Shown: piece after piece, positions 1 through 64,000 of the stretch | How the letters are laid out: every line of letters begins with the position of its first letter | How positions within the stretch are numbered: position 1 is the stretch's first letter | From: Halobellus rufus | GTDB taxonomy: Archaea; Halobacteriota; Halobacteria; Halobacteriales; Haloferacaceae | Length of the DNA stretch: 64,000 nucleotides | NCBI RefSeq assembly: GCF_000739575.1 | Contig: NZ_BBJO01000014.1 | Location: 1-64,000, forward strand | Direction: 5' to 3' | Program-made: the position numbers and the translations under genes | Notes under the pieces: model-generated | Seen by the model: the letters and a program-made list of their open reading frames with translations, nothing else | The model's database searches: none | Told to the model about the DNA's origin: nothing

Positions 1-95
1 AAAATCCCTCGACGGACGATACGGTGGCAGTTGTGGAATTGTCAGAAATTTATTCTAAAAGTTTTTATTCAAAATAGTTTGTGCCGATAAGAATG

Positions 96-108
96 TTTTT
101 ATCAAATA
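96..108 (+). promoter_or_regulatory. TATA-type promoter of the first HTH_10 gene
   Basis: A T-rich TATA-like stretch (TTTTTATCAAAT) is centred about 25 bp before the ATG at 125, the spacing expected for a leaderless haloarchaeal mRNA. The whole first 120 bases are AT-rich. Confidence 0.5.
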
Positions 109-124
109 CTTCCGTGCACGACCT

Positions 125-796
125 ATGAGTGTCGTTCTGGAATTTACTATTGATGCCGAGGAATTTGCGTTCGGGAGCGTTCTCGCTACTGTGGGCGACC
201 TAAGCTTTGAATTGGAGCAAATCGTTCCGACTGGACTTGAGGTGATGCCGTTCATATGGGCCAGCACAAACCAAGACTTGACCGAGGTGCTATCCAAGTT
301 TGAACAGAGGATCCGAGATAGTGACCTTGTCCGAGAGCTGCACTCACTGGACCGGCTGGAAGATGGGACACTCTACCGGATTGAGTGGGGAAACTGCAGT
401 GATGATGGCTTGCTCACGGCACTCAAAACAGCCGAAGCGACAATACTCGACGCGTGGGGAAAGCAAACGTGGAACTTCCGCGTGCGATTCGTCGACGGGG
501 ACTGTCTCACGAAATTTCACGACGTGCTACGTGAATCAGGAGTCACAATCGATGTTGAGCGGACACACCTAGTCACAGAAGATAGCACTCGTCGGTGGAA
601 TTTCGGACTCACACCAGAGGAGCGAGAAGCGCTGACACTGGCGCTTCAATGGGGATACTTCGAGACACCAAGCCAGACAGATCTCGCCGAACTGGGCGAC
701 GAACTCGACATCACAAAACAATCAGTATCGGGTCGCCTTCGTCGAGGGAATCAGAAAATTCTCCAACAGACACTCCACCCATCCGGATCAGACTGA
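125..796 (+). CDS. HTH_10 (bacterioopsin-activator type) transcriptional regulator
   Basis: A 223-residue protein with the two-part layout of haloarchaeal Bat-like regulators. The N-terminal ~150 residues form an alpha/beta sensor-like domain. The C-terminal ~55 residues are an HTH_10 domain beginning at the typical LTPEEREAL and containing a GYFETP turn and a recognition helix around DITKQSVSGRLRR. It should be a cytoplasmic DNA-binding protein; its ligand and targets cannot be told from sequence. The ATG is supported by a TATA-like box about 27 bp upstream. The hybrid kinase gene follows on the same strand after a gap with its own likely promoter, so co-regulation is possible but not shown. 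Confidence 0.85.
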   Translation: MSVVLEFTIDAEEFAFGSVLATVGDLSFELEQIVPTGLEVMPFIWASTNQDLTEVLSKFEQRIRDSDLVRELHSLDRLEDGTLYRIEWGNCSDDGLLTALKTAEATILDAWGKQTWNFRVRFVDGDCLTKFHDVLRESGVTIDVERTHLVTEDSTRRWNFGLTPEEREALTLALQWGYFETPSQTDLAELGDELDITKQSVSGRLRRGNQKILQQTLHPSGSD

Positions 797-988
797 TGCA
801 GTATTAAAATACCTTGACCTGTAAGCCAGCATTTTACTTATTAGTGGGAAGGATGTGTACCCCGCACTCTGGAAACAGTGCTAAGGGACAATGCTTCTGG
901 TCCAGGCGACCGAGACAACTCCGAGAACGCTGACAGCTCAGGACGCAGCAGGAATAGCGGTCGATTAGACAGTAGGAAGGGCCCAAGT

Positions 989-2380
989 ATGACAGGGACA
1001 GGTCAGAATACCGAGCAAGTGTCCGTCCTCTGTGTTGATGATGACAGCCAACAACTCGAACTCACATCTACGTACCTAGAACGGTTGGACAGCGGGCTGG
1101 AAGTCACCACAGAGACGGACCCTGCGACTGCACTTGAGCGGGTACAGGAGCGTCCAATCGACTGTATCATCAGCGACTATAAGATGCCAGGAATGAATGG
1201 CATCGAACTCCTCCGGGAAGTCCGGGAGGACTACCCCAATCTGCCGTTCATTCTGTTCACTGGAACTGGGAGCGAAAAGGTTGCCTCAAAAGCGATCGAG
1301 GCTGGCGTCACCTCCTACGTGCAGAAAGGAGGCAGCGAGGTGTACGAGCAGCTCACCAATCGAATCGACAATTCGATGGACCGACGGCGATCTGAGCGGC
1401 GAGCCCGAATCGCTCGGGATCGACTGGTAGAACTGTACGAACAGACGGACGGTTTTTATATTCTGGATAGCGACTGGACGGTAACGTACTGGAACCAACA
1501 GATTGCAGAGCGGACAGGCATCTCCAGCGAGGAAATACTGGGTGAAACCTTCTGGGAGGTATTCGAGGAAGCAACGAACACCGAGATGTACAGCAACTTG
1601 CGTGCTGCGATGGCAGAAAATCGCCCAACAGACTTCGAGCTCTACTATCCACCCTTCGATTACTGGGCGGAAATTCGGGCGTATCCGGTAGACGACCTGC
1701 TGTTCGTCCATTCACGCGAGACGACACAAGAGAACGAACGGAAAGACGAACTCGAACGCCGAAATCACATCATCCAGTCGTTTGCAAGCACCGTCTCCCA
1801 CGATCTTCGAAACCCACTGAATGTCGCTGAGGGGAGACTCGAATTGGCCCAAGAGACTGGTGATTTCGAGCATCTGGAGGCAGTTACAGAAGCACACAAC
1901 CGGATGCGGAACCTCATCGATGAACTACTTCGGTTGGCCCGAAATGAAGAGTTAGAAACCGTCTCTATTTCTCTCCAAGAAGCGGCTCACCACGCATGGG
2001 AAACGGTCTCTTCGGGGCCAACGGAACTGGTCGTTGAAGACGACGTAACGTTCGAGGCACAGGCAAGCGAACTCCGTCGGTTATTTGAGAACCTCTTCTG
2101 GAATGCAATCGATCACGGTGATGCGACGACGATTCGTGTTGGGCGAGTTGGCGATGATGGGATCTTCATCGCCGATGACGGAGCCGGGGTCCCCGAAAGC
2201 CAACGCGATTCCGTGTTCGAGTCGGGAATGTCAACACAGCAGAACAGTCCCGGGTTCGGACTCTCGATCGTGGTGGGAATCGTCCGGAATCACCACTGGA
2301 AGATTGACCTCGTTGAAAGCACTGCTGGCGGGGCTCGCTTCGAGGTCTCAGGGATCGAGTTCGAGGACAGCCAAGAGTAG
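989..2380 (+). CDS. Hybrid response regulator - PAS - histidine kinase
   Basis: Domains in order: a CheY-like receiver (VLCVDDD at the start, phospho-acceptor Asp in IISDYKMPGMNG, conserved Lys in SYVQKGG); a PAS domain (WTVTYWNQQIAE); a HisKA helix with phospho-His in STVSHDLRNPL; and a HATPase_c domain with N-box (ENLFWNAIDHG), G1 (ADDGAGVP) and a GFGLSIV G2 box. No transmembrane segment is visible, so this is a soluble sensor kinase, possibly for redox or small molecules through PAS. An in-frame GTG at 878 would add 37 polar residues. A TATA-like TTTTACTTATT at about 830-840 fits either start; I chose the ATG at 989 because the receiver begins soon after it. No cognate output gene is adjacent. 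Confidence 0.88.
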   Translation: MTGTGQNTEQVSVLCVDDDSQQLELTSTYLERLDSGLEVTTETDPATALERVQERPIDCIISDYKMPGMNGIELLREVREDYPNLPFILFTGTGSEKVASKAIEAGVTSYVQKGGSEVYEQLTNRIDNSMDRRRSERRARIARDRLVELYEQTDGFYILDSDWTVTYWNQQIAERTGISSEEILGETFWEVFEEATNTEMYSNLRAAMAENRPTDFELYYPPFDYWAEIRAYPVDDLLFVHSRETTQENERKDELERRNHIIQSFASTVSHDLRNPLNVAEGRLELAQETGDFEHLEAVTEAHNRMRNLIDELLRLARNEELETVSISLQEAAHHAWETVSSGPTELVVEDDVTFEAQASELRRLFENLFWNAIDHGDATTIRVGRVGDDGIFIADDGAGVPESQRDSVFESGMSTQQNSPGFGLSIVVGIVRNHHWKIDLVESTAGGARFEVSGIEFEDSQE

Positions 2381-2657
2381 CACCGGACATTGACATCTCC
2401 TCCGCACTGAAGCACAATTGAGGTGTCATCAGTCGGCAGGAGCTATTCATTGAAGGGTACTTTATTGAGGGTGCCATAAGAAGTACAGCGCGAAGAATCC
2501 GTAACCAGAGGAATGCCACTACGGCGTTTTTAGCCGAGTGGCTGATTTACTGGTGAGATCGGATGTCTTCGAAATAAACTCGCGCTGGTTCCCGCCCCCT
2601 ATTGCGAGCTCCACCGATCGAAGCCGAGGGTCGAGTGACTCCCTAGAGCGGTCTGGA
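2381..2657. other. Convergent intergenic region
   Basis: This region lies between the 3' end of the kinase gene and the 3' end of the asparagine-synthase-like gene on the other strand. No credible coding sequence, tRNA or strong hairpin terminator is visible. Confidence 0.4.
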
Positions 2658-4367
2658 TCAAATGTCTATCGGGAGTCTCGACCGCGGACACAGTACGTCG
2701 TTCGGAGTGAACGCGTTCTCGTCGGAGGCGGCGTTCATCCACGTCGTAATGTCGTTGATTCGGAGCTTCACTCTGACCGGTAGGTCGTGGATGCCCGGAT
2801 ACTTCGGGAACAGTTTGCGGTCGAGTTCGTTCTGTTCGTACTGCGCCTCCATATCGGGCCACGGCGAGCTGAACGGTTCGAGTCCGGGTACCTTCTTTCG
2901 GAGGAACTTCTCGATCTGGTTCTTCCGGAAGGAGTGGTGTGGCCTGTCCGGTGGTTGATGGCGGAAGATGTTCGGATTGAGTTTCCGCATCGCTCGCTTC
3001 ATCGTCTCCGTGTTTCGTTTCTCCGGGGGCGTCTTCAGGTGCCACTCCAGGAGTTCGGCGTCCACGGCGACGAACGATTCGACGTAGTTGTCGGCCAACT
3101 CGAAGTGCAACGGGACCGACGGCTGGTTCTGGATCCCGACGAGTGCGATGCTGTCGTAGACGTTGTCGTACCGGTCGGACCACCGCTCTAACTGTTCGGA
3201 GACGACGTCGCGGATGAAGTCCATACTGGTGTCGAACTCGTCGTAACACTCGGGGAAGACGTGATCGCACGCCGGGTGGTAGCCGAACTTCGAGGACAAC
3301 ACCTCCGTCGGGTTCGGATCGGGGTCGAGTCCGTCCAGCGGAAATTTGTTGCCGAAGACGTCGACGACGTTACGCGGCAGGAAGTGGCCGCGGAGGAACG
3401 TATCGAAGAGCAGTCCGTGGAAGATGGTGTCGACCGTCATCTTCTCGTCACACCCGGCGTGGTGGATGTGAATCGACTCCCTGGTCCCGAGCGAGTACTC
3501 GATGACGTCTTTGTCCACGTTGAGATACTCGTCGTTCGCCACCAGCGTTTCGTGCTCTGCGCCGTACTGGTGCGCGATCCGCTCGGCTACTTCCACCTCG
3601 GGGTGACCCGGCGAGCCGAGCGTGTAACAGACGTCCATATCCGGGTGTTGAGCGACGAGCGCTCGCGAGTCGTACCCACCGCTGAGAAGGACGCCGTGCG
3701 AGCCGGGATTTTTCGTCCTCCGCCCGATCGCACGTTCGAGACGCGAGGCGAGTTCGTCGACGTAATCGAACTCATCGGGGTCCGCGGGATCGTAGACGAA
3801 CCGGGAGAGCGTCCCGGCGTCGTCGGCGGTGATGTACCCGTCGAACGGGACGTTCTTGAGGCTGTTGTACACCGTCCGATCACCAACGACGACTCCCATG
3901 TGGACGTATTCCAGGACGCCGCGGGTGTCGACGGTGGAGTCCGACGCGGCCGAGAGCACGCGGTGTGGGTTCGTCCCGAACACGCGTCCCTCGTCGGTGT
4001 CCGTATAGAAACACTGCCACGACCTGACGGGATCAGTCGCGACGACGACGTCGTCGTCGCACTCGATGAATACGAGGAACGATCCGTTGAGTTCCGCGAA
4101 CGCATCGGTCCCGACTGCAGTGTACCTTTCGAGCGTGTATTCGGCTGCGGAGACGGTGACGCCGTCTGGAGGATACACCTCGCCCCAGAGCACGCAGTGA
4201 CCTCGCTCGTCTCGGTATGTCGCAGAACGTCCGGGGAACCCGAGCGCGGGATCCCGGATGGCGACGGTGGCGCGCTCGCCGTCGGTGACCCAGTCGAAAC
4301 TCGACCTAGAGACGAGTTCGTCGAACGCTCCGTCGCCGTCGAGAACGCCAAACAGTTCTTTGTTCAT
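2658..4367 (-). CDS. Asparagine-synthase-like amidotransferase without the glutaminase cysteine
   Basis: A 569-residue AsnB-type protein. The C-terminal synthetase domain carries the ATP-pyrophosphatase P-loop SGGYDS (residues ~229-234) and the usual family layout after it. The N-terminal region resembles the Ntn-type glutaminase fold, but the protein starts MNKE, so the catalytic Cys2 of true glutamine-dependent enzymes is absent. It may use free ammonia or accept it from a partner. It starts 30 bp after glmS on the same strand, so it is probably cotranscribed. In polysaccharide clusters such proteins amidate uronic-acid carboxylates (WbpS-type), which fits the uronate-making dehydrogenases nearby. 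That role is inference; asparagine synthesis is the alternative. Confidence 0.8.
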   Translation of the reverse strand: MNKELFGVLDGDGAFDELVSRSSFDWVTDGERATVAIRDPALGFPGRSATYRDERGHCVLWGEVYPPDGVTVSAAEYTLERYTAVGTDAFAELNGSFLVFIECDDDVVVATDPVRSWQCFYTDTDEGRVFGTNPHRVLSAASDSTVDTRGVLEYVHMGVVVGDRTVYNSLKNVPFDGYITADDAGTLSRFVYDPADPDEFDYVDELASRLERAIGRRTKNPGSHGVLLSGGYDSRALVAQHPDMDVCYTLGSPGHPEVEVAERIAHQYGAEHETLVANDEYLNVDKDVIEYSLGTRESIHIHHAGCDEKMTVDTIFHGLLFDTFLRGHFLPRNVVDVFGNKFPLDGLDPDPNPTEVLSSKFGYHPACDHVFPECYDEFDTSMDFIRDVVSEQLERWSDRYDNVYDSIALVGIQNQPSVPLHFELADNYVESFVAVDAELLEWHLKTPPEKRNTETMKRAMRKLNPNIFRHQPPDRPHHSFRKNQIEKFLRKKVPGLEPFSSPWPDMEAQYEQNELDRKLFPKYPGIHDLPVRVKLRINDITTWMNAASDENAFTPNDVLCPRSRLPIDI

Positions 4368-4397
4368 TATATGCGGGTGCTGTTCAGTGGAGTCTCG

Positions 4398-6206
4398 TTA
4401 TTCGACGGTCACGCTCTTGGCGAGGTTACGCGGCTTGTCGATCGCGCGGTCCAGTTCCGTGGCGCTGTAGTACGAGAGCAACTGCAACTGGACGTTCGCG
4501 AGGAGGTACGAACAGACCGGATGCATATCCGGGACGTAGAGGTGTTCGTCGGCCGTGTCCACGACTTCGTGGTCCGGCGGACAGACCGCGACGATGGGCG
4601 CACCTCGGGTCTTCGCCTCTTCGGCGTTCGTCACCGTCTTTTGGCTGTCGTCCACACAAATTGTGAACACCGGGGTTCGTTCGGTGACGAGTGCCAGCGG
4701 GCCGTGCTTGAGTTCGCCAGACGCGAACCCCTCCGCGTGCTCGTAGGTCACCTCTTTGAACTTGAGTGCGCCCTCCTTCGCGACGGAGCAGCCGAGTCCC
4801 CGTCCGATGAAGAAGTACGCCTTCTCGTTGAGGTACGTTCGCGAGAGGCGCTCGGCGCCGCTCGTCTGAAGCACCTGTTCGACGGCGTCGGAGAGTTCGG
4901 ACAGGTCCGAGACGAGTTCTTCGAGGGTGTCCAGCGGTTCTCCGCCGTCGGTGATCTCGGCGAGGTACTGACTCAGGAGGGTGAGCGTCACCGCCTGCGA
5001 GGAGAACGTCTTCGTCGCCGCGACGCCGATCTCGGGGCCGGCGCGGATGTAGATCGGTTCGTCCGCCTCGCGTGCGGCCGACGACTGGACGACGTTCGTC
5101 ACCGCGAGGCTAGTGGCACCTGCCTTCTTCGCGCGCTTCAGTGCAGTGAGCGTATCGGCTGTCTCCCCGCTCTGTGTGACGGCGATACAGAGCGTCTCCT
5201 CCGACGGAGTGCCGGCGGAGACGTCGTACTCGCTCGCGCGAATGGCCCGCGCTGAAACGCCGCACTGGTTCAGCAGGCTCGCGCCGAACATCGCAGCGTG
5301 GTAGGAGGTGCCGCAGGCAACGAGTTGGACGGACTCGACCCCGGAGAGGTCGATCTCTAAGTCGAGGTCGATCTCGCCGCGATCGCGGTCGAAACGCCCT
5401 TCGAGCGTCTTTTGGAGCGATTCCGGTTGGTTGTGGATCTCCTTGAGCATGTAGTGATCGAACTGCGCCTTCTCGGTCTCGCCGGGCTGCCAGTCGACCT
5501 GCTCGACCTCTCGTTGTGCCAAGTGTCCCTCCTCGTCGATGATTTCGACGCCGTCAGAACGGACCTCGAGGACGTCGCCGTCGTCGAGGTAGAGAACGGT
5601 GTCCGTCTGACCGAGGAACGCCGGCACGTCGCTCGCCAAATAGTAATTGTCCTCTTCGAGACCGAGCACGAGCGGCGATCCCTGCCGGGCGGCGAAGATG
5701 GAATCGCTCCCTTCGATGACGGTCGCGATCGCGTAGCTTCCGTCTAGGTCACTCACCGCGTGCTCGAAGGCGGCCAGCGGTTCGTTCCCGCGATCGAGGT
5801 AGTAGCTGATGAGGTTCGGAATGACTTCGGTGTCCGTGTCGCTCGTGAACTCGTAACCGTCCTCGGAGAGCTTCTCTTTGAGCGTCTCGTAGTTCTCGAT
5901 GATGCCGTTGTGAACCGCAGCGACGCGGTCCGAATCGTCCGTGTGCGGATGTGCGTTCTCGTCGGTCGGTGGTCCGTGCGTACTCCATCTGGTGTGACCG
6001 ATACCGAGCGTCGCGTTAGACTCGACGGTGTCGATAGTCCGCTTCAGGTCCGACACCTGCCCGGAGCACTTCCAGACGTCCAGGCCGTGTCCGTTCTTCA
6101 CGGCGATCCCGGCGGAGTCGTATCCCCGGTATTCGAGCTTCTCGAGCCCGGTTACGAGCGGGTCGAGCGCTTCTCGATCCCCCACGTGTGCGATGATACC
6201 GCACAT
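4398..6206 (-). CDS. glmS: Glutamine--fructose-6-phosphate aminotransferase (isomerizing)
   Basis: A full-length (602 aa) GlmS. The N-terminal Ntn glutaminase domain starts MCGIIAHVG with catalytic Cys2 and has the LEYRGYDSAG signature. Two SIS sugar-isomerase domains follow (CGTSYHAA; VTQSGETADT), and the C-terminus PRNLAKSVTVE is nearly invariant in the family. It makes glucosamine-6-phosphate, the entry to UDP-GlcNAc, in the cytoplasm. A Shine-Dalgarno-like GGAGGTG sits 7 bp before the ATG, which is unusual in this leaderless-rich window and implies a real 5' leader. A copy of the locus-wide promoter element lies about 165 bp upstream. The amidotransferase gene follows in the same direction. 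Confidence 0.97.
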   Translation of the reverse strand: MCGIIAHVGDREALDPLVTGLEKLEYRGYDSAGIAVKNGHGLDVWKCSGQVSDLKRTIDTVESNATLGIGHTRWSTHGPPTDENAHPHTDDSDRVAAVHNGIIENYETLKEKLSEDGYEFTSDTDTEVIPNLISYYLDRGNEPLAAFEHAVSDLDGSYAIATVIEGSDSIFAARQGSPLVLGLEEDNYYLASDVPAFLGQTDTVLYLDDGDVLEVRSDGVEIIDEEGHLAQREVEQVDWQPGETEKAQFDHYMLKEIHNQPESLQKTLEGRFDRDRGEIDLDLEIDLSGVESVQLVACGTSYHAAMFGASLLNQCGVSARAIRASEYDVSAGTPSEETLCIAVTQSGETADTLTALKRAKKAGATSLAVTNVVQSSAAREADEPIYIRAGPEIGVAATKTFSSQAVTLTLLSQYLAEITDGGEPLDTLEELVSDLSELSDAVEQVLQTSGAERLSRTYLNEKAYFFIGRGLGCSVAKEGALKFKEVTYEHAEGFASGELKHGPLALVTERTPVFTICVDDSQKTVTNAEEAKTRGAPIVAVCPPDHEVVDTADEHLYVPDMHPVCSYLLANVQLQLLSYYSATELDRAIDKPRNLAKSVTVE

Positions 6207-6370
6207 CTCAACACACCTCCAGATGGCGGCTGCCGTCGGCAGTCAGAACCGCGTTGTGCGCGTCCGATACGGAGGTGTTCGTCTCCCTCGAAGCGTGTGT
6301 CTGTTGTCTCATTGTTGGGTGGCTGCGGGGACGAGTTGCCCCTACGGAATCCAATGCAGAGACACGGGCA

Positions 6371-6389
6371 TTACTATAGACGCGCTAAG
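6371..6389 (-). promoter_or_regulatory. Locus-wide inverted-repeat promoter element, glmS copy
   Basis: Read toward glmS it is CTTAGC-GCGTC-TATAGTAA, matching GCTTAYC-N5-GATAATAA with a TTAGC variant of the left arm, the same variant seen before the DUF1616 gene. It is about 165 bp from the start codon, farther than the other copies. Confidence 0.5.
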
Positions 6390-6513
6390 GAGACGCACGC
6401 TCGGAGAGCCGACGATATTCGGCCCGCAGCGGTTCGGTCCCGACGGTCTCGGGTGATCGCGCTGATCGCCCGGTTTAGTCATCGGCCAACGGTGGATAAC
6501 CGCGAGACGATCT

Positions 6514-6532
6514 CTTACCGGCCCGATAATAA
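6514..6532 (+). promoter_or_regulatory. Locus-wide inverted-repeat promoter element, DsbA-like gene copy
   Basis: CTTACC-GGCCC-GATAATAA. The ATAATAA arm ends 26 bp before the ATG at 6559, at the TATA-box position for a leaderless mRNA. Confidence 0.7.
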
Positions 6533-6558
6533 TGGCCGTTACGGCCGGTCTGTGTCGT

Positions 6559-7581
6559 ATGGGTGACAGAGAAGTAGACAGACGACGAGTGCTCAGCCTG
6601 ACCGGTGCCGCAGCTATCGCATCAGTCAGCGGCTGTGCGAGCATCGCGCAGGAGGCGAACTCCGATCCGAACCGACAGACGGGATCGGGAACCGAGCGGT
6701 CGACCGAACGGACGGCGAACGCCAGTTCCGATCGGACGAGTGACGACGCGTCGACCGAAGTCCACCCACAGACCATCGACGAACCGGACTTCGAGTTCCC
6801 GTCGGATCCGATACCAGACGGATCGACGAACCCGCGCTACCCGACCATCGGAACGGCTGAGGAGACTCTCACGCTCTACGGGAACTGGAAGTGCCCGTAC
6901 ACCCAAGAGTTCGTCAGGGGGCAACTGGGCGTCCTGATCGACGACTTCGTCACCACTGGTGACGTCTCGATCGAACTCCGCAACGTCGCCTATCTCGATG
7001 GAGAGCCCTACCTCGGTTCGGACGCGCCGCGGGCGAGCGAGGCCGGTCTCGCCGTGTGGAACGTTGACCCCGGGTCGTTTTGGACGTACCTCTCGTACGT
7101 CTTCGCCAACCAACCCCAGGAGCGGTACGAGTGGGCGTCCACCGACACCCTCGTTCGGTTCGCAGAGCAGGCAGGCGTAGAACGGGTCGACCGCATCCGG
7201 CAGGCGATTCGAGACCGCACCTACACCGGGGACGTGCAGACGTCCGCCGACAGGGCCGAGGAGATCGGTATCAGCACCGTCCCCCGCGTCGTTTACGACG
7301 GGGACGTGACCGCACCGACGGTGGACCCCGAGGCGACGCGGGCGCAGTTCGAGCGCGCGGCGAACGGGGAGTCGGAAACGGGTGATGGGTCGTTCGACTC
7401 CGACACGTCCGACGATTCATCCGATGGGAGCCCGTCCGACAGCGACGACCGGGATACGGACGACGAGGACGACGGAGACGATGCGGACGGTTCAGATTCA
7501 GATGGGTCGGGCTCCGACGGGGTAGACTCCGATGGGTCGGACTCCGACGAGTCGTCGACGTTTTCGATCTCGGTGACGTAA
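6559..7581 (+). CDS. Tat-exported DsbA-like thioredoxin-fold lipoprotein with acidic tail
   Basis: The N-terminus has a twin-arginine signal (DRRRVLSLTG) ending in a lipobox (SVSGC, Cys26), so it should be a lipid-anchored surface protein. Residues ~100-260 form a DsbA/thioredoxin-like domain: a strand, then WKCPYT (Cys112), and near its end a TVPRV segment at the usual cis-Pro position. The active site has a single Cys (C-P-Y-T), so a classical disulfide exchange cycle is unlikely. The last ~60 residues are a Ser/Asp/Gly repeat. I start at 6559 rather than the in-frame 6532 because the former places the signal correctly and lies 26 bp after the promoter element. Substrate unknown. Confidence 0.85.
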   Translation: MGDREVDRRRVLSLTGAAAIASVSGCASIAQEANSDPNRQTGSGTERSTERTANASSDRTSDDASTEVHPQTIDEPDFEFPSDPIPDGSTNPRYPTIGTAEETLTLYGNWKCPYTQEFVRGQLGVLIDDFVTTGDVSIELRNVAYLDGEPYLGSDAPRASEAGLAVWNVDPGSFWTYLSYVFANQPQERYEWASTDTLVRFAEQAGVERVDRIRQAIRDRTYTGDVQTSADRAEEIGISTVPRVVYDGDVTAPTVDPEATRAQFERAANGESETGDGSFDSDTSDDSSDGSPSDSDDRDTDDEDDGDDADGSDSDGSGSDGVDSDGSDSDESSTFSISVT

Positions 7582-7878
7582 CTGGGCGTACTCCAGAGGC
7601 TCGAACCGGACGTTTCGCACACGTCGATCAGTTTCTACGCCGCGACCGTTCGCATCAGCGACGCTGCCCTTCTCGCGTCTAGACCGAAAAGCGGGCCGGG
7701 GCGATGGAACCGATCACGCTGTCGGTCGTCGTCTTCGCCTCGCGACCGGAGCGGTTCAGCGTACGCTCGGTTTTCAGCGAACCGTGACGGCCGATCCCCG
7801 CATATCGATTGTCGTCTCGTTCCGGCGCTCACCGGGACCAGGAGTGGTGAGCACCGATACTAGCTCCGGCGATCAGTA
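7582..7878. other. Convergent intergenic region
   Basis: This stretch of about 300 bp separates the 3' ends of the DsbA-like gene and the polytopic membrane protein gene. No coding sequence or RNA gene that I can support is visible. Confidence 0.4.
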
Positions 7879-9843
7879 TCAGGCTCCGGGGAGCGTACAG
7901 ATCGTGACCTCGCCGTTCGCGTAGACGTGGTTGGTCGTCGTCGGGCAGACCTCGCTCTTCGTGGGATTGAGGTTCTGGGTGACGTCCTGCTCGTTTGGGA
8001 AGTACGACGCGCTCTCGGATTGGTACTCCCGGTAGGCGCTTATCCCTTGGGGGACTGGGCGTCCCCCTTCGGCCGGTAATGGCTCGGCGGGGTAGGCGTT
8101 CGTCCGCTCCCACACGGTCCCGTACGGGAGGTCGGTGTAGAGCTCTCCGCCCTGTCCGGCGGGCCGAACAGTCCCGAACGTCTCCACTGCGGCGAGTTCC
8201 TGTTCGGTGTAGGACAACCGCTCGTGTTGGTTCGGGAAGGCTGGGCTGTCCATCGCCCCGTCGTTCGACATGATCATCACATTCGGGTAGACGAGCACGA
8301 ATACGAGCAAGACCGCGCCGACGACCTTGAGCGAGGTCCGGTTCGCGAGGTGACGGAATCCGAGCGCGCCGACGATCGCCAACAGCGCGTACAGGAACGC
8401 GATCCAGCGACCCGGTACGAAGCTCTCGATACCGAACAGGGGCAGTCCGAGGATGACGAACAGCATAACGACGATGGAGCCGAGGATGGTGTACGTCGTC
8501 TGCGTCGCCCGTGAACGCTTGAGGACGGTGAGACACCCGAGGACTGCGGCGAAGATCAGCAGGAGGAATCCGGCCTCTGTGACGTACGTGGACAGCTGCG
8601 AGAGGAACGTCTGTCCGGCGGATCCCGTCGCACCCGACGCGCCGGCCGACCCCCCGCTCCCGCTGACGCCGCTCAGGAAGCCAGCGTTGAACAGGTTGAT
8701 GTAGAGGTAGTTGAGCACCGTCTCGAGGAAGGTCTCTCCCTTGTAGGGCGTCAACGACCACGTGAACACGATGAGGCCGAGGTTGAAGACGACGAGTCCG
8801 CCCAGGTTCACCGGGTTGGAACCTCCACCGATGAACGACAGGGGGTTCGGCTCTGCCGAAAAGAAGTCGAACCGAAGCAGGACTTGCGCGAGCAACCCGG
8901 AGAACAGGAGCACCAGCATAATGAACGACGAAATCTGGTGGGTGAGGATCACCGCGCTGCTGAACAGGACCAGCAGCCCGAAGTCGCGCCACCGCTCGCT
9001 CGCGTGCGTAATCCGGACGAGACAGTACAGACACGCGAGGAAGAACAGGAGCCCGAGGCTCGTCGGGATGAGGTGGATCCCCCAGCGGATCACCTGATCC
9101 CCCATCGCGTAGAGCGCTCCCGCGGCGAGGGACCAGCGCACGGGAATCAGCAGCCGCGCCGTCCCGTAGACGAAGAGCGGCGCGAGCGGCATCACGAGTC
9201 CCAGAGAGAGGTACAGGCCGTTTCTGAGAGACAGGTCCAATAGATTCGTCGCCGCCACGGCGAGCAGGTGGAACAGCGGCGAGGCGAAGTACTTGATGTC
9301 GTCGATCGCAGACAGCGATCCGGTCTGCAGTATCGACTCCACGAAGGTCGTGTGCGACCAGATATCGATACCGATGTACCCCGGTGCGGTGTAAAGGGCG
9401 GCGAAGCGGACGACGAAAGAGTACGTCAGCAACTGGGCGAGATACACCGTCGGCCGCAGTTCCTCGTCGGGGGAGAGCAGAATCTGCAACAGCAGGACCA
9501 CGCCGACGACGCCCCCGATGTCCATAAACAGGACTGTCCGGCTGCCCTGGAGGGCGGCGAGCGCGACCATCACAGCGAGGCCGAGGAAGACGCCGACCGA
9601 GAGGAGTCGACTGACCGAGGGCGTCACCGTCGGCAGCCCGTTCGTCGTCCCCGTTCCGCGCGCTGCGGCGAGGTACAACAGACACGCGACCCCGAGGATC
9701 ACCGGGAGCGTCACGATGAATATCTGTGACGACAGGAACCGGAGCGGGAACAGCGCGAGCGCGAGCGCGAGTCCGACAACTGCGGCGAGTACGTCCAACT
9801 CTGCGCGTTGCAACCGATCGTAGGCGGATGATATCGGATTCAT
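7879..9843 (-). CDS. Polytopic membrane protein, possible glycan polymerase or lipid-linked glycosyltransferase
   Basis: A 654-residue protein with about 14 hydrophobic segments across residues ~15-545 and a soluble, probably extracellular, C-terminal domain of about 110 residues containing two cysteines near the end. A Gly/Ser/Ala linker interrupts the membrane part near residues 395-415. A short acidic motif (YIGIDIW) in the loop after the first helices is reminiscent of GT-C enzymes, where an Asp in the first large outer loop is catalytic. I do not recognise a specific family. The gene follows the ATP-grasp gene by 52 bp on the same strand and is probably in its operon. A polysaccharide polymerase or GT-C transferase fits the context, but that is inference. 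Confidence 0.75.
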   Translation of the reverse strand: MNPISSAYDRLQRAELDVLAAVVGLALALALFPLRFLSSQIFIVTLPVILGVACLLYLAAARGTGTTNGLPTVTPSVSRLLSVGVFLGLAVMVALAALQGSRTVLFMDIGGVVGVVLLLQILLSPDEELRPTVYLAQLLTYSFVVRFAALYTAPGYIGIDIWSHTTFVESILQTGSLSAIDDIKYFASPLFHLLAVAATNLLDLSLRNGLYLSLGLVMPLAPLFVYGTARLLIPVRWSLAAGALYAMGDQVIRWGIHLIPTSLGLLFFLACLYCLVRITHASERWRDFGLLVLFSSAVILTHQISSFIMLVLLFSGLLAQVLLRFDFFSAEPNPLSFIGGGSNPVNLGGLVVFNLGLIVFTWSLTPYKGETFLETVLNYLYINLFNAGFLSGVSGSGGSAGASGATGSAGQTFLSQLSTYVTEAGFLLLIFAAVLGCLTVLKRSRATQTTYTILGSIVVMLFVILGLPLFGIESFVPGRWIAFLYALLAIVGALGFRHLANRTSLKVVGAVLLVFVLVYPNVMIMSNDGAMDSPAFPNQHERLSYTEQELAAVETFGTVRPAGQGGELYTDLPYGTVWERTNAYPAEPLPAEGGRPVPQGISAYREYQSESASYFPNEQDVTQNLNPTKSEVCPTTTNHVYANGEVTICTLPGA

Positions 9844-9895
9844 CTCGTGAGATAGGTGGCCGTCGAGCCGTTTCGGGAGCGGCCCGGCGGCTCAA

Positions 9896-10999
9896 TCAGA
9901 TCGTACTCGGCTCCCGGTCCGGCCCGTAGAACACGTCCTGCCAGTCGCGCGTGACGTGCGTCCCCCACTCGACGTCGACGTCCGGGAGTTCGCGGCCGAG
10001 GGCGTACTGCACGCTGAGTGCGGGTATGTTCGCTCCCGCTCCGACGCAGGCGGTGATGCTCTTCGATATCCGGGGGTGGATCCCGAGGAGTTTCGGCGTC
10101 CCGTCGGCGCTACGCTTGAACCGAAGCGTGGCGTTGTACTCCAGCCCGACCAGGTCGCAGATTTCCCGGGAATACTCCATCAGCTCGAAATCCTCCTCGA
10201 CGGTTCCGGTGAACGACCGGTTCTCGTCGGTCTCGGTGTGCAGCCGAGTGACGAGAATCGGCTCCTCGTCCGCCCGGACCAACGCGTCGACGCTGTACTT
10301 CTCCCCCCGGAGGTCCTCTGTCACGACGAGGTCCGGAAACTCCGCCGTCTCGGCGAACGCCGGCAATACCCCGTCTAACGTGGTACGGATGCTGTTCGAC
10401 TGCTTGTTCAGCAGGGCGTTGAACCGGTCTATCTCCGGGTCGAGGATGTGCAGGCAGGAGAGGTCGGTGCTGGTGGGGGGCTTGAAACAGACGCAACGGT
10501 CCGGATACCCGAGCGCGTGGACTGCGTCGACGAACTCTTCGTGGGTCGAGACGCGGTAGAACTCGGGGGTTGCGGGGTGCCCCCGCTTGACGAGTTCTCC
10601 GTAGAGGCGCCCCGTGTCCCGAGCGATCCCGAGGGCACGCGGATCAGCGACCATCACCTGGATGCCTTCGCTCTCGAAGGTCTGTTTCGACTCCGAGAGC
10701 GGCCGGAGGAACTCGGTTCCGAGCGGGAAGACCACGTCCACGTTCTCTCGCCAAGCGATCTCGAACAGCTCGGCGACGAGGGCTTCGGGTTCGTCTTGCG
10801 AGACGGTCGCTGCCGTGTCGACCAGACTGAACCCGCGTGCGTTCGGATTCGCGTCGACGCCGACGATGTGGGCGTCGAACGCGTCGGTCTGTCGGAGGGC
10901 TTTGAGGATTCCCGACGCCCCGAGCGTCCCAACGCCAGCCACCAGTACGGTCACGTCGCCGTCGCGGATCGAGGGCCGAACGGTATCCAGCAGTGTCAT
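9896..10999 (-). CDS. ATP-grasp superfamily enzyme
   Basis: A 367-residue protein of the carbamoyl-phosphate-synthase-large-chain-like ATP-grasp type. The N-terminal Rossmann-like pre-ATP-grasp domain starts with VTVLVAGVGTLGASG. The central part contains the CFKPP and EKYSVDALV strands that hold ATP and metal, and the C-terminus has a PRISKS-like loop. Such enzymes ligate a carboxylate to an amine or thiol through an acyl phosphate; in glycan clusters they often amidate or add amino acids to uronic acids. The substrate is not deducible. The ATG is 27 bp after a copy of the locus-wide promoter element, supporting a leaderless start. It heads a two-gene unit with the membrane protein. Confidence 0.82.
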   Translation of the reverse strand: MTLLDTVRPSIRDGDVTVLVAGVGTLGASGILKALRQTDAFDAHIVGVDANPNARGFSLVDTAATVSQDEPEALVAELFEIAWRENVDVVFPLGTEFLRPLSESKQTFESEGIQVMVADPRALGIARDTGRLYGELVKRGHPATPEFYRVSTHEEFVDAVHALGYPDRCVCFKPPTSTDLSCLHILDPEIDRFNALLNKQSNSIRTTLDGVLPAFAETAEFPDLVVTEDLRGEKYSVDALVRADEEPILVTRLHTETDENRSFTGTVEEDFELMEYSREICDLVGLEYNATLRFKRSADGTPKLLGIHPRISKSITACVGAGANIPALSVQYALGRELPDVDVEWGTHVTRDWQDVFYGPDREPSTI

Positions 11000-11026
11000 C
11001 GAAGTCAGGTAGCCACCAAACTGTCC

Positions 11027-11046
11027 TTATTATAAAGCCAATAAAC
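11027..11046 (-). promoter_or_regulatory. Locus-wide inverted-repeat promoter element, ATP-grasp copy
   Basis: On the + strand TTATTATA-AAGCC-AATAAAC, a slightly degenerate copy. The TTATTATA arm (TATAATAA on the coding strand) is 27 bp before the ATG at 10999. Confidence 0.55.
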
Positions 11047-11214
11047 GCCCGAATCCCCCGGGATTCCGCCGATCGCACCGGTGGCTTCTCGGTCGTCTCC
11101 GACCGCCGCTGCGAGACTACCGACTCGCCTCCGGAGCTGAACATCTACAATTGGGAGCAGAAGCGGAATCGACAGCGGGGACAGTACCAAGGCCCACGAC
11201 GCCGTCGTGGACGT

Positions 11215-11826
11215 ATGACCACGTGGGACGAACGCTACCGCCGCGGCGAGTACCCGTCCGAGCCCGATCCGTCGCCGGTCCTGCGCGAGTACGTCGACGA
11301 AGTGTCCGACGGACGGGCGCTCGACGTCGCCTGTGGCACGGGACGCAACGCTGTCTTCCTCGCCGAACGCGGCTACGAGGTCGACGCGCTCGATCAGTCC
11401 ATCGAGGGACTCCGAATCGCGAGGTCGAACGCGGCCGATCGGGACGTCGGTGAGAGATTCAATCCGATACGGGCGGACGCGACCCAGTTCGAGTACCCCG
11501 AGGAGCGATACGACGTGGTGACGATCAGTTTCTTCCGAACGCTCGACCGACTGAGTGACGTTAAGGGAGCATTACGATCCGGCGGGCTTCTGTTCTATCA
11601 GCACCACCTCCGGTCGGACCCCCCGGCAACGGTGGGGCCGAGTACCGACCGGTACCGGTTTTGCTCGAACGAACTCCTCCGTGCCTGCCTCGATCTCACC
11701 GTGCTGTACTACGAGGAATCGAGTGGCCGACAGGACGGAAGACGTTCGGCGACCGTGGAACTCGTCGCGCGCAACAGCCACGGCGGGACGCAGTCGTATC
11801 CGGAGACTGGGTGGTCGCGCGCTTAG
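11215..11826 (+). CDS. Class I SAM-dependent methyltransferase
   Basis: A 203-residue TehB/UbiE-like methyltransferase starting MTTWDERYRRGEYP, typical of archaeal members. Motif I is LDVACGTGRNA, followed by an acidic residue at the end of beta-2 (VDALDQS), motif II (YDVVTISFF) and motif III (LRSGGLLFY). It should be a soluble cytoplasmic enzyme; the acceptor is unknown, and sugar methylation is plausible in this context. The ATG at 11215 is preferred over long upstream in-frame extensions because the conserved N-terminus starts there. It is divergent from the ATP-grasp gene; no copy of the locus element is visible in its own promoter. Confidence 0.88.
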   Translation: MTTWDERYRRGEYPSEPDPSPVLREYVDEVSDGRALDVACGTGRNAVFLAERGYEVDALDQSIEGLRIARSNAADRDVGERFNPIRADATQFEYPEERYDVVTISFFRTLDRLSDVKGALRSGGLLFYQHHLRSDPPATVGPSTDRYRFCSNELLRACLDLTVLYYEESSGRQDGRRSATVELVARNSHGGTQSYPETGWSRA

Positions 11827-11918
11827 CCCCCTGTCGAGGCGTCTCGACAGCCCGAAAACGCCGTCGGCTCCGGGTGATGAGGGAAAGCAGTCCGAAACCG
11901 GGTGTTTCGGCGTCGTGG

Positions 11919-13007
11919 TTAGGACCGCTGAGCCCCGGTCGCGGGAACGCGCTGTTCCTGTATGCCGACCGTACGCGCGGCCGTGAGCACGCGTCGGACG
12001 ACGACGTCCGTCGCGTCGACCCTCTCTTCGAGGAGCTGACCCCGTCGCTCCTCCCAGTCGACGTCGGTCGACCGGAGGATGTCGTCCGCTCGGTCCACGG
12101 CACGCTCGTTTCGGCGGTCCCCGTGATATCCGAACAGCAGTCCGTAGCTCTCCAAGTCCTGCATCAGACCCGGTTCCGCGCTGTGAACGTACACGGTCGG
12201 GGTTCCGAGGACGGCGCTTTCGGCGGCCATCGTCCCGCTCTCGCCGACGAACAGGTCGGCGTACGCGAGGACGTGGTGGATGAGGTGCGGGGCGACGTCG
12301 AGTGCGTACCCGCGGAGTTCCGGCGGAAGCGCGTCGCCTTCGGCCGAGATCAACACCGTCGCACCCCCGCGTTCGAGGCGGTCGATCAGCGCCGAGAGGC
12401 CGTCGATCCCCTCGTCGCCGACGTCGTGCGCCGCGCCCCAACTGACCAGCCGAACGACCGCGTAGGTGTCGTCGGGGCCGACCGGCAGTCCGTCGAGCGC
12501 CGACGGATCCGGCTCGAACCGGTCCGGGTGTAGGTACGCGAGTTCGTGATAGCTCGGATAGCGGTACTGGTTCGCTCCGGCGTCCTCGCGGTAGCACTCC
12601 GGCGTCGCGACCTCGTCGGCGAAGGGGAACGTCAGCGCGTTCGAGAGCGTCGCGTGCTCGGTGTCCGTGAACACGACGCAGTCCGTGCCGATCAGCCGCG
12701 CGACGTGGGCGGCGTAGAAGCCGCCGATGGTCGTTATCACGTCCGGTTCGATCCGCCTCGCCTCGCGGTAGAGGCGGTATTCGATCGAGAGCGCCGAGAG
12801 CGCGAGTGCGGGCAACGACTCGCCCGGCGAGCCGATGACCTCGTGCTCGATGTCGTACTCTTCGAGGAGCGACACCGAGACGTCCTTATCGAGGGCGCGG
12901 ACGTACACCTCGTGGCCGCGCGCCTCGAACTCGTCGATGGCGTGCTTGAAGAAGTGCACGTGCGCCGGGTGCTGGATCGTGATGAGGATGTCCATCGTCA
13001 CACTCAC
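11919..13007 (-). CDS. DUF354 family protein (GT-B fold, epimerase/glycosyltransferase-like)
   Basis: A 362-residue DUF354 protein related in fold to UDP-GlcNAc 2-epimerases and MurG-type glycosyltransferases. The N-terminus (DILITIQHPAHVHFF) and the C-terminal half, with AEGDALPPE, SGTMAAESAVLGTP and YVHS, are the usual nucleotide-sugar-binding landmarks. It is the last gene of the five-gene operon and overlaps the preceding dehydrogenase stop by 4 bp through a GTGA junction, which supports the GTG start at 13007; the ATG at 12995 is an alternative. It may transfer a sugar, or supply the 2-epimerase step otherwise missing from the diacetamido-uronate pathway seen here. That second idea is inference. 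Confidence 0.85.
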   Translation of the reverse strand: MSVTMDILITIQHPAHVHFFKHAIDEFEARGHEVYVRALDKDVSVSLLEEYDIEHEVIGSPGESLPALALSALSIEYRLYREARRIEPDVITTIGGFYAAHVARLIGTDCVVFTDTEHATLSNALTFPFADEVATPECYREDAGANQYRYPSYHELAYLHPDRFEPDPSALDGLPVGPDDTYAVVRLVSWGAAHDVGDEGIDGLSALIDRLERGGATVLISAEGDALPPELRGYALDVAPHLIHHVLAYADLFVGESGTMAAESAVLGTPTVYVHSAEPGLMQDLESYGLLFGYHGDRRNERAVDRADDILRSTDVDWEERRGQLLEERVDATDVVVRRVLTAARTVGIQEQRVPATGAQRS

Positions 13008-14290
13008 AACTGGGCGTAGTGGAACCCCTGTTCTGTCGCCGCGTCAGCGTCGAACACGTCGGCCACGTCGACCATCACGGGGTCAGGGCCGAGGGAGGCG
13101 GCCATCGATTCGAGGTCGTAGTCGCCGAAGGACTCGTGTGCCGTCGAGACGACGACGCCGTCGTACGCCTCGAAGTCGACCGCTTCGACCACGTCGATGT
13201 CGAATACCTCCCGTGAGTCGGCGGGTTCGGCGTGCGGGTCGTACCCCACGCATTCGACGTCGTACTCGCCGAGTTCGTCGATCATCGTCCCGACGTTGGA
13301 GCTGCGGATGTCACCGACCCCGGGCTTGTAGGCCAGCCCGAGGATCAGGAGCCGCGTGTCCTTCAGGACGCGGCCGGACTCGTTGATCGTCTTGACCGCC
13401 TTTCGCGCCGCGTGGACGGGAACGTACTCGTTGATCTCGCGGGCCTGCAACACGAGCTTCGGCGAGAAGCCCTCGCGCTTGGCGCGGTACGTGAGGTAGA
13501 ACGGGTCGACCGGGATGCAGTGTCCCCCGACGAATCCCGGTGAGTAGCCGTCGTGGAAGTTCCACTTCGTCCCGGCGGCTTCGAGCACGTCCTCCGTCGT
13601 CAGTCCCATGTGGTCGCACGCGATGGCCAGTTCGTTGACGAGGGCGATGTTCATGTCCCGCTGGACGTTTTCGATGACCTTCGACGCCTCTGCGGTCTCG
13701 ATGTCGGGCGCTCTGTGGATGCCCGCGTCGACGATGTCCCCGTAGAGCGCCGCGAGGTCGTCGCGGACCGACTCGGAGTTCGCACCGACCACTTTGACCA
13801 CGTCCCGGACCTTTCGTCCGGCGTCTCCCGGCGAGGCGCGCTCCGGCGAGTAGCCGACGAAGATGTCCTCGCCGACGGTGTAGCCGGACGCGGCTTCGAG
13901 TTCGGGAACGAGGACGGACTCGGTCGCACCGGGGTAGACGGTGGATTCGAGCACGACGGTCGCTCCGGGTGCGATGTACTCCCCGATGGTCTCGGCCGCC
14001 GATTCGACGAACCGGAGGTCGGGGTTCTCCATGCTGTCGACCGGCGTCGGGACCGTCACGACGACGAAGTCCGCATCAGAGACGTGCGAGGGGTCCGCAG
14101 TGAAGAACACCTCGGAAGCGGCGACGCGGTCGTCGGTGAGGTCGCCGGTCGGGTCGGTTCCGGACGCGAGTTCGTCGATTTTCCCCGCGTCGACGTCGTA
14201 GCCGATCACTTCCTTCCCCGCGCGATCGAACTCGACCGCCAGCGGGAGGCCGACGTACCCGAGCCCCACGACGCAGACTGTCTCAGTCAT
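13004..14290 (-). CDS. Nucleotide-sugar 6-dehydrogenase (WbpO/TviB-like)
   Basis: A 428-residue UDP-glucose/GDP-mannose dehydrogenase family enzyme. The NAD-binding Rossmann motif VVGLGYVGLPLA is at the N-terminus, the middle domain includes the conserved FVGYSPERASPG, and the catalytic Cys lies in FVGGHCIPVDPFYL. The KWNFHDGYSPG segment before the Cys is characteristic of UDP-GlcNAc/UDP-GalNAc 6-dehydrogenases of the WbpO/TviB type, so the likely product is a UDP-N-acetylhexosaminuronic acid. Substrate specificity is not certain. It overlaps both neighbours by a few bases within the five-gene operon. A second, distinct dehydrogenase lies immediately upstream. Confidence 0.92.
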   Translation of the reverse strand: MTETVCVVGLGYVGLPLAVEFDRAGKEVIGYDVDAGKIDELASGTDPTGDLTDDRVAASEVFFTADPSHVSDADFVVVTVPTPVDSMENPDLRFVESAAETIGEYIAPGATVVLESTVYPGATESVLVPELEAASGYTVGEDIFVGYSPERASPGDAGRKVRDVVKVVGANSESVRDDLAALYGDIVDAGIHRAPDIETAEASKVIENVQRDMNIALVNELAIACDHMGLTTEDVLEAAGTKWNFHDGYSPGFVGGHCIPVDPFYLTYRAKREGFSPKLVLQAREINEYVPVHAARKAVKTINESGRVLKDTRLLILGLAYKPGVGDIRSSNVGTMIDELGEYDVECVGYDPHAEPADSREVFDIDVVEAVDFEAYDGVVVSTAHESFGDYDLESMAASLGPDPVMVDVADVFDADAATEQGFHYAQL

Positions 14291-15671
14291 AGAGGCCGAT
14301 CCCCTCGTAGACGACGTCCTCGTCGTCTCGGTACTCCGTCGCTGCCTGGCGGCCGTCGACGAGCACGACCGGGCGTTCGCCGTCGCCGAGCGCCGGAACG
14401 TCGAGGCCGTCGAACGAGTCGTGAGCGGTCACGAGAAGCACGGCGTCGACGGACAGGTCGTCGCCGTTCGGGTCGTCGAGGACCGTCGCGCCGGCGTTCT
14501 CGAAGTCGGCGGTGTCGTCGAGGATGGGGTCGGTGGCGACGACGTCGGCACCGGCGTCGTCGAGGTGTTCGACGATCGGCAGCGCCGGCGTCTTTCGGAT
14601 CTCTTCGACGCCGGCTCGGTAGGCCAATCCGAGGACCAAGACGGTCGCATCCGCGGGGGCGACGCCCTGCGCCTCCAGTCTGTCGAGCGCCGCCTGCGCG
14701 GTGACGTGCGGCATCTCGTCGTTGATCTCGCGGGCCGTCTCCATGAGCGACGACTCCGCGTCGAACCGCTCGATGAGGAACTTCGGATAGTACGGGATGC
14801 AGTGCCCGCCGACGCCCGCGCCGGGCGCGTGGATGTCGCAGAACGGCTGCGTGTTGGCGACGTCGATCGCTTCCGTGACGTCGACCTCGAACTCGTCGGC
14901 GTGGTTCGCGAGTTCGTTCGCGAGCGCGATGTTGACGTCGCGGTAGATGCCCTCGAAGACCTTGACCGCCTCCGCGGTCGTGGTGTCAGAGACGGTTATG
15001 ACCTCGTTCGAGCTGATCTGCTCGTAGACGAGCGCCGCGGCGCGTGTGCTTTCGGCGTCCGCGCCGCCGACGACCTTCGGGTACGCGCCCCGGATGTCTT
15101 CCAACGCCCGGCCGGAGGAGGTCCGTTCTGGGCAGAACGCGAGCCCGAACTCTCCGAGCGAGAGGCCGCTCTCGGCTTCGAGCTTCGGCAGCAGTTCGTC
15201 GGCGCAGGTCCGCGGGGGGAGCGTCGACTCGAAGACGACGAGGTCGCCCTCCTCGAGCCCCCGTGCGATGCTCTCCGTCACCGCCTCGATTATCGAGAGG
15301 TCGGGGCGGCCGCGGTCGTCGATGAGCGTCGGGACGATAACCACGTGGACGCTCGTCTCCGCTGCGACGTCGTCGGGATCGGTGTCGGCGACGAGCGACC
15401 CTCGTTCGACCTGTTCCTCGACGAGGTCGTCCAGTCCCGGCTCGCCGACGACGTGACTGCGACCGGCGTTGACCTCTCGGACGACGTCTGGATCGACGTC
15501 CGCGCCGATCACGTTCCCCGTGGTCTCGGCGTAGACCGAGGCGAGGGGAAGTCCCATCTTGCCGAGGCCGTAGACGCCGACGGGTACCTGTCCCGACGTC
15601 AGTGCGTCGATCTGTTCGTCTTCGGGTCGCGTGGATCCGTAGACTGCTCTGATGGTGGATTTCGAGCTCAT
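14283..15671 (-). CDS. Nucleotide-sugar dehydrogenase (WecC-like, UDP-ManNAc/UDP-GlcNAc type)
   Basis: A 462-residue paralog of the downstream dehydrogenase. It has the NAD-binding VGVYGLGKMGLPLASV, a conserved LAFCPERTSSGRALED, and the catalytic Cys in GVGGHCIPYYPKFL, preceded by PFCDIHAPG, the pattern of archaeal WecC-type enzymes oxidising UDP-ManNAc (or UDP-GlcNAc). The N-terminal ~30 residues before the Rossmann motif are longer than usual. It overlaps the acyltransferase stop by 4 bp (ATGA) and the next dehydrogenase by 8 bp, so translation is probably coupled. Two non-identical dehydrogenases in one operon suggest two different uronic acids in the glycan. Confidence 0.92.
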   Translation of the reverse strand: MSSKSTIRAVYGSTRPEDEQIDALTSGQVPVGVYGLGKMGLPLASVYAETTGNVIGADVDPDVVREVNAGRSHVVGEPGLDDLVEEQVERGSLVADTDPDDVAAETSVHVVIVPTLIDDRGRPDLSIIEAVTESIARGLEEGDLVVFESTLPPRTCADELLPKLEAESGLSLGEFGLAFCPERTSSGRALEDIRGAYPKVVGGADAESTRAAALVYEQISSNEVITVSDTTTAEAVKVFEGIYRDVNIALANELANHADEFEVDVTEAIDVANTQPFCDIHAPGAGVGGHCIPYYPKFLIERFDAESSLMETAREINDEMPHVTAQAALDRLEAQGVAPADATVLVLGLAYRAGVEEIRKTPALPIVEHLDDAGADVVATDPILDDTADFENAGATVLDDPNGDDLSVDAVLLVTAHDSFDGLDVPALGDGERPVVLVDGRQAATEYRDDEDVVYEGIGLYD

Positions 15672-16249
15672 ATCGCGTTCTCTCCGCTGAGCGCGGCCGG
15701 TAGCGGGCGATGTTCTGCCGGTACGCCGACTGCGAGGGTCCCCGCCGGGACGTCGTCGGTGACGACGGCACCGGCGGCGACGAACGAACCCTCGCCGACG
15801 GTCACGTCGGGGAGCACCGTCGCGTTCCCGCCGATCGAGACGCCGTCTTCGAGCGTCGGTCCCGACAGGTCGACGTCCCGCCTGACCGGGTACGGGTCGT
15901 TCGTGAGGACCGCGCCGGGACCCACGAACACGTCGCTGCCCACGTACGTGTTCGTGGGCACGTAGACGCGGCTCTGGAGGCTCACGTTGGAGCCGACGAC
16001 GGACGTCCCGTCGACGACCGTGTCGGTCCCGACGACGACGTCGTCGCCGATTCGGGTATCCTCCCGAACGAGCGCGTTGTGTCCGGTGGTGAACCCGTCT
16101 CCGATGTCTACGTCGCTGTACACGATCGTCCCCGAGCGGATGCGGGCGTCGTCGCCGATGACGGTCTGACCGGGATCGTCTCCCGCCGGATACCCGATCG
16201 TGACGTCTTCGTCGATCTCGCAGCCGGTCCCCGTGACGTACGTGTTCAT
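15668..16249 (-). CDS. Left-handed beta-helix N-acyltransferase (WbpD/WlbB-like)
   Basis: A 193-residue hexapeptide-repeat acyltransferase. Many imperfect [LIV]-G-x4 repeats run through the protein. The segment VGPGAVLTNDPYPVRRD followed by ISIGGNATV-like repeats and AAGAVVTDDVPAGTLAVGVPA is typical of sugar-amine N-acetyltransferases such as WbpD/WlbB, which acetylate the 3-amino group of UDP-GlcNAc3NA. It would form trimers in the cytoplasm and use acetyl-CoA. The ATG overlaps the stop of the 42-aa upstream gene (ATGA), and its own stop overlaps the next gene. Together with the Gfo/Idh and DegT genes at 37-39 kb it would complete a diacetamido-uronate pathway (inference). Confidence 0.88.
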   Translation of the reverse strand: MNTYVTGTGCEIDEDVTIGYPAGDDPGQTVIGDDARIRSGTIVYSDVDIGDGFTTGHNALVREDTRIGDDVVVGTDTVVDGTSVVGSNVSLQSRVYVPTNTYVGSDVFVGPGAVLTNDPYPVRRDVDLSGPTLEDGVSIGGNATVLPDVTVGEGSFVAAGAVVTDDVPAGTLAVGVPAEHRPLPAALSGENAI

Positions 16250-16374
16250 GCGGACGAGCCCTCTACAGTCGTCTCCACCTCGTCTGGTGGAGTCGTACCG
16301 CCGACCAGTCGGGGAACGATGACGAGCAGGAACAGTGCGAGGAATGACGCGAGAATTTTCGTTTTGGTGCGCAT
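16246..16374 (-). CDS. Small single-span membrane protein (42 aa)
   Basis: This short reading frame starts ATG at 16374, encodes a basic N-terminus (MRTKTK) and then one hydrophobic helix (residues ~7-24, rich in Leu/Val/Phe), followed by a short acidic, Thr/Glu-rich tail. Its stop overlaps the acyltransferase ATG in an ATGA junction, and a copy of the locus-wide promoter element lies 63 bp upstream, so it is the first gene of the five-gene glycan operon. It could be a membrane-anchoring subunit for the sugar enzymes or a translational leader. No family recognised; the hydrophobic design and the overlap are the evidence that it is real. Confidence 0.6.
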   Translation of the reverse strand: MRTKTKILASFLALFLLVIVPRLVGGTTPPDEVETTVEGSSA

Positions 16375-16437
16375 ACGGTGATCACACGCGGGCCGATGTG
16401 ACCCGCGGTTCAGCAGGCAGGTCACGCGAGACGGCCA

Positions 16438-16457
16438 TTATTATCTGGACGGTAAGC
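16438..16457 (-). promoter_or_regulatory. Locus-wide inverted-repeat promoter element, dehydrogenase-operon copy
   Basis: + strand TTATTATC-TGGAC-GGTAAGC. Toward the operon it reads GCTTACC-N5-GATAATAA. The 42-aa gene begins 63 bp downstream, giving a leader of roughly 35 nt. Confidence 0.7.
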
Positions 16458-16587
16458 GGCCTCTTGGTGGGTCCAGCGCGCCGTTTGGCTATGTGATAGT
16501 GTGTGCCACCGACGTTTCTCTCACCTCGACTCTCCGAATTTTCGAACTATCTGCGACGAGAGGCAGTGTCCGGGCGGTTCAGAATCT

Positions 16588-16607
16588 GCTTAGCAGTCGT
16601 ATAAGGC
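16588..16607 (+). promoter_or_regulatory. Locus-wide inverted-repeat promoter element, DUF1616 copy
   Basis: GCTTAGC-AGTCG-TATAAGGC. It shares the TTAGC left-arm variant with the glmS copy. Its TATAA is centred about 27 bp before the GTG at 16630, which decides that start. Confidence 0.55.
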
Positions 16608-16629
16608 CCGATAAGCCGGATATTCCGGC

Positions 16630-17754
16630 GTGAACAGTCTCCTCCATTTTTGGGGGCAGAAGCGAAAGCCGCAGGCGATGACGTCGTCTCACCGCCGGTG
16701 GACACTCGACTTACTACTCGTCGTCGCGGGGGCGATCGCCGCCCTCGCGGTGGTGCTCTTAGGTATCGAGGGATCGCTCGTCCGGAGTCTGTTCGTCGTG
16801 CCCTTGATCGTCCTCTACCCCGGGTACGCGCTGTTGGCGGTGATCTTCCCGGAGAGACGGTCGGAGGTGGATTCGGACCGACTCGGGCCCGACCTCTCGC
16901 TGACCCGCCCGGCGCGACACACGGCCGGGCTCCTGTACTCGGTTCGACTGATCCTCTCGGCCACTGCGAGCCTCGCGCTCGTCGCCGGCGTCGCCCTGCT
17001 CACGAACGCGCTCGGTCGCGGGTTCGACGCCGCTGTCGTGGGGTTTGGCGTGTTCGTCCTGACGGTCGTCCTCACCGCCGTCGCCTTCGCTCGTCGCGCG
17101 TCGCTCCCCTCGGACGTCCGTGCCGGTCTCCCCGCGCTTTCGTCGGTCTTCGGAGCCGTATCCTCGTCCAGTGGCGGACAGAGCTCCTCGCTTTCGGCGG
17201 CACGGCGTTCACCGGTCCCCCTCGTGGTCAACGCGCTGGTGGTCCTGAGCCTCCTCGTGTTCCTCAGCAGCGTCGGGTTCGCGATGGTCGAGACCCAGGA
17301 CCCCGACGCCGAGTTCACCGAAGCGTACCTCGTGACGGAAAACGAGACCGGATACACCGCGAGCGACTACCCGAGACAGCTCTCCCAAGGCGAGACGACG
17401 GAGTACACCCTCGCACTGGAGAGTCACGAGCAGGAGCCGACGACGTACACCGTCGTCACCGAGCTCCAGCGAACGGAGCAGACGGCGAACGGAACGCAAG
17501 TCGCGGAGGAAGAGGAACTCTCGCGGACGCGGCACACGGTCGAGGACGGAGAGACGGCGTATCTCGATCGCGAGGTGCAGCCGACGATGTCCGGAGACGG
17601 ACTCAGGCTGGTCTTCCACGTCTACGAGGGCGAGGCACCCGAGAACGCTGACCGCGAGAGCGCGTACCGAACCGTCCAACTCGTCGTCTCAGTCGGCGGT
17701 GACGATCCCACGCAATTCCAGCGGCAGTCGTCGGGCGGGGGGACGGTCGCCTGA
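16630..17754 (+). CDS. DUF1616 family membrane protein
   Basis: A 374-residue archaeal DUF1616-type protein. About four to five transmembrane helices lie in the first ~215 residues, including VPLIVLYPGYALLAVIFPE, the most conserved stretch of the family. A C-terminal soluble domain of about 150 residues is rich in beta structure (LTVETQ-like entry, then DYPRQLSQGETTEYTLALESHE), probably outside the cell. The start is ambiguous: the GTG at 16630 lies about 27 bp after a TATAA within a promoter element and fits a leaderless mRNA, while the ATG at 16678 fits the usual family N-terminus. The stop overlaps the next ATG. A role in surface polysaccharide assembly is suggested only by context. Confidence 0.8.
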   Translation: MNSLLHFWGQKRKPQAMTSSHRRWTLDLLLVVAGAIAALAVVLLGIEGSLVRSLFVVPLIVLYPGYALLAVIFPERRSEVDSDRLGPDLSLTRPARHTAGLLYSVRLILSATASLALVAGVALLTNALGRGFDAAVVGFGVFVLTVVLTAVAFARRASLPSDVRAGLPALSSVFGAVSSSSGGQSSSLSAARRSPVPLVVNALVVLSLLVFLSSVGFAMVETQDPDAEFTEAYLVTENETGYTASDYPRQLSQGETTEYTLALESHEQEPTTYTVVTELQRTEQTANGTQVAEEEELSRTRHTVEDGETAYLDREVQPTMSGDGLRLVFHVYEGEAPENADRESAYRTVQLVVSVGGDDPTQFQRQSSGGGTVA

Positions 17755-18323
17755 TGTGGCCGTGGGAGCACCTCGTCTTCGGCTACGTGCTGTATTCGGT
17801 GCTGAACGGCCTCGTCTGGGGACGCCCCATCAACGACGGAACCGGCCTCGCTCTCGCGGTGGCGACGCAACTGCCGGACCTCGTCGACAAGCCGCTCTCG
17901 TGGACGTTCGGACTCGTCGCCACGGGGTACGGGCCGGCTCACTCCCTGCTCGTCGCCGGACCGGTCGCGCTCGGAGTTGCGGCCGTGCTGTGGACGCGCG
18001 GCAGGACGCGAGTCGCCGTCGCCGCCCTCGTGGGGTACGGGTCCCACCTGTTCGCCGACGTGCTCGCCCTCCGCGCGAACGGCCCGAACGTCGCGCGAAC
18101 CCTCTGGCCGCTCATCCCCCAAGCACCGTACGAGAGCGATCTCGGGTTCTTCGAGCGGTTCACCGAGTACTTCGGAACGTTCCTCCTGCAGATGATGCAC
18201 ACGGAGAACGTCGGACTAGTGCTCGGATACCTCGCTATCTTCCTCGTCGTCGCGGTTCGCTGGGTTATGGACGGGATGCCGGGGATCCGGTGGGCACGGC
18301 GAAACGTGCAATTCGCCGAGTAA
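17754..18323 (+). CDS. YdjM/DUF457-like membrane-bound metal-dependent hydrolase
   Basis: A 189-residue membrane protein with about four hydrophobic segments and the scattered His/Asp motifs of the YdjM (DUF457) family: an early WEHLVFGY, then QLPDLVDKP, GPAHSLL and GSHLFADV. These residues likely bind a metal at the membrane face. Family members are annotated as membrane hydrolases, but substrates are unknown. Translation is coupled to the DUF1616 gene (TGATG overlap), so the two proteins probably act together. Confidence 0.82.
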   Translation: MWPWEHLVFGYVLYSVLNGLVWGRPINDGTGLALAVATQLPDLVDKPLSWTFGLVATGYGPAHSLLVAGPVALGVAAVLWTRGRTRVAVAALVGYGSHLFADVLALRANGPNVARTLWPLIPQAPYESDLGFFERFTEYFGTFLLQMMHTENVGLVLGYLAIFLVVAVRWVMDGMPGIRWARRNVQFAE

Positions 18324-18475
18324 TCAAGCCCGTCCGCTCGTTTCTCCTGTCGATGCTCCCCGAGTGAGCCGAGGTTATAATCAGCGGAAAAGCTAACTAA
18401 ATTCAGAATATTCAAGCTGGAAAATACGAAAAACCCTAAAAATACTCATTAGGCGAGCGTCGGGACTGGTTCCCG
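18324..18475 (+). promoter_or_regulatory. AT-rich promoter region of the first beta-helix gene
   Basis: A TATA-like CTAAAAATACTC at about 18436-18447 precedes the ATG at 18476 by about 35 bp. The locus-wide inverted repeat is not visible here, unlike in most neighbouring promoters. Confidence 0.45.
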
Positions 18476-19990
18476 ATGTCTGAAGAACGCGGAGACGGAA
18501 GCGACAGGATCGTCACACGCCGAGGAGTCCTCCGGGGGCTGGGGGGAGCGCTCGCGGCCGCCTCCTTCGCAGGGACGGCCTCTGCGGACAAAGACTGGTT
18601 GAACGTCGTCGAGTACGGGGCCGACCCGACGGGCGAGGAGCCGATAAACCCCGTCTTGGAGGAGTTGCCGCGCGACGACGACACGATACTGTATTTCCCG
18701 GAAGGCCGGTATCTGATGGACGACGAGTACCGTCACGTCGGTTTCCAGGGGTTCGGTCTCAGCGGCGACGACGCGACGATCGTTCCTGACCCCGGATACG
18801 ACGGTCGGTGGCTGTTCAAGCTCGGAACGTACAGCCAGCCCGGAGACGACCTCTACGTCGAGGGATTGGACTTCGATTTCACCGCCGATCACACGGGACT
18901 GCGCGCGGTACAGGCCCAGGTCAGCGACGACCTGTTGGTGCAGGACCTCGAAGTAGTCGGTCAGCACGACAGCGGGAAGTTCGGCCCGTTCCTGTTCGAT
19001 ATCACGGATCCTTCCGGGATCGGCTCGATCGAGAACGTCCGGATCCCGGAAGGCGGTGAGTTCTCCAAGTACACGCCGGGTGACATCGACGTCGGCCCCA
19101 CTGGGATCATCGTCTCGCCCTATCACGAGGGGAAGTTGTGGGTTCGAAACTGCGAGGTGGGCGCGTGGCCGGACAACGGCCTGTACTGCTCTACGGACAG
19201 CGGCCGAGTCGTCGTGGAGGGCGGGATATTCAAAAACTGTAATATCGCGTGTATCCGCCTGTCGGGCGACTACAGTTCGATCCACGACGCGACGGTCGTC
19301 GTCGACTCCCACCGGGAAGACGATCGCAATCAGCGCGCCATCCGCCTCGACGGCGGGGCGTACAACTGGGTAGAAAACGTCGAGATCCGGCTTTCAGAGC
19401 CCAACGGACGCGCGATCAGTATCCTCAACGACGTGGAGTGGGCCCGGATTCAGGATACCGACATCGTCGTCGACGGAGACGTGCCCACGAAGGCGGTCTC
19501 CGTCTCACCGGAGTCGGGGAAGGTCGACCTGATAAACTCCGAGATCGAGTTCAACACGCCCGGGTGTGCGTTCCACGTCGAAGGCCCAGGCAGCCCGGAC
19601 GCAGACCGAGTGTACGTCCTGAAATCGAGTATCACCGGCGGCGGTGACGGCACTCACGGTCGCCACGCGGTACGGATCGAACGGGGTAACGGCACGTTCG
19701 ATCGGTTCGACGTCGAACAGACGGGTACCGATTACCGGCGCGCGGTCAAGGTCCTCGGTGACGGCTGTCGGTTCACCTGGGGCCACTACGACGCGACTCA
19801 CATCCCGATCGTCAACGAGAGCGACGGGACGACGTTCCACGGCATCACCACCCGATCGCTCGACGGCTACGAGGGGATGAAGATCCTCGACGGGTCCACT
19901 GACGTGACGATCTCGGAGTCGGCGATCTACAACGACGTCTGGGAGTACGGTGACGTCGACGTGACGTACAGCGACAACTCGTTCCTCTAG
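18476..19990 (+). CDS. Tat-secreted right-handed parallel beta-helix protein (pectate-lyase fold)
   Basis: A 504-residue protein with a twin-arginine signal (TRRGVLRGLGG, cleavage near TASA-DKD). The rest is a pectate-lyase-like beta-helix that opens with VVEYGADPTGEEP and FPEGRYLM, landmarks of the phage-tail/pectate-lyase-3 type start, followed by repeated short beta-strand turns (VRNCEVG, VEGGIFKNC, DATVVVDS). Such proteins bind or cleave polysaccharides outside the cell. Aligned by eye it is a clear paralog of the protein at 22045. A lyase or epimerase acting on the polymer made by this locus is an attractive inference; catalytic residues cannot be named. Confidence 0.85.
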   Translation: MSEERGDGSDRIVTRRGVLRGLGGALAAASFAGTASADKDWLNVVEYGADPTGEEPINPVLEELPRDDDTILYFPEGRYLMDDEYRHVGFQGFGLSGDDATIVPDPGYDGRWLFKLGTYSQPGDDLYVEGLDFDFTADHTGLRAVQAQVSDDLLVQDLEVVGQHDSGKFGPFLFDITDPSGIGSIENVRIPEGGEFSKYTPGDIDVGPTGIIVSPYHEGKLWVRNCEVGAWPDNGLYCSTDSGRVVVEGGIFKNCNIACIRLSGDYSSIHDATVVVDSHREDDRNQRAIRLDGGAYNWVENVEIRLSEPNGRAISILNDVEWARIQDTDIVVDGDVPTKAVSVSPESGKVDLINSEIEFNTPGCAFHVEGPGSPDADRVYVLKSSITGGGDGTHGRHAVRIERGNGTFDRFDVEQTGTDYRRAVKVLGDGCRFTWGHYDATHIPIVNESDGTTFHGITTRSLDGYEGMKILDGSTDVTISESAIYNDVWEYGDVDVTYSDNSFL

Positions 19991-20075
19991 CCGTGGTGTC
20001 TGGTCCCCGCGAGTTCGCCTCCTTGGAGACCAATCTGGACGCGCAGGGCGTGTCTCGGTCGGATCTCGGCCGCTC

Positions 20076-20744
20076 TCACGGAGACAACGTGGACTCGATG
20101 AGCCTGCTGATGGAACGGCGGATGCGCTGTGACACTCCGGATTTCGAGATCCCGAGTCGGGCAGCGAGTTCCTCCTGTGACGTTTTGCGCGGCACGTCGA
20201 AGTAACCGCTCTTGTGGGCGATCAGCAGTGCTTCGTGCTGCGCCGGGAGCAGCCCCGTCTCGGACCCGGCGTCGGTCTCACGAGCGACGTGCAGGCGCTT
20301 TACGCGGAAGGTGATGTCGTGATCGTGGTAGTGTGATTGCACCCGGTGCAGCGTCGAGTGGGCGGGAAGTTGCATCTGAACGCGCCACGACCCGTCTCGG
20401 TGGCGAACGGAGATGACGCGGACGCCCATCTCGGTCGACGACTGTGGGATCAGTTGTACGCCGTTTCGAAAGAGCACTCTGAACCGCCTCTCTTCGCCGA
20501 TCTCCCCGAGGAACTCCGCGTCTTCGACGGTCGAGTCCGATTGCAGCGACTCCAACAGCGACTCGGTCGTTCCTCCGTCGACGACGACGAACGCACAGTC
20601 CCAGCCCAGCCCGTCGGTCGGTTGGAACTCCAACTCCACCGCGTACGGCGTGTCGGCAGTGAACGTCGAGAGTATCAACCGCGGGTCGTCGAGACTGAGT
20701 TCGAGATAGATCGGCCGCGAGTCCTCATCACGTCCTACCGGCAT
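20076..20744 (-). CDS. HTH_10 transcriptional regulator inside the glycan locus
   Basis: A 222-residue Bat-like regulator: an N-terminal sensor-like domain (~150 residues) and a C-terminal HTH_10 domain with LLPAQHEALLIAHKSGYF, then PRKTSQEELAARLGISKSGVSQ as the helix-turn-helix. The ATG at 20744 is preferred over the in-frame start at 20771 because a near-perfect copy of the locus-wide promoter element lies 30 bp upstream. It sits alone on the minus strand between glycan genes. Being inside the locus and carrying the element in its own promoter makes it the leading candidate for the factor that reads the element (inference). Confidence 0.85.
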   Translation of the reverse strand: MPVGRDEDSRPIYLELSLDDPRLILSTFTADTPYAVELEFQPTDGLGWDCAFVVVDGGTTESLLESLQSDSTVEDAEFLGEIGEERRFRVLFRNGVQLIPQSSTEMGVRVISVRHRDGSWRVQMQLPAHSTLHRVQSHYHDHDITFRVKRLHVARETDAGSETGLLPAQHEALLIAHKSGYFDVPRKTSQEELAARLGISKSGVSQRIRRSISRLIESTLSP

Positions 20745-20774
20745 TACTACTGGACAATCCCCGGGGGGCACCGG

Positions 20775-20794
20775 TTATTATTCGGATGATAAGC
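20775..20794 (-). promoter_or_regulatory. Locus-wide inverted-repeat promoter element, HTH_10 copy
   Basis: + strand TTATTATT-CGGAT-GATAAGC, 30 bp upstream of the regulator ATG at 20744. Confidence 0.65.
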
Positions 20795-20849
20795 CGCGGA
20801 AACTACTTCAGAAGCAGAACCGCTGGTTGTGAGACGGACCCGCTCCCGT

Positions 20850-20869
20850 TGCTACGAGACACATAATAA
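20850..20869 (+). promoter_or_regulatory. Weak copy of the locus-wide promoter element before a GT2 gene
   Basis: The right arm CATAATAA is good, while the left arm (CTACG) is poor. It ends 42 bp before the ATG at 20912. Counted as a probable degenerate copy. Confidence 0.4.
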
Positions 20870-20911
20870 CGACCCCCGGAGCCCGACTCAGCGGTACCGA
20901 ATCCCAATTCT

Positions 20912-21946
20912 ATGTACAAGGAGAACTCTATCGCCGTCGTCGTGCCTGCCTACAACGAGGAAGGGTACGTCGGGGACGTCATCGACACGATCCCGTCGTT
21001 CGTCGACGTGGCGTACGTCGTCGACGACGGATCGACAGACGACACGTGGGAGGAGATCGTGACGCACGCGGAGGCGGTCAACGCCGAACGAACGCCCGAA
21101 GCGGATGGGTACGACGACCTCGTCGTCCCGATCCAACACGACGAGAACCGCGGCGTCGGCGGCGCACTCAAGACTGGATACCTCCGCGCACTCGAGGACG
21201 AAGTCGACATCACGGCCGTTCTCGGCGGCGACGGTCAGATGAACCCGGCCGAGCTCGCGAAGTACCTCGACCCCATCGCCGAGGGTGACGCCGACTACGC
21301 GAAGGGGAACCGGTTCATGAAGCGCGAGGACCTCGAAGCGATGCCGGGGTTCCGCCTCGTCGGCAACTCGGTTCTCTCGTATCTGACGAAGTTCGCGAGC
21401 GGATACTGGCAGACGATGGACCCGCAGAACGGCTACACCGCCATCTCCTACGAAGCGCTGGCGTCGGCCGACATCGAAAATATGTACGAGTACTACGGGT
21501 ACTGCAACGACCTCCTCGTCAAACTCAACGTCGAGAACCTTCGCGTCGCCGACGTCGCGTGCTCCGCGGAGTATCTCTACGACGACGAGTGGAAGAGCCA
21601 CATCGACTACGGGGAGTACGTCCCTCGCGTTTCGGGTATGCTGCTGCGGAACTACTTCTGGCGGCTGAAACAGAAGTACCTGCTGCGGGACTTCCACCCG
21701 CTGGCCGCATTTTACGTCCTCGGTACAGTCGTCTCGATGGTCGCCTCCGCTGGGCTCGTCGGGTCCGGGGTGATGCACGACGGTGACGGGCCCTCGGGGC
21801 TCGGGAGCTGGGCGATCGGCCTACTCCTCGGAACGGCCTTCCTCCTCGTCGGCGTCGTGCTCGATCGCGACGACAACGCCCCCCTCGAACTGCAGGTCTA
21901 CGACGACACCTACGACACAGATGTGCCAATCGAGGCGAGTGAATAG
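20912..21946 (+). CDS. Family 2 glycosyltransferase with C-terminal membrane helices
   Basis: A 344-residue GT2 enzyme of the dolichol-phosphate-sugar synthase-like type. The GT-A domain begins IAVVVPAYNEEGYVGDVI, with VVDDGSTDDT, ENRGVGGALKTG and LGGDGQMNP as nucleotide-sugar and metal landmarks, and ends near residue ~260. Two hydrophobic helices follow (~270-320). It probably transfers a sugar to a lipid carrier or to a lipid-linked glycan at the cytoplasmic membrane face. It lies between the two beta-helix genes, suggesting one functional block. Donor and acceptor cannot be deduced. Confidence 0.9.
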   Translation: MYKENSIAVVVPAYNEEGYVGDVIDTIPSFVDVAYVVDDGSTDDTWEEIVTHAEAVNAERTPEADGYDDLVVPIQHDENRGVGGALKTGYLRALEDEVDITAVLGGDGQMNPAELAKYLDPIAEGDADYAKGNRFMKREDLEAMPGFRLVGNSVLSYLTKFASGYWQTMDPQNGYTAISYEALASADIENMYEYYGYCNDLLVKLNVENLRVADVACSAEYLYDDEWKSHIDYGEYVPRVSGMLLRNYFWRLKQKYLLRDFHPLAAFYVLGTVVSMVASAGLVGSGVMHDGDGPSGLGSWAIGLLLGTAFLLVGVVLDRDDNAPLELQVYDDTYDTDVPIEASE

Positions 21947-21980
21947 ACCCGAGTTAACACCTCACACATCAGTTTCCGGG

Positions 21981-21997
21981 ACATATATAAAAAGCAC
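21981..21997 (+). promoter_or_regulatory. TATA box of the second beta-helix gene
   Basis: ACATATATAAAAAGC is a strong TATA-like sequence about 50-60 bp before the ATG at 22045. The locus-wide inverted repeat is absent, as for the first beta-helix gene. Confidence 0.5.
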
Positions 21998-22044
21998 ACA
22001 TATGAAGGGAGAGACGGTAGTCGGTCTACCGAGTCTTCTCTCGT

Positions 22045-23691
22045 ATGAAAGAGGCGACCCGTGAAACTCACTCCTCGGAGAACTGCGAACCGGACACTTG
22101 CGATGGCTCAACACTTAGCAGACGATCCTACCTCCTCGGGGCGGCCGGAGCGCTCGCGGTGGGTGGGTACGTGTCTGCGACCGCTCCCACTGCCCAAGCG
22201 GACACGATAACGGTCGACGTACCGCAGGCGTACCTCGACCGATTCGACTCGGTCCTCAACGTCGTCGATCTGGGGGCCGATCCGACGGGGAACGATCCGA
22301 TCGACGGCGTCCTCTCGGAGAACGTAGGCGACGATACGCTCCTCGTCTTCCCGGAAGGCCGGTACCTGATGAACCGCCAACTCCGAAAGACGGGGTTCGA
22401 CAACCTCGGGTTCTACGGCCCGAACGCGACGATCGCACACGGGAAAATCGACGCGATCGACGGAAACGTCGTCACCGAAGGCGACTTCGACGGTCCGGCG
22501 CGGTTCTTCCGACTCGGCGTCATCTACGCCCCCGGACGCGACCTCCTCTTCGAGGGGTTCACCTTCGATTTCACCGAGGCGCAGACGGGGATCCGTGCCG
22601 TCGAGGCGTACGTCACCGACGGACTCGAAGTCCGCGACGTCACCATCGACGGACAACACGACACGGGGACGTTCGGTCCGGCGCTCTTCGGCGTGATGAA
22701 CGCGAACGGAACCGGGACCGTCGAGCGGTTCAGCGCGCCGGACGGCGCTGAGTTCAGCGAGAACACGATCGGAGACATCTCGCTCGGCCCGACGGGGATG
22801 CTCATCGACCCCAACAGCGCGGGGACGCTCCGGATCGTCGACTGCGAACTCGGTCGATTCCCCGACAACGGGCTGTACGTTTCGGGCGCGAAAGGCGTCG
22901 TCCACGTCGAGGGCGGAACCTACAGGAACAGCACCGTCTCCTCGATCCGTCTCAAGGGCCACGGGAGCAGTATCCGCGACGCCACAGTCGTCATCGACGA
23001 CCTGGTCCCTGGGATCAGCCAACGCGGTATCCGACTCGACGACGGCGCGGGGCTCACCGTCGAGAACACGACAGTCGAGGTGACCGGACCGGCAGAGAAC
23101 GCCATCCGGGTGCTCAACGACGTGGAGACGGCGACGGTCCAGAACTGCACGATCGTCCTGAACGACGACGGCGACGGGTGCGCTCGCGGCATCCAGACCA
23201 CGCCCGATGCCGGCAGCCTCGAAATCCTCGACTCCACCATCGAGATCGGGGGATCGAACTTCGCGATCTACCTGCAGGGCCGAAACGCCCCCGAGGACTC
23301 GATGGTGCTCGTCGAGGGAGTGTCGATTTCCGGGAACGCACCCGGCGATGGGCAGCGTGAGGCCATTCGGATCGAACGGTCGAACGCTCGGTTCGAGAAC
23401 CTGACCGTCGACCAGCCCGGGTCACACTACCGGCGCTGTGCGGAGATTCTGGCCGACGACACCCTGTTCGTCGGCGGGAGCTACTCCTCTACCCACCACC
23501 CGTTCATCAACAAGGGCAACCGAACCCGCTTCGACGAGATAACCGCACGGTCGTACAGCGAACGGCAAGCGATGAAACTGTACGAGTCCGGCACCGACGT
23601 CGTCGTCACCGATTCCGTGCTCTACGGTGGATACATCGACCGTGGCGCGAAAGGGTTCGTCATCGAGAACTCGGAACTGCCTCCCGCCTGA
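22045..23691 (+). CDS. Second Tat-secreted beta-helix protein (paralog)
   Basis: A 548-residue paralog of the 18476 gene. The Tat signal (SRRSYLLGAAGALAVGG) ends at an ATAPTAQA-like site. The beta-helix opens with VVDLGADPTGNDP and FPEGRYLM, matching the paralog almost word for word, and both share a GLRAVEA/GIRAVEA plus GQHDTGTFGP block and a C-terminal STHHP/ATHIP segment. An extra ~30 residues precede the helix. It is likely exported folded and acts on, or is part of, the cell-surface polysaccharide. Presence of two diverged copies around one glycosyltransferase suggests duplication followed by specialisation. Confidence 0.85.
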   Translation: MKEATRETHSSENCEPDTCDGSTLSRRSYLLGAAGALAVGGYVSATAPTAQADTITVDVPQAYLDRFDSVLNVVDLGADPTGNDPIDGVLSENVGDDTLLVFPEGRYLMNRQLRKTGFDNLGFYGPNATIAHGKIDAIDGNVVTEGDFDGPARFFRLGVIYAPGRDLLFEGFTFDFTEAQTGIRAVEAYVTDGLEVRDVTIDGQHDTGTFGPALFGVMNANGTGTVERFSAPDGAEFSENTIGDISLGPTGMLIDPNSAGTLRIVDCELGRFPDNGLYVSGAKGVVHVEGGTYRNSTVSSIRLKGHGSSIRDATVVIDDLVPGISQRGIRLDDGAGLTVENTTVEVTGPAENAIRVLNDVETATVQNCTIVLNDDGDGCARGIQTTPDAGSLEILDSTIEIGGSNFAIYLQGRNAPEDSMVLVEGVSISGNAPGDGQREAIRIERSNARFENLTVDQPGSHYRRCAEILADDTLFVGGSYSSTHHPFINKGNRTRFDEITARSYSERQAMKLYESGTDVVVTDSVLYGGYIDRGAKGFVIENSELPPA

Positions 23692-23702
23692 GAGGGCTTC
23701 GA

Positions 23703-23722
23703 CCTTACCCTCCCGATAATCA
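23703..23722 (+). promoter_or_regulatory. Locus-wide inverted-repeat promoter element, GT4 copy
   Basis: CCTTACC-CTCCC-GATAATCA, ending 29 bp before the ATG at 23752. Confidence 0.6.
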
Positions 23723-23751
23723 TAGTCTCGGGGCGGCAACGACGGGTACGG

Positions 23752-24972
23752 ATGAACCAGAAACGCCTGGCCGATATGGACCTGCTCGTCGTCTCACACG
23801 GCTACAAACACTTCGTGAAGTCACAGGTGGACGTCCTCGCGGAGTACGTGAACTCCGTCACCGTCTGCGTCAGGTACAATTGGTTCGCAGACGTCGCGTC
23901 ACGGCTCCCGATCGACGCCGGTGCGGGGTTCGGCAAAGACGCGAAGATCGCCCGCAAGAACGTTCCGGACAACGTCGATGTCATCGAAGTACCGCTCGCG
24001 TACCTCCCAGTCGATCTCCACCGCGATCACCTGCTCGGTCAACAGCACGCCCGGAAGGTCCGGAAGAAGCTCGAAGAACACCCCGTCTCTTTCGATCTGA
24101 TACACTGTCACATCACGTGGACGTCGGGGTACGTCGGCGCACGCCTCAAGCAGGAACTCGACATTCCGTACGTTCTCACCGTCCACGCGAACCGGAACTG
24201 GTTCGAGCAGCAACTCGAATCCGACAACGACCGACTGAAGACCGCGTGGGAGGACGCCGATCGGCTCATCCGCGTCAACCGGAGCGACCGCTCGAAGCTG
24301 GAGGCGTACAACGACGACGTGGTATACGTCCCGAACGGATACGACACCGATACCTTCGAGCGGATCTCTACGGCCGTGGCCCGGGAGCGCCTCGGCATCG
24401 ATCAGGAACCACCGGTGGTGTTCGCGCTCGGGACCCTGAAGCCTCGGAAGGGGTTCCAACACCTGATGCGCGCGATGACGCGAGTCCACGAGTCCAAACC
24501 GAACGCGAGGCTCGTCATCGGCGGTCAGGGGGGGATGCGCGGAGAGCTCGAGACGCTCGCCGCGGAGCTCGGCATCGAGGACCGTACCTCTCTCCTGGGC
24601 TACCTCGAACCGGACGTGCTGAACGACTGGATGAACGCCACAGACGTGTTCGTCCTCCCGAGTTACAGCGAGAGCTTCGGCGTCGTCCAACTGGAGGCGA
24701 TGGCCTGCGGAACGCCCGTCGTCGCCACCGAGAACGGCGGCAGCGAGGAAGTCGTCACGAGCGACGAGTACGGCCTCCTCGTCGAGGGACCGGAGGCGCA
24801 CGACGAACTCGCGGGGGCGATCGAAACCGCCCTCGACCGCGAGTGGGACGAGGACGCCATCGAGTCCTACGCGAACGAGTACACGTGGGAGACCGTCTGC
24901 GAACAGATCGCCGACCTGTACGTCGACGTCCTCGACGAACATCGAAGCGCGCCTGTCGCCCCGACGCCCTGA
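23752..24972 (+). CDS. Family 4 glycosyltransferase
   Basis: A 406-residue GT-B retaining glycosyltransferase. The N-terminal acceptor domain includes DLIHCHITWTSGYVGA and VLTVHANRNW. The C-terminal donor domain has FALGTLKPRKGFQHLM, ARLVIGGQGG and the conserved E-x7-E motif in PSYSESFGVVQLEAMACGTPVVATENGG. It is expected at the inner face of the membrane, adding a sugar to a growing glycan. It starts leaderless after a promoter element. It is convergent with the flippase gene, with ~140 bp between stops. Confidence 0.93.
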   Translation: MNQKRLADMDLLVVSHGYKHFVKSQVDVLAEYVNSVTVCVRYNWFADVASRLPIDAGAGFGKDAKIARKNVPDNVDVIEVPLAYLPVDLHRDHLLGQQHARKVRKKLEEHPVSFDLIHCHITWTSGYVGARLKQELDIPYVLTVHANRNWFEQQLESDNDRLKTAWEDADRLIRVNRSDRSKLEAYNDDVVYVPNGYDTDTFERISTAVARERLGIDQEPPVVFALGTLKPRKGFQHLMRAMTRVHESKPNARLVIGGQGGMRGELETLAAELGIEDRTSLLGYLEPDVLNDWMNATDVFVLPSYSESFGVVQLEAMACGTPVVATENGGSEEVVTSDEYGLLVEGPEAHDELAGAIETALDREWDEDAIESYANEYTWETVCEQIADLYVDVLDEHRSAPVAPTP

Positions 24973-25116
24973 GAGGCGGACTCAGGAAACCCGTTTCAGA
25001 GGGCTTTCTTTTCTCCATCGCACGGATCGCGCCCCGTTCCGGCGCAGGCCGGTTCATCCGTTCGCTCCACGTCGCCGATAGCGATGTTACACGTAGTCGA
25101 CCGAAATCAGTATCCG

Positions 25117-27561
25117 CTACCGTAGATTCCGTCCGGCCAAGATCGCAACCGACCCCAAGAGCGCAGAGTGGTACATCAGTGTTCCTTCGATCTCTGTCCA
25201 CCAAGAGCCGATCGACGAGAGCGGCTGTATCATCAGGAGCGACCCGTCCGACGTCTCTGTGGTCGTGCTCTCCGTGGTAGTGGTGGTCGAGGAGTCGGTC
25301 GTGGTTGCCGTCGACGTGTCGTCTCCGGTAGTCTCGTTCGACGACGTCGTCGTCGCAGTATCCGTGGTGGATGACTCCGTGGTCGTTTCGGTAGTCGTCG
25401 TGGACGATTCAGTCGTCGTGGTGTCCGTGGTGGACGACTCCGTGGTCGTTGCGGTAGTGGTCGCGGATGATTCCGTGGTGGTTGCGGTTGTCGTCGTTGA
25501 CGACTCAGTGGTGCTCGCGGCATCCGTCGTGGACGACTCGGTAGTCGTCGCGGTCTCTGTGGTCGGCGAATTCGTCGTGTCCGTCGACGTCTGCGTCGTC
25601 GTGATCTCCGACGCCGTGGAAGTTTCGGTCGTCGTCGTCTCCGACGTTGTGGCCGTTTCAGTTGTCGTTCCGTCGTCGCCGCCGCCGCCACCGAAGAACC
25701 CGCCGTCGTCGTCCGATTCAGTCGTCTCCGTCGGCGTGGTCGTCTCCGTCGGACTCTCCGTCTCTGTCTGCGTCGACGTGTCTGGAGTTTCCGTCCCGGT
25801 GGCCGTCGAAGTCTCCGATTCGGTCGTCGTCGGCATCGGGGTGTCCGTGATCGGCGTCGTGGCGTTCACCTCCGGGACCGGCGAGTCACCATCGACCGAG
25901 GGTCCGACGCCGACGTCGGGTGCCCCCACGGCGAGTACGACGCCGGACAGCGAGAGGAGCACGCCGATCACGAGGAGGCCGCGCTGGAACGTGTCCTTGT
26001 GACGGTCGGCCCACGACTCGTTCCCCCACGACGGCCCGTCACCACCGAGTCCGGTACGGCGGGAGTGGATGGCGCTGGCGCGCGCTCCGATCGGGCCCGG
26101 GAGCGACGACAGCACGTCGAGCGCCTCGTCGACGTCGACCGCGCCGGTCAGGAACGCCACCGTGACGAAGACGACGAACCCGACCGGCGGGACGACCGCC
26201 AGCGCGAGGAGGCGTTGCCCGATCGCCATCGAGACCAGTACGATCGGGACGCCCGCGATCAGCCCAGTCCCGAGCACGCGGCCGATCCGCGCGTCGGCGA
26301 ACGGCTTGAATCCGAGATAGCGCGCGCTGAACAGGTTGAATATCGGGAGCGAGGAGTACCCCGTCGTCGTCGCGATCGCCGCCCCCGTGATCCCGTATCT
26401 GGGGATGAGAACCGCGTTCAATACGAGGTTGAGAAGCGCCGCAGCGCCCGTCGCCGCGATGAGCGGTTTCATGTCCGCCTTCGCGTGACTGATCGCGAGG
26501 ATCGGTCTGACGACGGCGAATCCGATCGTTCCGGGGAGGAGAACGAGGAGTGGCAGAACGACCGGCATCGACCCCTCGCCGAGATAGAGCGGGACGAAGT
26601 CCTTCGCCAGCGTCCCGAGGCCGATCGACAGCAGGAGTACGACCAACATCCCGTAGCGCGTCACCCGCGAGGCGATCTCGGTTATCTGCGCGGTTCTGCC
26701 GGCCGCCCACAGGTCGGAGACGGACTGGATGAGCATCGACTGGATCGACCGCGGGATGACCCAGAGGAACTGGCTGATGACCAGCGCGGACTTGTAGTAG
26801 CCGACCTGCGTCTCCGTGACGTGGGAGGCGAGCATCAGCACGTCGACGTGGTACATCGACGTGAGAAACAGCATATACACGACAGAGAGGTGATTGAAGC
26901 TGAACAGCTCCCGGGTCGGGAACCGGTCCGGTGTCCGACTGAAGATGCCGCGTAGCGAAACGTTCGTCCGGAGCCACCACAGCGCGAGCAGCGCGACGAG
27001 GCTGTTGACGACGACGAGTCCGACCATCAGTCCGCCGATCTCGAACCCGAGGTACGCGATACCGATGAGAACGAGTCGGGAGCCGACTTTGTTCAGGACT
27101 CGGAGTGGTTCCGAACGGTGCTCCTGCTTGAGCCCCATCAGCGCGCGTCGTGAGTACTCGCGGAACTGCGTCGCGATGGTCAGTCCGGCCAGCCCGTAGA
27201 AACCGACGACGTACTCGGGGCCCAAGTACCTCGTCACGATCCCGAACCGCGCCGCGGCGGCGAACGCGACCGCGGTCAACACCGCGAGGACGGTTCCCAA
27301 GCGGAAGTAGTACCCGAAGACGTGGGTCTCCCAGTTCCGGTGCGATCGGTCCTCGGAGAGATACTTGCGAGCGCCGCTGTTGATCCCCGAACTCATCAGG
27401 ATCGTCGAGATGCCGAAGACCGCCGTGAGCGTGCTGTACCGTCCGTACAGCTCGAATCCGAGGGTCGTGATGAGAATCGGCGTCAGTACCACCGAGGACA
27501 GCACGATGAAGATGCGTCCTCCCACGATCGAGAGGAACGCAGTGACCATATTCCGCCTCAT
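25117..27561 (-). CDS. Polysaccharide flippase with a long Thr-rich tail
   Basis: An 814-residue protein. Residues ~1-470 carry about 12-14 transmembrane helices of the MATE/MVF (Wzx-type) superfamily that flips lipid-linked glycans. Another hydrophobic segment at ~520-545 is followed by ~240 residues of near-pure Thr/Ser/Glu (repeats such as TTTESSTTT) with a short Gly-rich insert (GGFFGGGGGDD), and the last ~20 residues are hydrophobic again. The tail looks like an extracellular, potentially O-glycosylated mucin-like stalk, anchored at both ends. Usual flippases are ~450-500 residues, so the fusion is odd. It lies 128 bp downstream of the lipoprotein gene on the same strand. Confidence 0.85.
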   Translation of the reverse strand: MRRNMVTAFLSIVGGRIFIVLSSVVLTPILITTLGFELYGRYSTLTAVFGISTILMSSGINSGARKYLSEDRSHRNWETHVFGYYFRLGTVLAVLTAVAFAAAARFGIVTRYLGPEYVVGFYGLAGLTIATQFREYSRRALMGLKQEHRSEPLRVLNKVGSRLVLIGIAYLGFEIGGLMVGLVVVNSLVALLALWWLRTNVSLRGIFSRTPDRFPTRELFSFNHLSVVYMLFLTSMYHVDVLMLASHVTETQVGYYKSALVISQFLWVIPRSIQSMLIQSVSDLWAAGRTAQITEIASRVTRYGMLVVLLLSIGLGTLAKDFVPLYLGEGSMPVVLPLLVLLPGTIGFAVVRPILAISHAKADMKPLIAATGAAALLNLVLNAVLIPRYGITGAAIATTTGYSSLPIFNLFSARYLGFKPFADARIGRVLGTGLIAGVPIVLVSMAIGQRLLALAVVPPVGFVVFVTVAFLTGAVDVDEALDVLSSLPGPIGARASAIHSRRTGLGGDGPSWGNESWADRHKDTFQRGLLVIGVLLSLSGVVLAVGAPDVGVGPSVDGDSPVPEVNATTPITDTPMPTTTESETSTATGTETPDTSTQTETESPTETTTPTETTESDDDGGFFGGGGGDDGTTTETATTSETTTTETSTASEITTTQTSTDTTNSPTTETATTTESSTTDAASTTESSTTTTATTTESSATTTATTTESSTTDTTTTESSTTTTETTTESSTTDTATTTSSNETTGDDTSTATTTDSSTTTTTESTTTETSDGSLLMIQPLSSIGSWWTEIEGTLMYHSALLGSVAILAGRNLR
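25259..25830 (-). repeat. Low-complexity Thr/Ser codon repeat inside the flippase gene
   Basis: Roughly 570 bp of degenerate repeats (GTCGTCGTGGACGACTC-like units on the + strand) encode the Thr-rich tail. Units of about 24-33 bp recur with point differences, which makes the tract prone to length change. Confidence 0.7.
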
Positions 27562-27688
27562 AGTCGCTCCGTCGGGCCTCCCGCCGCGGCTGCACTCGTC
27601 GGTCGGAACCGCCGATATCGATGGCGTATCGAGTCCTGATCGCGTGCTGTCCGGTTGCGTACGTGCATAAATCCGAGGTAGCGGGGGA

Positions 27689-28645
27689 TCAGTCCGAGGA
27701 TCCGATCTCGATGGCGACGGAATCGCCGTTCTTCAGATAGTACTCCGTCGGGTCGACGGGTTCGCCGTTGACCGTCACCGTGGCGGTCCCGTTCTCACCG
27801 TCGTAGGGGTACCTCGTCCCGTTGTAGACGACGGCCTCGTCGGTCACGTTGATGCCCTCCAGCGTCGACAGCCCGTAGGCGAGCGTGACGTGTGCCGAGT
27901 GAGCGTGCCACGGCTCGGCGTGGCCGCCCTCGAAGTGGAAGTGATCGTTGTGTCCGGCCTGCTGGTATCGTTCCCGGCTGAAGTCGAGTTCCTGCCCGTC
28001 GACGACGAAGTCGATCGTTCCGTGGACGTGGAGTTGCTCCGGCGGGATGTACTCGCCGGGCGTGGCGACGTCCGAATCGTCAGTCACGACTAGGACCCAG
28101 ACTTCGTCGTCAGATTCGAGCACGTACTCCTCGGGATCGACCTCGTGGCTCCCGACGCGGTAACTGATCTCCGTCCCGTCGGCCGACTCGTCGTAGGACT
28201 CCCCGTCGTAGGAGAGCGACGACTCCTCCGCCTCGACTCCCGCCGCCGAGAGGACGTTCGCGAGCGTCACGCTCTCGTTCGTGGCCCACGTATCGACGTC
28301 GTGCATTCGAACGGGAGCGTCGTCGCCGAGACTCCGTTCGAGGTCGACGCGGTCGCCGGCGATCATCACGGCCATCTCCCCGCTGTACTCGGCGTCGATC
28401 TCCACGCTAGCGGCTTCGGTCGACGCGTTCGACTCCGTGTGTGAGTGGGAGTGTCCGTCCTCCGTGGCCGACTCCGCAGTCGTCGTTTCGTTGCTCTCGA
28501 CGGCGGCGGTCGTGCCGGTCCCGTCGTCGACGGTCGGTCCGCCCTCGTCGGCACCACTCAGTGACGAACAGCCCGCTGTCGTCATCAGGAGGCCGACGAG
28601 AAGCGCGATGCTCACGCGTTTCACCGTGGTCGATTTGCGTTCCAT
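27689..28645 (-). CDS. His-rich surface lipoprotein
   Basis: A 318-residue protein with a Sec-type lipoprotein signal (VGLLMTTAGC lipobox) and a Thr/Glu linker containing a short GHSHSH stretch. The body has a His-rich region (QLHVHGT, GHNDHFHFEGGHAEPWHAHSAH) that could bind a transition metal. The C-terminus (VTVNGEPVDPTEYYL) looks like a beta-sandwich carrying a molybdopterin-oxidoreductase-like edge strand. I cannot assign a family. The ATG is 35 bp downstream of a promoter element that faces it, and the divergent DUF4129 operon has its own copy next to it. Metal binding is inferred only from histidine clustering. Confidence 0.8.
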   Translation of the reverse strand: MERKSTTVKRVSIALLVGLLMTTAGCSSLSGADEGGPTVDDGTGTTAAVESNETTTAESATEDGHSHSHTESNASTEAASVEIDAEYSGEMAVMIAGDRVDLERSLGDDAPVRMHDVDTWATNESVTLANVLSAAGVEAEESSLSYDGESYDESADGTEISYRVGSHEVDPEEYVLESDDEVWVLVVTDDSDVATPGEYIPPEQLHVHGTIDFVVDGQELDFSRERYQQAGHNDHFHFEGGHAEPWHAHSAHVTLAYGLSTLEGINVTDEAVVYNGTRYPYDGENGTATVTVNGEPVDPTEYYLKNGDSVAIEIGSSD

Positions 28646-28680
28646 TTCGGTCTCGACCGCTACGTCACACGCTCCCCTCG

Positions 28681-28700
28681 TTATTATCGAGTACGTAGCC
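28681..28700 (-). promoter_or_regulatory. Locus-wide promoter element, lipoprotein copy
   Basis: + strand TTATTATC-GAGTA-CGTAGCC. The TTATTATC arm is perfect, the other arm degenerate. It is 35 bp upstream of the lipoprotein ATG. Confidence 0.6.
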
Positions 28701-28703
28701 GGC

Positions 28704-28723
28704 GCTTATCGTCCGGATAATAA
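28704..28723 (+). promoter_or_regulatory. Locus-wide promoter element, DUF4129-operon copy (perfect consensus)
   Basis: GCTTATC-GTCCG-GATAATAA, back-to-back with the lipoprotein copy (3 bp between them). It predicts transcription from about 28747, downstream of the ATG at 28740, so the ATG at 28788 is the better start. Confidence 0.7.
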
Positions 28724-28787
28724 GGAGCGAAGACGCGCGATGGCCAACAAACGTGATACCAATCCACACTCACGGAGGGCGGTTCGA

Positions 28788-29576
28788 ATGAACCGAGATC
28801 GAGTGCTCACGCTCGCGCTGGCTCTCGTCTGCCTACTCGCCGTCGGGTCGGCGGCAGGGTCCCTCGAGTCTGCGGTGGATTCCACACCGAGCGAGGCGGT
28901 CGACCTCGATTACGCCTCGCTCCCGATGAGCGGGGAGGAGGCCGGCGAGGTCCAGCAGACGTATCGGTCGCTCGCCGGAGATTCGGGCTCGTCCGCAGAC
29001 GCGGCGGGATCAGACACCGTGCGCGCGCGTCAGAGACAGGCGTCGACCGAGTCACCGGCCGCCGGCGAGTCCGCAGCCGAGTCGAAGGCGTCGACGCTTC
29101 GGACTTCCGCGCTGACGCGCCTCTTCGAGTACCTCCGGTCGTTGCTGAGCCGGCTTCTCGTGGTCTTCGGCGCGTTCGTCGCACTCGCCGGCGCCGTGCT
29201 GGCCGCTCGCTACGGTCCACGGTTGTTTGACCGCTTCCGTCAGCGGTCCGACGTCGACGACCGTAGCCCTCCGTCCGACGCCGAGATTCGGACCACAGAT
29301 AGTGATGGTCGAACGCCACGGCCACAAAACGAGGTCACCGAAGCGTGGCACGAGATGGTCCGCCGACTGAAACTCGAAGATCGCGAACCGCTGACGCCCC
29401 GCGAGCGGGCCGCCCTCGCCCGCCGGGAAGGGGCCGACGCAACCACCGTCTGGTCGCTGACGGAGCTGTTCGAGGAGGTCAGGTACGGCGACGCGCCGGT
29501 CACCGAGGAGCGACGGCGACGTGCGCGGAAGTACCTCGATCAGCTTCGTCGAAGCGAGCAGCGAGAGGATCGATGA
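28788..29576 (+). CDS. DUF4129 domain membrane protein
   Basis: A 262-residue protein with an N-terminal signal or anchor helix (VLTLALALVCLLAVG), a variable Ser/Ala-rich linker, a transmembrane helix at ~115-140 and a C-terminal cytoplasmic DUF4129 domain (ending with REPLTPRERAALARREG and YLDQLRR). DUF4129 is the part found next to transglutaminase-like and DUF58/MoxR genes in archaea and bacteria. Its stop overlaps the next ATG. I chose 28788 over 28740 from promoter spacing and the position of the signal helix. Confidence 0.8.
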   Translation: MNRDRVLTLALALVCLLAVGSAAGSLESAVDSTPSEAVDLDYASLPMSGEEAGEVQQTYRSLAGDSGSSADAAGSDTVRARQRQASTESPAAGESAAESKASTLRTSALTRLFEYLRSLLSRLLVVFGAFVALAGAVLAARYGPRLFDRFRQRSDVDDRSPPSDAEIRTTDSDGRTPRPQNEVTEAWHEMVRRLKLEDREPLTPRERAALARREGADATTVWSLTELFEEVRYGDAPVTEERRRRARKYLDQLRRSEQREDR

Positions 29577-30148
29577 ACACTCGGCAGACGCTCCTCGGTG
29601 GCGTCGGCGTGCTCTGTCTCGCCCTCGGTGCCAGTGTCCGAGACGTCTCCGTATCAGCCGCTCCCGTCGAATCGGGCGGAGACTACTTGCTGATCGCGCT
29701 CCTCGCCGGGACCGCGCTGCTGGCTGCGATCGCGGTCCTCGCCTCCGGCAGAACCCGAAACCTCCGACAGACGGAGACGCCCGACCCGGAGACGCCGGTC
29801 CAGTATCCGCACCCCGGCCGCGAGTTCGACGAGTCGGTCCGGCGCTGGGGCTTTCGGACACCCGTCGGCAGTGCCGACGCCACCGACGTGATCGAGGACC
29901 GACTTCGCACGGCCGCCGTCAAGGCGACGATGCACGCGGAAAACTGCGGGCGGACCCGCGCACGGCGCGCCGTAGAACGCGGCGAGTGGACCGACGACGG
30001 CGTCGCTGCGGCCTTCCTCGACCCATCACGTGGGCGGACCGTCACTGCTGTTCTCGCCGCTCTCGTGCGGTTCCAACTACCGGCCGAATTCCGCGCGCGT
30101 CGGACCGCAGACGCGGTATACGATCTCGCCCGGAGTGATACCCAGTGA
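29573..30148 (+). CDS. DUF7269-like membrane protein
   Basis: A 191-residue protein with two N-terminal transmembrane helices (~8-25 and ~40-60) and a soluble C-terminal domain of ~120 residues containing FDESVRRWG and CGRTRARRAVERGEWTDD. This matches the haloarchaeal family that always sits between DUF4129 and DUF58 genes; the family name is from memory. Overlaps both neighbours by 4 bp, so it belongs to the same operon. Function unknown. Confidence 0.75.
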   Translation: MNTRQTLLGGVGVLCLALGASVRDVSVSAAPVESGGDYLLIALLAGTALLAAIAVLASGRTRNLRQTETPDPETPVQYPHPGREFDESVRRWGFRTPVGSADATDVIEDRLRTAAVKATMHAENCGRTRARRAVERGEWTDDGVAAAFLDPSRGRTVTAVLAALVRFQLPAEFRARRTADAVYDLARSDTQ

Positions 30149-31404
30149 CGATCCCGACGCGGACCAACCGGTGGCGAGGGATCGTCGCGGTCTCGCTCGC
30201 CGTCGCCGCGGCAGGTCTGTTGGCCGAGCAACGGGCGGTGTTCCTGCTCTCGACGGTAGGTGTCGTCTTCGCCGCCTACAGCCGAACGGCGTCGGTGCCG
30301 ACGCCTGCGCTCGGGATCGAACGCCGGGTGGACGCGCCGTCGCCCGCCGAGGGCGACGAGGTCGAAGTGACCGTAGCGATCACCAACGAGGGATCCTCGC
30401 TGCTTTTCGACTGCCGCGTCGTCGACGGCGTCCCACCGGCGCTCTCGGTCGTCGAGAGATCCCCGAGGCGGGGAATGGTTCTCCCGCCCGGGGCGACCCG
30501 GACCTTCTCCTACGTCGTCGAGGCGGAACGCGGCTATCACCCCTTCGGAGCGGCGACAGCCATCGTTAGAGACCCGAGTGGGACCGAAGAAGTCGAGGTC
30601 GCGCTGCGGACCGACAGCGCCACCGTCCTCGATTGCACGAGCGCCCTTCCGGAGCCGCCCCACCGCGGTCAGGCGCTCGATGTCGCGGGTACCGCCGTTT
30701 CCGACGGAACGGGGTCAGGAATCGAGTTTCAACAGACGAGGGCCTACCGGCGTGGCGACCCTCCGAGTCGAATCGACTGGAAGCGGTACGCGTCGACCGG
30801 GAGGCTGACGACCGTCGAGTTCCGCTCGGAGCGGGCGCTCTCTGCGGTGGTTCTCGTCGACGCCCGTGAGACGTCCCGGCGAAGCTCCCCGTCCGGAGCG
30901 AACGCCGTCGACGCGAGCATCTCCGCGGCGGCGCAGTTGGTTTCCTCGTTCTCGAACCGGTGTCGCGTCGGCCTCGCGGCCATCTCGGCGGAGCCGTTCT
31001 TCGCTGCGCCGGCCAGCGGGGGAGATCACCGCCAGAAGTTACGACACCGCCTGGCGACGCATCTGTCGTTCTCCGAGCGGGGAACCGGCGACGAAGAGCC
31101 GATCGACGCGCAAGTGCAGTCGCTGCTGGTTCGGCTCGCCGAACGGACGCAGATCGTCTTCGTCTCGCCGCTCTGCGACGGCGGTGCAGTCGACGCGGTG
31201 AACCGATTCGAGAGTCGCAACCACCCGGTGACGGTCGTGTCACCCGACGTGACGACCGACGGGACCGCGGGAGAGCGGTTGGCGACCGTCGAACGAACGA
31301 ACCGGATTCGATCGCTCCGGCGGGCCGACGTGCCGGTCGTCGACTGGACGCCGGAAACTCCGCTGCGGCTCGCGGTCGAGCGACAACTGAACGATCGACT
31401 ATGA
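30145..31404 (+). CDS. DUF58 domain protein
   Basis: A 419-residue DUF58 protein. Two short N-terminal hydrophobic segments (~13-45) are followed by a conserved beta-rich domain and, near residues ~200-222, the family hallmark YRRGDPPSRIDWKRYASTGRL, here with Asp and Trp intact. The C-terminal half resembles a von Willebrand A domain but without an obvious MIDAS DxSxS. DUF58 proteins pair with MoxR AAA ATPases as chaperone-like systems acting on membrane or surface complexes. It starts with GTG overlapping the preceding TGA. Confidence 0.88.
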   Translation: MTIPTRTNRWRGIVAVSLAVAAAGLLAEQRAVFLLSTVGVVFAAYSRTASVPTPALGIERRVDAPSPAEGDEVEVTVAITNEGSSLLFDCRVVDGVPPALSVVERSPRRGMVLPPGATRTFSYVVEAERGYHPFGAATAIVRDPSGTEEVEVALRTDSATVLDCTSALPEPPHRGQALDVAGTAVSDGTGSGIEFQQTRAYRRGDPPSRIDWKRYASTGRLTTVEFRSERALSAVVLVDARETSRRSSPSGANAVDASISAAAQLVSSFSNRCRVGLAAISAEPFFAAPASGGDHRQKLRHRLATHLSFSERGTGDEEPIDAQVQSLLVRLAERTQIVFVSPLCDGGAVDAVNRFESRNHPVTVVSPDVTTDGTAGERLATVERTNRIRSLRRADVPVVDWTPETPLRLAVERQLNDRL

Positions 31405-32084
31405 GCGCACCGCTCGACAGACGCCCCGCCCGACTCAGTTCGTTCCTCTCGCTCGGCATCGCCGCGACCGTCGTCTCGGTCCTCGAACCCGACTCGTCGA
31501 TGGGAGTCCTCGCGGTGGTCCTCGGCCTCGTCGTCGCGAGAGCGGGAGCCCACCGGTTCCGCTCTGACGGCCGCCTCCACGGGTCCGCGGCTCTGTCGGT
31601 CGGGGGTGGTGTCGGACTGGCCGGAATCGCTCTCGCGACGTCGAGCACGACGGATCTGGCGGGGCTGATCGAAGTGGGTCTGGGCGTCGCCGGGATCGGC
31701 TGTCTCGGCCTCGCGACGCTCCCGATGCGAGCGGTCGGCTCCCGGCTCTTTCTCAAGGCCGGATCGGCGTCGGTCCTCTTCGCGGTTCTGGCGGGGGCGC
31801 TGTTCGGATCGGTCAGCGGTGCGGTCGCACTCGCCGCGTGTGCGGGGGTCGTCGCCGCGTGGGACGCCGCCGAGAACGCCGTTACCGTCGGGGAACAACT
31901 CGGCGACGAGGCGCGGACGTGGACCATCGAGGTCACACATCTCGCCGGGACGGGTCTCGTCGGCGCGGTCTCGGTGGGGACCGGACTGGTCGTCAAAGGC
32001 GTCGGCGTCGACGGACTGTCACTTCACTCGCTCGCGCTCGTGCTCGTCGGAGTGGTCGCGCTCACGCTCGCCCTCCACGACTGA
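31401..32084 (+). CDS. DUF7519-like polytopic membrane protein
   Basis: A 227-residue protein that is mostly hydrophobic, with about six transmembrane helices, starting MSAPLDRRPARLSS. It overlaps the DUF58 stop by 4 bp (ATGA) and ends 23 bp inside the 3' end of the opposing moxR gene. It matches a haloarchaeal family that closes DUF4129-DUF58 operons; function unknown. Confidence 0.75.
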   Translation: MSAPLDRRPARLSSFLSLGIAATVVSVLEPDSSMGVLAVVLGLVVARAGAHRFRSDGRLHGSAALSVGGGVGLAGIALATSSTTDLAGLIEVGLGVAGIGCLGLATLPMRAVGSRLFLKAGSASVLFAVLAGALFGSVSGAVALAACAGVVAAWDAAENAVTVGEQLGDEARTWTIEVTHLAGTGLVGAVSVGTGLVVKGVGVDGLSLHSLALVLVGVVALTLALHD

Positions 32085-33029
32085 CGGTCGGCACGGAAAC
32101 CTCCGCGAGCACGTCGTCGACGATCTGCTCTCGGGTCACGTTTTCGACCTTCGCCTCCGCCGTCGGAACGAGTCGGTGAGCGAGCGTCTCGTGGGCGATC
32201 GCTTTCACGTCGTCGGGGACGACGAAGCTCCGCCCGTAGATCGCGGCCGTCGCGCGAACGGCCTCGAAGAGCCGCTGGCAACCGCGAGGGGAGACGCCGA
32301 CGGCGGTGCGGGAGTCCGAGCGAGTCGCGTGGACGAGGTCGACGATGTACTCCTTGATGCCGTCTTCGACGTAGACGGTCTCGGTGGCCTGCTGCATCTC
32401 GCTCAAGACGTCCGCGGAGAGGACGCGCGAAACGGACGGAGTGGACGTGTCGCGCGCGTCCCGACGGTCGAGAAGCTCCCGTTCGGCCGCTTTATCGGGG
32501 TAGCCGAGGCTATCTTTGATGAGAAACCGGTCCTTCTGCGCCTCCGGTAGCGAGAAGGTGCCCTCTCCCCGCTCGACTGGGTTCTGCGTGGCGATGACGA
32601 AGAACGGCGTCGGGAGCGGGTGCGTCTCGCCGTCGACGGTCACCTGTCGCTCGGCCATCGCTTCGAGGAGGGCCGCCTGCGTCTTCGGCGAGGCCCGGTT
32701 GATCTCGTCGGCGAGGACCACGTTGGCGAACAGCGGTCCCTCGTTGAACTCGAAGGACCCTCGCGCTCGTCGAAGACGTACGTCCCCGTCACGTCGGACG
32801 GGAGGAGGTCCGGCGTGAATTGGACCCGAGAGAACGACAGCCCGAGTGCGGTGGCGAAACTCCGCGCCGTCAGGGTCTTTCCGGTCCCGGGGACGTCCTC
32901 CAAGAGGACGTGTCCTCCGGCGAGCACGCCGGTGAGAACGCGTCGCAGCACGGCCCTGTCAGCGACGACTGACCGGGACACCTCGTCGAGGACGCGCGCG
33001 CCTCGCTCGTCAACCTGGTCGAGGTCCAT
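32062..33029 (-). pseudogene. MoxR-family AAA ATPase gene interrupted by a one-base deletion
   Basis: Reading from the ATG at 33029, the first frame gives a normal MoxR start with Walker A LLEDVPGTGKT and FTPDLLPSDVTGTYVFDEREG, then goes out of frame near 32756-32762. In the next frame the protein continues perfectly (VVLADEINRA with Walker B, FFVIATQNPVE sensor 1, SPRGCQRLF sensor 2) to 32062. Restoring one base after the GAGGG codons would give a continuous ~322-residue protein of normal length. This is either a sequencing error, a recent inactivation, or rarely a programmed shift. The partner DUF58 gene converges on it, so loss of moxR would leave that system without its ATPase. The promoter still carries a good copy of the locus element. 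Confidence 0.82.
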
Positions 33030-33054
33030 ACGCCACCCTCGAAGTATCCGCCCA

Positions 33055-33074
33055 TTATTATCCAACTGATAAGC
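33055..33074 (-). promoter_or_regulatory. Locus-wide promoter element, moxR copy
   Basis: + strand TTATTATC-CAACT-GATAAGC, a near-perfect copy. It is 25 bp upstream of the moxR ATG. Confidence 0.7.
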
Positions 33075-33089
33075 CGAAACGGACCGCTC

Positions 33090-33109
33090 CGTTACCTGCC
33101 CGGTAATAA
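33090..33109 (+). promoter_or_regulatory. Locus-wide promoter element, GT2 copy
   Basis: CGTTACC-TGCCC-GGTAATAA. It ends 34 bp before the ATG at 33144 but only 4 bp before the in-frame ATG at 33114, which favours the later start. Confidence 0.65.
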
Positions 33110-33143
33110 AGGGATGCCGGGCAGGACTGTCGGTCGATACTCG

Positions 33144-34064
33144 ATGCCTACAGTGAGCGTCATCATACCCACGTACAACCGCGCGGCCGACCTCCCGCGC
33201 GCCATCGACAGCGCGCTCGGCCAGACGCTCTCGGATCTGGAAGTGATCGTCGTCGACGACGCTTCGACCGACGACACCGAGTCCGTCGTCACCTCCTACG
33301 ACGACTCCCGCGTGAGCTACCTCGCTCACGAGACGAACCGCGGGGGGAGTGCCGCCCGAAACACGGGCATCGACGCCGCCACCGGCGAGTACATCGCACT
33401 CCTCGACTCCGACGACGAGTGGGCCCGAGAGAAACTCGAACGACAGGTACGGACGTTAGAGCAGCGTTCCGACGAGTGGATCGCCGCCTATTGCGGGACG
33501 ACGCTCATCGACGACGGCGCGGAGAACTCTCTCTGGGAGCGGTGTAAATCGCTCGTCGGCGGACACTCCTCTCGGGAGGGCGCAGAGGGGGGCGAAGAAC
33601 TCGTCAAGGAGATCTTCTTGGAGAACGTCCACACCAGCGCCGGATCGACGCTCGTCGTCGAGGCCGACGTCGTCGACCGGATCGGCGGATTCGACGAGTC
33701 GTTCGATCGGTACCAGGACACCGAGTTCCTCATCCGCGTGCTCAAGGAAGGGAAACTCGCCTACGTGGACGAACCACTGTTGCGTCGATACCCCTCCGGC
33801 GGTCCGGACGCGGACGCGGTTCGCCGCGCGAACGCGCACTTCCTCAAAACGTTCGCGGAGGACGTGGTCGAACTCGAAACGCGCGGCTACAACGTGACCG
33901 GGGTTCAGAAACACGCGGTCGCGTCGACGTATCTCCGCGAAGGTCGGTTCCGAACCGCGCTGACGTACTTCAGCGCCGGCGCGACGCTCTCCCCCTCGCA
34001 GCTACCGGGGCTGGCCTTCAATGCGCTTCGAGGCGTCCGTGCCGGCGCTAGGAGCGATTCCTGA
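33144..34064 (+). CDS. Family 2 glycosyltransferase
   Basis: A 306-residue GT-A enzyme beginning VSVIIPTYNRAADLPRAI, with VVDDASTDDT, ETNRGGSAARNTGI and the metal-binding LLDSDDEW (DxD-like). VDRIGGFDESFDRYQDTEFLIRV is the conserved ED-type acceptor region. No membrane helix is evident. It probably adds a sugar to a cytoplasmic lipid-linked oligosaccharide. The ATG at 33144 follows a promoter element by 34 bp; an upstream ATG at 33114 would leave almost no room for transcription start. Confidence 0.92.
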   Translation: MPTVSVIIPTYNRAADLPRAIDSALGQTLSDLEVIVVDDASTDDTESVVTSYDDSRVSYLAHETNRGGSAARNTGIDAATGEYIALLDSDDEWAREKLERQVRTLEQRSDEWIAAYCGTTLIDDGAENSLWERCKSLVGGHSSREGAEGGEELVKEIFLENVHTSAGSTLVVEADVVDRIGGFDESFDRYQDTEFLIRVLKEGKLAYVDEPLLRRYPSGGPDADAVRRANAHFLKTFAEDVVELETRGYNVTGVQKHAVASTYLREGRFRTALTYFSAGATLSPSQLPGLAFNALRGVRAGARSDS

Positions 34065-34070
34065 AACCGC

Positions 34071-35315
34071 TCACTCGTCGAACGGCGACTTTGCGCCCTC
34101 CGGCATCGACCCCTCCTCGGCGACGAGGTTCTGCCGTCCGACGCTGATCTTCTCGATCATCCCGTCGTCGCACATTCGAGAGAGCAAGCGGCTGACCTTC
34201 GATTTCGACCAATCCGTCTCCTCGACGATCCGGCCCTGGTACATCCAACCGCCGTTCTCGCGCAGCAGTTGGACGACTCTGTCCTCGTCGCTCAGCATCG
34301 GCTGCGACGATTTCAGGAGTTCGTTCTCGTCGAACTCCATCGACGGCGGCGAATCCGCTTCTTCCTCGTTCGGCTCGTCGTCGTCCTCCGAGAATCGATC
34401 GAACAGGGCTGTCTCCGTCGGGAGCAACGACGCCGACGCGACCCCGGAAGAGTCGAGCGCCATCCACCCCCAGACGGCGACCACGCCGAAGAACGTCCCG
34501 CCCGCGAGCAGGACCACCATCGTTGTCCCCCTGTTCGTCGGGTCCGTTCCCAGCCTGACTTCGAGGTTATCGTTCAGACCGTCGTTGTCCGTGTCCACCG
34601 ATCGTGGGTCGGTCCCGATAGAGACCTCTTGCGCGTCCGTTATCCCGTCCCCGTCGGTGTCCGGTGAGGTCGGAGACGTGCCGTAGTTTTTCACTTCCGG
34701 GCCGTCTTCGAGGCCGTCTCTGTCGGTGTCCCGTATCGTCATCGACGTCCCGTTCTTCAGCTCGTTCTCGTTCGAGAGCCCGTCTCCGTCGATGTCTCCG
34801 TCTTTGGCGATTGTCCGTATTTCGATCGTGTCGTTGCCGAGCGTTTCAGACCGACCGGGGAAATCGTCCCGAACGACGACGGTGACGTTGCTCGAACCCT
34901 CGAACGCCGAGAGGTTCTCGTAGGCAAACTGCACGGTGTGCTCACCCGAGATGCTACTCTCGGTCTTACAGGTCACGTTGTCCCCGGTGTCGTCGGACAC
35001 GCAAACCTCGTACATACTCGTCTGGTTCGTGGCGGTGAACGTCGCGTTCAGCGTATTCGGCTCCGATTTCCAGAGCAGCACCGGTTCGCCCGTTTGGTTG
35101 GCGGGCACGGTTTCGTTGAACTCCGCTTGGACGTTTACCTGCGATCCGTTCGCCGCCGAAACAGGCGCAGCGAAGACGACCGCGACGAGCGCAAGCACCG
35201 TGAGGAGAAACGAGATCCGACCGAAGTTTCTCGTCGGGGTTCCTGTGCCGCCCAGCGTATCGACGATCCGGCGGAGGGTCCCACCGCTCCGGAGGGTCTT
35301 CAGGGCGGATTTCAT
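34071..35315 (-). CDS. Transmembrane winged-helix regulator with extracellular calcium-binding repeats
   Basis: A 414-residue protein. The N-terminal signal/anchor is unusually long (~residues 34-55), followed by an ectodomain of ~110 residues with many N-glycosylation sequons. Thrombospondin-type-3-like Ca-binding repeats come next (DIDGDGLSNENE, DTDRDGLEDGPE, DTDGDGITDAQE, DTDNDGLNDNLE), then a transmembrane helix (VVLLAGGTFFGVVAVWGWMAL) and a cytoplasmic winged-helix DNA-binding domain (VVQLLRENGGWMYQGRIVEETDWSKSKVSRLL). The layout implies direct signalling from the cell surface (calcium, salt or glycan contact) to DNA. It may be preceded by a 12-codon leaderless reading frame whose stop overlaps its ATG. 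Confidence 0.88.
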   Translation of the reverse strand: MKSALKTLRSGGTLRRIVDTLGGTGTPTRNFGRISFLLTVLALVAVVFAAPVSAANGSQVNVQAEFNETVPANQTGEPVLLWKSEPNTLNATFTATNQTSMYEVCVSDDTGDNVTCKTESSISGEHTVQFAYENLSAFEGSSNVTVVVRDDFPGRSETLGNDTIEIRTIAKDGDIDGDGLSNENELKNGTSMTIRDTDRDGLEDGPEVKNYGTSPTSPDTDGDGITDAQEVSIGTDPRSVDTDNDGLNDNLEVRLGTDPTNRGTTMVVLLAGGTFFGVVAVWGWMALDSSGVASASLLPTETALFDRFSEDDDEPNEEEADSPPSMEFDENELLKSSQPMLSDEDRVVQLLRENGGWMYQGRIVEETDWSKSKVSRLLSRMCDDGMIEKISVGRQNLVAEEGSMPEGAKSPFDE

Positions 35316-35350
35316 CGTGAACCTCGCGATCGGAGGGGGCCAGAACTCAT
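35312..35350 (-). CDS. Possible 12-codon upstream reading frame of the membrane regulator
   Basis: A TATA-like AAAAATTA is centred about 28 bp before an ATG at 35350. That ATG opens a 12-codon frame whose TGA overlaps the regulator ATG (ATGA). A leaderless mRNA would start exactly at this small frame, so it could couple or control translation of the regulator. Too short to judge by composition. Confidence 0.35.
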   Translation of the reverse strand: MSSGPLRSRGSR

Positions 35351-35538
35351 AGGTGCCTGCGTTGTCCTTGTAGGTAATTTTTGCGGACTACTATGAATCT
35401 CTCGCAATCGAACGTCGTTTTCATACCGCGCTTCCCGTCGTGATGTAACACATTTTAATTGCGCAATATATCCGTCGGAATTAGGTTAGATAACGGCTGT
35501 TCCGCGGTATGTGGAAATAAACGCTCTCCTTCGCAGTC

Positions 35539-36141
35539 TTATCTACCATCGACCGCACGGAGATCGTCGAGAACCTGCCAGAAGGTGAGTGTCGTGAAGC
35601 CACTCATAATCGCCAGCGCGACCGACAGGTACGAAATAGCGCCGATCAACGGCGCTTGGAGGACCGACGCTCCGATCAGCAGGGAGCTCGCACCCGAGAC
35701 GCCGAGGTAGTACCATCCCCACGGACGATCCGGCTCGTCTTCGGCCTCATCGTCCTGCGCGTCGGGTGCTTCGAGGTGAGCGATGAGTTCCTCTGCGAGG
35801 GGCTTCTTCTCGACGATCCCTCGGCTCTGGTTGTAATCGATGACGCCCTCCTTGTCCAACTTCGGCAGGTGCGCCTGATACAACGCGATGTACACGCGCT
35901 GGCGCTGGTCGGACATCAACGCCTGCACGGTCGTGTCGTGCTCCCACGCGGCGACCTGTTCGGCGATGTCGCGCATCTGAACGGGTCCTTCGCGGTCACG
36001 CAGGTACTCCAGTACTTTCCTGCGCCGCTCGTTTTGGAGCAGGTGGTAGATCTCGTCCTTCCCGAGCTCGGTTTTCTCCTCTTTCGGCGTCGCGTGCTGA
36101 TCGACGAGCGCATTTTCGTTGCCGCTTACTTGAGTAGTCAT
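35539..36141 (-). CDS. Winged-helix (DUF7344-like) protein with two C-terminal membrane helices
   Basis: A 200-residue haloarchaeal protein. Residues ~25-110 form a winged helix typical of the DUF7344 group (LGKDEIYHLLQNERRRKVLEYL; ALYQAHLPKLDKEGVIDYN). An acidic linker is followed by two transmembrane helices (~145-190). The DNA-binding-like domain would face the cytoplasm at the membrane. The ATG at 36141 follows a TATA-like TTTATTTG by about 27-34 bp; an in-frame GTG at 36147 is possible. It lies upstream of the calcium-repeat regulator on the same strand, with a 220-bp gap containing its own promoter. Confidence 0.82.
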   Translation of the reverse strand: MTTQVSGNENALVDQHATPKEEKTELGKDEIYHLLQNERRRKVLEYLRDREGPVQMRDIAEQVAAWEHDTTVQALMSDQRQRVYIALYQAHLPKLDKEGVIDYNQSRGIVEKKPLAEELIAHLEAPDAQDDEAEDEPDRPWGWYYLGVSGASSLLIGASVLQAPLIGAISYLSVALAIMSGFTTLTFWQVLDDLRAVDGR

Positions 36142-36842
36142 ACTCACCCTGACTGTTATCTGGGACCCAAATAAATGCCCGAGTCCATCTCGATTGTTCT
36201 CGATTGTTGCAGCGTCGTTTCGGCATTGTTTCGAACTGTTTCAGGGAATAATCGCAATACTGCGCCAACATAGAAAGTACAACAACTGTCTGACGTGGGA
36301 GTCCCTAAATCCGAATAGAACCGAGTTGACCGTCCGAGAAACGGTTCGGTCACTCCGAAAACGGAACATACCTACCTATTCTCTGATACTATTTTTTGAG
36401 GGCTAGTTCTGTCGGGGATTCCCACCGCTAGTCGTCGATCCCAAATGCGGTGGTGAACCCGGTATCACTCGGAGTGAACGGTGGGTGTTGGCTCCACGCA
36501 GACCTCATCCGTGCAAAGGTGGATCGCCGAGATACGGCGAGCGGAAGACCGGCTTTCCGAACAGAAACGGCCGTCTGACGGTTGCAGAGCGTAGGGGCTT
36601 CGCGTCATATCCGGGCAGTAGCTGGTAGCCACTGACGCCGTGTCGAGGCAGTGTTTCGGATCGTCGGACAAACGGAGATTCACGCCCCTCAGTGTAGGGG
36701 TATCAAGCGATCGGGACGGACGTCGGGAGCTACGTGCACGGGCCAGAGGACCGTAAGGCGTCCGTACTGTCAGCAGCTATCTAACTCGAAGAGAAGAACC
36801 CGCTGCAACGTACAGAAACTCGCCGAGACCACGAAGGACGCG
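36142..36842. other. 700-bp intergenic region, partly AT-rich, with possible IS remnant
   Basis: The first ~270 bp is the AT-rich promoter side of the DUF7344-like gene and contains three close TGTTTC/CGTTTC direct repeats (about 36219-36243). The next ~430 bp has no credible gene. At about 36689-36705 a GCCCCTCAGTGTAGGGG hairpin sits in a context reminiscent of the right-end hairpin of IS200/IS605 (tnpB) elements, but no transposase remains. Confidence 0.4.
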
Positions 36843-37832
36843 TCAGTCAGCGTCGATCCGTACCGGCGTCTTTCGATCCGCTGTCGACGTGGCTTCGGCG
36901 TCGAGCGACTTCGTCAAACTCAACACACGAAGGCCCTGCTCGCCGTCGACGACCGGATCCGAGCCGGATCGGGCGGCGTTCGCGAAGGACCGGAGTTCGC
37001 TCTTCAAGGGCTCGACCTGCTCGACCGAGAGCGTTTCGACGAGGTTTTCGTGACGGTGGCGGAGGAACGACTCGTCGTCGATGTAAGTGGGAACGGACGA
37101 TCGGTGGATCTCGATGCTCTGGTCGATGTAGTCGACTTTCACCCGGCAGTCGGCGGCCGAGATCGTGAGCTTCCGAACCTTCTCTTGGGTGACCCGACTA
37201 GTCGTGAGTGATGCGGTCACGCCCGAGTCGAACCGGAGGTTCGCGTTCGCGTAGCGGCCCTTCGGCGTCCCGACCGCGTTGTAGGATTCGACTTCGCCGT
37301 CGACGAGGTCGAGGACGATGTCGAGGTCGTGAATCATCAGGTCCATCACGACGGTGTCGTCGATCATCCGGTCGACGGGCGGGCCGAGGCGTTCGGTCGA
37401 AACCGCGTAGACGTCGAGATCGTCGACGAGGTCGCCGAGCGTCTGGATCGCCGGATTGAACCGCTCGATGTGCCCGACCTGCAGGACGAGGTCGCGTTCG
37501 TCGGCGAGGGCGGTCAGCTCTCGGCCGTTCCGGGGATCTTCGACGAAGGGCTTCTCGACCAACACGTGAACGTCAGACTGGAGGGCGCGCTTGGCGTTCT
37601 CGTAGTGGAACTGCGTCGGGACGGCGACAGAGACGACGTCGGCGACTGCCAGCAGTTCGTCCATCGACAGCGCGGTCGTTCCGTACTCGGCGGCCACCTC
37701 GGTCGCCCGCTCGCCGTCGACGTCGAAGACGCCGACGAGGTTCGTCTCGTCGATTTCATCGTACACGCGCGTGTGATTTTGCCCCATACTTCCGACGCCG
37801 ATGACCCCGGCGTTCACTCGCTCGTCAGTCAT
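36843..37832 (-). CDS. Gfo/Idh/MocA-type sugar-nucleotide 3-dehydrogenase (WbpB/WlbA-like)
   Basis: A 329-residue oxidoreductase with an N-terminal NAD-binding fold (NAGVIGVGSMGQNHTRVY), the EKPF motif (HVLVEKPFVEDP) with the catalytic Lys, and the C-terminal substrate domain with GHIERFNPAIQ and a conserved HDLDIVLDLV. Proteins of this type paired with a DegT aminotransferase oxidise the 3-OH of UDP-GlcNAcA. The ATG at 37832 lies inside the 3' end of the aminotransferase gene (8-bp overlap), so the two are cotranscribed and probably consecutive enzymes. Exact substrate is inference. Confidence 0.9.
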   Translation of the reverse strand: MTDERVNAGVIGVGSMGQNHTRVYDEIDETNLVGVFDVDGERATEVAAEYGTTALSMDELLAVADVVSVAVPTQFHYENAKRALQSDVHVLVEKPFVEDPRNGRELTALADERDLVLQVGHIERFNPAIQTLGDLVDDLDVYAVSTERLGPPVDRMIDDTVVMDLMIHDLDIVLDLVDGEVESYNAVGTPKGRYANANLRFDSGVTASLTTSRVTQEKVRKLTISAADCRVKVDYIDQSIEIHRSSVPTYIDDESFLRHRHENLVETLSVEQVEPLKSELRSFANAARSGSDPVVDGEQGLRVLSLTKSLDAEATSTADRKTPVRIDAD

Positions 37833-38964
37833 CGGCCACCTCCGCGACCGCGGCCGGACCCTCGGGCGAGGCGATAGACACCTCGTCCCGGAGGACGGTT
37901 CCGATCCGTTCGACCTCGCTGTCATCGAGAGCGGGGTGCACTGGCAGCGAGAGCACCTGTTCGGCGACCCGTTCTGCGTTGGGTGCCTGGACGTCGTAGC
38001 CGTCGTACGCCGGTTGGTCGTGGATGCAACGCGGGTAGTACACGCCGGTTCCGATCCCCCGCTCGTCGAGTTGGTCGGCCACGTCCGCTCGATTGCCGAC
38101 GCGGATCGTGTACTGATGATAGGCGTGGTCGTACCCGTCCGGGACCGCGGGCGTGACCGCGTCCGTGTCCGCGAGCAGGCGATCGAGACGCGACGCGTTC
38201 TCGCGACGCGCCTCGACGAACTCGGGGAGCCGATCGAGCTGCGCCCGGCCCATCGCCGCCGCGACGCTCGTCATCCGGAAGTTGTGGCCGACCGAGACGT
38301 GGCGGTAGCCGTCGGACTCGCGCCCGTGGTTGATGAAACTCGCCGCCCGCCGAGCGATGGACTCGTCGTCGGTGAGGACCATCCCTCCCTCGCCGGTGGT
38401 CATGTTCTTCGTCGGGTAGAACGAGAAGCACGCGACGTCCCCGAGCGACCCCACCGGATCGCCGCGGTAGCTCGCCCCGTGCGCCTGCGCGGCGTCCTCG
38501 ACGACGGCCACGTCGTAGTCGTCGGCGATGCTGCGAAGGCGATCCATCGGTGCCGAGAGACCGTAGAGGTGGACGGCGACCATCGCCTCGACGTCGCCGT
38601 CGAGGGCTTCGAGCTTCGCTTCGACGCTCTCGGGATCGAGGTTGAACGTCTCCGGGTCGACGTCGGCGAAGACGGGTTCGGCCCCGGCGAGGCGTATCGC
38701 GTTCGCCGTGGCGACGAAGGAGAACGGCGTGGTGAGCACTCGGTCCCCCGGTTCGACGCCCACCGCTTCGAGCGCCGTGTGGAGGGCCGTCGTCCCGTTC
38801 GACGTCGCGACGCCGTGTCCGACGTCGCAGTAGTCCGCGAACGCGGCCTCGAAGTCGCGGACCTCCGGGCCGTCTGCGAGCATCCCGGACTCGATGACCG
38901 ACTCCACGTTCGCGAGTTCGGCGTCTCCGAGTTCTGGGTCGGCGATCGAGATCCGATCGGTCAT
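37825..38964 (-). CDS. DegT/DnrJ/EryC1/StrS aminotransferase (WbpE/WlbC-like)
   Basis: A 379-residue PLP-dependent sugar aminotransferase. It has SNGTTALHTAL for PLP phosphate binding, VVEDAAQAHGASY, the PLP Lys in FSFYPTKNMTTGEGG, and the VGHNFRMTSVAAAMGRAQLDRL block shared by the family, which is diagnostic. With the overlapping 3-dehydrogenase it would convert the 3-keto sugar nucleotide to the 3-amino sugar. The ATG at 38964 overlaps the stop of a 29-codon upstream frame, and the promoter element lies about 137 bp upstream. Confidence 0.93.
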   Translation of the reverse strand: MTDRISIADPELGDAELANVESVIESGMLADGPEVRDFEAAFADYCDVGHGVATSNGTTALHTALEAVGVEPGDRVLTTPFSFVATANAIRLAGAEPVFADVDPETFNLDPESVEAKLEALDGDVEAMVAVHLYGLSAPMDRLRSIADDYDVAVVEDAAQAHGASYRGDPVGSLGDVACFSFYPTKNMTTGEGGMVLTDDESIARRAASFINHGRESDGYRHVSVGHNFRMTSVAAAMGRAQLDRLPEFVEARRENASRLDRLLADTDAVTPAVPDGYDHAYHQYTIRVGNRADVADQLDERGIGTGVYYPRCIHDQPAYDGYDVQAPNAERVAEQVLSLPVHPALDDSEVERIGTVLRDEVSIASPEGPAAVAEVADD

Positions 38965-39050
38965 CGACGCGCCCCCTCCCGGTTCGGTTCGACCGCGGTG
39001 TCGCCCGCGGGCTGCTCGACTCCCTTCTGGTTTCGACGTGTGCCTCTCAT
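38961..39050 (-). CDS. Possible 29-codon leader gene of the aminotransferase operon
   Basis: An ATG at 39050 opens a 29-residue basic, hydrophilic frame (starts MRGTRRNQKG) whose TGA overlaps the aminotransferase ATG. It starts about 27 nt after the transcription start predicted from the promoter element at 39101. The coupling geometry is as in the dehydrogenase operon; composition alone would not support it. Confidence 0.35.
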   Translation of the reverse strand: MRGTRRNQKGVEQPAGDTAVEPNREGARR

Positions 39051-39100
39051 AGCGTGATCTGCGGATTCTACCGCTGACGATGCTCGGCACTGTCTCCGCA

Positions 39101-39120
39101 TTATTATGAGTCAGATAAGC
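39101..39120 (-). promoter_or_regulatory. Locus-wide promoter element, aminotransferase-operon copy
   Basis: + strand TTATTATG-AGTCA-GATAAGC; one mismatch from consensus. It faces the aminotransferase/3-dehydrogenase operon. Confidence 0.65.
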
Positions 39121-39208
39121 CCGTCACGCATCCAGAGGGGGGTTTCGGCGTACGATAGACGGCCACACCCGGGTTTTATTTTCACAGGCCCGATGTATCC
39201 AGACACGG

Positions 39209-39793
39209 ATGTCCCCGACGCGGTCACCCAGTGGCCCGGACGATACTGAGACAGGGGCCACACCGGAGCTCGACGTTATGCCCGGGTTCGGTGGCGTCTC
39301 GGAGAGTGACCGCCGCGAGGAGATCGTTTCGCTCGTCGACGAACGACCGACGACGCCGTACACGGTCGGTGAACTGACGGTCGAACTCTCCGAGTGGTTC
39401 CACGCAGAGACCGACGGAATGGTCCCGACCGACGAGGAGATACACAGCACGCTCTACGACTTCGACCTCCCCGCCCTCGACAACAGTGGGCGGATCGTCT
39501 TCGACGAGGCGACTGGCCGGGTGTACGCGACTGATTACGAGGCAGCGAGGCGATCGATGTCGCCGGATTCGGGCCCAGAGCACGGAGCGTCCGTCGGTGA
39601 TGGATCATCGGACGCGACCGCGCTGACCGGAGAGCGCGTCACGGTCTCGAAGAGGTTGCTGACGGACCTCGCCGTCTTGGTGGTCGGCCTGCTCGGCGTC
39701 GCCGTCGCGGCGTCGGACCTGCTCCCCGTCGGTACGTCGACGGCACTCGTTCCGGCCGGACTCGTCGTCCTCTATTTTATCTCACGCGCGTGA
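39209..39793 (+). CDS. DUF7344-like winged-helix protein with two membrane helices
   Basis: A 194-residue protein related in layout to the 35539 gene: a winged-helix-like domain (residues ~28-115; REEIVSLVDERPTTPYTVGELTVEL, STLYDFDLPALDNSGRIVFDE) and two transmembrane helices at the C-terminus (~150-190). A TATA-like TTTTATTTTC about 30 bp before the ATG suggests a leaderless mRNA. No catalytic signature. It may be a membrane-tethered regulator. Confidence 0.78.
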   Translation: MSPTRSPSGPDDTETGATPELDVMPGFGGVSESDRREEIVSLVDERPTTPYTVGELTVELSEWFHAETDGMVPTDEEIHSTLYDFDLPALDNSGRIVFDEATGRVYATDYEAARRSMSPDSGPEHGASVGDGSSDATALTGERVTVSKRLLTDLAVLVVGLLGVAVAASDLLPVGTSTALVPAGLVVLYFISRA

Positions 39794-39970
39794 GGGTCGG
39801 TCGCCGACGCAGAAACCCACGGAAACCAACGTCCCCGAGCAGACGCTCCCGATTCGGTTATCGCCTCCATAAGCAAGTGTCGATTTCGCCTATCTATCGG
39901 CGTGCTCGATCAGAACGTTGCCGAGTCGAACCGAGTCTCAGGAGCGCCGGTCTGGAGGGCGAGATAGCGT

Positions 39971-40132
39971 ATGCTCTCGGGCCAGTTCGTCCCGATGAGC
40001 GCGACGTTCGTCGGACTCGCACTCGTCACCTCCGGGGTAGGACACACGGGTCTGACCCGGTTGTCGCTCGCTCGGACGCACCAACTCGTGTTCCTGTTCC
40101 TCCTCTCTGGGACGATCAGCCTCGCGCTGTGA
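39971..40132 (+). CDS. Possible small two-helix membrane protein (53 aa)
   Basis: A 53-codon frame encodes two hydrophobic helices (residues ~8-22 and ~38-53) joined by a short polar hairpin (GHTGLTRLSLARTHQ). It ends precisely at the end of the second helix. The region around it has no other gene. Composition suits a small membrane protein; no family recognised and no clear TATA box. Confidence 0.4.
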   Translation: MLSGQFVPMSATFVGLALVTSGVGHTGLTRLSLARTHQLVFLFLLSGTISLAL

Positions 40133-40241
40133 ACGCGGTGAGGGGGCGATCGGGACCGCCACGTCGGCGTCGGTTAGGGCGTTCCCGGCGGAGCCGCGGC
40201 TCAACTCGTGGTTTTGTCAGACGCTAAGCGTAGCCGCGTCG

Positions 40242-40261
40242 GATTATCTGGTCGATAGTAA
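40242..40261 (+). promoter_or_regulatory. Locus-wide promoter element, pseudo-phosphomutase copy
   Basis: GATTATC-TGGTC-GATAGTAA, ending 26 bp before the ATG at 40288. Confidence 0.6.
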
Positions 40262-40287
40262 TCATCGCTTCGGCGGTGTAGTGTGGT

Positions 40288-41622
40288 ATGTTCGCATCAG
40301 CACGTATCCGGGGTACGTACGGTTCCCACGTGACCGCGAAACTCGCCCTCAAGACCGGTCGTGCCCTGACCAGCAACCGCGACGAGATCGTCCTCGGACA
40401 CTCCCCGAGCGAGAGCGCACGGCTCCTGGCCGACGCCGTCTCCACCGGGATCCGCGAGTGCGGTGGGACGGTCGTGCGGCTCGGAGAGACGGCCGGCCCG
40501 ACGGTCGCGAACAGCGTCAGCCGGCTGGGCGGTGACGGCGGCGTCGCGGTCGTCGCCGTCGGTGGGCGACCCGAACGAGCCAGTCTGAAGCTGTTCGACG
40601 GCGACGGGTCCCCACTCTCGTGGGAGCAGCAGAGCGAAATCGTCCGGCGGGTCAACCGATCGACTGCCGACATCGCTTCGTGGGGGGAGTTGGGGTCGGA
40701 ACGACGATTGGATGACGCCACCGCACGTCACGTCGAACGGCTCTGCGAGAACCGCCCGACGTTCTCCGACACCCGCGTGGCCGTGGCCGTCGGCGAGTAC
40801 GAGACCGCTGTCACGGCCGAGGCCCTCGACCAACTCGGCTGCGAGGTGGACCGCCTCGCCGACACGAGCGACGACGCGCTCCCGCAGGGACGCATCTCGC
40901 CGGGGGACGACGTGTGCGCGACGCTGCGACGCGCGGTCGCGACCTCCGACGCCGACTTCGGCGTCGCACACGGCGTCGACGCAGAGCGACTCGTCGTCGT
41001 CGATGGACGCGGTGAGATCGTCGAGGGGAACTCGCTAGTGGCGCTGTTCGCGCGAGGCGCGGTACGCGACGCAGGCCACGGTGCGTGCGTTGCGATCCCG
41101 CAGGGTGCGAGTCGGCGGATCGACGACGTCGTGGCCGACGTCGGGGGACAGGTCACCAGACCCGAGGCGGAACGGGACTCCTGGCCGCGTCCGGGAGGGT
41201 CCGCAAACGTCGTCTTCGGCGGTGACCCGAACGGCGTCCACCAGTGGCCACAGGAGTCGCCCTGTCCGGACGCCGCGTTGTCGGCGATCAAACTCGCCAG
41301 TCTCGTTGACGACGGCGCGGCTCTCGCCGAGCAACTCACGGACGTCCCAGCGTATCCGCTCTACTGTAAGTCGTTCGGGGTCGACAGTCTCGCCAGCGAG
41401 ATGATCCGGGTCGCCGCAGACGCGAAGGAGCGCTTCGAGTCCGTCTCCACCGACGGCTGCGTGCTCGGCGAAACCGACGACGCCTGGTTCGTCGTCAGGC
41501 CGGACCGGACCGAACCGGCCCTTCGAGTGACTGCAGAGGGGACGTCGAAGCGCAGCGCGAAGCAGTTGTTCGAGCGCGTTACCTCCTTGATCGCCGACGA
41601 GCAGACGACGGTCGCCACGTGA
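40288..41622 (+). CDS. Catalytically dead phosphohexomutase paralog
   Basis: A 444-residue protein that aligns along its length with the GlmM at 44522 but has lost every key site. The phospho-Ser loop TASHNP of GlmM (residues 90-95) is AVGGRP here, so Ser92 is Gly. The metal loop DGDADR is GVDAER. The GRDAR loop near residue 38 is GHSPS, and the sugar loop GGEPSG is GGDPNG. The fold core and C-terminal phosphate-binding RPDRTEPALRVTAEG (family RxSGTxPxxRV) are partly kept. It is full length and in frame with a good promoter, so it looks like a maintained pseudoenzyme (regulator or scaffold of sugar-phosphate enzymes) rather than a decaying gene. Confidence 0.88.
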   Translation: MFASARIRGTYGSHVTAKLALKTGRALTSNRDEIVLGHSPSESARLLADAVSTGIRECGGTVVRLGETAGPTVANSVSRLGGDGGVAVVAVGGRPERASLKLFDGDGSPLSWEQQSEIVRRVNRSTADIASWGELGSERRLDDATARHVERLCENRPTFSDTRVAVAVGEYETAVTAEALDQLGCEVDRLADTSDDALPQGRISPGDDVCATLRRAVATSDADFGVAHGVDAERLVVVDGRGEIVEGNSLVALFARGAVRDAGHGACVAIPQGASRRIDDVVADVGGQVTRPEAERDSWPRPGGSANVVFGGDPNGVHQWPQESPCPDAALSAIKLASLVDDGAALAEQLTDVPAYPLYCKSFGVDSLASEMIRVAADAKERFESVSTDGCVLGETDDAWFVVRPDRTEPALRVTAEGTSKRSAKQLFERVTSLIADEQTTVAT

Positions 41623-41674
41623 CCTGCCACTCGCGTCGACGGTAATCCGGTGAAGGGGCTCCGGTGTGAGGCGA

Positions 41675-42856
41675 CTATCGGTCTCGGGTCACTGTTTCAC
41701 CGGCCGGGATCGAAGTCCCGTGAGACAGTTTCACGCCGGCGTCGAGCGTGGCATCGATCCCCGTCCCGACGTCGTCGCCGACGACGACGCCGAAGTTCTG
41801 CCGACCGGTGGAGACGCGGTCGCCTTTGACCGTGACGACGACGTCGCTGCCGTCCTGACAGCGGTTGACCACCTTGAGCCCGGGGCCGAAATCGACCTCT
41901 CGCCCGACGACGCTGTCACCGACGTAGGAGTGGTGGCCGACCCGGGTATCCGCGAGGAGGACGCTGTTTTCGATCTCGACAGCGCGCTCAACGCTGACGT
42001 TCGGGCCGATGAACGTCCGTCCACGGACGTACGCGTTCGGACCGACTTCTGCGCCCGAGGAGACGACCGCTGGTCCGTCGACGACGGTCTCCTCTCGGAT
42101 CGTCGCCCCCTCCTCGACGACGACGTCTCCTCGAATCGTCGCGTCGTCGCTCACGTCGCCGTCGACCCGTCTGTCGATCGTCCCGAGTTTCCACTCGTTG
42201 GCTTCGAGGAGCTCCCACGGCCGCCCGACGTCCATCCAGCGGTCGAGCGTCACCGAGGTGACGTTGAAGTCCTCGATGACCCGTTCGAGCACGTCGGTGA
42301 GTTCGCGCTCGCCGCGTTCGCTCTCGGGAACGTCGAGCGCGTCGCGCGCCTCCGCCGGGAAGACGTACGCCCCCGCGTTCACGAGGTCGTTCTGCGGCGC
42401 GTCGGGCTTTTCGACGATGTCCGACACCGCGCCGTCGGCCACGGTCAACACCCCGTAGTTCTCCGGGTCCGGAACGCGGATGGAAGCGACGCTCGGTGCG
42501 GCCGCGAACAGTCTGTCGATGCCGTCTGGATCGTAGAGGGAGTCGCCGGAGAGGACGGCGAACGGTCCGTCGATGTGCTCTTTCGCGGCGTGAACGGCGT
42601 CTGCGGTGCCGCGCTGTTTCGATTGGACGACGTACGTGACGGGCACGTCACGGTGGGCGGTTCCGAAGTGATCTCGTACGCGCTGTTGGCCGTGACCGAC
42701 GACGAACAGGAGTTCGTCGGCCCCCGCTTCGACGGCGGCGTCAGCGGTGTGCTCGGCGATCGGCCGGCCGGCGACCGAAAGCATCGGTTTGGGCGTCGCG
42801 TTCGATAGCGGTCGCATTCGAGTCCCGCGTCCGGCGGCGAGTACGATTGCCTGCAT
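41675..42856 (-). CDS. GlmU-like bifunctional sugar-1-phosphate nucleotidyltransferase/acetyltransferase
   Basis: A 393-residue protein. The N-terminal nucleotidyltransferase domain has the signature AIVLAAGRGTRMRPL with PKPMLSVAGRP, then GDSLYD and a GAYVFP element. From residue ~240 a left-handed beta-helix follows (VEEGATIREETVV and further repeats). This is the archaeal GlmU arrangement that makes UDP-GlcNAc from glucosamine-1-phosphate; dTDP/UDP-sugar pyrophosphorylase is the alternative. The ATG is 27 bp after a perfect-looking promoter element. GlmS and GlmM are also in this window. Confidence 0.9.
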   Translation of the reverse strand: MQAIVLAAGRGTRMRPLSNATPKPMLSVAGRPIAEHTADAAVEAGADELLFVVGHGQQRVRDHFGTAHRDVPVTYVVQSKQRGTADAVHAAKEHIDGPFAVLSGDSLYDPDGIDRLFAAAPSVASIRVPDPENYGVLTVADGAVSDIVEKPDAPQNDLVNAGAYVFPAEARDALDVPESERGERELTDVLERVIEDFNVTSVTLDRWMDVGRPWELLEANEWKLGTIDRRVDGDVSDDATIRGDVVVEEGATIREETVVDGPAVVSSGAEVGPNAYVRGRTFIGPNVSVERAVEIENSVLLADTRVGHHSYVGDSVVGREVDFGPGLKVVNRCQDGSDVVVTVKGDRVSTGRQNFGVVVGDDVGTGIDATLDAGVKLSHGTSIPAGETVTRDR

Positions 42857-42883
42857 ACCCCATCGGTGCGGAACGGGGGGGCG

Positions 42884-42903
42884 TTATTATCCGTGAGATA
42901 AGC
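42884..42903 (-). promoter_or_regulatory. Locus-wide promoter element, GlmU-like copy
   Basis: + strand TTATTATC-CGTGA-GATAAGC, consensus in both arms. It is 27 bp upstream of the ATG. Confidence 0.72.
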
Positions 42904-42945
42904 GCACAGTCCCGCCACTCTGCTCGCCGGCGTTTCTGGGAGGCC

Positions 42946-44313
42946 CTATCCGTGCAGGACTCCGTGCTGCCAGAGCAGATCGCGCGCCACGGCGAGTTCC
43001 CACGTCACCGCATCCTCGAAGTGCGTCTCCTTTCGGGTCGTCTCCACGAGATACCCCGGGAGGCGGAGGTCGCCGTACACCTTGTGAACGAGTCGCGGGT
43101 GCGATCCGTCCAGGGAGTTCCCGCAGTCGAAGTCGTAGTACGTCGGGTACTCCGAGAGGTCTACGTACTGCTCGTTGACGTACTCGCAGGCACCCACCGC
43201 GTTCCCGGGCGTCGCAGCGGTCGGGAAGACGGCCTGTCCGACCTTGCCGTCGTGCTTGTAGATGCCGCTCGAACTGTGGAGGTCGACGACGACGTCCGGA
43301 TCGTGCGAACGGAGTTCCTCCCAGAGCGCGCGAGCGAGGGTCGACGTCGGCTCAGGTCCCGTGGGGAACTGCTGGTTGAGGTCGCCGTCGGTCGTGTACC
43401 GCGCTCCGATGTCGACGGCGGGCTTGTTCGCGTAGGGAACGACGACGAGTTTCCCGCCCGTCGGGCGGAGCCGAGTCACGTGCCTCGCGGCGGTGTACCC
43501 CTCCGGTTCCTCACCGTGAATCCCGCCGACGACGAACGCCGTCGGCCCGGGTCTCCCCGATTCGATGACGTACACCGGCGTCTCGTAGTCGGTCCCCGGA
43601 AGCAGCGAGTGGGTCTGAACCGACCCTTCGTTGGCCCTATCGAGGCGCTTCCGGATCCAGCCGAGTACGTCGGCGTAGTTCCCGTGCTTGTGATCGCGGA
43701 GCAGGCGGATCCGCGGCACGTCGGAGATCCCGTAGCGGACTGCTTCGTCGGTCGCGCCGCGAACGAGTGCGTCGTACCGGTCCCTGTACGCCCGGTTGGC
43801 GATCTTCGTGACGTTTCGGACGCCCGCGAGGTCCATGTAGGACTCCAGCCGGGAGTGCGTGTACGTCTTCGTCGTGAAGTTCCAGAACATGAACTCGAAG
43901 AACGTCCAGAAGTTCTCCGGTTCGACGTCCCAGACGCCGTGACCGGCGCGCGCGGCACGGGCCTCTCCCTCGTCGTCGCCGACGAGGTAGGTGTCGACGT
44001 CGTCCGGTCGATACGAGAGGAATCGGACCTCGAGATTCAGGTGGCCCGGGACCACGTATTCGCGGACGATGCGCTCCAGATTGTGCTGTACGAAGTACTG
44101 GGAGGCTTCCGAGAGGAAGTTGACGTAGACGACCAGCGTGGGATTGCTGTCGTCCGTTCCCATCGTCGGGTACAATCGATCGCTGAGGTACGGTGCGGTT
44201 CCGACGACACCCGGCGAAAAGTCGGCAGAGACGGGCTGTGCTCCGGCGGCACCGACGAGCGTGAGCCCTCCGGCGGCCGTGAGAAAACGGCGTCGAGTTA
44301 GTTGTGGATTCAC
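42946..44313 (-). CDS. Tat-secreted fusion of a cysteine-less thioredoxin fold and an AstE/M14-like zinc carboxypeptidase
   Basis: With a GTG start at 44313 the protein (455 aa) opens with an ideal Tat signal (TRRRFLTAAGG). Residues ~55-235 form a DsbA-like thioredoxin fold similar in outline to the lipoprotein at 6559 (VVYVNFLSEASQYF; ENFWTFFEFMFW; SDVPRIRLL), but the CxxC position reads SEAS, so it has no redox cysteine. Residues ~240-455 match the succinylglutamate desuccinylase/aspartoacylase branch of M14 peptidases: GGIHGEEPEG (His266, Glu269) and DLHSSSG (His346) are the zinc ligands. It would cleave an amide bond outside the cell. Other in-frame starts (44364, 44412) lack a better signal. 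Confidence 0.83.
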   Translation of the reverse strand: MNPQLTRRRFLTAAGGLTLVGAAGAQPVSADFSPGVVGTAPYLSDRLYPTMGTDDSNPTLVVYVNFLSEASQYFVQHNLERIVREYVVPGHLNLEVRFLSYRPDDVDTYLVGDDEGEARAARAGHGVWDVEPENFWTFFEFMFWNFTTKTYTHSRLESYMDLAGVRNVTKIANRAYRDRYDALVRGATDEAVRYGISDVPRIRLLRDHKHGNYADVLGWIRKRLDRANEGSVQTHSLLPGTDYETPVYVIESGRPGPTAFVVGGIHGEEPEGYTAARHVTRLRPTGGKLVVVPYANKPAVDIGARYTTDGDLNQQFPTGPEPTSTLARALWEELRSHDPDVVVDLHSSSGIYKHDGKVGQAVFPTAATPGNAVGACEYVNEQYVDLSEYPTYYDFDCGNSLDGSHPRLVHKVYGDLRLPGYLVETTRKETHFEDAVTWELAVARDLLWQHGVLHG

Positions 44314-44521
44314 TGTCGTTCGTATCGAGAGACGTGGCGGATCCCCGAGAGTAGCGTCCTTCACATATGCAGCGTTGATATAGTCGTGTGACCGACAAAC
44401 ACACCGAGTCACTCGGTTTCGGAGCCGTAGAAATAAATTCGGAATCGAGGGTCACGGATTAAACACCCTAGAGAGACCGTCGAGATCCTATTCGGTCACT
44501 GACTAGACACCGGCCTGACGC

Positions 44522-45859
44522 TCACGTTCGGTCGGGTGCCGGAGCAGGATCGGCGCGCTCTTCGACCATCGCCATCGCCTCCTCGAACAGCCCGTCGGCT
44601 TCGGCGTCGGTTCGCGCTTCGGCAGTCACTCGGACGAGCGGTTGCGTTCCGCTCGCTCGAACGAGGAACCACCCGTTGTCGGTCTCGACTCGGAGCCCGT
44701 CGCGGTCGTCGATCCCCTCGTACTCCGCGCGGAGCGGCGCTTCGACCCGGTCGAGAACGCGCCGCTTGTGGTCGGTACTGACGCTTCCCCGCCGCAGTGG
44801 GTACCCGTCTATCTCGTCGGCGAGATCTGCCAGTGGCCCACGCCGGGACACGAGTTCGACGAGTTTACACGCCGCGAGCGGGCCGTCGGGGCAGGGTGTC
44901 TCCCCGCTCCAGATCCACGCCCCCGAGGGTTCGCCGCCGAAGACGACGCCCGGTTCGGCGCAGCGCTCGGCGACGAACGTGTCGCCGACGCGAGTCCGAA
45001 CGACGTCCGCACCGACCTCGGCGACGGCGTCGTCGACCGCGAGGCTCGTGTTGACGGGAACCGCGATTCGGTCCCCGTCGGTCGCCGCCTCCCGCGCGAA
45101 CACGGACAGGAGCGTATCGCCCGCGACGACACGCCCGTCGCCGTCGACCGCGACCATCCGGTCGGCGTCCCCGTCGTGGGCGATTCCGAGGTCGGCGCCG
45201 ACGGCCTCGACGTGCGTTCGGAGCGGTCGAATCGCCTCGGCGGTCGGTTCACTGGGCCGACTGGGAAATCGCCCGTCGCGCTGTCCGTTGAGCGTCGAGA
45301 CTTCACATCCGAGGTCCGCGAGCGCGTCCGCCGTCAACCGACCGGTCCCGTTCCCGACGCCGACGACCACGGAGAGCGGAGCGTCGATATCCACGCTCGT
45401 TCGGAGCTCCTCACGGTGGCGTTCGTACGTGTCTCGTTCCCGTATGGACCCGATCCCGTCCCACGCGGCAAACTCGTATTCCTCCTCACGAACGCGGCGC
45501 TCGATACGCTCGCGTCGGTCGCGCCCGAAGGCCCGCCCGGAACTCGTCCACAACTTCACGCCGTTGTCGGTCGGCGGGTTGTGCGACGCCGTGATCGCCG
45601 CGGCGGCGTCGGCCCCCAGCCACTCTGCCGAGCGCGCAATCGTCGGCGTCGAGTTGGTCCCGATACGGATCACGTCGGCCCCGCACTCGGCGGCACCCGC
45701 GATGAACGCGTGTTCGAGCATCTCCCCGCTCGTGCGCGCGTCGCGCCCGACGACGACGAGGTCGGCCCCCTCACTCGCGAGGGCCCGTCCCAGCGACAGC
45801 GTCAGATCCGCAGTGATTTCCGCTCCGATCGGCCCGCGGACGCCACTCGTTCCGAACAT
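44522..45859 (-). CDS. glmM: Phosphoglucosamine/phosphohexose mutase
   Basis: A 445-residue alpha-D-phosphohexomutase with all motifs intact: the phospho-Ser loop TASHNP (Ser92), metal-binding DGDADR, sugar-specificity GGEPSG and the C-terminal phosphate-binding RASGTQPLVRV. The GEPSG loop suits glucosamine/mannose-type substrates. With GlmS and the GlmU-like enzyme it would supply UDP-GlcNAc. The ATG follows a promoter element by 27 bp. The symbol is assigned from family and context; phosphomannomutase activity cannot be excluded. Confidence 0.85.
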   Translation of the reverse strand: MFGTSGVRGPIGAEITADLTLSLGRALASEGADLVVVGRDARTSGEMLEHAFIAGAAECGADVIRIGTNSTPTIARSAEWLGADAAAAITASHNPPTDNGVKLWTSSGRAFGRDRRERIERRVREEEYEFAAWDGIGSIRERDTYERHREELRTSVDIDAPLSVVVGVGNGTGRLTADALADLGCEVSTLNGQRDGRFPSRPSEPTAEAIRPLRTHVEAVGADLGIAHDGDADRMVAVDGDGRVVAGDTLLSVFAREAATDGDRIAVPVNTSLAVDDAVAEVGADVVRTRVGDTFVAERCAEPGVVFGGEPSGAWIWSGETPCPDGPLAACKLVELVSRRGPLADLADEIDGYPLRRGSVSTDHKRRVLDRVEAPLRAEYEGIDDRDGLRVETDNGWFLVRASGTQPLVRVTAEARTDAEADGLFEEAMAMVEERADPAPAPDRT

Positions 45860-45886
45860 ACGCTCTCCGGAGGAACGCCCGACTCC

Positions 45887-45906
45887 TTACTATGGGAGGG
45901 GTAAGC
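45887..45906 (-). promoter_or_regulatory. Locus-wide promoter element, glmM copy
   Basis: + strand TTACTATG-GGAGG-GGTAAGC; 27 bp upstream of the ATG. Confidence 0.6.
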
Positions 45907-46146
45907 AACGGCGAGGCGCATCGCTGTACCGTCGGAGGTCGGCGGACGGCACTCCCCGTTCGACGGGGAGCACTCACTTCACGCCCAGTCGTGTCCGCTC
46001 CACGGAGATCCCCCGATTAGGGGGTTCGTAGCACCAGACGGATCGCTAGGAGGATTGTGCCGGCCCAATTTCCTGGGACGCTAGGGGGTCTTTATTTCAG
46101 CAACTATCGCGGCAGTTCATGTGGGTTGCCCTCCTTCCGTGCGACT

Positions 46147-46434
46147 ATGGAGGTTCACCAACTGACCGCTATTCAGCGCGATCTCCTTTTCGTCGTGCGA
46201 GGGATGAGCGAGTCTTCCGGACAGCGTATCAAATCGGAACTCGAAGAGACGCAGGGACGCGACCTGCTCGCGGGGCGCGTGTACACGAACCTGAATCAAC
46301 TCGTCGAATGCGGGTACGTCGAGAAGGGGAGCAAAAACGGGCGGACGAACGAGTACTCACTGACGGACGCTGGGCGTGAGGCGCTCCGGGACCGCCGATA
46401 TTGGGAGCGGCGCTACGTCTCCGGGACCAACTGA
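46147..46434 (+). CDS. PadR-family transcriptional regulator
   Basis: A 95-residue winged helix of the short PadR type used by haloarchaea: LTAIQRDLLFVVRGM, then a GRVYTNLNQLVECGYVEKG recognition/wing region and NEYSLTDAGREAL. It lacks the long C-terminal dimerisation helix. The ATG at 46147 is chosen from the family N-terminus; a TATA-like CTTTATTTC lies about 50 bp upstream. It sits next to glmM and the rhodanese gene at the right edge of the glycan locus, so it is a second candidate local regulator. Confidence 0.82.
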   Translation: MEVHQLTAIQRDLLFVVRGMSESSGQRIKSELEETQGRDLLAGRVYTNLNQLVECGYVEKGSKNGRTNEYSLTDAGREALRDRRYWERRYVSGTN

Positions 46435-46543
46435 TCGGCGTTAGGAGGGTGATACGCGGTCCTCCGAGAGCCGGAGTAACGGCTGAATCGGCCGAGTGCA
46501 CCGTCGAGTCGATCGTTCTGACGGTCGAACCACTCCGGGAACC

Positions 46544-46563
46544 GCTTACTCCGCATATAATAA
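46544..46563 (+). promoter_or_regulatory. Locus-wide promoter element, rhodanese copy
   Basis: GCTTACT-CCGCA-TATAATAA, ending 27 bp before the ATG at 46591. Confidence 0.65.
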
Positions 46564-46590
46564 ACACCCGATGCCGACTACGGCTCGGTG

Positions 46591-47601
46591 ATGACGCAAC
46601 GACAGTCGAGCCGCCGACGGTTCCTCCAGCTGAGCGGTGTAGCCACTATCGCCGGCCTCGCCGGTTGTTCCAACGGCACATCTTCGGGATCGACGACCAC
46701 CTCGAACGAGACGACGTCGTCGTCGACGGAGACGGCGACTTCCGTGCCCGAAAACCGGATGAAGGGCCCCCGAGACGGTGACGACCTCCCGAGCGACCCC
46801 GCGCCAGACGACGGGTACCCACCCGAGTTCGACACGGTTCCCGAAGAGCGCGACATCGACACGAGCTCCTACGACGTCCTGCGTCGGGAGATCGACGGTG
46901 AGACGGTCGAGGTCCCGCTCGTCCCGATCGAAGACGCCTACTACTGGTACGCACGCGGCGACGCGCGCTTCGTCGACGCACGAAGCGAAACCGGCTACGA
47001 CGTTTCGCACATCTTCGGATCGGTTCTCAGCCCGGCCCCCGACGGTCGGCGAATGGATCCGACCAACGACTGGGACACCGCAGACCGCGTCGTGACCTAC
47101 TGCCACTGCCCGCATCACCTCTCCTCGCTTCGCGCGGCGACCCTACTCACCAACGGGTTCGAGAACGTGTACGCCATCGACGAGGGGTTCCAGGCGTGGT
47201 TGGACCGGAACTACCCGCTCGCGGGCGACGACACCAACCGCGAGTACACAGTCCGCACGATCGAGGGGCGGACGGACGAGGCGGACGCCGGCGAGACAGT
47301 CTGGGCGTTCCACCCGCCCACCGACCAGGTCGAGGCCGCCGAGATCAACAGCGACGGGTCGTACACGCTCAAACTGAAGTTCGTTCAGGTTGACTCACAG
47401 AGCACAATTCAGATCGAGACGCCGAGCTACGCGATCCGCGCCCCGCTCGCTGAACTGACGAGCGGAACGGTCACGGCCGAAACGGGGCGTCCGGCCGAGC
47501 AGACGGCGACCGAGAATTCGACGACTACCAACACGACGGAGTCGTCGAATAGCTCCGAGACGTCCACGACTGACTCCTTCTCGCTTTCGACTCCGTTCTA
47601 A
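46591..47601 (+). CDS. Tat-exported rhodanese-domain lipoprotein
   Basis: A 336-residue protein: Tat signal with SRRRFLQLSG and lipobox LAGC, then a Thr/Ser-rich linker. The rhodanese-like domain (~residues 100-205; RFVDARSETGYDVSHIFGSV) has the active-site loop CHCPHHLSS. The loop holds two Cys and two His, unlike the usual C-x4-R. A beta-rich domain and a Thr/Ser tail end the protein. It may transfer sulfur or bind metal at the cell surface. Starts ATG at 46591 (GTG directly before it). Confidence 0.83.
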   Translation: MTQRQSSRRRFLQLSGVATIAGLAGCSNGTSSGSTTTSNETTSSSTETATSVPENRMKGPRDGDDLPSDPAPDDGYPPEFDTVPEERDIDTSSYDVLRREIDGETVEVPLVPIEDAYYWYARGDARFVDARSETGYDVSHIFGSVLSPAPDGRRMDPTNDWDTADRVVTYCHCPHHLSSLRAATLLTNGFENVYAIDEGFQAWLDRNYPLAGDDTNREYTVRTIEGRTDEADAGETVWAFHPPTDQVEAAEINSDGSYTLKLKFVQVDSQSTIQIETPSYAIRAPLAELTSGTVTAETGRPAEQTATENSTTTNTTESSNSSETSTTDSFSLSTPF

Positions 47602-47833
47602 GGTACCAGCCTTCGAGCGGATTTCGTCGCCCGAAACAGACACCGCAGTGACGTACTCCGGGCCACTCTCCGCGTTCCCGCAGCGGCTTCAGTTCGAGTC
47701 AGGGACGACGAGAAAGCACTCGGTCTCCGAACCCGAAAAAGAGGCGGCGACGGGGTGCCTCTGGAGTGAGTCGTCGGGGCGGGGCGTCCCGATTTCAGTC
47801 CCACTCCGTGTCAGCATACGGCAGGGTGTGGGA

Positions 47834-47853
47834 ATATTACTCGGGCGGTAAAC
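47834..47853 (-). promoter_or_regulatory. Orphan promoter element, minus orientation
   Basis: + strand ATATTACT-CGGGC-GGTAAAC. About 30 bp downstream on the minus strand is an ATG at 47804 of a 68-codon basic frame that does not look like a real protein. Confidence 0.45.
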
Positions 47854-47889
47854 ACGACCACGCGGGTGCCCGTTACAGTGGGTGAGGCC

Positions 47890-47909
47890 GCTTACTATGT
47901 GCGTAATAA
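47890..47909 (+). promoter_or_regulatory. Orphan promoter element, near-symmetric
   Basis: GCTTACT-ATGTG-CGTAATAA. It is readable in either direction because the outer bases are also partly symmetric. The + strand ATG 27 bp downstream (47936) gives only 11 codons. Confidence 0.45.
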
Positions 47910-48158
47910 TTGCGCTTCCAGCGAATCGGACAGTCGATGGACGGACCGAGAGACCGACGACACAGTCATTGATCCACGAGTGAAGTCGAACTCGTCGGTC
48001 GATTACCCCCTCGACGTGGGCGCGCACCCGACTCGACGCACGGTTCGAGTTCCTCACCGATCCCGTCGAAACGTCCCGTCCGCAGGTCAACGCGAAGCAG
48101 TGCGAGCGCCCGCCGAGAAACGAGAGACTATTTCGGAGCGAGCGGTGTAGGGCGCGGT

Positions 48159-49367
48159 ATGAGCGCTCCCGTGGTCTGTTTCCGGTGTGGTGACCGCTAC
48201 GACGACGAAACGCGGGTTCGATGTGCGTGCGGTGAACCGCTCTGGTTCGACACCCCCCGTACCGAGTTCACTTGGGAGGACTGTCCAGATATCGAGGGAA
48301 TGTGGCGCTACGAACCGCTGCTTCCGATCGACCGGCCCGAGGGGGTCGCCCGCGCCGCAGGGGGGACACCGCTCGTCAGAAGCAGCGGCCTCGATGACGC
48401 CGCCGGGTGTCGCGTGTACGTCAAAGACGAGAGCGAGAACCCGACCGGGGCGTACAAGGACCGCGGCAGTGCCGTCGCGGTCCCGTACGCCATCGAGGCG
48501 GGCAACGACGTCGTCGGCACGATCTCGTACGGGAATATGGGGATCAGCACGGCCGCCCACGCGACCAGTCTCGACCGGGAGTGTCTCGTGTTGGTACCAG
48601 AGGAGATCCCATCCGGTCGCTTGGAACTGATCGCACAGTACGAGCCGACGATCGTGCAAGTCAGCGGCGACTACGGGGCCCTGTACTCGGACGGCCTGTC
48701 TCTGTCCGAGTCGCTTCCGATATCGATTCTCGTCAGCGACGACCCCGCCCGCATCAGCGGGTACAAGACGGTCGTCTTCGAGATCTACGAGTCGCTTGCG
48801 CCCGAGACGCCCGACGCGCTCGCGCTGCCAGCGAGTTCCGGTGGGTTCGCGTCGGGCGTCTGGCGCGGGCTGTGTGACCTCAAGGCGCTCGGGCTGCTCG
48901 AAGAGCTCCCCCGGTTGTATCTCGTCCAGACCGCCGCCGCCGATCCGATAACGCGAGCCTTCGAATCGGGTGCGGCGGAACCGACGGCGCTCTCACCCGA
49001 CGAGACGGGAGAGACGATCGCGCACTCGATCGGAAATCCGGACCCGCCGAGCGGCGCTCGGGCGCTCGCGGCGGTCCGTGACACCGGCGGGGCCGTCGTG
49101 TCGGTCTCCGATGCGGAGATACGGACCGCCAAGCGGCAGTTCGCCGTCGATGGGGGGTTCTGCGTTGAACCCGCGGCGGCGACCCCGCTGGCGGGCCTCA
49201 CACGGCTGTCAGAGCGCGGTGAGATCGCGTCCGACGAGCGGGTCGTAGTCGTGCCGACCGGGACGGGGTTCAAAGAGCTCGGGGTCGGAGACGTGTCGAT
49301 CAGCACCGAGCGGACGAGCCGAGCGGACCTGCCAGAACTGCTCGAATCGCTTCTCGACGTGAACTGA
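48159..49367 (+). CDS. Threonine-synthase-like PLP enzyme
   Basis: A 402-residue fold-type II PLP enzyme. An N-terminal zinc-ribbon-like segment (CFRCGDRYDD...CACG) is common in archaeal threonine synthases. The PLP Lys lies in ENPTGAYKDRGS, and the Gly-rich loop SYGNMGISTAAHA replaces the usual SSGNTA. Later a PASSGGFASGVWRG loop and the C-terminal VPTGTGFKE bind the phosphate. Deviations from true ThrC suggest a paralog acting on a different O-phospho or beta-substituted amino acid. It stands alone after a long gap. Confidence 0.85.
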   Translation: MSAPVVCFRCGDRYDDETRVRCACGEPLWFDTPRTEFTWEDCPDIEGMWRYEPLLPIDRPEGVARAAGGTPLVRSSGLDDAAGCRVYVKDESENPTGAYKDRGSAVAVPYAIEAGNDVVGTISYGNMGISTAAHATSLDRECLVLVPEEIPSGRLELIAQYEPTIVQVSGDYGALYSDGLSLSESLPISILVSDDPARISGYKTVVFEIYESLAPETPDALALPASSGGFASGVWRGLCDLKALGLLEELPRLYLVQTAAADPITRAFESGAAEPTALSPDETGETIAHSIGNPDPPSGARALAAVRDTGGAVVSVSDAEIRTAKRQFAVDGGFCVEPAAATPLAGLTRLSERGEIASDERVVVVPTGTGFKELGVGDVSISTERTSRADLPELLESLLDVN

Positions 49368-49523
49368 GACGCCGGCTGCACCGCAGATCTCGACCCATCT
49401 CGCCGGCCTTTCACTCGCGTAGTGGAGATGACCCCACCTGCCGGAATGTCCCCGGGAGTTCAGGAACAGACAACTGACTGAGAACTCCAGTAGTGGTTTC
49501 AAAGAACGAGTCGCTTTCGGGAG

Positions 49524-49937
49524 TTACGCGTCGTCGGGCCGGGGCGCGTTTTCGTATTTGACCATCTTCTCGGGCTTGTCGGAAATCGTCTCGTAGATCC
49601 GCTGGAGCGTCTCCTCCGCGGCGAGTAGGTTGTGCTCTTCGAGGAACACTCGACCCTCCTCTGTGAGGCCGTAGAACTTCCAAGGATATCCCTGCCGGCG
49701 TTCGTCGTCGTCGAGAGATACCTGTTTCACGATGCCGGCGTCGATCAGCTTCTGGACGTGTTTGTAGACGGTAGCGGCGCTGACGCTGGGATTGAGTTCC
49801 TCGAGTTCGTACATCGAGGGCAGTTGTTTGGGGTGCTGGAGGATGTTGGTGATCAGCGCGAACCGCGTCTGTTGCGTCGCGAAGTGGACGAGTTCGCGGG
49901 TCTCCGCTCCCTCACCGGATCCCAGATCCGTGCTCAT
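49524..49937 (-). CDS. Winged-helix transcriptional regulator, probably autoregulated
   Basis: A 137-residue protein with a winged helix (residues ~15-105; FALITNILQHPKQLPSMYEL, SAATVYKHVQKLIDAGIVKQV, WKFYGLTEEGRVFLEEH) and a short acidic C-terminal helix. It belongs to the ArsR/PadR-like group. The ATG at 49937 is preferred to the in-frame start at 49964 because the latter lies inside a perfect palindrome that occupies the promoter position 27 bp upstream of 49937. Confidence 0.82.
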   Translation of the reverse strand: MSTDLGSGEGAETRELVHFATQQTRFALITNILQHPKQLPSMYELEELNPSVSAATVYKHVQKLIDAGIVKQVSLDDDERRQGYPWKFYGLTEEGRVFLEEHNLLAAEETLQRIYETISDKPEKMVKYENAPRPDDA

Positions 49938-49963
49938 ACTCCACGATATACACCCGAGCGGCA

Positions 49964-49989
49964 AGTAGTTTACTCAAGAGTAAACTACT
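49964..49989. promoter_or_regulatory. Perfect 26-bp palindromic operator
   Basis: Arms AGTAGTTTACTC and GAGTAAACTACT match base for base around a central AA. A further half-site (GGTAAAC) follows at about 49994-50000. It covers the predicted TATA position of the winged-helix gene and lies in the shared region with the divergent gene at 50065. Confidence 0.8.
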
Positions 49990-50064
49990 CTATGGTAAAC
50001 AGCACTGATTGACTCGGTGATTTACTTCATAATCCCTATCACACGGTGCTGAGAGAAAGCGTGT

Positions 50065-50613
50065 ATGTCCGACGAAGAGTCGCCCGTCCCCGAGGAGATC
50101 CTCACGAGTGCGAAGGAGCGACTCGACGCGGAGGAGATCTCACTGGCGGACAACGAAGAGATACTCCACGCCCTAACCGAGTTGACACCGGTGTACGAGA
50201 ACGACCGGTCCTACTTCGTGCTCGGGAACTACGACCGGGAGCCGATCCGTCGGTTGAATCTGGTGATCGACCGCCTCAACCGTCGGCAGGACGCCTACGC
50301 CTTCCGTATGGTCGATATCCACGGGGAGTGGGACAACAGCATCCAGAAGTTCTGTCTGATCGCCGACATCGTGACCCATCTCGTCGGCGTCGCCGAGAAG
50401 GAGCCGAGCGACTTCCTCGTCGAGCAGGGACTCCTCGTCGGTACGACGGAGTACTTCTCGAAGAGTCACGTCCTCAAACGGGAGTACGAGGACGAGAGCC
50501 ACCCGTTTGGGTGGATGCAGGACGGGGTATTCGAGTTGTTCGAGCGAGCGGACCGGCTGTACCGGTGGCAGACCGAGGAGGAACTCGTCGAAACGACAGA
50601 AGAACTCCCGTGA
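50065..50613 (+). CDS. Conserved-looking haloarchaeal protein of unknown function
   Basis: A 182-residue acidic soluble protein without signal or membrane helices. It is mostly helical by eye: an N-terminal ILTSAKERLDAEEISLADNEE region, a central FVLGNYDREPIRRLNLVIDRLNRRQDAYAFRM and a VDIHGEWDNSIQKFCLIADI stretch with one His and one Cys, then VTHLVGVAEKEPSDFLVE. I do not recognise the family. It is divergent from the palindrome-controlled regulator and may be its target. Confidence 0.75.
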   Translation: MSDEESPVPEEILTSAKERLDAEEISLADNEEILHALTELTPVYENDRSYFVLGNYDREPIRRLNLVIDRLNRRQDAYAFRMVDIHGEWDNSIQKFCLIADIVTHLVGVAEKEPSDFLVEQGLLVGTTEYFSKSHVLKREYEDESHPFGWMQDGVFELFERADRLYRWQTEEELVETTEELP

Positions 50614-51413
50614 CGGCGAATAGTGCCTGTTTAGTTGGGGAGTGAACGCTTCGAGACCGGGTTGCGAGAAGGTCCCCGAAAGTCCCCCGAGACGGCAACT
50701 CCCTCCAAACCCACTACCAGCGACTTGCCGGTCTGTCACCGCATAACTAAACGTGGCGCGCAAAGAGACACCGGAATCGCTGATCCGACTCAGTATCCAC
50801 ATCATACGGCAGTATTATCATATTTATATACTAGTCGATTATCTGATTTTTTTATCATCCAATGGGAACTACCCTGAGAGAACAGGTGTTGCAGGAATTT
50901 CAAGCGAGATGACGTCGCAGTCGGTGCGTCGCTTATCGGTGCTGCATATCGATAACAAGCTCGAATCTCGAAGAAAATCGCTGAGTCCATTACACCATCG
51001 ATGAAAGCCGAAACGCCCTCAAATATATTTAATTAGATATTACGGCATACTGTCCGCTTTAGATTTATTTCTGCTACCGCTTCTGAACCAATTAAACTAT
51101 GCGCAAACATCGCATTCGCGTTGACCACGGAACCTAGACAGACCCCCAGGGCGAGCTCCACTATTCTATCAGACGTACAGTTGTTATTTTCTGGCCAAGT
51201 CGCACACGAAATTGCGACCAGGAATAAATCTGGGTGCCGGAAAATGATCTATCAGAGAACAGAAGACGGGGTTCTTTGTGCATAATTTACTCTGAGAGCA
51301 CAGTCTAAATCGGGCCGAAGAGAATGCTCAAAGAACAGATGACGAAGGGGGTATTGGTTCTTCTTCGGTACGATAACCCGATTTGCAGAGCACTATAGTG
51401 AGTTGGTACCCGG
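50614..51413. other. 800-bp AT-rich gap beside the broken orc1/cdc6
   Basis: No gene is visible. The strand-neutral features are AT-rich tracts (50810-50860 and 51020-51100), an imperfect inverted repeat around 50931-50960 (GCTTATCG...CGATAACAAGC) and a GACGAAGGGGG string near 51341 that faintly recalls haloarchaeal origin-recognition boxes. Next to a decayed initiator gene this could be a relict replication origin, but repeat boxes are not convincing. Confidence 0.35.
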
Positions 51414-52570
51414 TCAGAAAAGGCTCGAGACAGAGTGACTACCGGTTCGCCCTCTGTCGGCTAACGCCGACCGGACTATCGCTTGATTGCAAGCGAGTTC
51501 GTACTTTCGGTACGCGCCGTTGGCCCGTCCTTCGTTGTGAGTAGTGTACGCTACGAGGCCAGTGTCAACCAGCTCGTTCAGCCGTTTTTGAATACGACGT
51601 TTACTTCGAGGGTTCGCCTCAATCTCGGGTGCCTTTTCGAGTATAGATACGTATTCATTGTATACGGAGGCAGTCTTCGCAGGAAGGTCTCCTGCAGAGC
51701 TAAGTTCGATTAACGTGAACAGCACCAATTGGCTCTGTCCGTCGAGGTGGTCGAGGTGCTCGTCGACTTCTTCGCGCTCGATCTCTTCCTTAGCTGTTTG
51801 CACGTGCCGGCCCCGGACTCGGTCCGCGCGTTCATCACTCGCTATGGCGGCACCCTCACGAAGCAATCGGAGGGTGTACTGAGCGTCCCCGTTGCGTTCT
51901 GTCCCATAGGCGGCACAGAGAGGGACAGTCTCCGGCGCGACACGCTGACCTGACAACGACGTCTCGATCCATTCTTTGAGCAAACTCCGGAGCTCATCGG
52001 TCGTGTACTGGGGGAATTTCACTACTGACTGGGCCGGCCACACGTCCTCAGTAAACCGGTTCGATATCTCCATATCTCTGCGATCGCGACGACGCCCATG
52101 TTATTCCAACGGGCCAAGTCCCCAAGTTCGTCAACGCTTTCGAGTTCGTCAATGCCGTCGAGCACCAGTACTGTCGGCTCTGACCGTGATTGGATTTCTT
52201 CTTCGAGCGTCGTCCGAACACGGGCGAACGCGTATCCCGTCTCCGAGAGGGCATTCTCATCGGACCGAAACTCGTTGACTGCTCGAACGAGCGTCCGATA
52301 GAGCGTTCCCGCAGACGCACAGTCGATGAGTATCGTGTTGAAGTCCCTGCAGTCTCCGATCTCGTCGAGTCCGCGTCGGACAAGGGTCATCTTTCCGGAA
52401 CCCTCAGGCCCGACCGCGACGGTAACTTCATCTCCACCGTCGACGGCCCGTCGTAATACCGTTTTCAGCTCCTCGTACTCCTGCTCCCGTTCGATAGCAG
52501 CATCCACCTCTTGGCCGGGAAATCCACGTCGTCTTCTGTAAATATTAGTGTTGGCGTCAAACAGAGACAT
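51414..52570 (-). pseudogene. Frameshifted orc1/cdc6-like replication initiator
   Basis: From the ATG at 52570 the first frame encodes an AAA+ N-terminal part (starts MSLFDANTNIYRRR; P-loop GPEGSGKM; Walker-B-like VLVLDGIDEL). It leaves frame near 52074-52080 and continues in a second frame (EISNRFTEDVWPAQSV, LRSLLKEWIE, a C-terminal winged helix) to 51414. One missing base accounts for the break; a repaired protein would be ~385 residues, normal for the family. The Walker A Thr/Ser is Met and the Walker B Glu is Gly, so decay preceded or accompanied the frameshift. Probably a relict of an integrated replicon. Confidence 0.8.
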
Positions 52571-52667
52571 AGGCCAGTGTACGTCAGTATGTCTCAAAAA
52601 ACCACCGCGTCACCGGAAGGATCTCGCTGCGCCCAAAATTAATGGCCTCCGGGAGAGACGGATCCGT

Positions 52668-54176
52668 ATGAAACGAGACCCCACCGTGGATACAATTGTA
52701 AAACTCGCGGAGAATCTCGGAATGAGCGTTACCCCTTCGGAAGCAGAGGACTACGCACACCTGATCGAGACGACACTCGCAGATTACGACGTCATCCGAG
52801 AGATGTCCGAGCCGGCGGTTTCACCGGAGGAGCAACGGTATGCCCGCTCTGACTCAGGCCGCCGCCCTGACGAGGGCGAGGACCCCTACAATGCGTGGAT
52901 TTCACGGACGAAGGTGGCTGGCGCCGACGACGGACTGCTCGCGGACGCTCGTGTCGGTCTCAAGGACAACATCGCCCTCGCGGGGGTGGAAATGACGTGC
53001 GGATCGACCCTCTTGGAGGGGTACGTACCAAGCGTAACCGCGACGGTCGTTCACCGTCTTCTCGACGAGGGGGCGACGATCGTCGGAAAGAACAATATGG
53101 ATAGTTTCGGATTCTCGTCGTCTGGTGACCTCTCCGATTTCGGTGCGGTTCGCAACCCCGCCGACGAGTCGTATCTCGCCGGCGGCTCCTCGGGGGGCTG
53201 TGCGGCTGCCCTGGCATCGGACGAGATCGAAATCGCACTGGGCTGCGATCAGGGTGGGTCAATCTGCGTTCCAGCGGCCAACTGCGGAGTCGTCGGCCTC
53301 CGCCCGACGACGGGTCTAGTTCCCTACACTGGCATTTTCCCCGTCGAACGGACGATCGACCACGTCGGCCCGATGGCACAGCGCGTCGCTGACGTCGCGG
53401 TCACGCTCGAGGCGATCGCCGGGCGTGACGGATTGGACTCCCGCCAGCCCGCCGATCTCGAGCCGGAAGGGTACACCGAGGCGCTCGGAAGGGATATCTC
53501 AGGACTGACTGTCGCTCTTCTCGAGGAAGGGTTCGATCACCCAGAGAGCAGGGCGGCAGTGACTGACGCCGTCGACTCGGCCGTCGGACGATTGGCGGAT
53601 CTCGGGGTCGAAGTGAAGCGAGTTTCTGTGCCGATTCACAACCGTGCCCCGGCTGTCGCGTGGCTGATCTGGGGGTACGGAAGTCTGCAAGTATTCAAGC
53701 AGGCCGGACAGGTCCCACAACACGACGGCTGGTACGACACCGATTTCAAGCGCATCTTCTCGAAGTGCCGGGCCGCTGCGGGAGACACGCTCTCGCCGAT
53801 GGTCAAGGCGACGCTCCTGGCGATGGAATACATCGACCAACGACATACCGCCCTCTACGGGAAGGCCAAGAACGTCAGCCGAACCATCACACGGCGGTAC
53901 GATGACGTCCTCGCCGAGGCGGATGCAATCGTGATGCCAACCACACCGGGAAAGCCTCTGGGAGTGGATCCAGAACTGAACCAGATCGAGCGGATCATCC
54001 GAACGTTCCCGCCGAACAAGAACACGTGTCCGTTCGCGATCACCGGTCACCCAACTCTCTCGGTTCCCTGTGGTACGGTCGATGGGCTTCCGATCGGAAT
54101 GATGTTGGTCGGATCGCGGTTCGATGAATCGACGATCCTCTCGATCGGGGACGCATACGAGCGGCACAGTTCGTAG
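52668..54176 (+). CDS. Amidase-signature hydrolase (first copy)
   Basis: A 502-residue amidase-signature enzyme with the Ser-cisSer-Lys triad visible: Lys in ARVGLKDNIAL, the Ser-rich loop AGGSSGGCAAAL, and the nucleophile in DQGGSICVPA. It should hydrolyse an amide (or acyl-amine) in the cytoplasm. The N-terminal ~70 residues form a helical cap as in its paralog. A TATA-like AAAATTAAT about 30 bp before the ATG suggests a leaderless mRNA and makes it the first gene of the transport operon. No Tat or Sec signal. Confidence 0.9.
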   Translation: MKRDPTVDTIVKLAENLGMSVTPSEAEDYAHLIETTLADYDVIREMSEPAVSPEEQRYARSDSGRRPDEGEDPYNAWISRTKVAGADDGLLADARVGLKDNIALAGVEMTCGSTLLEGYVPSVTATVVHRLLDEGATIVGKNNMDSFGFSSSGDLSDFGAVRNPADESYLAGGSSGGCAAALASDEIEIALGCDQGGSICVPAANCGVVGLRPTTGLVPYTGIFPVERTIDHVGPMAQRVADVAVTLEAIAGRDGLDSRQPADLEPEGYTEALGRDISGLTVALLEEGFDHPESRAAVTDAVDSAVGRLADLGVEVKRVSVPIHNRAPAVAWLIWGYGSLQVFKQAGQVPQHDGWYDTDFKRIFSKCRAAAGDTLSPMVKATLLAMEYIDQRHTALYGKAKNVSRTITRRYDDVLAEADAIVMPTTPGKPLGVDPELNQIERIIRTFPPNKNTCPFAITGHPTLSVPCGTVDGLPIGMMLVGSRFDESTILSIGDAYERHSS

Positions 54177-54240
54177 TGTCACACCGCTCTAACCCCCTGG
54201 GAAACTTTTAACAACCTGAACAGTAGCACATTATCAATAG

Positions 54241-55347
54241 ATGGCACAGATAGAACTCGACGGAATAACCAAGCGATACGACGATCTAGAGGCCGTGAGC
54301 GGTCTCTCTACGACCGTAAAAGACGGAGAACTCCTCTGTCTGCTCGGCCCGAGCGGCTGTGGAAAGTCCACAACGCTTCGGATGATTGGCGGCCTCGAGA
54401 TGCCAACGGAGGGAACGATCAAACTCGACGACGAAGACATCACCGACGTCCCGCCGTACAATCGGGACACCTCGATCGTCTTTCAAAACTGGGAGCTGTT
54501 TCCACACAAATCCGTCCGAGAGAACGTGGCGTTCGGGCTCAAAATGCGTGACGTCGACGCTGACGAGCGACACGAAACGGCCGAGGAGCTGCTCGAAAGG
54601 GTCGAAATGGGTGGATACGGTTCGTACGATCCGACCGACCTCTCAGGCGGCCAGAAGCAGCGGGTCGCCCTCGCACGATCGCTGGCTGTCGATCCATCGG
54701 TTCTCCTCCTAGACGAACCGCTCTCGAACTTGGACAAGCGACTGCGAGAGCAGATGGAGATTCACCTCAAGCAGATCCACGAGGAGTTCGACAAGACGTT
54801 CATTTACGTCACCCACAACCAAGACGAGGCTTTCACTCTCGCAGATCGGATCGGAATTATGAACGACGGCCAACTCGTCCAAGTGGGAGATCCGATGGAC
54901 GTGTATCAGAACCCGACAAACCGTTTCACAGAGGAGTTCCTCGGCGATACGAACTTCATCGAGGGCAAGGTCTCGGATTCCAGCGACCAACCGGTGGTAA
55001 AGACAGGATTCGGCGCTTCGATTCCGCTTTCGAAGAACGCGGGTGTCGATTCCGGTGACACGATCGACCTCTCGCTCCGCCCGGAATTCCTGGCGCTCTC
55101 GTCGCCGGACGATCAGCAGTCGACGGTGACGACAGACGGTGGCCACGCTGTCACCGGAACGGTCGAAGACGTCCTGTATCAGGGATCGACCATTCGGTAC
55201 TCGGTGTCGGTTTCGGGGGAGCCCCTCTTCGTCGAACGACACGTCGGTGATCGTCTCGAACTCTCCACGGGAGACACCGTCCAACTTCAGTGGGACACCG
55301 ATGACGTACTGCTGTTCCGCGAAGACGGAACGAAACTCGACGTGTAA
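54241..55347 (+). CDS. ABC importer ATPase, PotA-like
   Basis: A 368-residue ABC ATPase: Walker A GPSGCGKST, Q-loop FQNWELFPH, signature LSGGQKQR, Walker B VLLLDEPLSNLD and the H-loop YVTHNQDE. The C-terminal TOBE-like beta domain (~residues 240-365) is typical of polyamine/iron/opine importers. It would energise the two permeases downstream. A promoter-like AACTTTTAAC precedes it, so it may also be transcribed on its own. Confidence 0.93.
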   Translation: MAQIELDGITKRYDDLEAVSGLSTTVKDGELLCLLGPSGCGKSTTLRMIGGLEMPTEGTIKLDDEDITDVPPYNRDTSIVFQNWELFPHKSVRENVAFGLKMRDVDADERHETAEELLERVEMGGYGSYDPTDLSGGQKQRVALARSLAVDPSVLLLDEPLSNLDKRLREQMEIHLKQIHEEFDKTFIYVTHNQDEAFTLADRIGIMNDGQLVQVGDPMDVYQNPTNRFTEEFLGDTNFIEGKVSDSSDQPVVKTGFGASIPLSKNAGVDSGDTIDLSLRPEFLALSSPDDQQSTVTTDGGHAVTGTVEDVLYQGSTIRYSVSVSGEPLFVERHVGDRLELSTGDTVQLQWDTDDVLLFREDGTKLDV

Positions 55348-55370
55348 AATATCGTTCCCGATATGCTGCT

Positions 55371-56909
55371 ATGACATTCGAATCCACCACCGTCGACGAC
55401 CTTTACGAGATAGCAAACCGACTGGGCCTCGACATCTCGACGACCGATATGGATTATTATCGGACCGTCGTTGAGGAGTCACTTTCCGAACTCGAACGCG
55501 TGCAAGAGTTGGAACCGCCATCGCTCCGCCCGACCCAGCGTCAGTACAGGACCGAGCGGGAGGGGAATCGACCGGACGAGAGCGAAAACCCGCACAACGC
55601 GTGGATCACGCGGTGTGACGTGGGAGCCGACACCAGTGGAGCCCTCGATGGGACCACGGTTGGACTGAAAGACAGCATCGCGCTCGCCGGCGTCGAGATG
55701 ACGTGCGGATCACGGCTGCTCGAAGGGTACGTACCCGAATCTGACGCAACCGTCGTGAGTCGGCTGCTCGCGGCCGGTGCCCGAATCACAGGCAAGTGCA
55801 ATATGGAGAATTTCGCATTCTCCGCGTCGAGTGACACCTCAGATTTCGGGGCTGTCACAAATCCCGCGGCCCCCGCCCGCATCGCTGGCGGGTCCTCGAG
55901 CGGCAGCGCAGCCGCTGTCGCTGCCGGGGACGTCGATGTCGCACTCGGTTGTGACCAAGGCGCTTCGGTTCGTGTACCCGCGTCCTGTTGTGGGATCGTC
56001 GGGCTGGACCCGACGACAGGGCTGGTCCCGTACACCGGGATCTTTCCGATGGACCCGACGATAGACAGTGTGGGGCCGATGGCCCGGACCGTCCACGGCG
56101 TCGCCGAGGTCCTAGAAGTAATCGCGGGGGTGGACGGACTCGACCCCAGACAGGGGCCAGCCGTGCAGACAGCCGACTACACCGCCGCAGTAGCCGACGA
56201 CATTCAAGACTTGGAGATCGGCGTCCTACAAGAGGGATTCGAGGGCCCTGATGCCGACGACCGCGTCCTGGAGACAACCCGAGATGCACTCGATACCTAC
56301 GAGCGGCTCGGTGCCAACACGACGCCAGTTTCGGTCCCGCTTCACGACGATGCCGTCTCAGTAGGCTTCACAATCTGGGCCTACGGCGCCCTCAAAGTCT
56401 TTAGGAACGGAGGCCAAGGCGTGCATCTCGATGGGTGGTACGACACAGATCTGATGGCGGCGTTCGCCGAGCGTCGCGACACACGGACCGATGGCCTCTC
56501 TGAGGAAGGGAAAGCCACGCTGTTAGCGATGGAGCACCTCGCCAACCGTTATGGGGGCGCCACGTACGGACGGGCTCAGAACCTCCGATACCGACTTCGT
56601 CGCGAACTCGACGACCTGTTCTCCACGGTCGACGTCCTAGCGCTGCCGACGATGCCAGTCCTCCCGTTCGAAATCGAAGACGATCTTGCGGATACAGAGC
56701 GCACCAGTCGGACGATCACGCTCTGTCGAAACACTGCAACGTCGTCACTCACGAACCACCCGTCAATTTCCGTTCCGTACGGGTCAGTCGACGGTGTTCC
56801 GGTCGGCCTGTTGCTCATCGCGGACCACTATGACGAACAGACATTGTTGGCTACTGCGAACGCCTTACTCGAAACGACCACCGAGGCACCACACCGTGAG
56901 CCGCTATGA
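55371..56909 (+). CDS. Amidase-signature hydrolase (second copy)
   Basis: A 512-residue paralog of the first amidase with the same cap domain and catalytic residues: Lys in TVGLKDSIAL, AGGSSSGSAAAV and CDQGASVRVPA. The PYTGIFPMDPTIDSVGPMAR segment matches the paralog at PYTGIFPVERTIDHVGPMAQ. It lies between the ATPase and the binding-protein gene, strongly tying amide hydrolysis to uptake. Two copies may cleave different amide bonds in one imported compound. Confidence 0.9.
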   Translation: MTFESTTVDDLYEIANRLGLDISTTDMDYYRTVVEESLSELERVQELEPPSLRPTQRQYRTEREGNRPDESENPHNAWITRCDVGADTSGALDGTTVGLKDSIALAGVEMTCGSRLLEGYVPESDATVVSRLLAAGARITGKCNMENFAFSASSDTSDFGAVTNPAAPARIAGGSSSGSAAAVAAGDVDVALGCDQGASVRVPASCCGIVGLDPTTGLVPYTGIFPMDPTIDSVGPMARTVHGVAEVLEVIAGVDGLDPRQGPAVQTADYTAAVADDIQDLEIGVLQEGFEGPDADDRVLETTRDALDTYERLGANTTPVSVPLHDDAVSVGFTIWAYGALKVFRNGGQGVHLDGWYDTDLMAAFAERRDTRTDGLSEEGKATLLAMEHLANRYGGATYGRAQNLRYRLRRELDDLFSTVDVLALPTMPVLPFEIEDDLADTERTSRTITLCRNTATSSLTNHPSISVPYGSVDGVPVGLLLIADHYDEQTLLATANALLETTTEAPHREPL

Positions 56910-56957
56910 CGGATTGGCACCCAAAGATATTTCAAATATAAAGACATTCCACGGATT

Positions 56958-58169
56958 ATGCGGGACGATAGCACGAACTCCAGACCGAAACGTACCGACG
57001 GATCGAGGAATCGACTTCATCGCCGGGATGTTCTCGCTGCGACGGCCGGGCTCTCGGCGACGGCGTTGGCAGGCTGTGCCGGTAGCGGACCGTCTCAGGA
57101 TGGGGAGACCGAAGCTTCATCCGACGATACGACCGAGGCGTCGCAGGACTCGAGTGGCGGGACGACTGCGAACGGGGAATACCCCGACTACTCCGGCCAG
57201 ACCCTCACCGTCGCGACGTGGGCTGGCATCTACGCGGAAGCGTTCGAGCAGTCCGTCGCACGACTGTTCGAAGAGCGCACCGGTGCGACCGTCGAAGTTG
57301 CGCCCGCAGGCGGGAGCATCCTGACCGAGATTCAGAGCGCGCCGGAGGACAACCCACCGTACGACGTCGCGGCCGCGGAAGGGTTCTTCTACTGGCAAGG
57401 TCGCAATGAGGGCCTCTTCCAGGAGATCGACACCGACAGAATCCCGAACCTAGACGACGTGTACCCGTATCTGAAGGACCTTCGCGGAACGAAGTACGGC
57501 GTGCCGACGGATGGATCGTTGGAAGGTATCGTCTACAACACCAACATCGGTTGGGAGCCGACCGAGTGGACCGACCTCCTCTCAGACAAGCAGGGCACCG
57601 ACAGGATCGGGTTCGAAGGCGCTTGGTACATCTATCCGATGGAGGTGGCGGCAGTTTCGCTCGACACCAAACCTGGAATCCAAGAGCTCTACGACGAGGG
57701 ATCTCATCAGGCGGTTCTCGATCGGCTTCGCCAGTTTGGACAGAACGTTGAACTCTGGACCGGCTCCTTCGCTGAGATCGAAACAAGCCTCAAACAGGGA
57801 ATCATCAATCTCTCGATGTGGTACTCCGGGATGGGCAACGCCGCAGCGGCCCAACAGGAACAACTCGGGTTCGCAACGCCCGAGCGGACCGCTGGCTACC
57901 TCGACCACTACTGCCCGGTTCGGGGATCCGAAAAGACGCAGATGGCTCACGACTTCCTCAACCACATGATCGACCCCGCCGTTCAGTCCGAGTGGGCCAA
58001 GACCGGCTACGTCTTCACAACCAACCAGGAGGCCACGTATCCGGAGCGGACACAAGGTCAGTATCCGAGCAGCAGTTCGGAGTGGGAAAAAATCAGTATC
58101 GCAGATTTCACACAGTTGAGCGAGTACTCCTCGATGTTCTCGAACGAGTTCCAAGAAATCAAGGGGTAA
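56958..58169 (+). CDS. Tat-exported solute-binding lipoprotein, PotD-like
   Basis: A 403-residue family-1/PotD-type extracellular binding protein. The signal has HRRDVLAATAG and lipobox ALAGC, then a Ser/Thr/Glu linker. The mature part starts LTVATWAGIYAEAFEQ, as in spermidine/putrescine or opine binding proteins, and includes YGVPTDGSLEGIVYN and the conserved SMWYSGMG. A strong TATA (ATTTCAAATATAAAG) about 25 bp upstream indicates an extra promoter, giving more binding protein than permease. The ligand is unknown. Confidence 0.92.
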   Translation: MRDDSTNSRPKRTDGSRNRLHRRDVLAATAGLSATALAGCAGSGPSQDGETEASSDDTTEASQDSSGGTTANGEYPDYSGQTLTVATWAGIYAEAFEQSVARLFEERTGATVEVAPAGGSILTEIQSAPEDNPPYDVAAAEGFFYWQGRNEGLFQEIDTDRIPNLDDVYPYLKDLRGTKYGVPTDGSLEGIVYNTNIGWEPTEWTDLLSDKQGTDRIGFEGAWYIYPMEVAAVSLDTKPGIQELYDEGSHQAVLDRLRQFGQNVELWTGSFAEIETSLKQGIINLSMWYSGMGNAAAAQQEQLGFATPERTAGYLDHYCPVRGSEKTQMAHDFLNHMIDPAVQSEWAKTGYVFTTNQEATYPERTQGQYPSSSSEWEKISIADFTQLSEYSSMFSNEFQEIKG

Positions 58170-58172
58170 CGT

Positions 58173-59081
58173 ATGGCAGCTATCGAACAAACGGATACCC
58201 TATCCGCGCTGAAAACGGTTCGCGAGCGCGTATACCGTCCTGAGTTGCTAGTCGCACCGCTGGTCCTCTTCGAGCTGGCGTTCTTCGTCGTACCGCTGAT
58301 TATGCTTGTTCGGGTTTCGCTCTTCGAACAAACGACTTCAGGGGCCTATGTCGCCGGCACGTTCACGTTAGCTAACTACCAAGAGGTGCTCTTCTCGCGC
58401 CACTTTCAGGAAATCTTGTTTTTCTCGTTCAAATTCGCGGTCCTGGTCACCGCTATCGCGACTGTGCTCAGCGTCTTCTTTGCGTACGCCATTTGGCGAG
58501 CCGACGGTATGCTGAAGAACGCGCTCCTCTTCATTGTCGTGGTGACGCTGTTGACGACGCTCGTGGTCCGGTTGTTCTCGATCCTGATCATCCTCTCACC
58601 GAACGGACCGTTCAACCAGCTACTGGTCGCGATACAGGTGTTGCGTGAACCTACCCTGCTCGTGACGAACCTCTTCGGCGCGACAGTCGGACAGGTGTAC
58701 ACGATCTTTCCTTACACAGTCCTCTCGATCTACAGCGTCCTTTCTATCCTGGATTGGACCAAGGTGGAGGCTGCCCGCGACCTCGGTGCGACCGAGATTG
58801 GATCGTTCCGAGAGGTCGTACTCCCGCAGATCACTTCGGGGATTCTCGTCGGTGCTGTGATCAGTTTCGCTTGGTCGTTCGGTGCCTACGCCGCGCCGTT
58901 CCTGCTCGGATCCTCCGGTCAGGACACGGCCGCGATGGAGGTGTATCGCCTGATGGTCACTCGGTTCAACTGGCCGCTGGCGACCGCGCTCTCGTTCGTC
59001 GTCCTCTTGGTCGTGCTTGCGTCAGTGAGCCTCCTGTTCTTCGTGACGGACGACAACTTGGGTGATGCCTATGGTGCGTAG
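58173..59081 (+). CDS. ABC importer permease, PotB-like
   Basis: A 302-residue permease with six transmembrane helices and the EAA motif in ARDLGATEIGSFREVVLPQI, which contacts the ATPase. It begins 3 bp after the binding-protein stop. Its 3' end overlaps the second permease gene. Confidence 0.93.
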   Translation: MAAIEQTDTLSALKTVRERVYRPELLVAPLVLFELAFFVVPLIMLVRVSLFEQTTSGAYVAGTFTLANYQEVLFSRHFQEILFFSFKFAVLVTAIATVLSVFFAYAIWRADGMLKNALLFIVVVTLLTTLVVRLFSILIILSPNGPFNQLLVAIQVLREPTLLVTNLFGATVGQVYTIFPYTVLSIYSVLSILDWTKVEAARDLGATEIGSFREVVLPQITSGILVGAVISFAWSFGAYAAPFLLGSSGQDTAAMEVYRLMVTRFNWPLATALSFVVLLVVLASVSLLFFVTDDNLGDAYGA

Positions 59082-59874
59082 ACGAACAGTTCAGACCGCG
59101 GCGTTCCGACTGGGATATGGGACGATGTTCCTGTTGTTGGTCGCTCCGTTGGTCGTGCTGATTACGACCTCCTTCGCCGGCTCGACCTCGTTCCAATTCC
59201 CGCCGCAGGAGTTGAGTCTCCAGTGGTACGTCGAGTTCGCACAGAGCCAGACGTGGATCACCGCCGTCAAAAACAGCATCATCGTCGGTACGGGAACGAT
59301 CATCCTCTCGACGACCCTTTCGCTTCTGGCTGCCTTCGGCGTCCGGCAGAGTGACGTTACGTGGGTCGCTCGACTGGTTCCGGTGACGTTAATGCCGCTC
59401 TTTTTGCCGCCGGTGGTACTCGGAGTGGCGTTGCTTTCGTTCTTCGGGAGCTACAATCTGCATCAGACCTACGGGAGTATTATTGTGGCCCACGCACTCT
59501 GGGCAACGCCGATTTCGTTCCTCATTATTCAGTCGGTGATGACTCAAGTAAACTGGGGACTACAGGACGCAGCACTCGATCTCGGCGCTTCGCCGCTTAA
59601 AACCAAATTTGAAGTCATCTTTCCGCAGATCAGACAGGGGCTCTTCGCGTCTGCGCTGATCGCGTTCATCATCAGCCTCCAAGAGTTCATTATGGCTCTC
59701 TTTCTGTCGGGCCAAGATACTCGGACTATCCCTGTTCTCGCCTGGACCGCTATCAGTCAGATGCTGGATCCGATCGTGAACGTGGTTTCGACGCTGCTCA
59801 TCACGCTCGTCGTAGTCGCGCTCGTCCTATCTGCATTCTCGATCGGATTAAACCGCCTCGCACGGCAACTCTGA
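59065..59874 (+). CDS. ABC importer permease, PotC-like
   Basis: A 269-residue permease with six transmembrane helices and the EAA loop ALDLGASPLKTKFEVIFPQI. The start is the ATG at 59065 (in-frame GTG at 59062 and ATG at 59071 also possible), overlapping the previous permease gene. It closes the importer operon; the following 300 bp is AT-rich and convergent with the cupin gene. Confidence 0.92.
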   Translation: MPMVRRRTVQTAAFRLGYGTMFLLLVAPLVVLITTSFAGSTSFQFPPQELSLQWYVEFAQSQTWITAVKNSIIVGTGTIILSTTLSLLAAFGVRQSDVTWVARLVPVTLMPLFLPPVVLGVALLSFFGSYNLHQTYGSIIVAHALWATPISFLIIQSVMTQVNWGLQDAALDLGASPLKTKFEVIFPQIRQGLFASALIAFIISLQEFIMALFLSGQDTRTIPVLAWTAISQMLDPIVNVVSTLLITLVVVALVLSAFSIGLNRLARQL

Positions 59875-60190
59875 GGTTTTAGGTCGTCATTTTTTTATGT
59901 TGGCCGCGGTATCGAACGTGGGATAGTGGGTGAGACGACTGCTGCTCGGGAATTCTGTTTATGAGCCACGGATTCGACATATTATAAATATATTTCTAAT
60001 TTAATATTATATTACATACCTATAGAATTGATATATTAAACATACTATAAATGCAGATTAGAATACATTACATCTATTACATCCCAATAGTACAAGTATA
60101 CGTACTAATCTATTACATAATTTCTATGTGATATTTGAAATCGTATTTGTTTAGTTATTTAATAATGTTGAGTGTTATGCGACCGACGCG
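59875..60190. other. Extremely AT-rich convergent gap with ATTACAT repeats
   Basis: From about 59975 to 60180 the sequence is roughly three-quarters A+T, in sharp contrast with both flanks. TATTACAT or CATTACAT occurs about four times (near 60010, 60066, 60077, 60112), among ATATTA/TATAAAT strings. Both flanking genes end here, so it is not an ordinary promoter. No coding sequence. Confidence 0.55.
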
Positions 60191-60568
60191 TTACTCGCGG
60201 ACGGTGATCTGATCGGCCCCTTTCGGTACGACACAGAGAAACGACCCGCGGTCGTCGCCGTCGTTTCGGTACCAGTGTTCGACACCCGCGGGAATCAGGA
60301 GTGAATCACCCGCCGAAACCGTGTGGGTCTCCTCGTCGATTCCGACTTGGTATTCGCCCTCGACGACGAACTGTTCGTGTTCGACCTCGTTGGTGTGCCG
60401 CGGGACGCGTGCGCCCGGTGCGAGGACGAAACGCCGCATATTGAAGTTCGGCGTCCCGTCCTCGTCGCCCAGCAAGACGCCTTTCCGGAGGCCCTCGGCC
60501 AACTCGACGGTGTCGTATTCGACGTCCGAGGCCCGGCGGAGGATCGGTTTCGGGTCAGTAGTCGTCAT
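60191..60568 (-). CDS. Cupin-domain protein
   Basis: A 125-residue single-domain cupin. Motif 1 is PRHTNEVEHEQFVVEGEYQVGID and motif 2 lies in SAGDSLLIPAGVEHWYRN, with His/Glu residues positioned to bind a metal. Such proteins are small isomerases, dioxygenases or ligand sensors; the function is not deducible. The ATG at 60568 is favoured over the in-frame start at 60607 by domain position. It is divergent from the IclR gene and may belong to the amide-utilisation island. Confidence 0.85.
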   Translation of the reverse strand: MTTTDPKPILRRASDVEYDTVELAEGLRKGVLLGDEDGTPNFNMRRFVLAPGARVPRHTNEVEHEQFVVEGEYQVGIDEETHTVSAGDSLLIPAGVEHWYRNDGDDRGSFLCVVPKGADQITVRE

Positions 60569-60752
60569 CACTCGTTGATTCGTGGGCGACACCTTGGGTT
60601 TGTTCACTAGATCATCAGCCGGTGCCGTAAGCGACGAAGGCAGGTCTTCGGGGATGCCACACGAACGGCACGTGGTGCAGACAGGAAGTATATCCGAACC
60701 CGACCTGTCGCCTCAGGCGGAGGTTTATTTCAGTCGGTCACGACGCACCCGT

Positions 60753-61487
60753 ATGACCGGGAACCTCGTCGGGGCCGACGAGACGCTCTTTCGGATCGTC
60801 GAGGCGATGGCCGGGGCCGATTCGATGGGCGTGACCGAAGTTGCGGCCGAACTCGACCTCACAAAGAGCACGGCGCACAGGCACTTACAGACGCTCGCGG
60901 CGCACGGGTACGCCGTCAACGACGGCGGAACGTACCGCCTGTCGCACCAGTGGTTCCACCTCGGCACCGACGTGAAGTCCCGCAACCCGTTCTACCTGGC
61001 GTCCCGGCGGGAACTCGTGGTCCTCGCGGAGCGAACGGGACAGACGGCCTGGGCGGCCATCGAGGAGATGGGCGGGCTGATGTTCGTCAACGGAACCGGG
61101 GCGCGTCCCACGCACAACCCCGACCTGCTCGTCGGCAACTGGTCTTCGATCACGGAGACGGCCGCGGGGAAGTCGATCCTCGCGGCCCTCCCCGAGGAGC
61201 GTGCGGCCGAGATCATCGAAAACGCGGACGAGGCCGAGAAATCCCCGGAGGACGTTCGAACCGAACTCGAATACGTCCGAAACCGCGGCTACGCGATCAA
61301 CCTCGGCGAACGCATCTCGGGCATCTACGCAATCGGGATGGCCGCCGTCGTCGACGGCACCGTCTACGGGGCGATGTCGCTTTCGAGCCCGTCCGACGAC
61401 CTGATAACGTCCGACCGCGAGAGCGCGTTGGACGCCCTCTCGGCGGCCGTCGAACGCGTCGAACGGAAGCTCGCCGAGAAGAATTGA
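60753..61487 (+). CDS. IclR-family transcriptional regulator
   Basis: A 244-residue IclR regulator: a winged helix at residues ~10-70 (TLFRIVEAMAG, GVTEVAAELDLTKSTAHRHLQTL) and the C-terminal effector domain (LVVLAERTGQTAWAAIEE, TAAGKSILAALPEERA, the conserved RGYAINLGERISGIYAIG). A TATA-like TTTATTT 29 bp before the ATG at 60753 fixes the start. IclR proteins control catabolic genes; the importer/amidase island next door is the obvious candidate target. Confidence 0.92.
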   Translation: MTGNLVGADETLFRIVEAMAGADSMGVTEVAAELDLTKSTAHRHLQTLAAHGYAVNDGGTYRLSHQWFHLGTDVKSRNPFYLASRRELVVLAERTGQTAWAAIEEMGGLMFVNGTGARPTHNPDLLVGNWSSITETAAGKSILAALPEERAAEIIENADEAEKSPEDVRTELEYVRNRGYAINLGERISGIYAIGMAAVVDGTVYGAMSLSSPSDDLITSDRESALDALSAAVERVERKLAEKN

Positions 61488-61500
61488 CCGAACGCGCCCG

Positions 61501-61914
61501 TCAGGTGTCGTTCCCGCGGAGGTACGCGAACTGGGCGTTCAGTTCCCGACGTCGCTGCCGCTTTATCACCGTCTCGTCGAGGACCGAGCCGACGACGGCG
61601 ACGCCGAGTGAGAACTCCGTCTCCGCCTCCACTCTCGTCCCTCCGTCGACGGCGGTCACGGTGTAGGTGGTGTCCATTTCCTCGAAGATCCCCTCCTCTT
61701 GGCGGTACGCCAAGTCGGCGTCGGGGTCGTCGAACAGTTCGAGCGAGAGCTCGATGGTGGCCGGCCCGACGGCGTTTTCGATCGTGAGGTGCGATCCCTC
61801 GCGACGGACCGCGTCGAACCCCGCCGCACGCATAAACGGCTCGACCTCCCGCATCCGCTGGCGGACCGTAGCCGCGTCCTCGTCGAGGACCGCCGTCACT
61901 GAGACGCTCGTCAT
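61501..61914 (-). CDS. SRPBCC (START-like) small protein
   Basis: A 137-residue protein with the strand/helix pattern of the SRPBCC fold: VSVTAVLDEDAATVRQRMREV, then a long beta-sheet (TIENAVGPATIELSLEL, TYTVTAVDGGTRVEAETEF) and a C-terminal amphipathic helix. Such proteins bind hydrophobic ligands. It ends the minus-strand DUF7521/DUF2249 group; in haloarchaea similar proteins accompany denitrification genes. Function unknown. Confidence 0.8.
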   Translation of the reverse strand: MTSVSVTAVLDEDAATVRQRMREVEPFMRAAGFDAVRREGSHLTIENAVGPATIELSLELFDDPDADLAYRQEEGIFEEMDTTYTVTAVDGGTRVEAETEFSLGVAVVGSVLDETVIKRQRRRELNAQFAYLRGNDT

Positions 61915-61923
61915 CGATTCGGG

Positions 61924-62157
61924 CTACTTCTTCGGGAGTTGGGCGACGAACTCGCCCGGTCCACGCCGTTCGACCTCGTACCCCTCGGCGTCGAAGGAAT
62001 CGACTTCCGCCTGCATCTCGTAGAACAGCGGTTTCGGGTCGTGGTCGTTGACCAGTTCGAGCGTCTCGCCGCTCGCTAAGGACTCGAACGTATCGTGAAT
62101 TTTCGGGTGTCGGTCCGCCGGCGGGACGTCCCTGAGATCGAGGGTCGTTGCTGCCAT
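61924..62157 (-). CDS. DUF2249 domain protein
   Basis: A 77-residue TusA-like DUF2249 protein: TLDLRDVPPADRHPKIHDTF, then SGETLELVNDHDPKPLFYEM and a C-terminal FVAQLPKK. DUF2249 proteins cluster with nitrite/nitric-oxide reductase and metal-trafficking genes. It has a CGAAYATRTTCG motif 41 bp upstream of the ATG. Confidence 0.87.
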   Translation of the reverse strand: MAATTLDLRDVPPADRHPKIHDTFESLASGETLELVNDHDPKPLFYEMQAEVDSFDAEGYEVERRGPGEFVAQLPKK

Positions 62158-62197
62158 ACGAACGAAGGTCGGTGTCGGACCCACGAGTTTCTTCGGA

Positions 62198-62209
62198 CGA
62201 ATATGTTCG
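62198..62209 (-). promoter_or_regulatory. CGAACATATTCG palindrome upstream of the DUF2249 gene
   Basis: A perfect-length 12-bp semi-palindrome (CGAATATGTTCG on the + strand) 41 bp before the ATG, just upstream of the expected BRE/TATA. Confidence 0.6.
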
Positions 62210-62237
62210 GACCTCGACGGTCTGTCCGCGCACACCG

Positions 62238-62510
62238 CTACTCGACGTACAGCGAGTAGAGGATGACGCCGAACCCGGCCGTGGTGAAGAGGCTCTCGAC
62301 GACGAGCGCGACGCTTGGATCCAGCGGCGAGAACTGGTCGACGACGCCCGCGAACAGGGCACCGACGGTCACGACGCCGAACCCAATGGTGAGCGCCCGG
62401 AGCGCGGCCGATCGGGTCCGCCGAAACGCCCTGAACGAGTAGAGGGTGATCGACCCCCCGAGCACGAGCGTCAGCGTTTTCAGCGCGACGGCGACCGGTG
62501 TCACGCTCAT
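62238..62510 (-). CDS. DUF7521-like small membrane protein
   Basis: A 90-residue protein with three hydrophobic helices (residues ~8-26, ~36-58, ~70-88) and a polar RAFRRTRSAALR loop. It resembles small haloarchaeal membrane proteins found beside HTH_10 regulators. A TATA-like CTATATG lies ~35 bp upstream. Function unknown. Confidence 0.75.
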   Translation of the reverse strand: MSVTPVAVALKTLTLVLGGSITLYSFRAFRRTRSAALRALTIGFGVVTVGALFAGVVDQFSPLDPSVALVVESLFTTAGFGVILYSLYVE

Positions 62511-62591
62511 TCGATCCGCCTCCCTGACGCTGTCCCTGCTGCGTACATATAGTGGATGCCGATACTCGGCGGCGTGGCGTGTGTTTCGCGC

Positions 62592-62603
62592 CGAACATAT
62601 TCG
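62592..62603 (-). promoter_or_regulatory. CGAACATATTCG palindrome upstream of the DUF7521-like gene
   Basis: CGAACATATTCG on the + strand, about 82 bp before the ATG at 62510 and directly after the HTH_10 stop codon. Confidence 0.5.
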
Positions 62604-62610
62604 CCCTCGC

Positions 62611-63249
62611 TCACGCCGACTCGTCCTCGGTCGAGACGAACTCCTTGATGACCTTTCCCTCCGCGCGGTGGAGTTTCTCGCTCGTCGTCGACTTCGCGAG
62701 GCCGACCGCCTCCGCCAGTTCGGTGAGCGTGCTCGTCCGCGGCGTGTCGTAGTAGCCGCGCTCGACAGCCGTCTCGAGGAGGTCGTACTGCTCGTCGGTG
62801 AGGAGCGTCTGCGTGTCGATAGACTGCGTGATCGAGACGAGGTCGAACGGGATCCCGAACTGTTCGAGCAGCGCGCCGAGCTCGGAGAGCTTCTCCCGAG
62901 AGGCGGTCAGTTCGACGGTCACTTCGCCGTCGACGATGGTTATCGGGAGTTCCAGCGGGATCCCGGCTTCGCTCAGCGAGCGGATCAACAGCGGTTCCGT
63001 CGTCTCGAACTGCACGAGGGCTCGATCGGCCTGTGCTTCGAGGATCGTCACCGACGTGACGCTCTCGTAGCCGTCGATCGTCGTCACGATCGGCTCGATG
63101 TCCGCGGCGGTCACCTCGACGAGACCGACGCCGGCGTCGCCCGAGGGCATCGCGGCGAGCACCGTGAACTCGGCGTCGGGGTACTGCGAGGAGAGCGCGG
63201 AGACCCACACCTGTTCTGGGAGATCCAACGAGAGTGTCGCTCGGGGCAT
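62611..63249 (-). CDS. HTH_10 transcriptional regulator (Bat/DmsR-like, no Cys cluster)
   Basis: A 212-residue Bat-like regulator with an N-terminal sensor domain and a C-terminal HTH_10 (LLTDEQYDLLETAVERGYYDTPRTSTLTEL, then LAKSTTSEKLHRAEG). It has no cysteine at all, so it is not an iron-sulfur NarO-type sensor. The ATG at 63249 follows a TATA-like CTTTACT by ~27 bp and a CGAAYATRTTCG box by 39 bp, suggesting autoregulation or control by a paralog. It is divergent from halocyanin. Confidence 0.87.
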   Translation of the reverse strand: MPRATLSLDLPEQVWVSALSSQYPDAEFTVLAAMPSGDAGVGLVEVTAADIEPIVTTIDGYESVTSVTILEAQADRALVQFETTEPLLIRSLSEAGIPLELPITIVDGEVTVELTASREKLSELGALLEQFGIPFDLVSITQSIDTQTLLTDEQYDLLETAVERGYYDTPRTSTLTELAEAVGLAKSTTSEKLHRAEGKVIKEFVSTEDESA

Positions 63250-63287
63250 ACCAGATGCTTGATCGAGCGCGGAGAGTAAAGTACCCA

Positions 63288-63299
63288 CGAATATGTTCG
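63288..63299. promoter_or_regulatory. CGAATATGTTCG palindrome between HTH_10 and halocyanin genes
   Basis: Third copy of the 12-bp motif, 39 bp before the HTH_10 ATG and 71 bp before the halocyanin ATG. Confidence 0.6.
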
Positions 63300-63369
63300 C
63301 CACCGACTCACTCCGCCGGGAACGGCCGCGTCGTGTTTTCTGCGCGGGAGTCCACGCTCCGACTGTACT

Positions 63370-64000
63370 ATGAACACGACGGACAATCGCGTCGAAGGCG
63401 GCAGCGAGCGGACACTCTCACGTCGCGGTGCGCTGCGGGCGCTCGGCGGGGCCGCGGCTGGCGGGGCGGTGCTCGGAGCCAGCGCGACAGGCGCACGGGC
63501 GCAGTCGTCCGGTGAGGACCTCGACTCGTGGCTCGGGGACGTCTCGAACTACGACGGCGTCGACGACCAGACGGGCAGCGGTTCGGTGGAAGTCGAAGTC
63601 GGTGCCGAGGCGAACGGCGGCGCGTTCGGGTTCGGCCCGGCCGCGATACGGATCGATCCGGGGACGACGGTCACGTGGTCGTGGACCGGGAAGGGCGGCT
63701 CGCACAACGTGGTCGACACCGACGGGAGCTTCGAGTCGGACCTCGTCGACTCCGCGGGCCACACGTTCGAGCACACCTTCGAGAGCGAGGGCACGTACAC
63801 CTACTCCTGCGTGCCGCACGAGTCGATGGGGATGAAGGGAGCCGTCGTCGTCGGCGGCAGCGGCGGGGGCAGTGACGGCAGTGGAGGCGATGGAGGCGGC
63901 TCCGGGGCGGACCTCGCAGCCCCCTTCGGCGACGACGCGACGCGGAACGCGGGCGGGCTCGCGCTCGGCGGTGTGTTCGCGGCCGCGTTGGCGTCGCCGG
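63370..64000 (+). CDS. Halocyanin-like blue copper protein (cut by the window edge)
   Basis: The frame runs from the ATG at 63370 off the end of the window (210 codons seen). A Tat signal (SRRGALRALGG) is followed by a plastocyanin-like domain with the copper ligands His in GGSHNVV, Cys in TYSCVPH, the His two residues later and Met in SMGMKG. A Gly/Ser/Asp linker and the start of a C-terminal hydrophobic anchor follow. It carries electrons at the outer membrane face, typically to nitrite reductase or a terminal oxidase. The C-terminus is not in the window. Confidence 0.9.
   Translation, partial: MNTTDNRVEGGSERTLSRRGALRALGGAAAGGAVLGASATGARAQSSGEDLDSWLGDVSNYDGVDDQTGSGSVEVEVGAEANGGAFGFGPAAIRIDPGTTVTWSWTGKGGSHNVVDTDGSFESDLVDSAGHTFEHTFESEGTYTYSCVPHESMGMKGAVVVGGSGGGSDGSGGDGGGSGADLAAPFGDDATRNAGGLALGGVFAAALASP

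Follow-up and report, generated by a model that had tools for sequence, protein, structure and literature searches.

The open reading frame at positions 40288..41622 (+ strand) of the window, by which we mean the whole stretch of 64,000 nucleotides analysed here, very probably encodes a selected, non-mutase pseudoenzyme: a full-length protein of 444 amino acids with the α-D-phosphohexomutase fold which lacks the phosphoserine. Judging from sequence, the combination by which a pseudoenzyme is recognized, namely loss of catalytic residues, purifying selection and an intact reading frame, is found in it. On balance, and taking selection and mechanism jointly, we lean towards the reading that this dead paralogue of GlmM (designated pseudo-GlmM in the following) has been retained as an accessory protein, one that probably regulates or scaffolds, in an island for a UDP-GlcNAc-derived surface glycan.

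The frame begins with ATG, contains no internal stop codon and can be aligned end to end (160 identities in 455 columns) with the GlmM encoded at 44522..45859 (- strand), in agreement with the first-pass annotation, which had described a full-length protein in an intact frame. This GlmM, a phosphoglucosamine mutase with all motifs and the putative partner of pseudo-GlmM, scores 460 bits with TIGR03990, the model of archaeal GlmM, for which the curated cut-off is 439 bits; pseudo-GlmM reaches 233 bits and its Haloferax orthologues (see below) 286 and 300 bits, all below the cut-off. Pfam places the PGM_PMM domains I, II and IV above cut-off, and domain III is not listed. A structural model predicted with AF2 from an alignment of 63 sequences had a pLDDT of 88 and a pTM of 0.89 (it was used instead of a poor model with a pLDDT of 48 that was obtained from nine sequences), and its best match in the PDB found by Foldseek was 1wqa (TM 0.82, E 5.7e-39), phosphohexomutases in general matching best. 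By this confident model, the predicted four-domain fold is kept over the full length of the protein despite the missing catalytic residues.

Between GlmM and pseudo-GlmM of the window, FGTSGVRG is changed to FASARIRG, GRDARTSG to GHSPSESA, the phosphoserine loop TASHNPPTDNG to VAVGGRPERAS, the metal loop HDGDADR to HGVDAER, the sugar loop GGEPSG to GGDPNG and the phosphate loop SGT to DRT. The alterations of the GRDAR, DGDADR and GGEPSG loops had been read correctly before; the phosphoserine itself, said to be replaced by glycine, corresponds to Val91, and the glycine follows one residue later, at the position of the histidine. A serine hidden by misalignment was ruled out, as the loop is aligned without gaps and the three lineages have valine, valine and alanine at this position; a serine one residue past the nucleophile position occurs in the H. 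gibbonsii group only. Pseudo-GlmM would presumably be unable to transfer a phosphoryl group.

Orthologues of pseudo-GlmM were found in eight more genomes among the 171 of the family. One belongs to a sister species in the same genus (G005; 88% identity, same gene order) and seven to one other genus (51-61% identity), which we take to be Haloferax because, over this gene, two of the genomes are 99.5-99.8% identical at the DNA level to H. gibbonsii LR2-5 and H. larsenii NCIM 5678. The gene of H. gibbonsii LR2-5 is HfgLR_RS18575 on plasmid pHGLR2. In 392-genome samples taken from the order and from the class, there were no further orthologues; the viral contigs searched had no relatives, and a search of genome contigs gave distant bacterial mutases only. 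The nine members from two genera are all full-length, without stop codons or frameshifts in the nine carrier genomes, and form a single clade (SH-aLRT 100) which branches among the haloarchaeal GlmMs on a stem branch of 1.63. Since this clade does not join the neighbouring GlmM and has so long a stem, pseudo-GlmM is, by its position in the tree, an old paralogue; a recent duplicate of the neighbouring GlmM was rejected, as the two are not sisters. In RefSeq-derived records, the orthologues are named phosphoglucosamine mutase despite the absence of the catalytic residue.

The phosphoserine is replaced by valine or alanine in all nine members, whereas about 55 further proteins of the GlmM type from haloarchaea that were inspected all have the serine. 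Also common to the whole clade are FA[PS][SA]RIRG, GH[DS], the nucleophile position without serine and, where GlmM has SGT, [SD]RT; G6R, R38H and G407R are fixed, and the VGD motif is absent from all members. Orthologues sharing substitutions, a check named in the first-pass annotation, thus exist. Loss of all catalytic loops had been claimed as well, which holds for the window protein but not for the Haloferax orthologues: these retain the metal-binding aspartates in D[AP]DADR, the sugar loop GGEP[ST]G, R404 and T408, with SRT as the phosphate loop. In the genus of the window, the metal loop reads GVDAER (window) or DVDAER (G005) and the sugar loop GGDPNG. Among 149 near-invariant GlmM positions, 42 are lost in every pseudo-GlmM lineage and 62 are kept. 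The parsimonious order inferred from these sequences is that the common ancestor of the clade first lost the residues for phosphoryl transfer and that the metal loop and the sugar loop were lost later, in the lineage of the window.

Pseudo-GlmM is under purifying selection comparable to that of active GlmM in all three lineages. Between the window and G005, its dN/dS was 0.195 by NG86 and 0.134 by YN00; by the same two methods, the adjacent GlmM gave 0.217 and 0.185, GlmU 0.126 and 0.094. For pseudo-GlmM in close Haloferax pairs, the values were 0.075-0.23 (NG86) and 0.05-0.27 (YN00; a single value at 0.27). This ratio, a check already named for the annotation, hence speaks for purifying selection. 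Pseudo-GlmM has diverged faster than the island enzymes, since its identity between the window and the H. gibbonsii-type protein is 61% and theirs 73-82%. Moreover, the strongest constraint now lies on domain 1 and no longer on domain 3, which binds the sugar. In three independent species pairs, the amino acid differences in domains 1 and 3 amounted to 18:43 in pseudo-GlmM and to 32:17 in GlmM, in which domain 3 is the most conserved; the shift had the same direction in all three pairs (pooled Fisher p=2.4e-4, one of the three pairs being significant alone). Domain 1 (residues 1-130; 40288..40677, + strand), with FASARIRG, GHSPS and the Ser-less loop, is the most constrained part of the pseudoenzyme, and domain 3 (residues 241-352; 41008..41343, + strand), in which VGD is replaced and GGDPNG stands for GGEPSG, is relaxed relative to GlmM.

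In the GlmM dimer of Bacillus, the contacts are formed between domains 1 (PMC8573169). It is mainly because of this dimerization of bacterial GlmM via domain 1 and of the shift of constraint to the same domain that we propose a protein-protein role. Pseudo-GlmM, for which binding of GlmM/GlmU or of a sugar phosphate is the probable mode of action, would be produced along with the GlmS-GlmM-GlmU supply line and would act via domain 1, most likely in a hetero-oligomer with the GlmM (or GlmU) of the island that would tune or tether the flux into the polymer pathway. The hetero-oligomer with GlmM/GlmU as the mechanism is a tentative assignment. Slightly more tentative is the comprehensive proposal of a new prokaryotic family of pseudo-phosphohexomutases which hetero-oligomerizes with the GlmM (or GlmU) of its regulon, controls the supply of UDP-GlcNAc and has suffered an ordered loss, first of the serine and the phosphate loops and later of the metal and sugar loops.

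Alternatively, pseudo-GlmM might be a sugar-phosphate sensor which binds GlcN-6P, GlcN-1P or a bisphosphate without turnover and thereby signals or buffers the state of the pathway. Such a role, which we regard as unlikely, would fit the three metal-binding aspartates, GGEP[ST]G, R404 and T408 of the Haloferax orthologues, and also the precedent of herring PGM5, which is inactive with its substrate binding intact (PMC7761743). However, the metal ligands are gone from the lineage of the window, where not even the two sister species agree (GVDAER and DVDAER), its sugar loop is GGDPNG, and it is the sugar-binding domain 3 that is relaxed. The idea that the active site was not killed but rebuilt for another chemistry is more doubtful still. 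It could draw on 36 positions at which the clade is invariant but departs from the GlmM consensus, two of them glycine-to-arginine changes at active-site loops, and on Glc-1,6-bisphosphate synthase, a superfamily branch known to have a new reaction (PMC9426568); but there is no family-wide serine, threonine, aspartate or histidine at or adjoining the nucleophile position, the metal ligands are not conserved throughout the family, and the synthase reaction belongs to a superfamily which is said to require phosphoserine and metal (PMC9426568).

Retention as an accessory protein of the island, the reading favoured here, is in line with the genomic context. The island spans positions 2658-47601 of the window (about 45 kb), is devoted to UDP-amino-sugar/polysaccharide functions and is common to all nine carriers. 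On the - strand, it encodes GlmS, a glutamine--fructose-6-phosphate transaminase (4398..6206), two nucleotide-sugar 6-dehydrogenases (13004..15671), an HTH_10/BAT transcription factor (20076..20744), a Gfo/Idh oxidoreductase (36843..37832; the nearest NCBIfam model is UDP-GlcNAc 3-dehydrogenase, below its cut-off), a DegT/DnrJ aminotransferase (37825..38964), a GlmU-like bifunctional nucleotidylyltransferase/acetyltransferase (41675..42856; TIGR03992), which is convergent with the pseudo-GlmM gene, and, between GlmU and GlmM, an AstE/AspA-type hydrolase (42946..44313), which is conserved in the island and truncated in G084. Besides GlmM, a hexapeptide acyltransferase, glycosyltransferases, a polysaccharide flippase-like protein and others complete the set. 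Most of the island keeps its gene order in G078 as well as in the parts of G077, G079 and G084 that were read. A DUF7344-like gene upstream of the pseudoenzyme gene (39278-39793) had a dN/dS of 0.44 (NG86, versus G005), the weakest constraint among nine neighbours compared.

The ATG of pseudo-GlmM is preceded at a distance of 26 nt by the promoter element TTATC-N6-ATAGTAA (TTATCTGGTCGATAGTAA; 40244..40261, + strand). It had been noted as intact earlier, rightly so: it belongs to a motif, TTAYC-N6-ATARTAA, with nine exact copies in the window (at 6515, 16438, 20775, 28706, 33055, 39101, 40244, 42884 and 45887) versus 0.01 expected. Copies on the - strand precede GlmM (45887..45904), GlmU (42884..42901) and DegT-Gfo/Idh (39101..39118), the HTH_10 gene has its own copy at 20775, others are also preceded by the element, and GlmS has a promoter-like site at 6371 with one mismatch; the distance to the ATG is 26-30 nt for pseudo-GlmM, GlmU, GlmM and the HTH_10 gene. 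In the entire genome (3.85 Mb), 12 copies were counted, nine of them inside the window, and a reversed control of the element gave no match. The element is conserved before every pseudo-GlmM orthologue. Island-bearing Haloferax genomes possess 7-9 sites, nearly all within the island, and three Haloferax genomes without the island possess none. In the H. gibbonsii group, the pseudo-GlmM gene is separated by about 8-10 kb from the other genes of the island, and the outermost site is its own. An aryl-sulfotransferase-like gene and a gene for a 567-aa protein are located just upstream of it in this group only (locus positions 6906-9972). The element is possibly the operator or a special core promoter of a dedicated island regulon, for which the HTH_10/BAT protein is the obvious candidate regulator, and pseudo-GlmM appears to be co-regulated with the surface-glycan genes.

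The island GlmM (at least 69% identity) was detected in ten of the 171 family genomes, and pseudo-GlmM in nine of these ten and in none of the other 161 (Fisher p=4e-14, a value that ignores the common descent of the island); as these genomes have a single island in common, the co-occurrence is not an independent association. The tenth genome (G142) carries nearly the whole island, and neither the pseudoenzyme gene nor a recognizable remnant was found in the stretches searched, for which reason pseudo-GlmM is regarded as accessory. In H. larsenii NCIM 5678, there is an in-frame TGA at the codon for the clade-invariant Trp112 (record positions 12334-12336), and the gene is annotated as two pieces; this nonsense codon and the G142 island together indicate that pseudo-GlmM is dispensable. 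The presence of the island in two genera and in G142 and its location on plasmids in Haloferax make horizontal transfer likely. Plasmid location, nonsense codon, absence from G142 and the long stem branch could also be those of a functionless paralogue that decays or hitch-hikes on a mobile island. This we judge about as improbable as a rebuilt active site, in view of dN/dS values well below 1 and like those of active GlmM in all three lineages, the absence of frameshifts from nine genomes and an element retained even some 10 kb away from the rest of the island; chance or a pseudogene was rejected on account of the dN/dS, of a frame that is intact in all nine genomes and of the retained promoter. 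Scattered, truncated or neutrally evolving orthologues, which the first-pass annotation had named as evidence against retention, were largely not encountered, the nonsense codon at Trp112 and the G142 island without the gene being the exceptions, and the retained non-catalytic role it had suggested is supported by selection, by the shift in domain constraint and by the shared promoter, the role itself being one that we infer. That pseudo-GlmM regulates the c-di-AMP cyclase of archaea, or some other protein not belonging to the pathway, in the way in which the GlmM of Firmicutes binds and inhibits CdaA (PMC8573169), is highly improbable: we noticed no gene for a cyclase among those of the island, and it is to the island itself that the co-regulation points.

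We regard the pseudo-GlmM clade as a new family of pseudo-phosphohexomutases which selection maintains within the regulon of a surface glycan. In this clade, one may follow step by step how an enzyme of metabolism loses catalysis and yet remains in the regulon of its pathway, and its hosts are archaea for which genetic tools exist. Pseudoenzymes are best known from eukaryotic signalling. Pseudo-GlmM also illustrates that proteins annotated as phosphoglucosamine mutase may lack the catalytic residue.

In the literature searched, neither a prokaryotic pseudo-phosphohexomutase nor a paper pairing phosphoglucosamine mutase with a pseudoenzyme was found, and the nearest described case is PGM5 (aciculin) of vertebrates, which likewise is of full length and inactive and has a paralogue that is an active mutase (PMC7761743). 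The PGM5 of herring, though inactive, binds glucose-1-phosphate (PMC7761743) and keeps the catalytic serine, the metal site and substrate binding, whereas the archaeal clade has lost the serine and arose separately, within GlmM. With archaeal GlmM (TIGR03990) and the α-D-phosphohexomutase superfamily, pseudo-GlmM shares the four-domain fold, length and ancestry, but it is without the phosphoserine and stays at 233-300 bits against the cut-off of 439. The Glc-1,6-bisphosphate synthases (Slr1334 family) are also phosphohexomutase paralogues with a different role (PMC9426568), although the chemistry of the superfamily uses the phosphoserine that is absent from pseudo-GlmM. Bacterial GlmM acting on the c-di-AMP cyclase CdaA/DacA provides the parallel of a GlmM dimer that works by protein-protein contact (PMC8573169, PMC6368335); that GlmM, however, is an active mutase.
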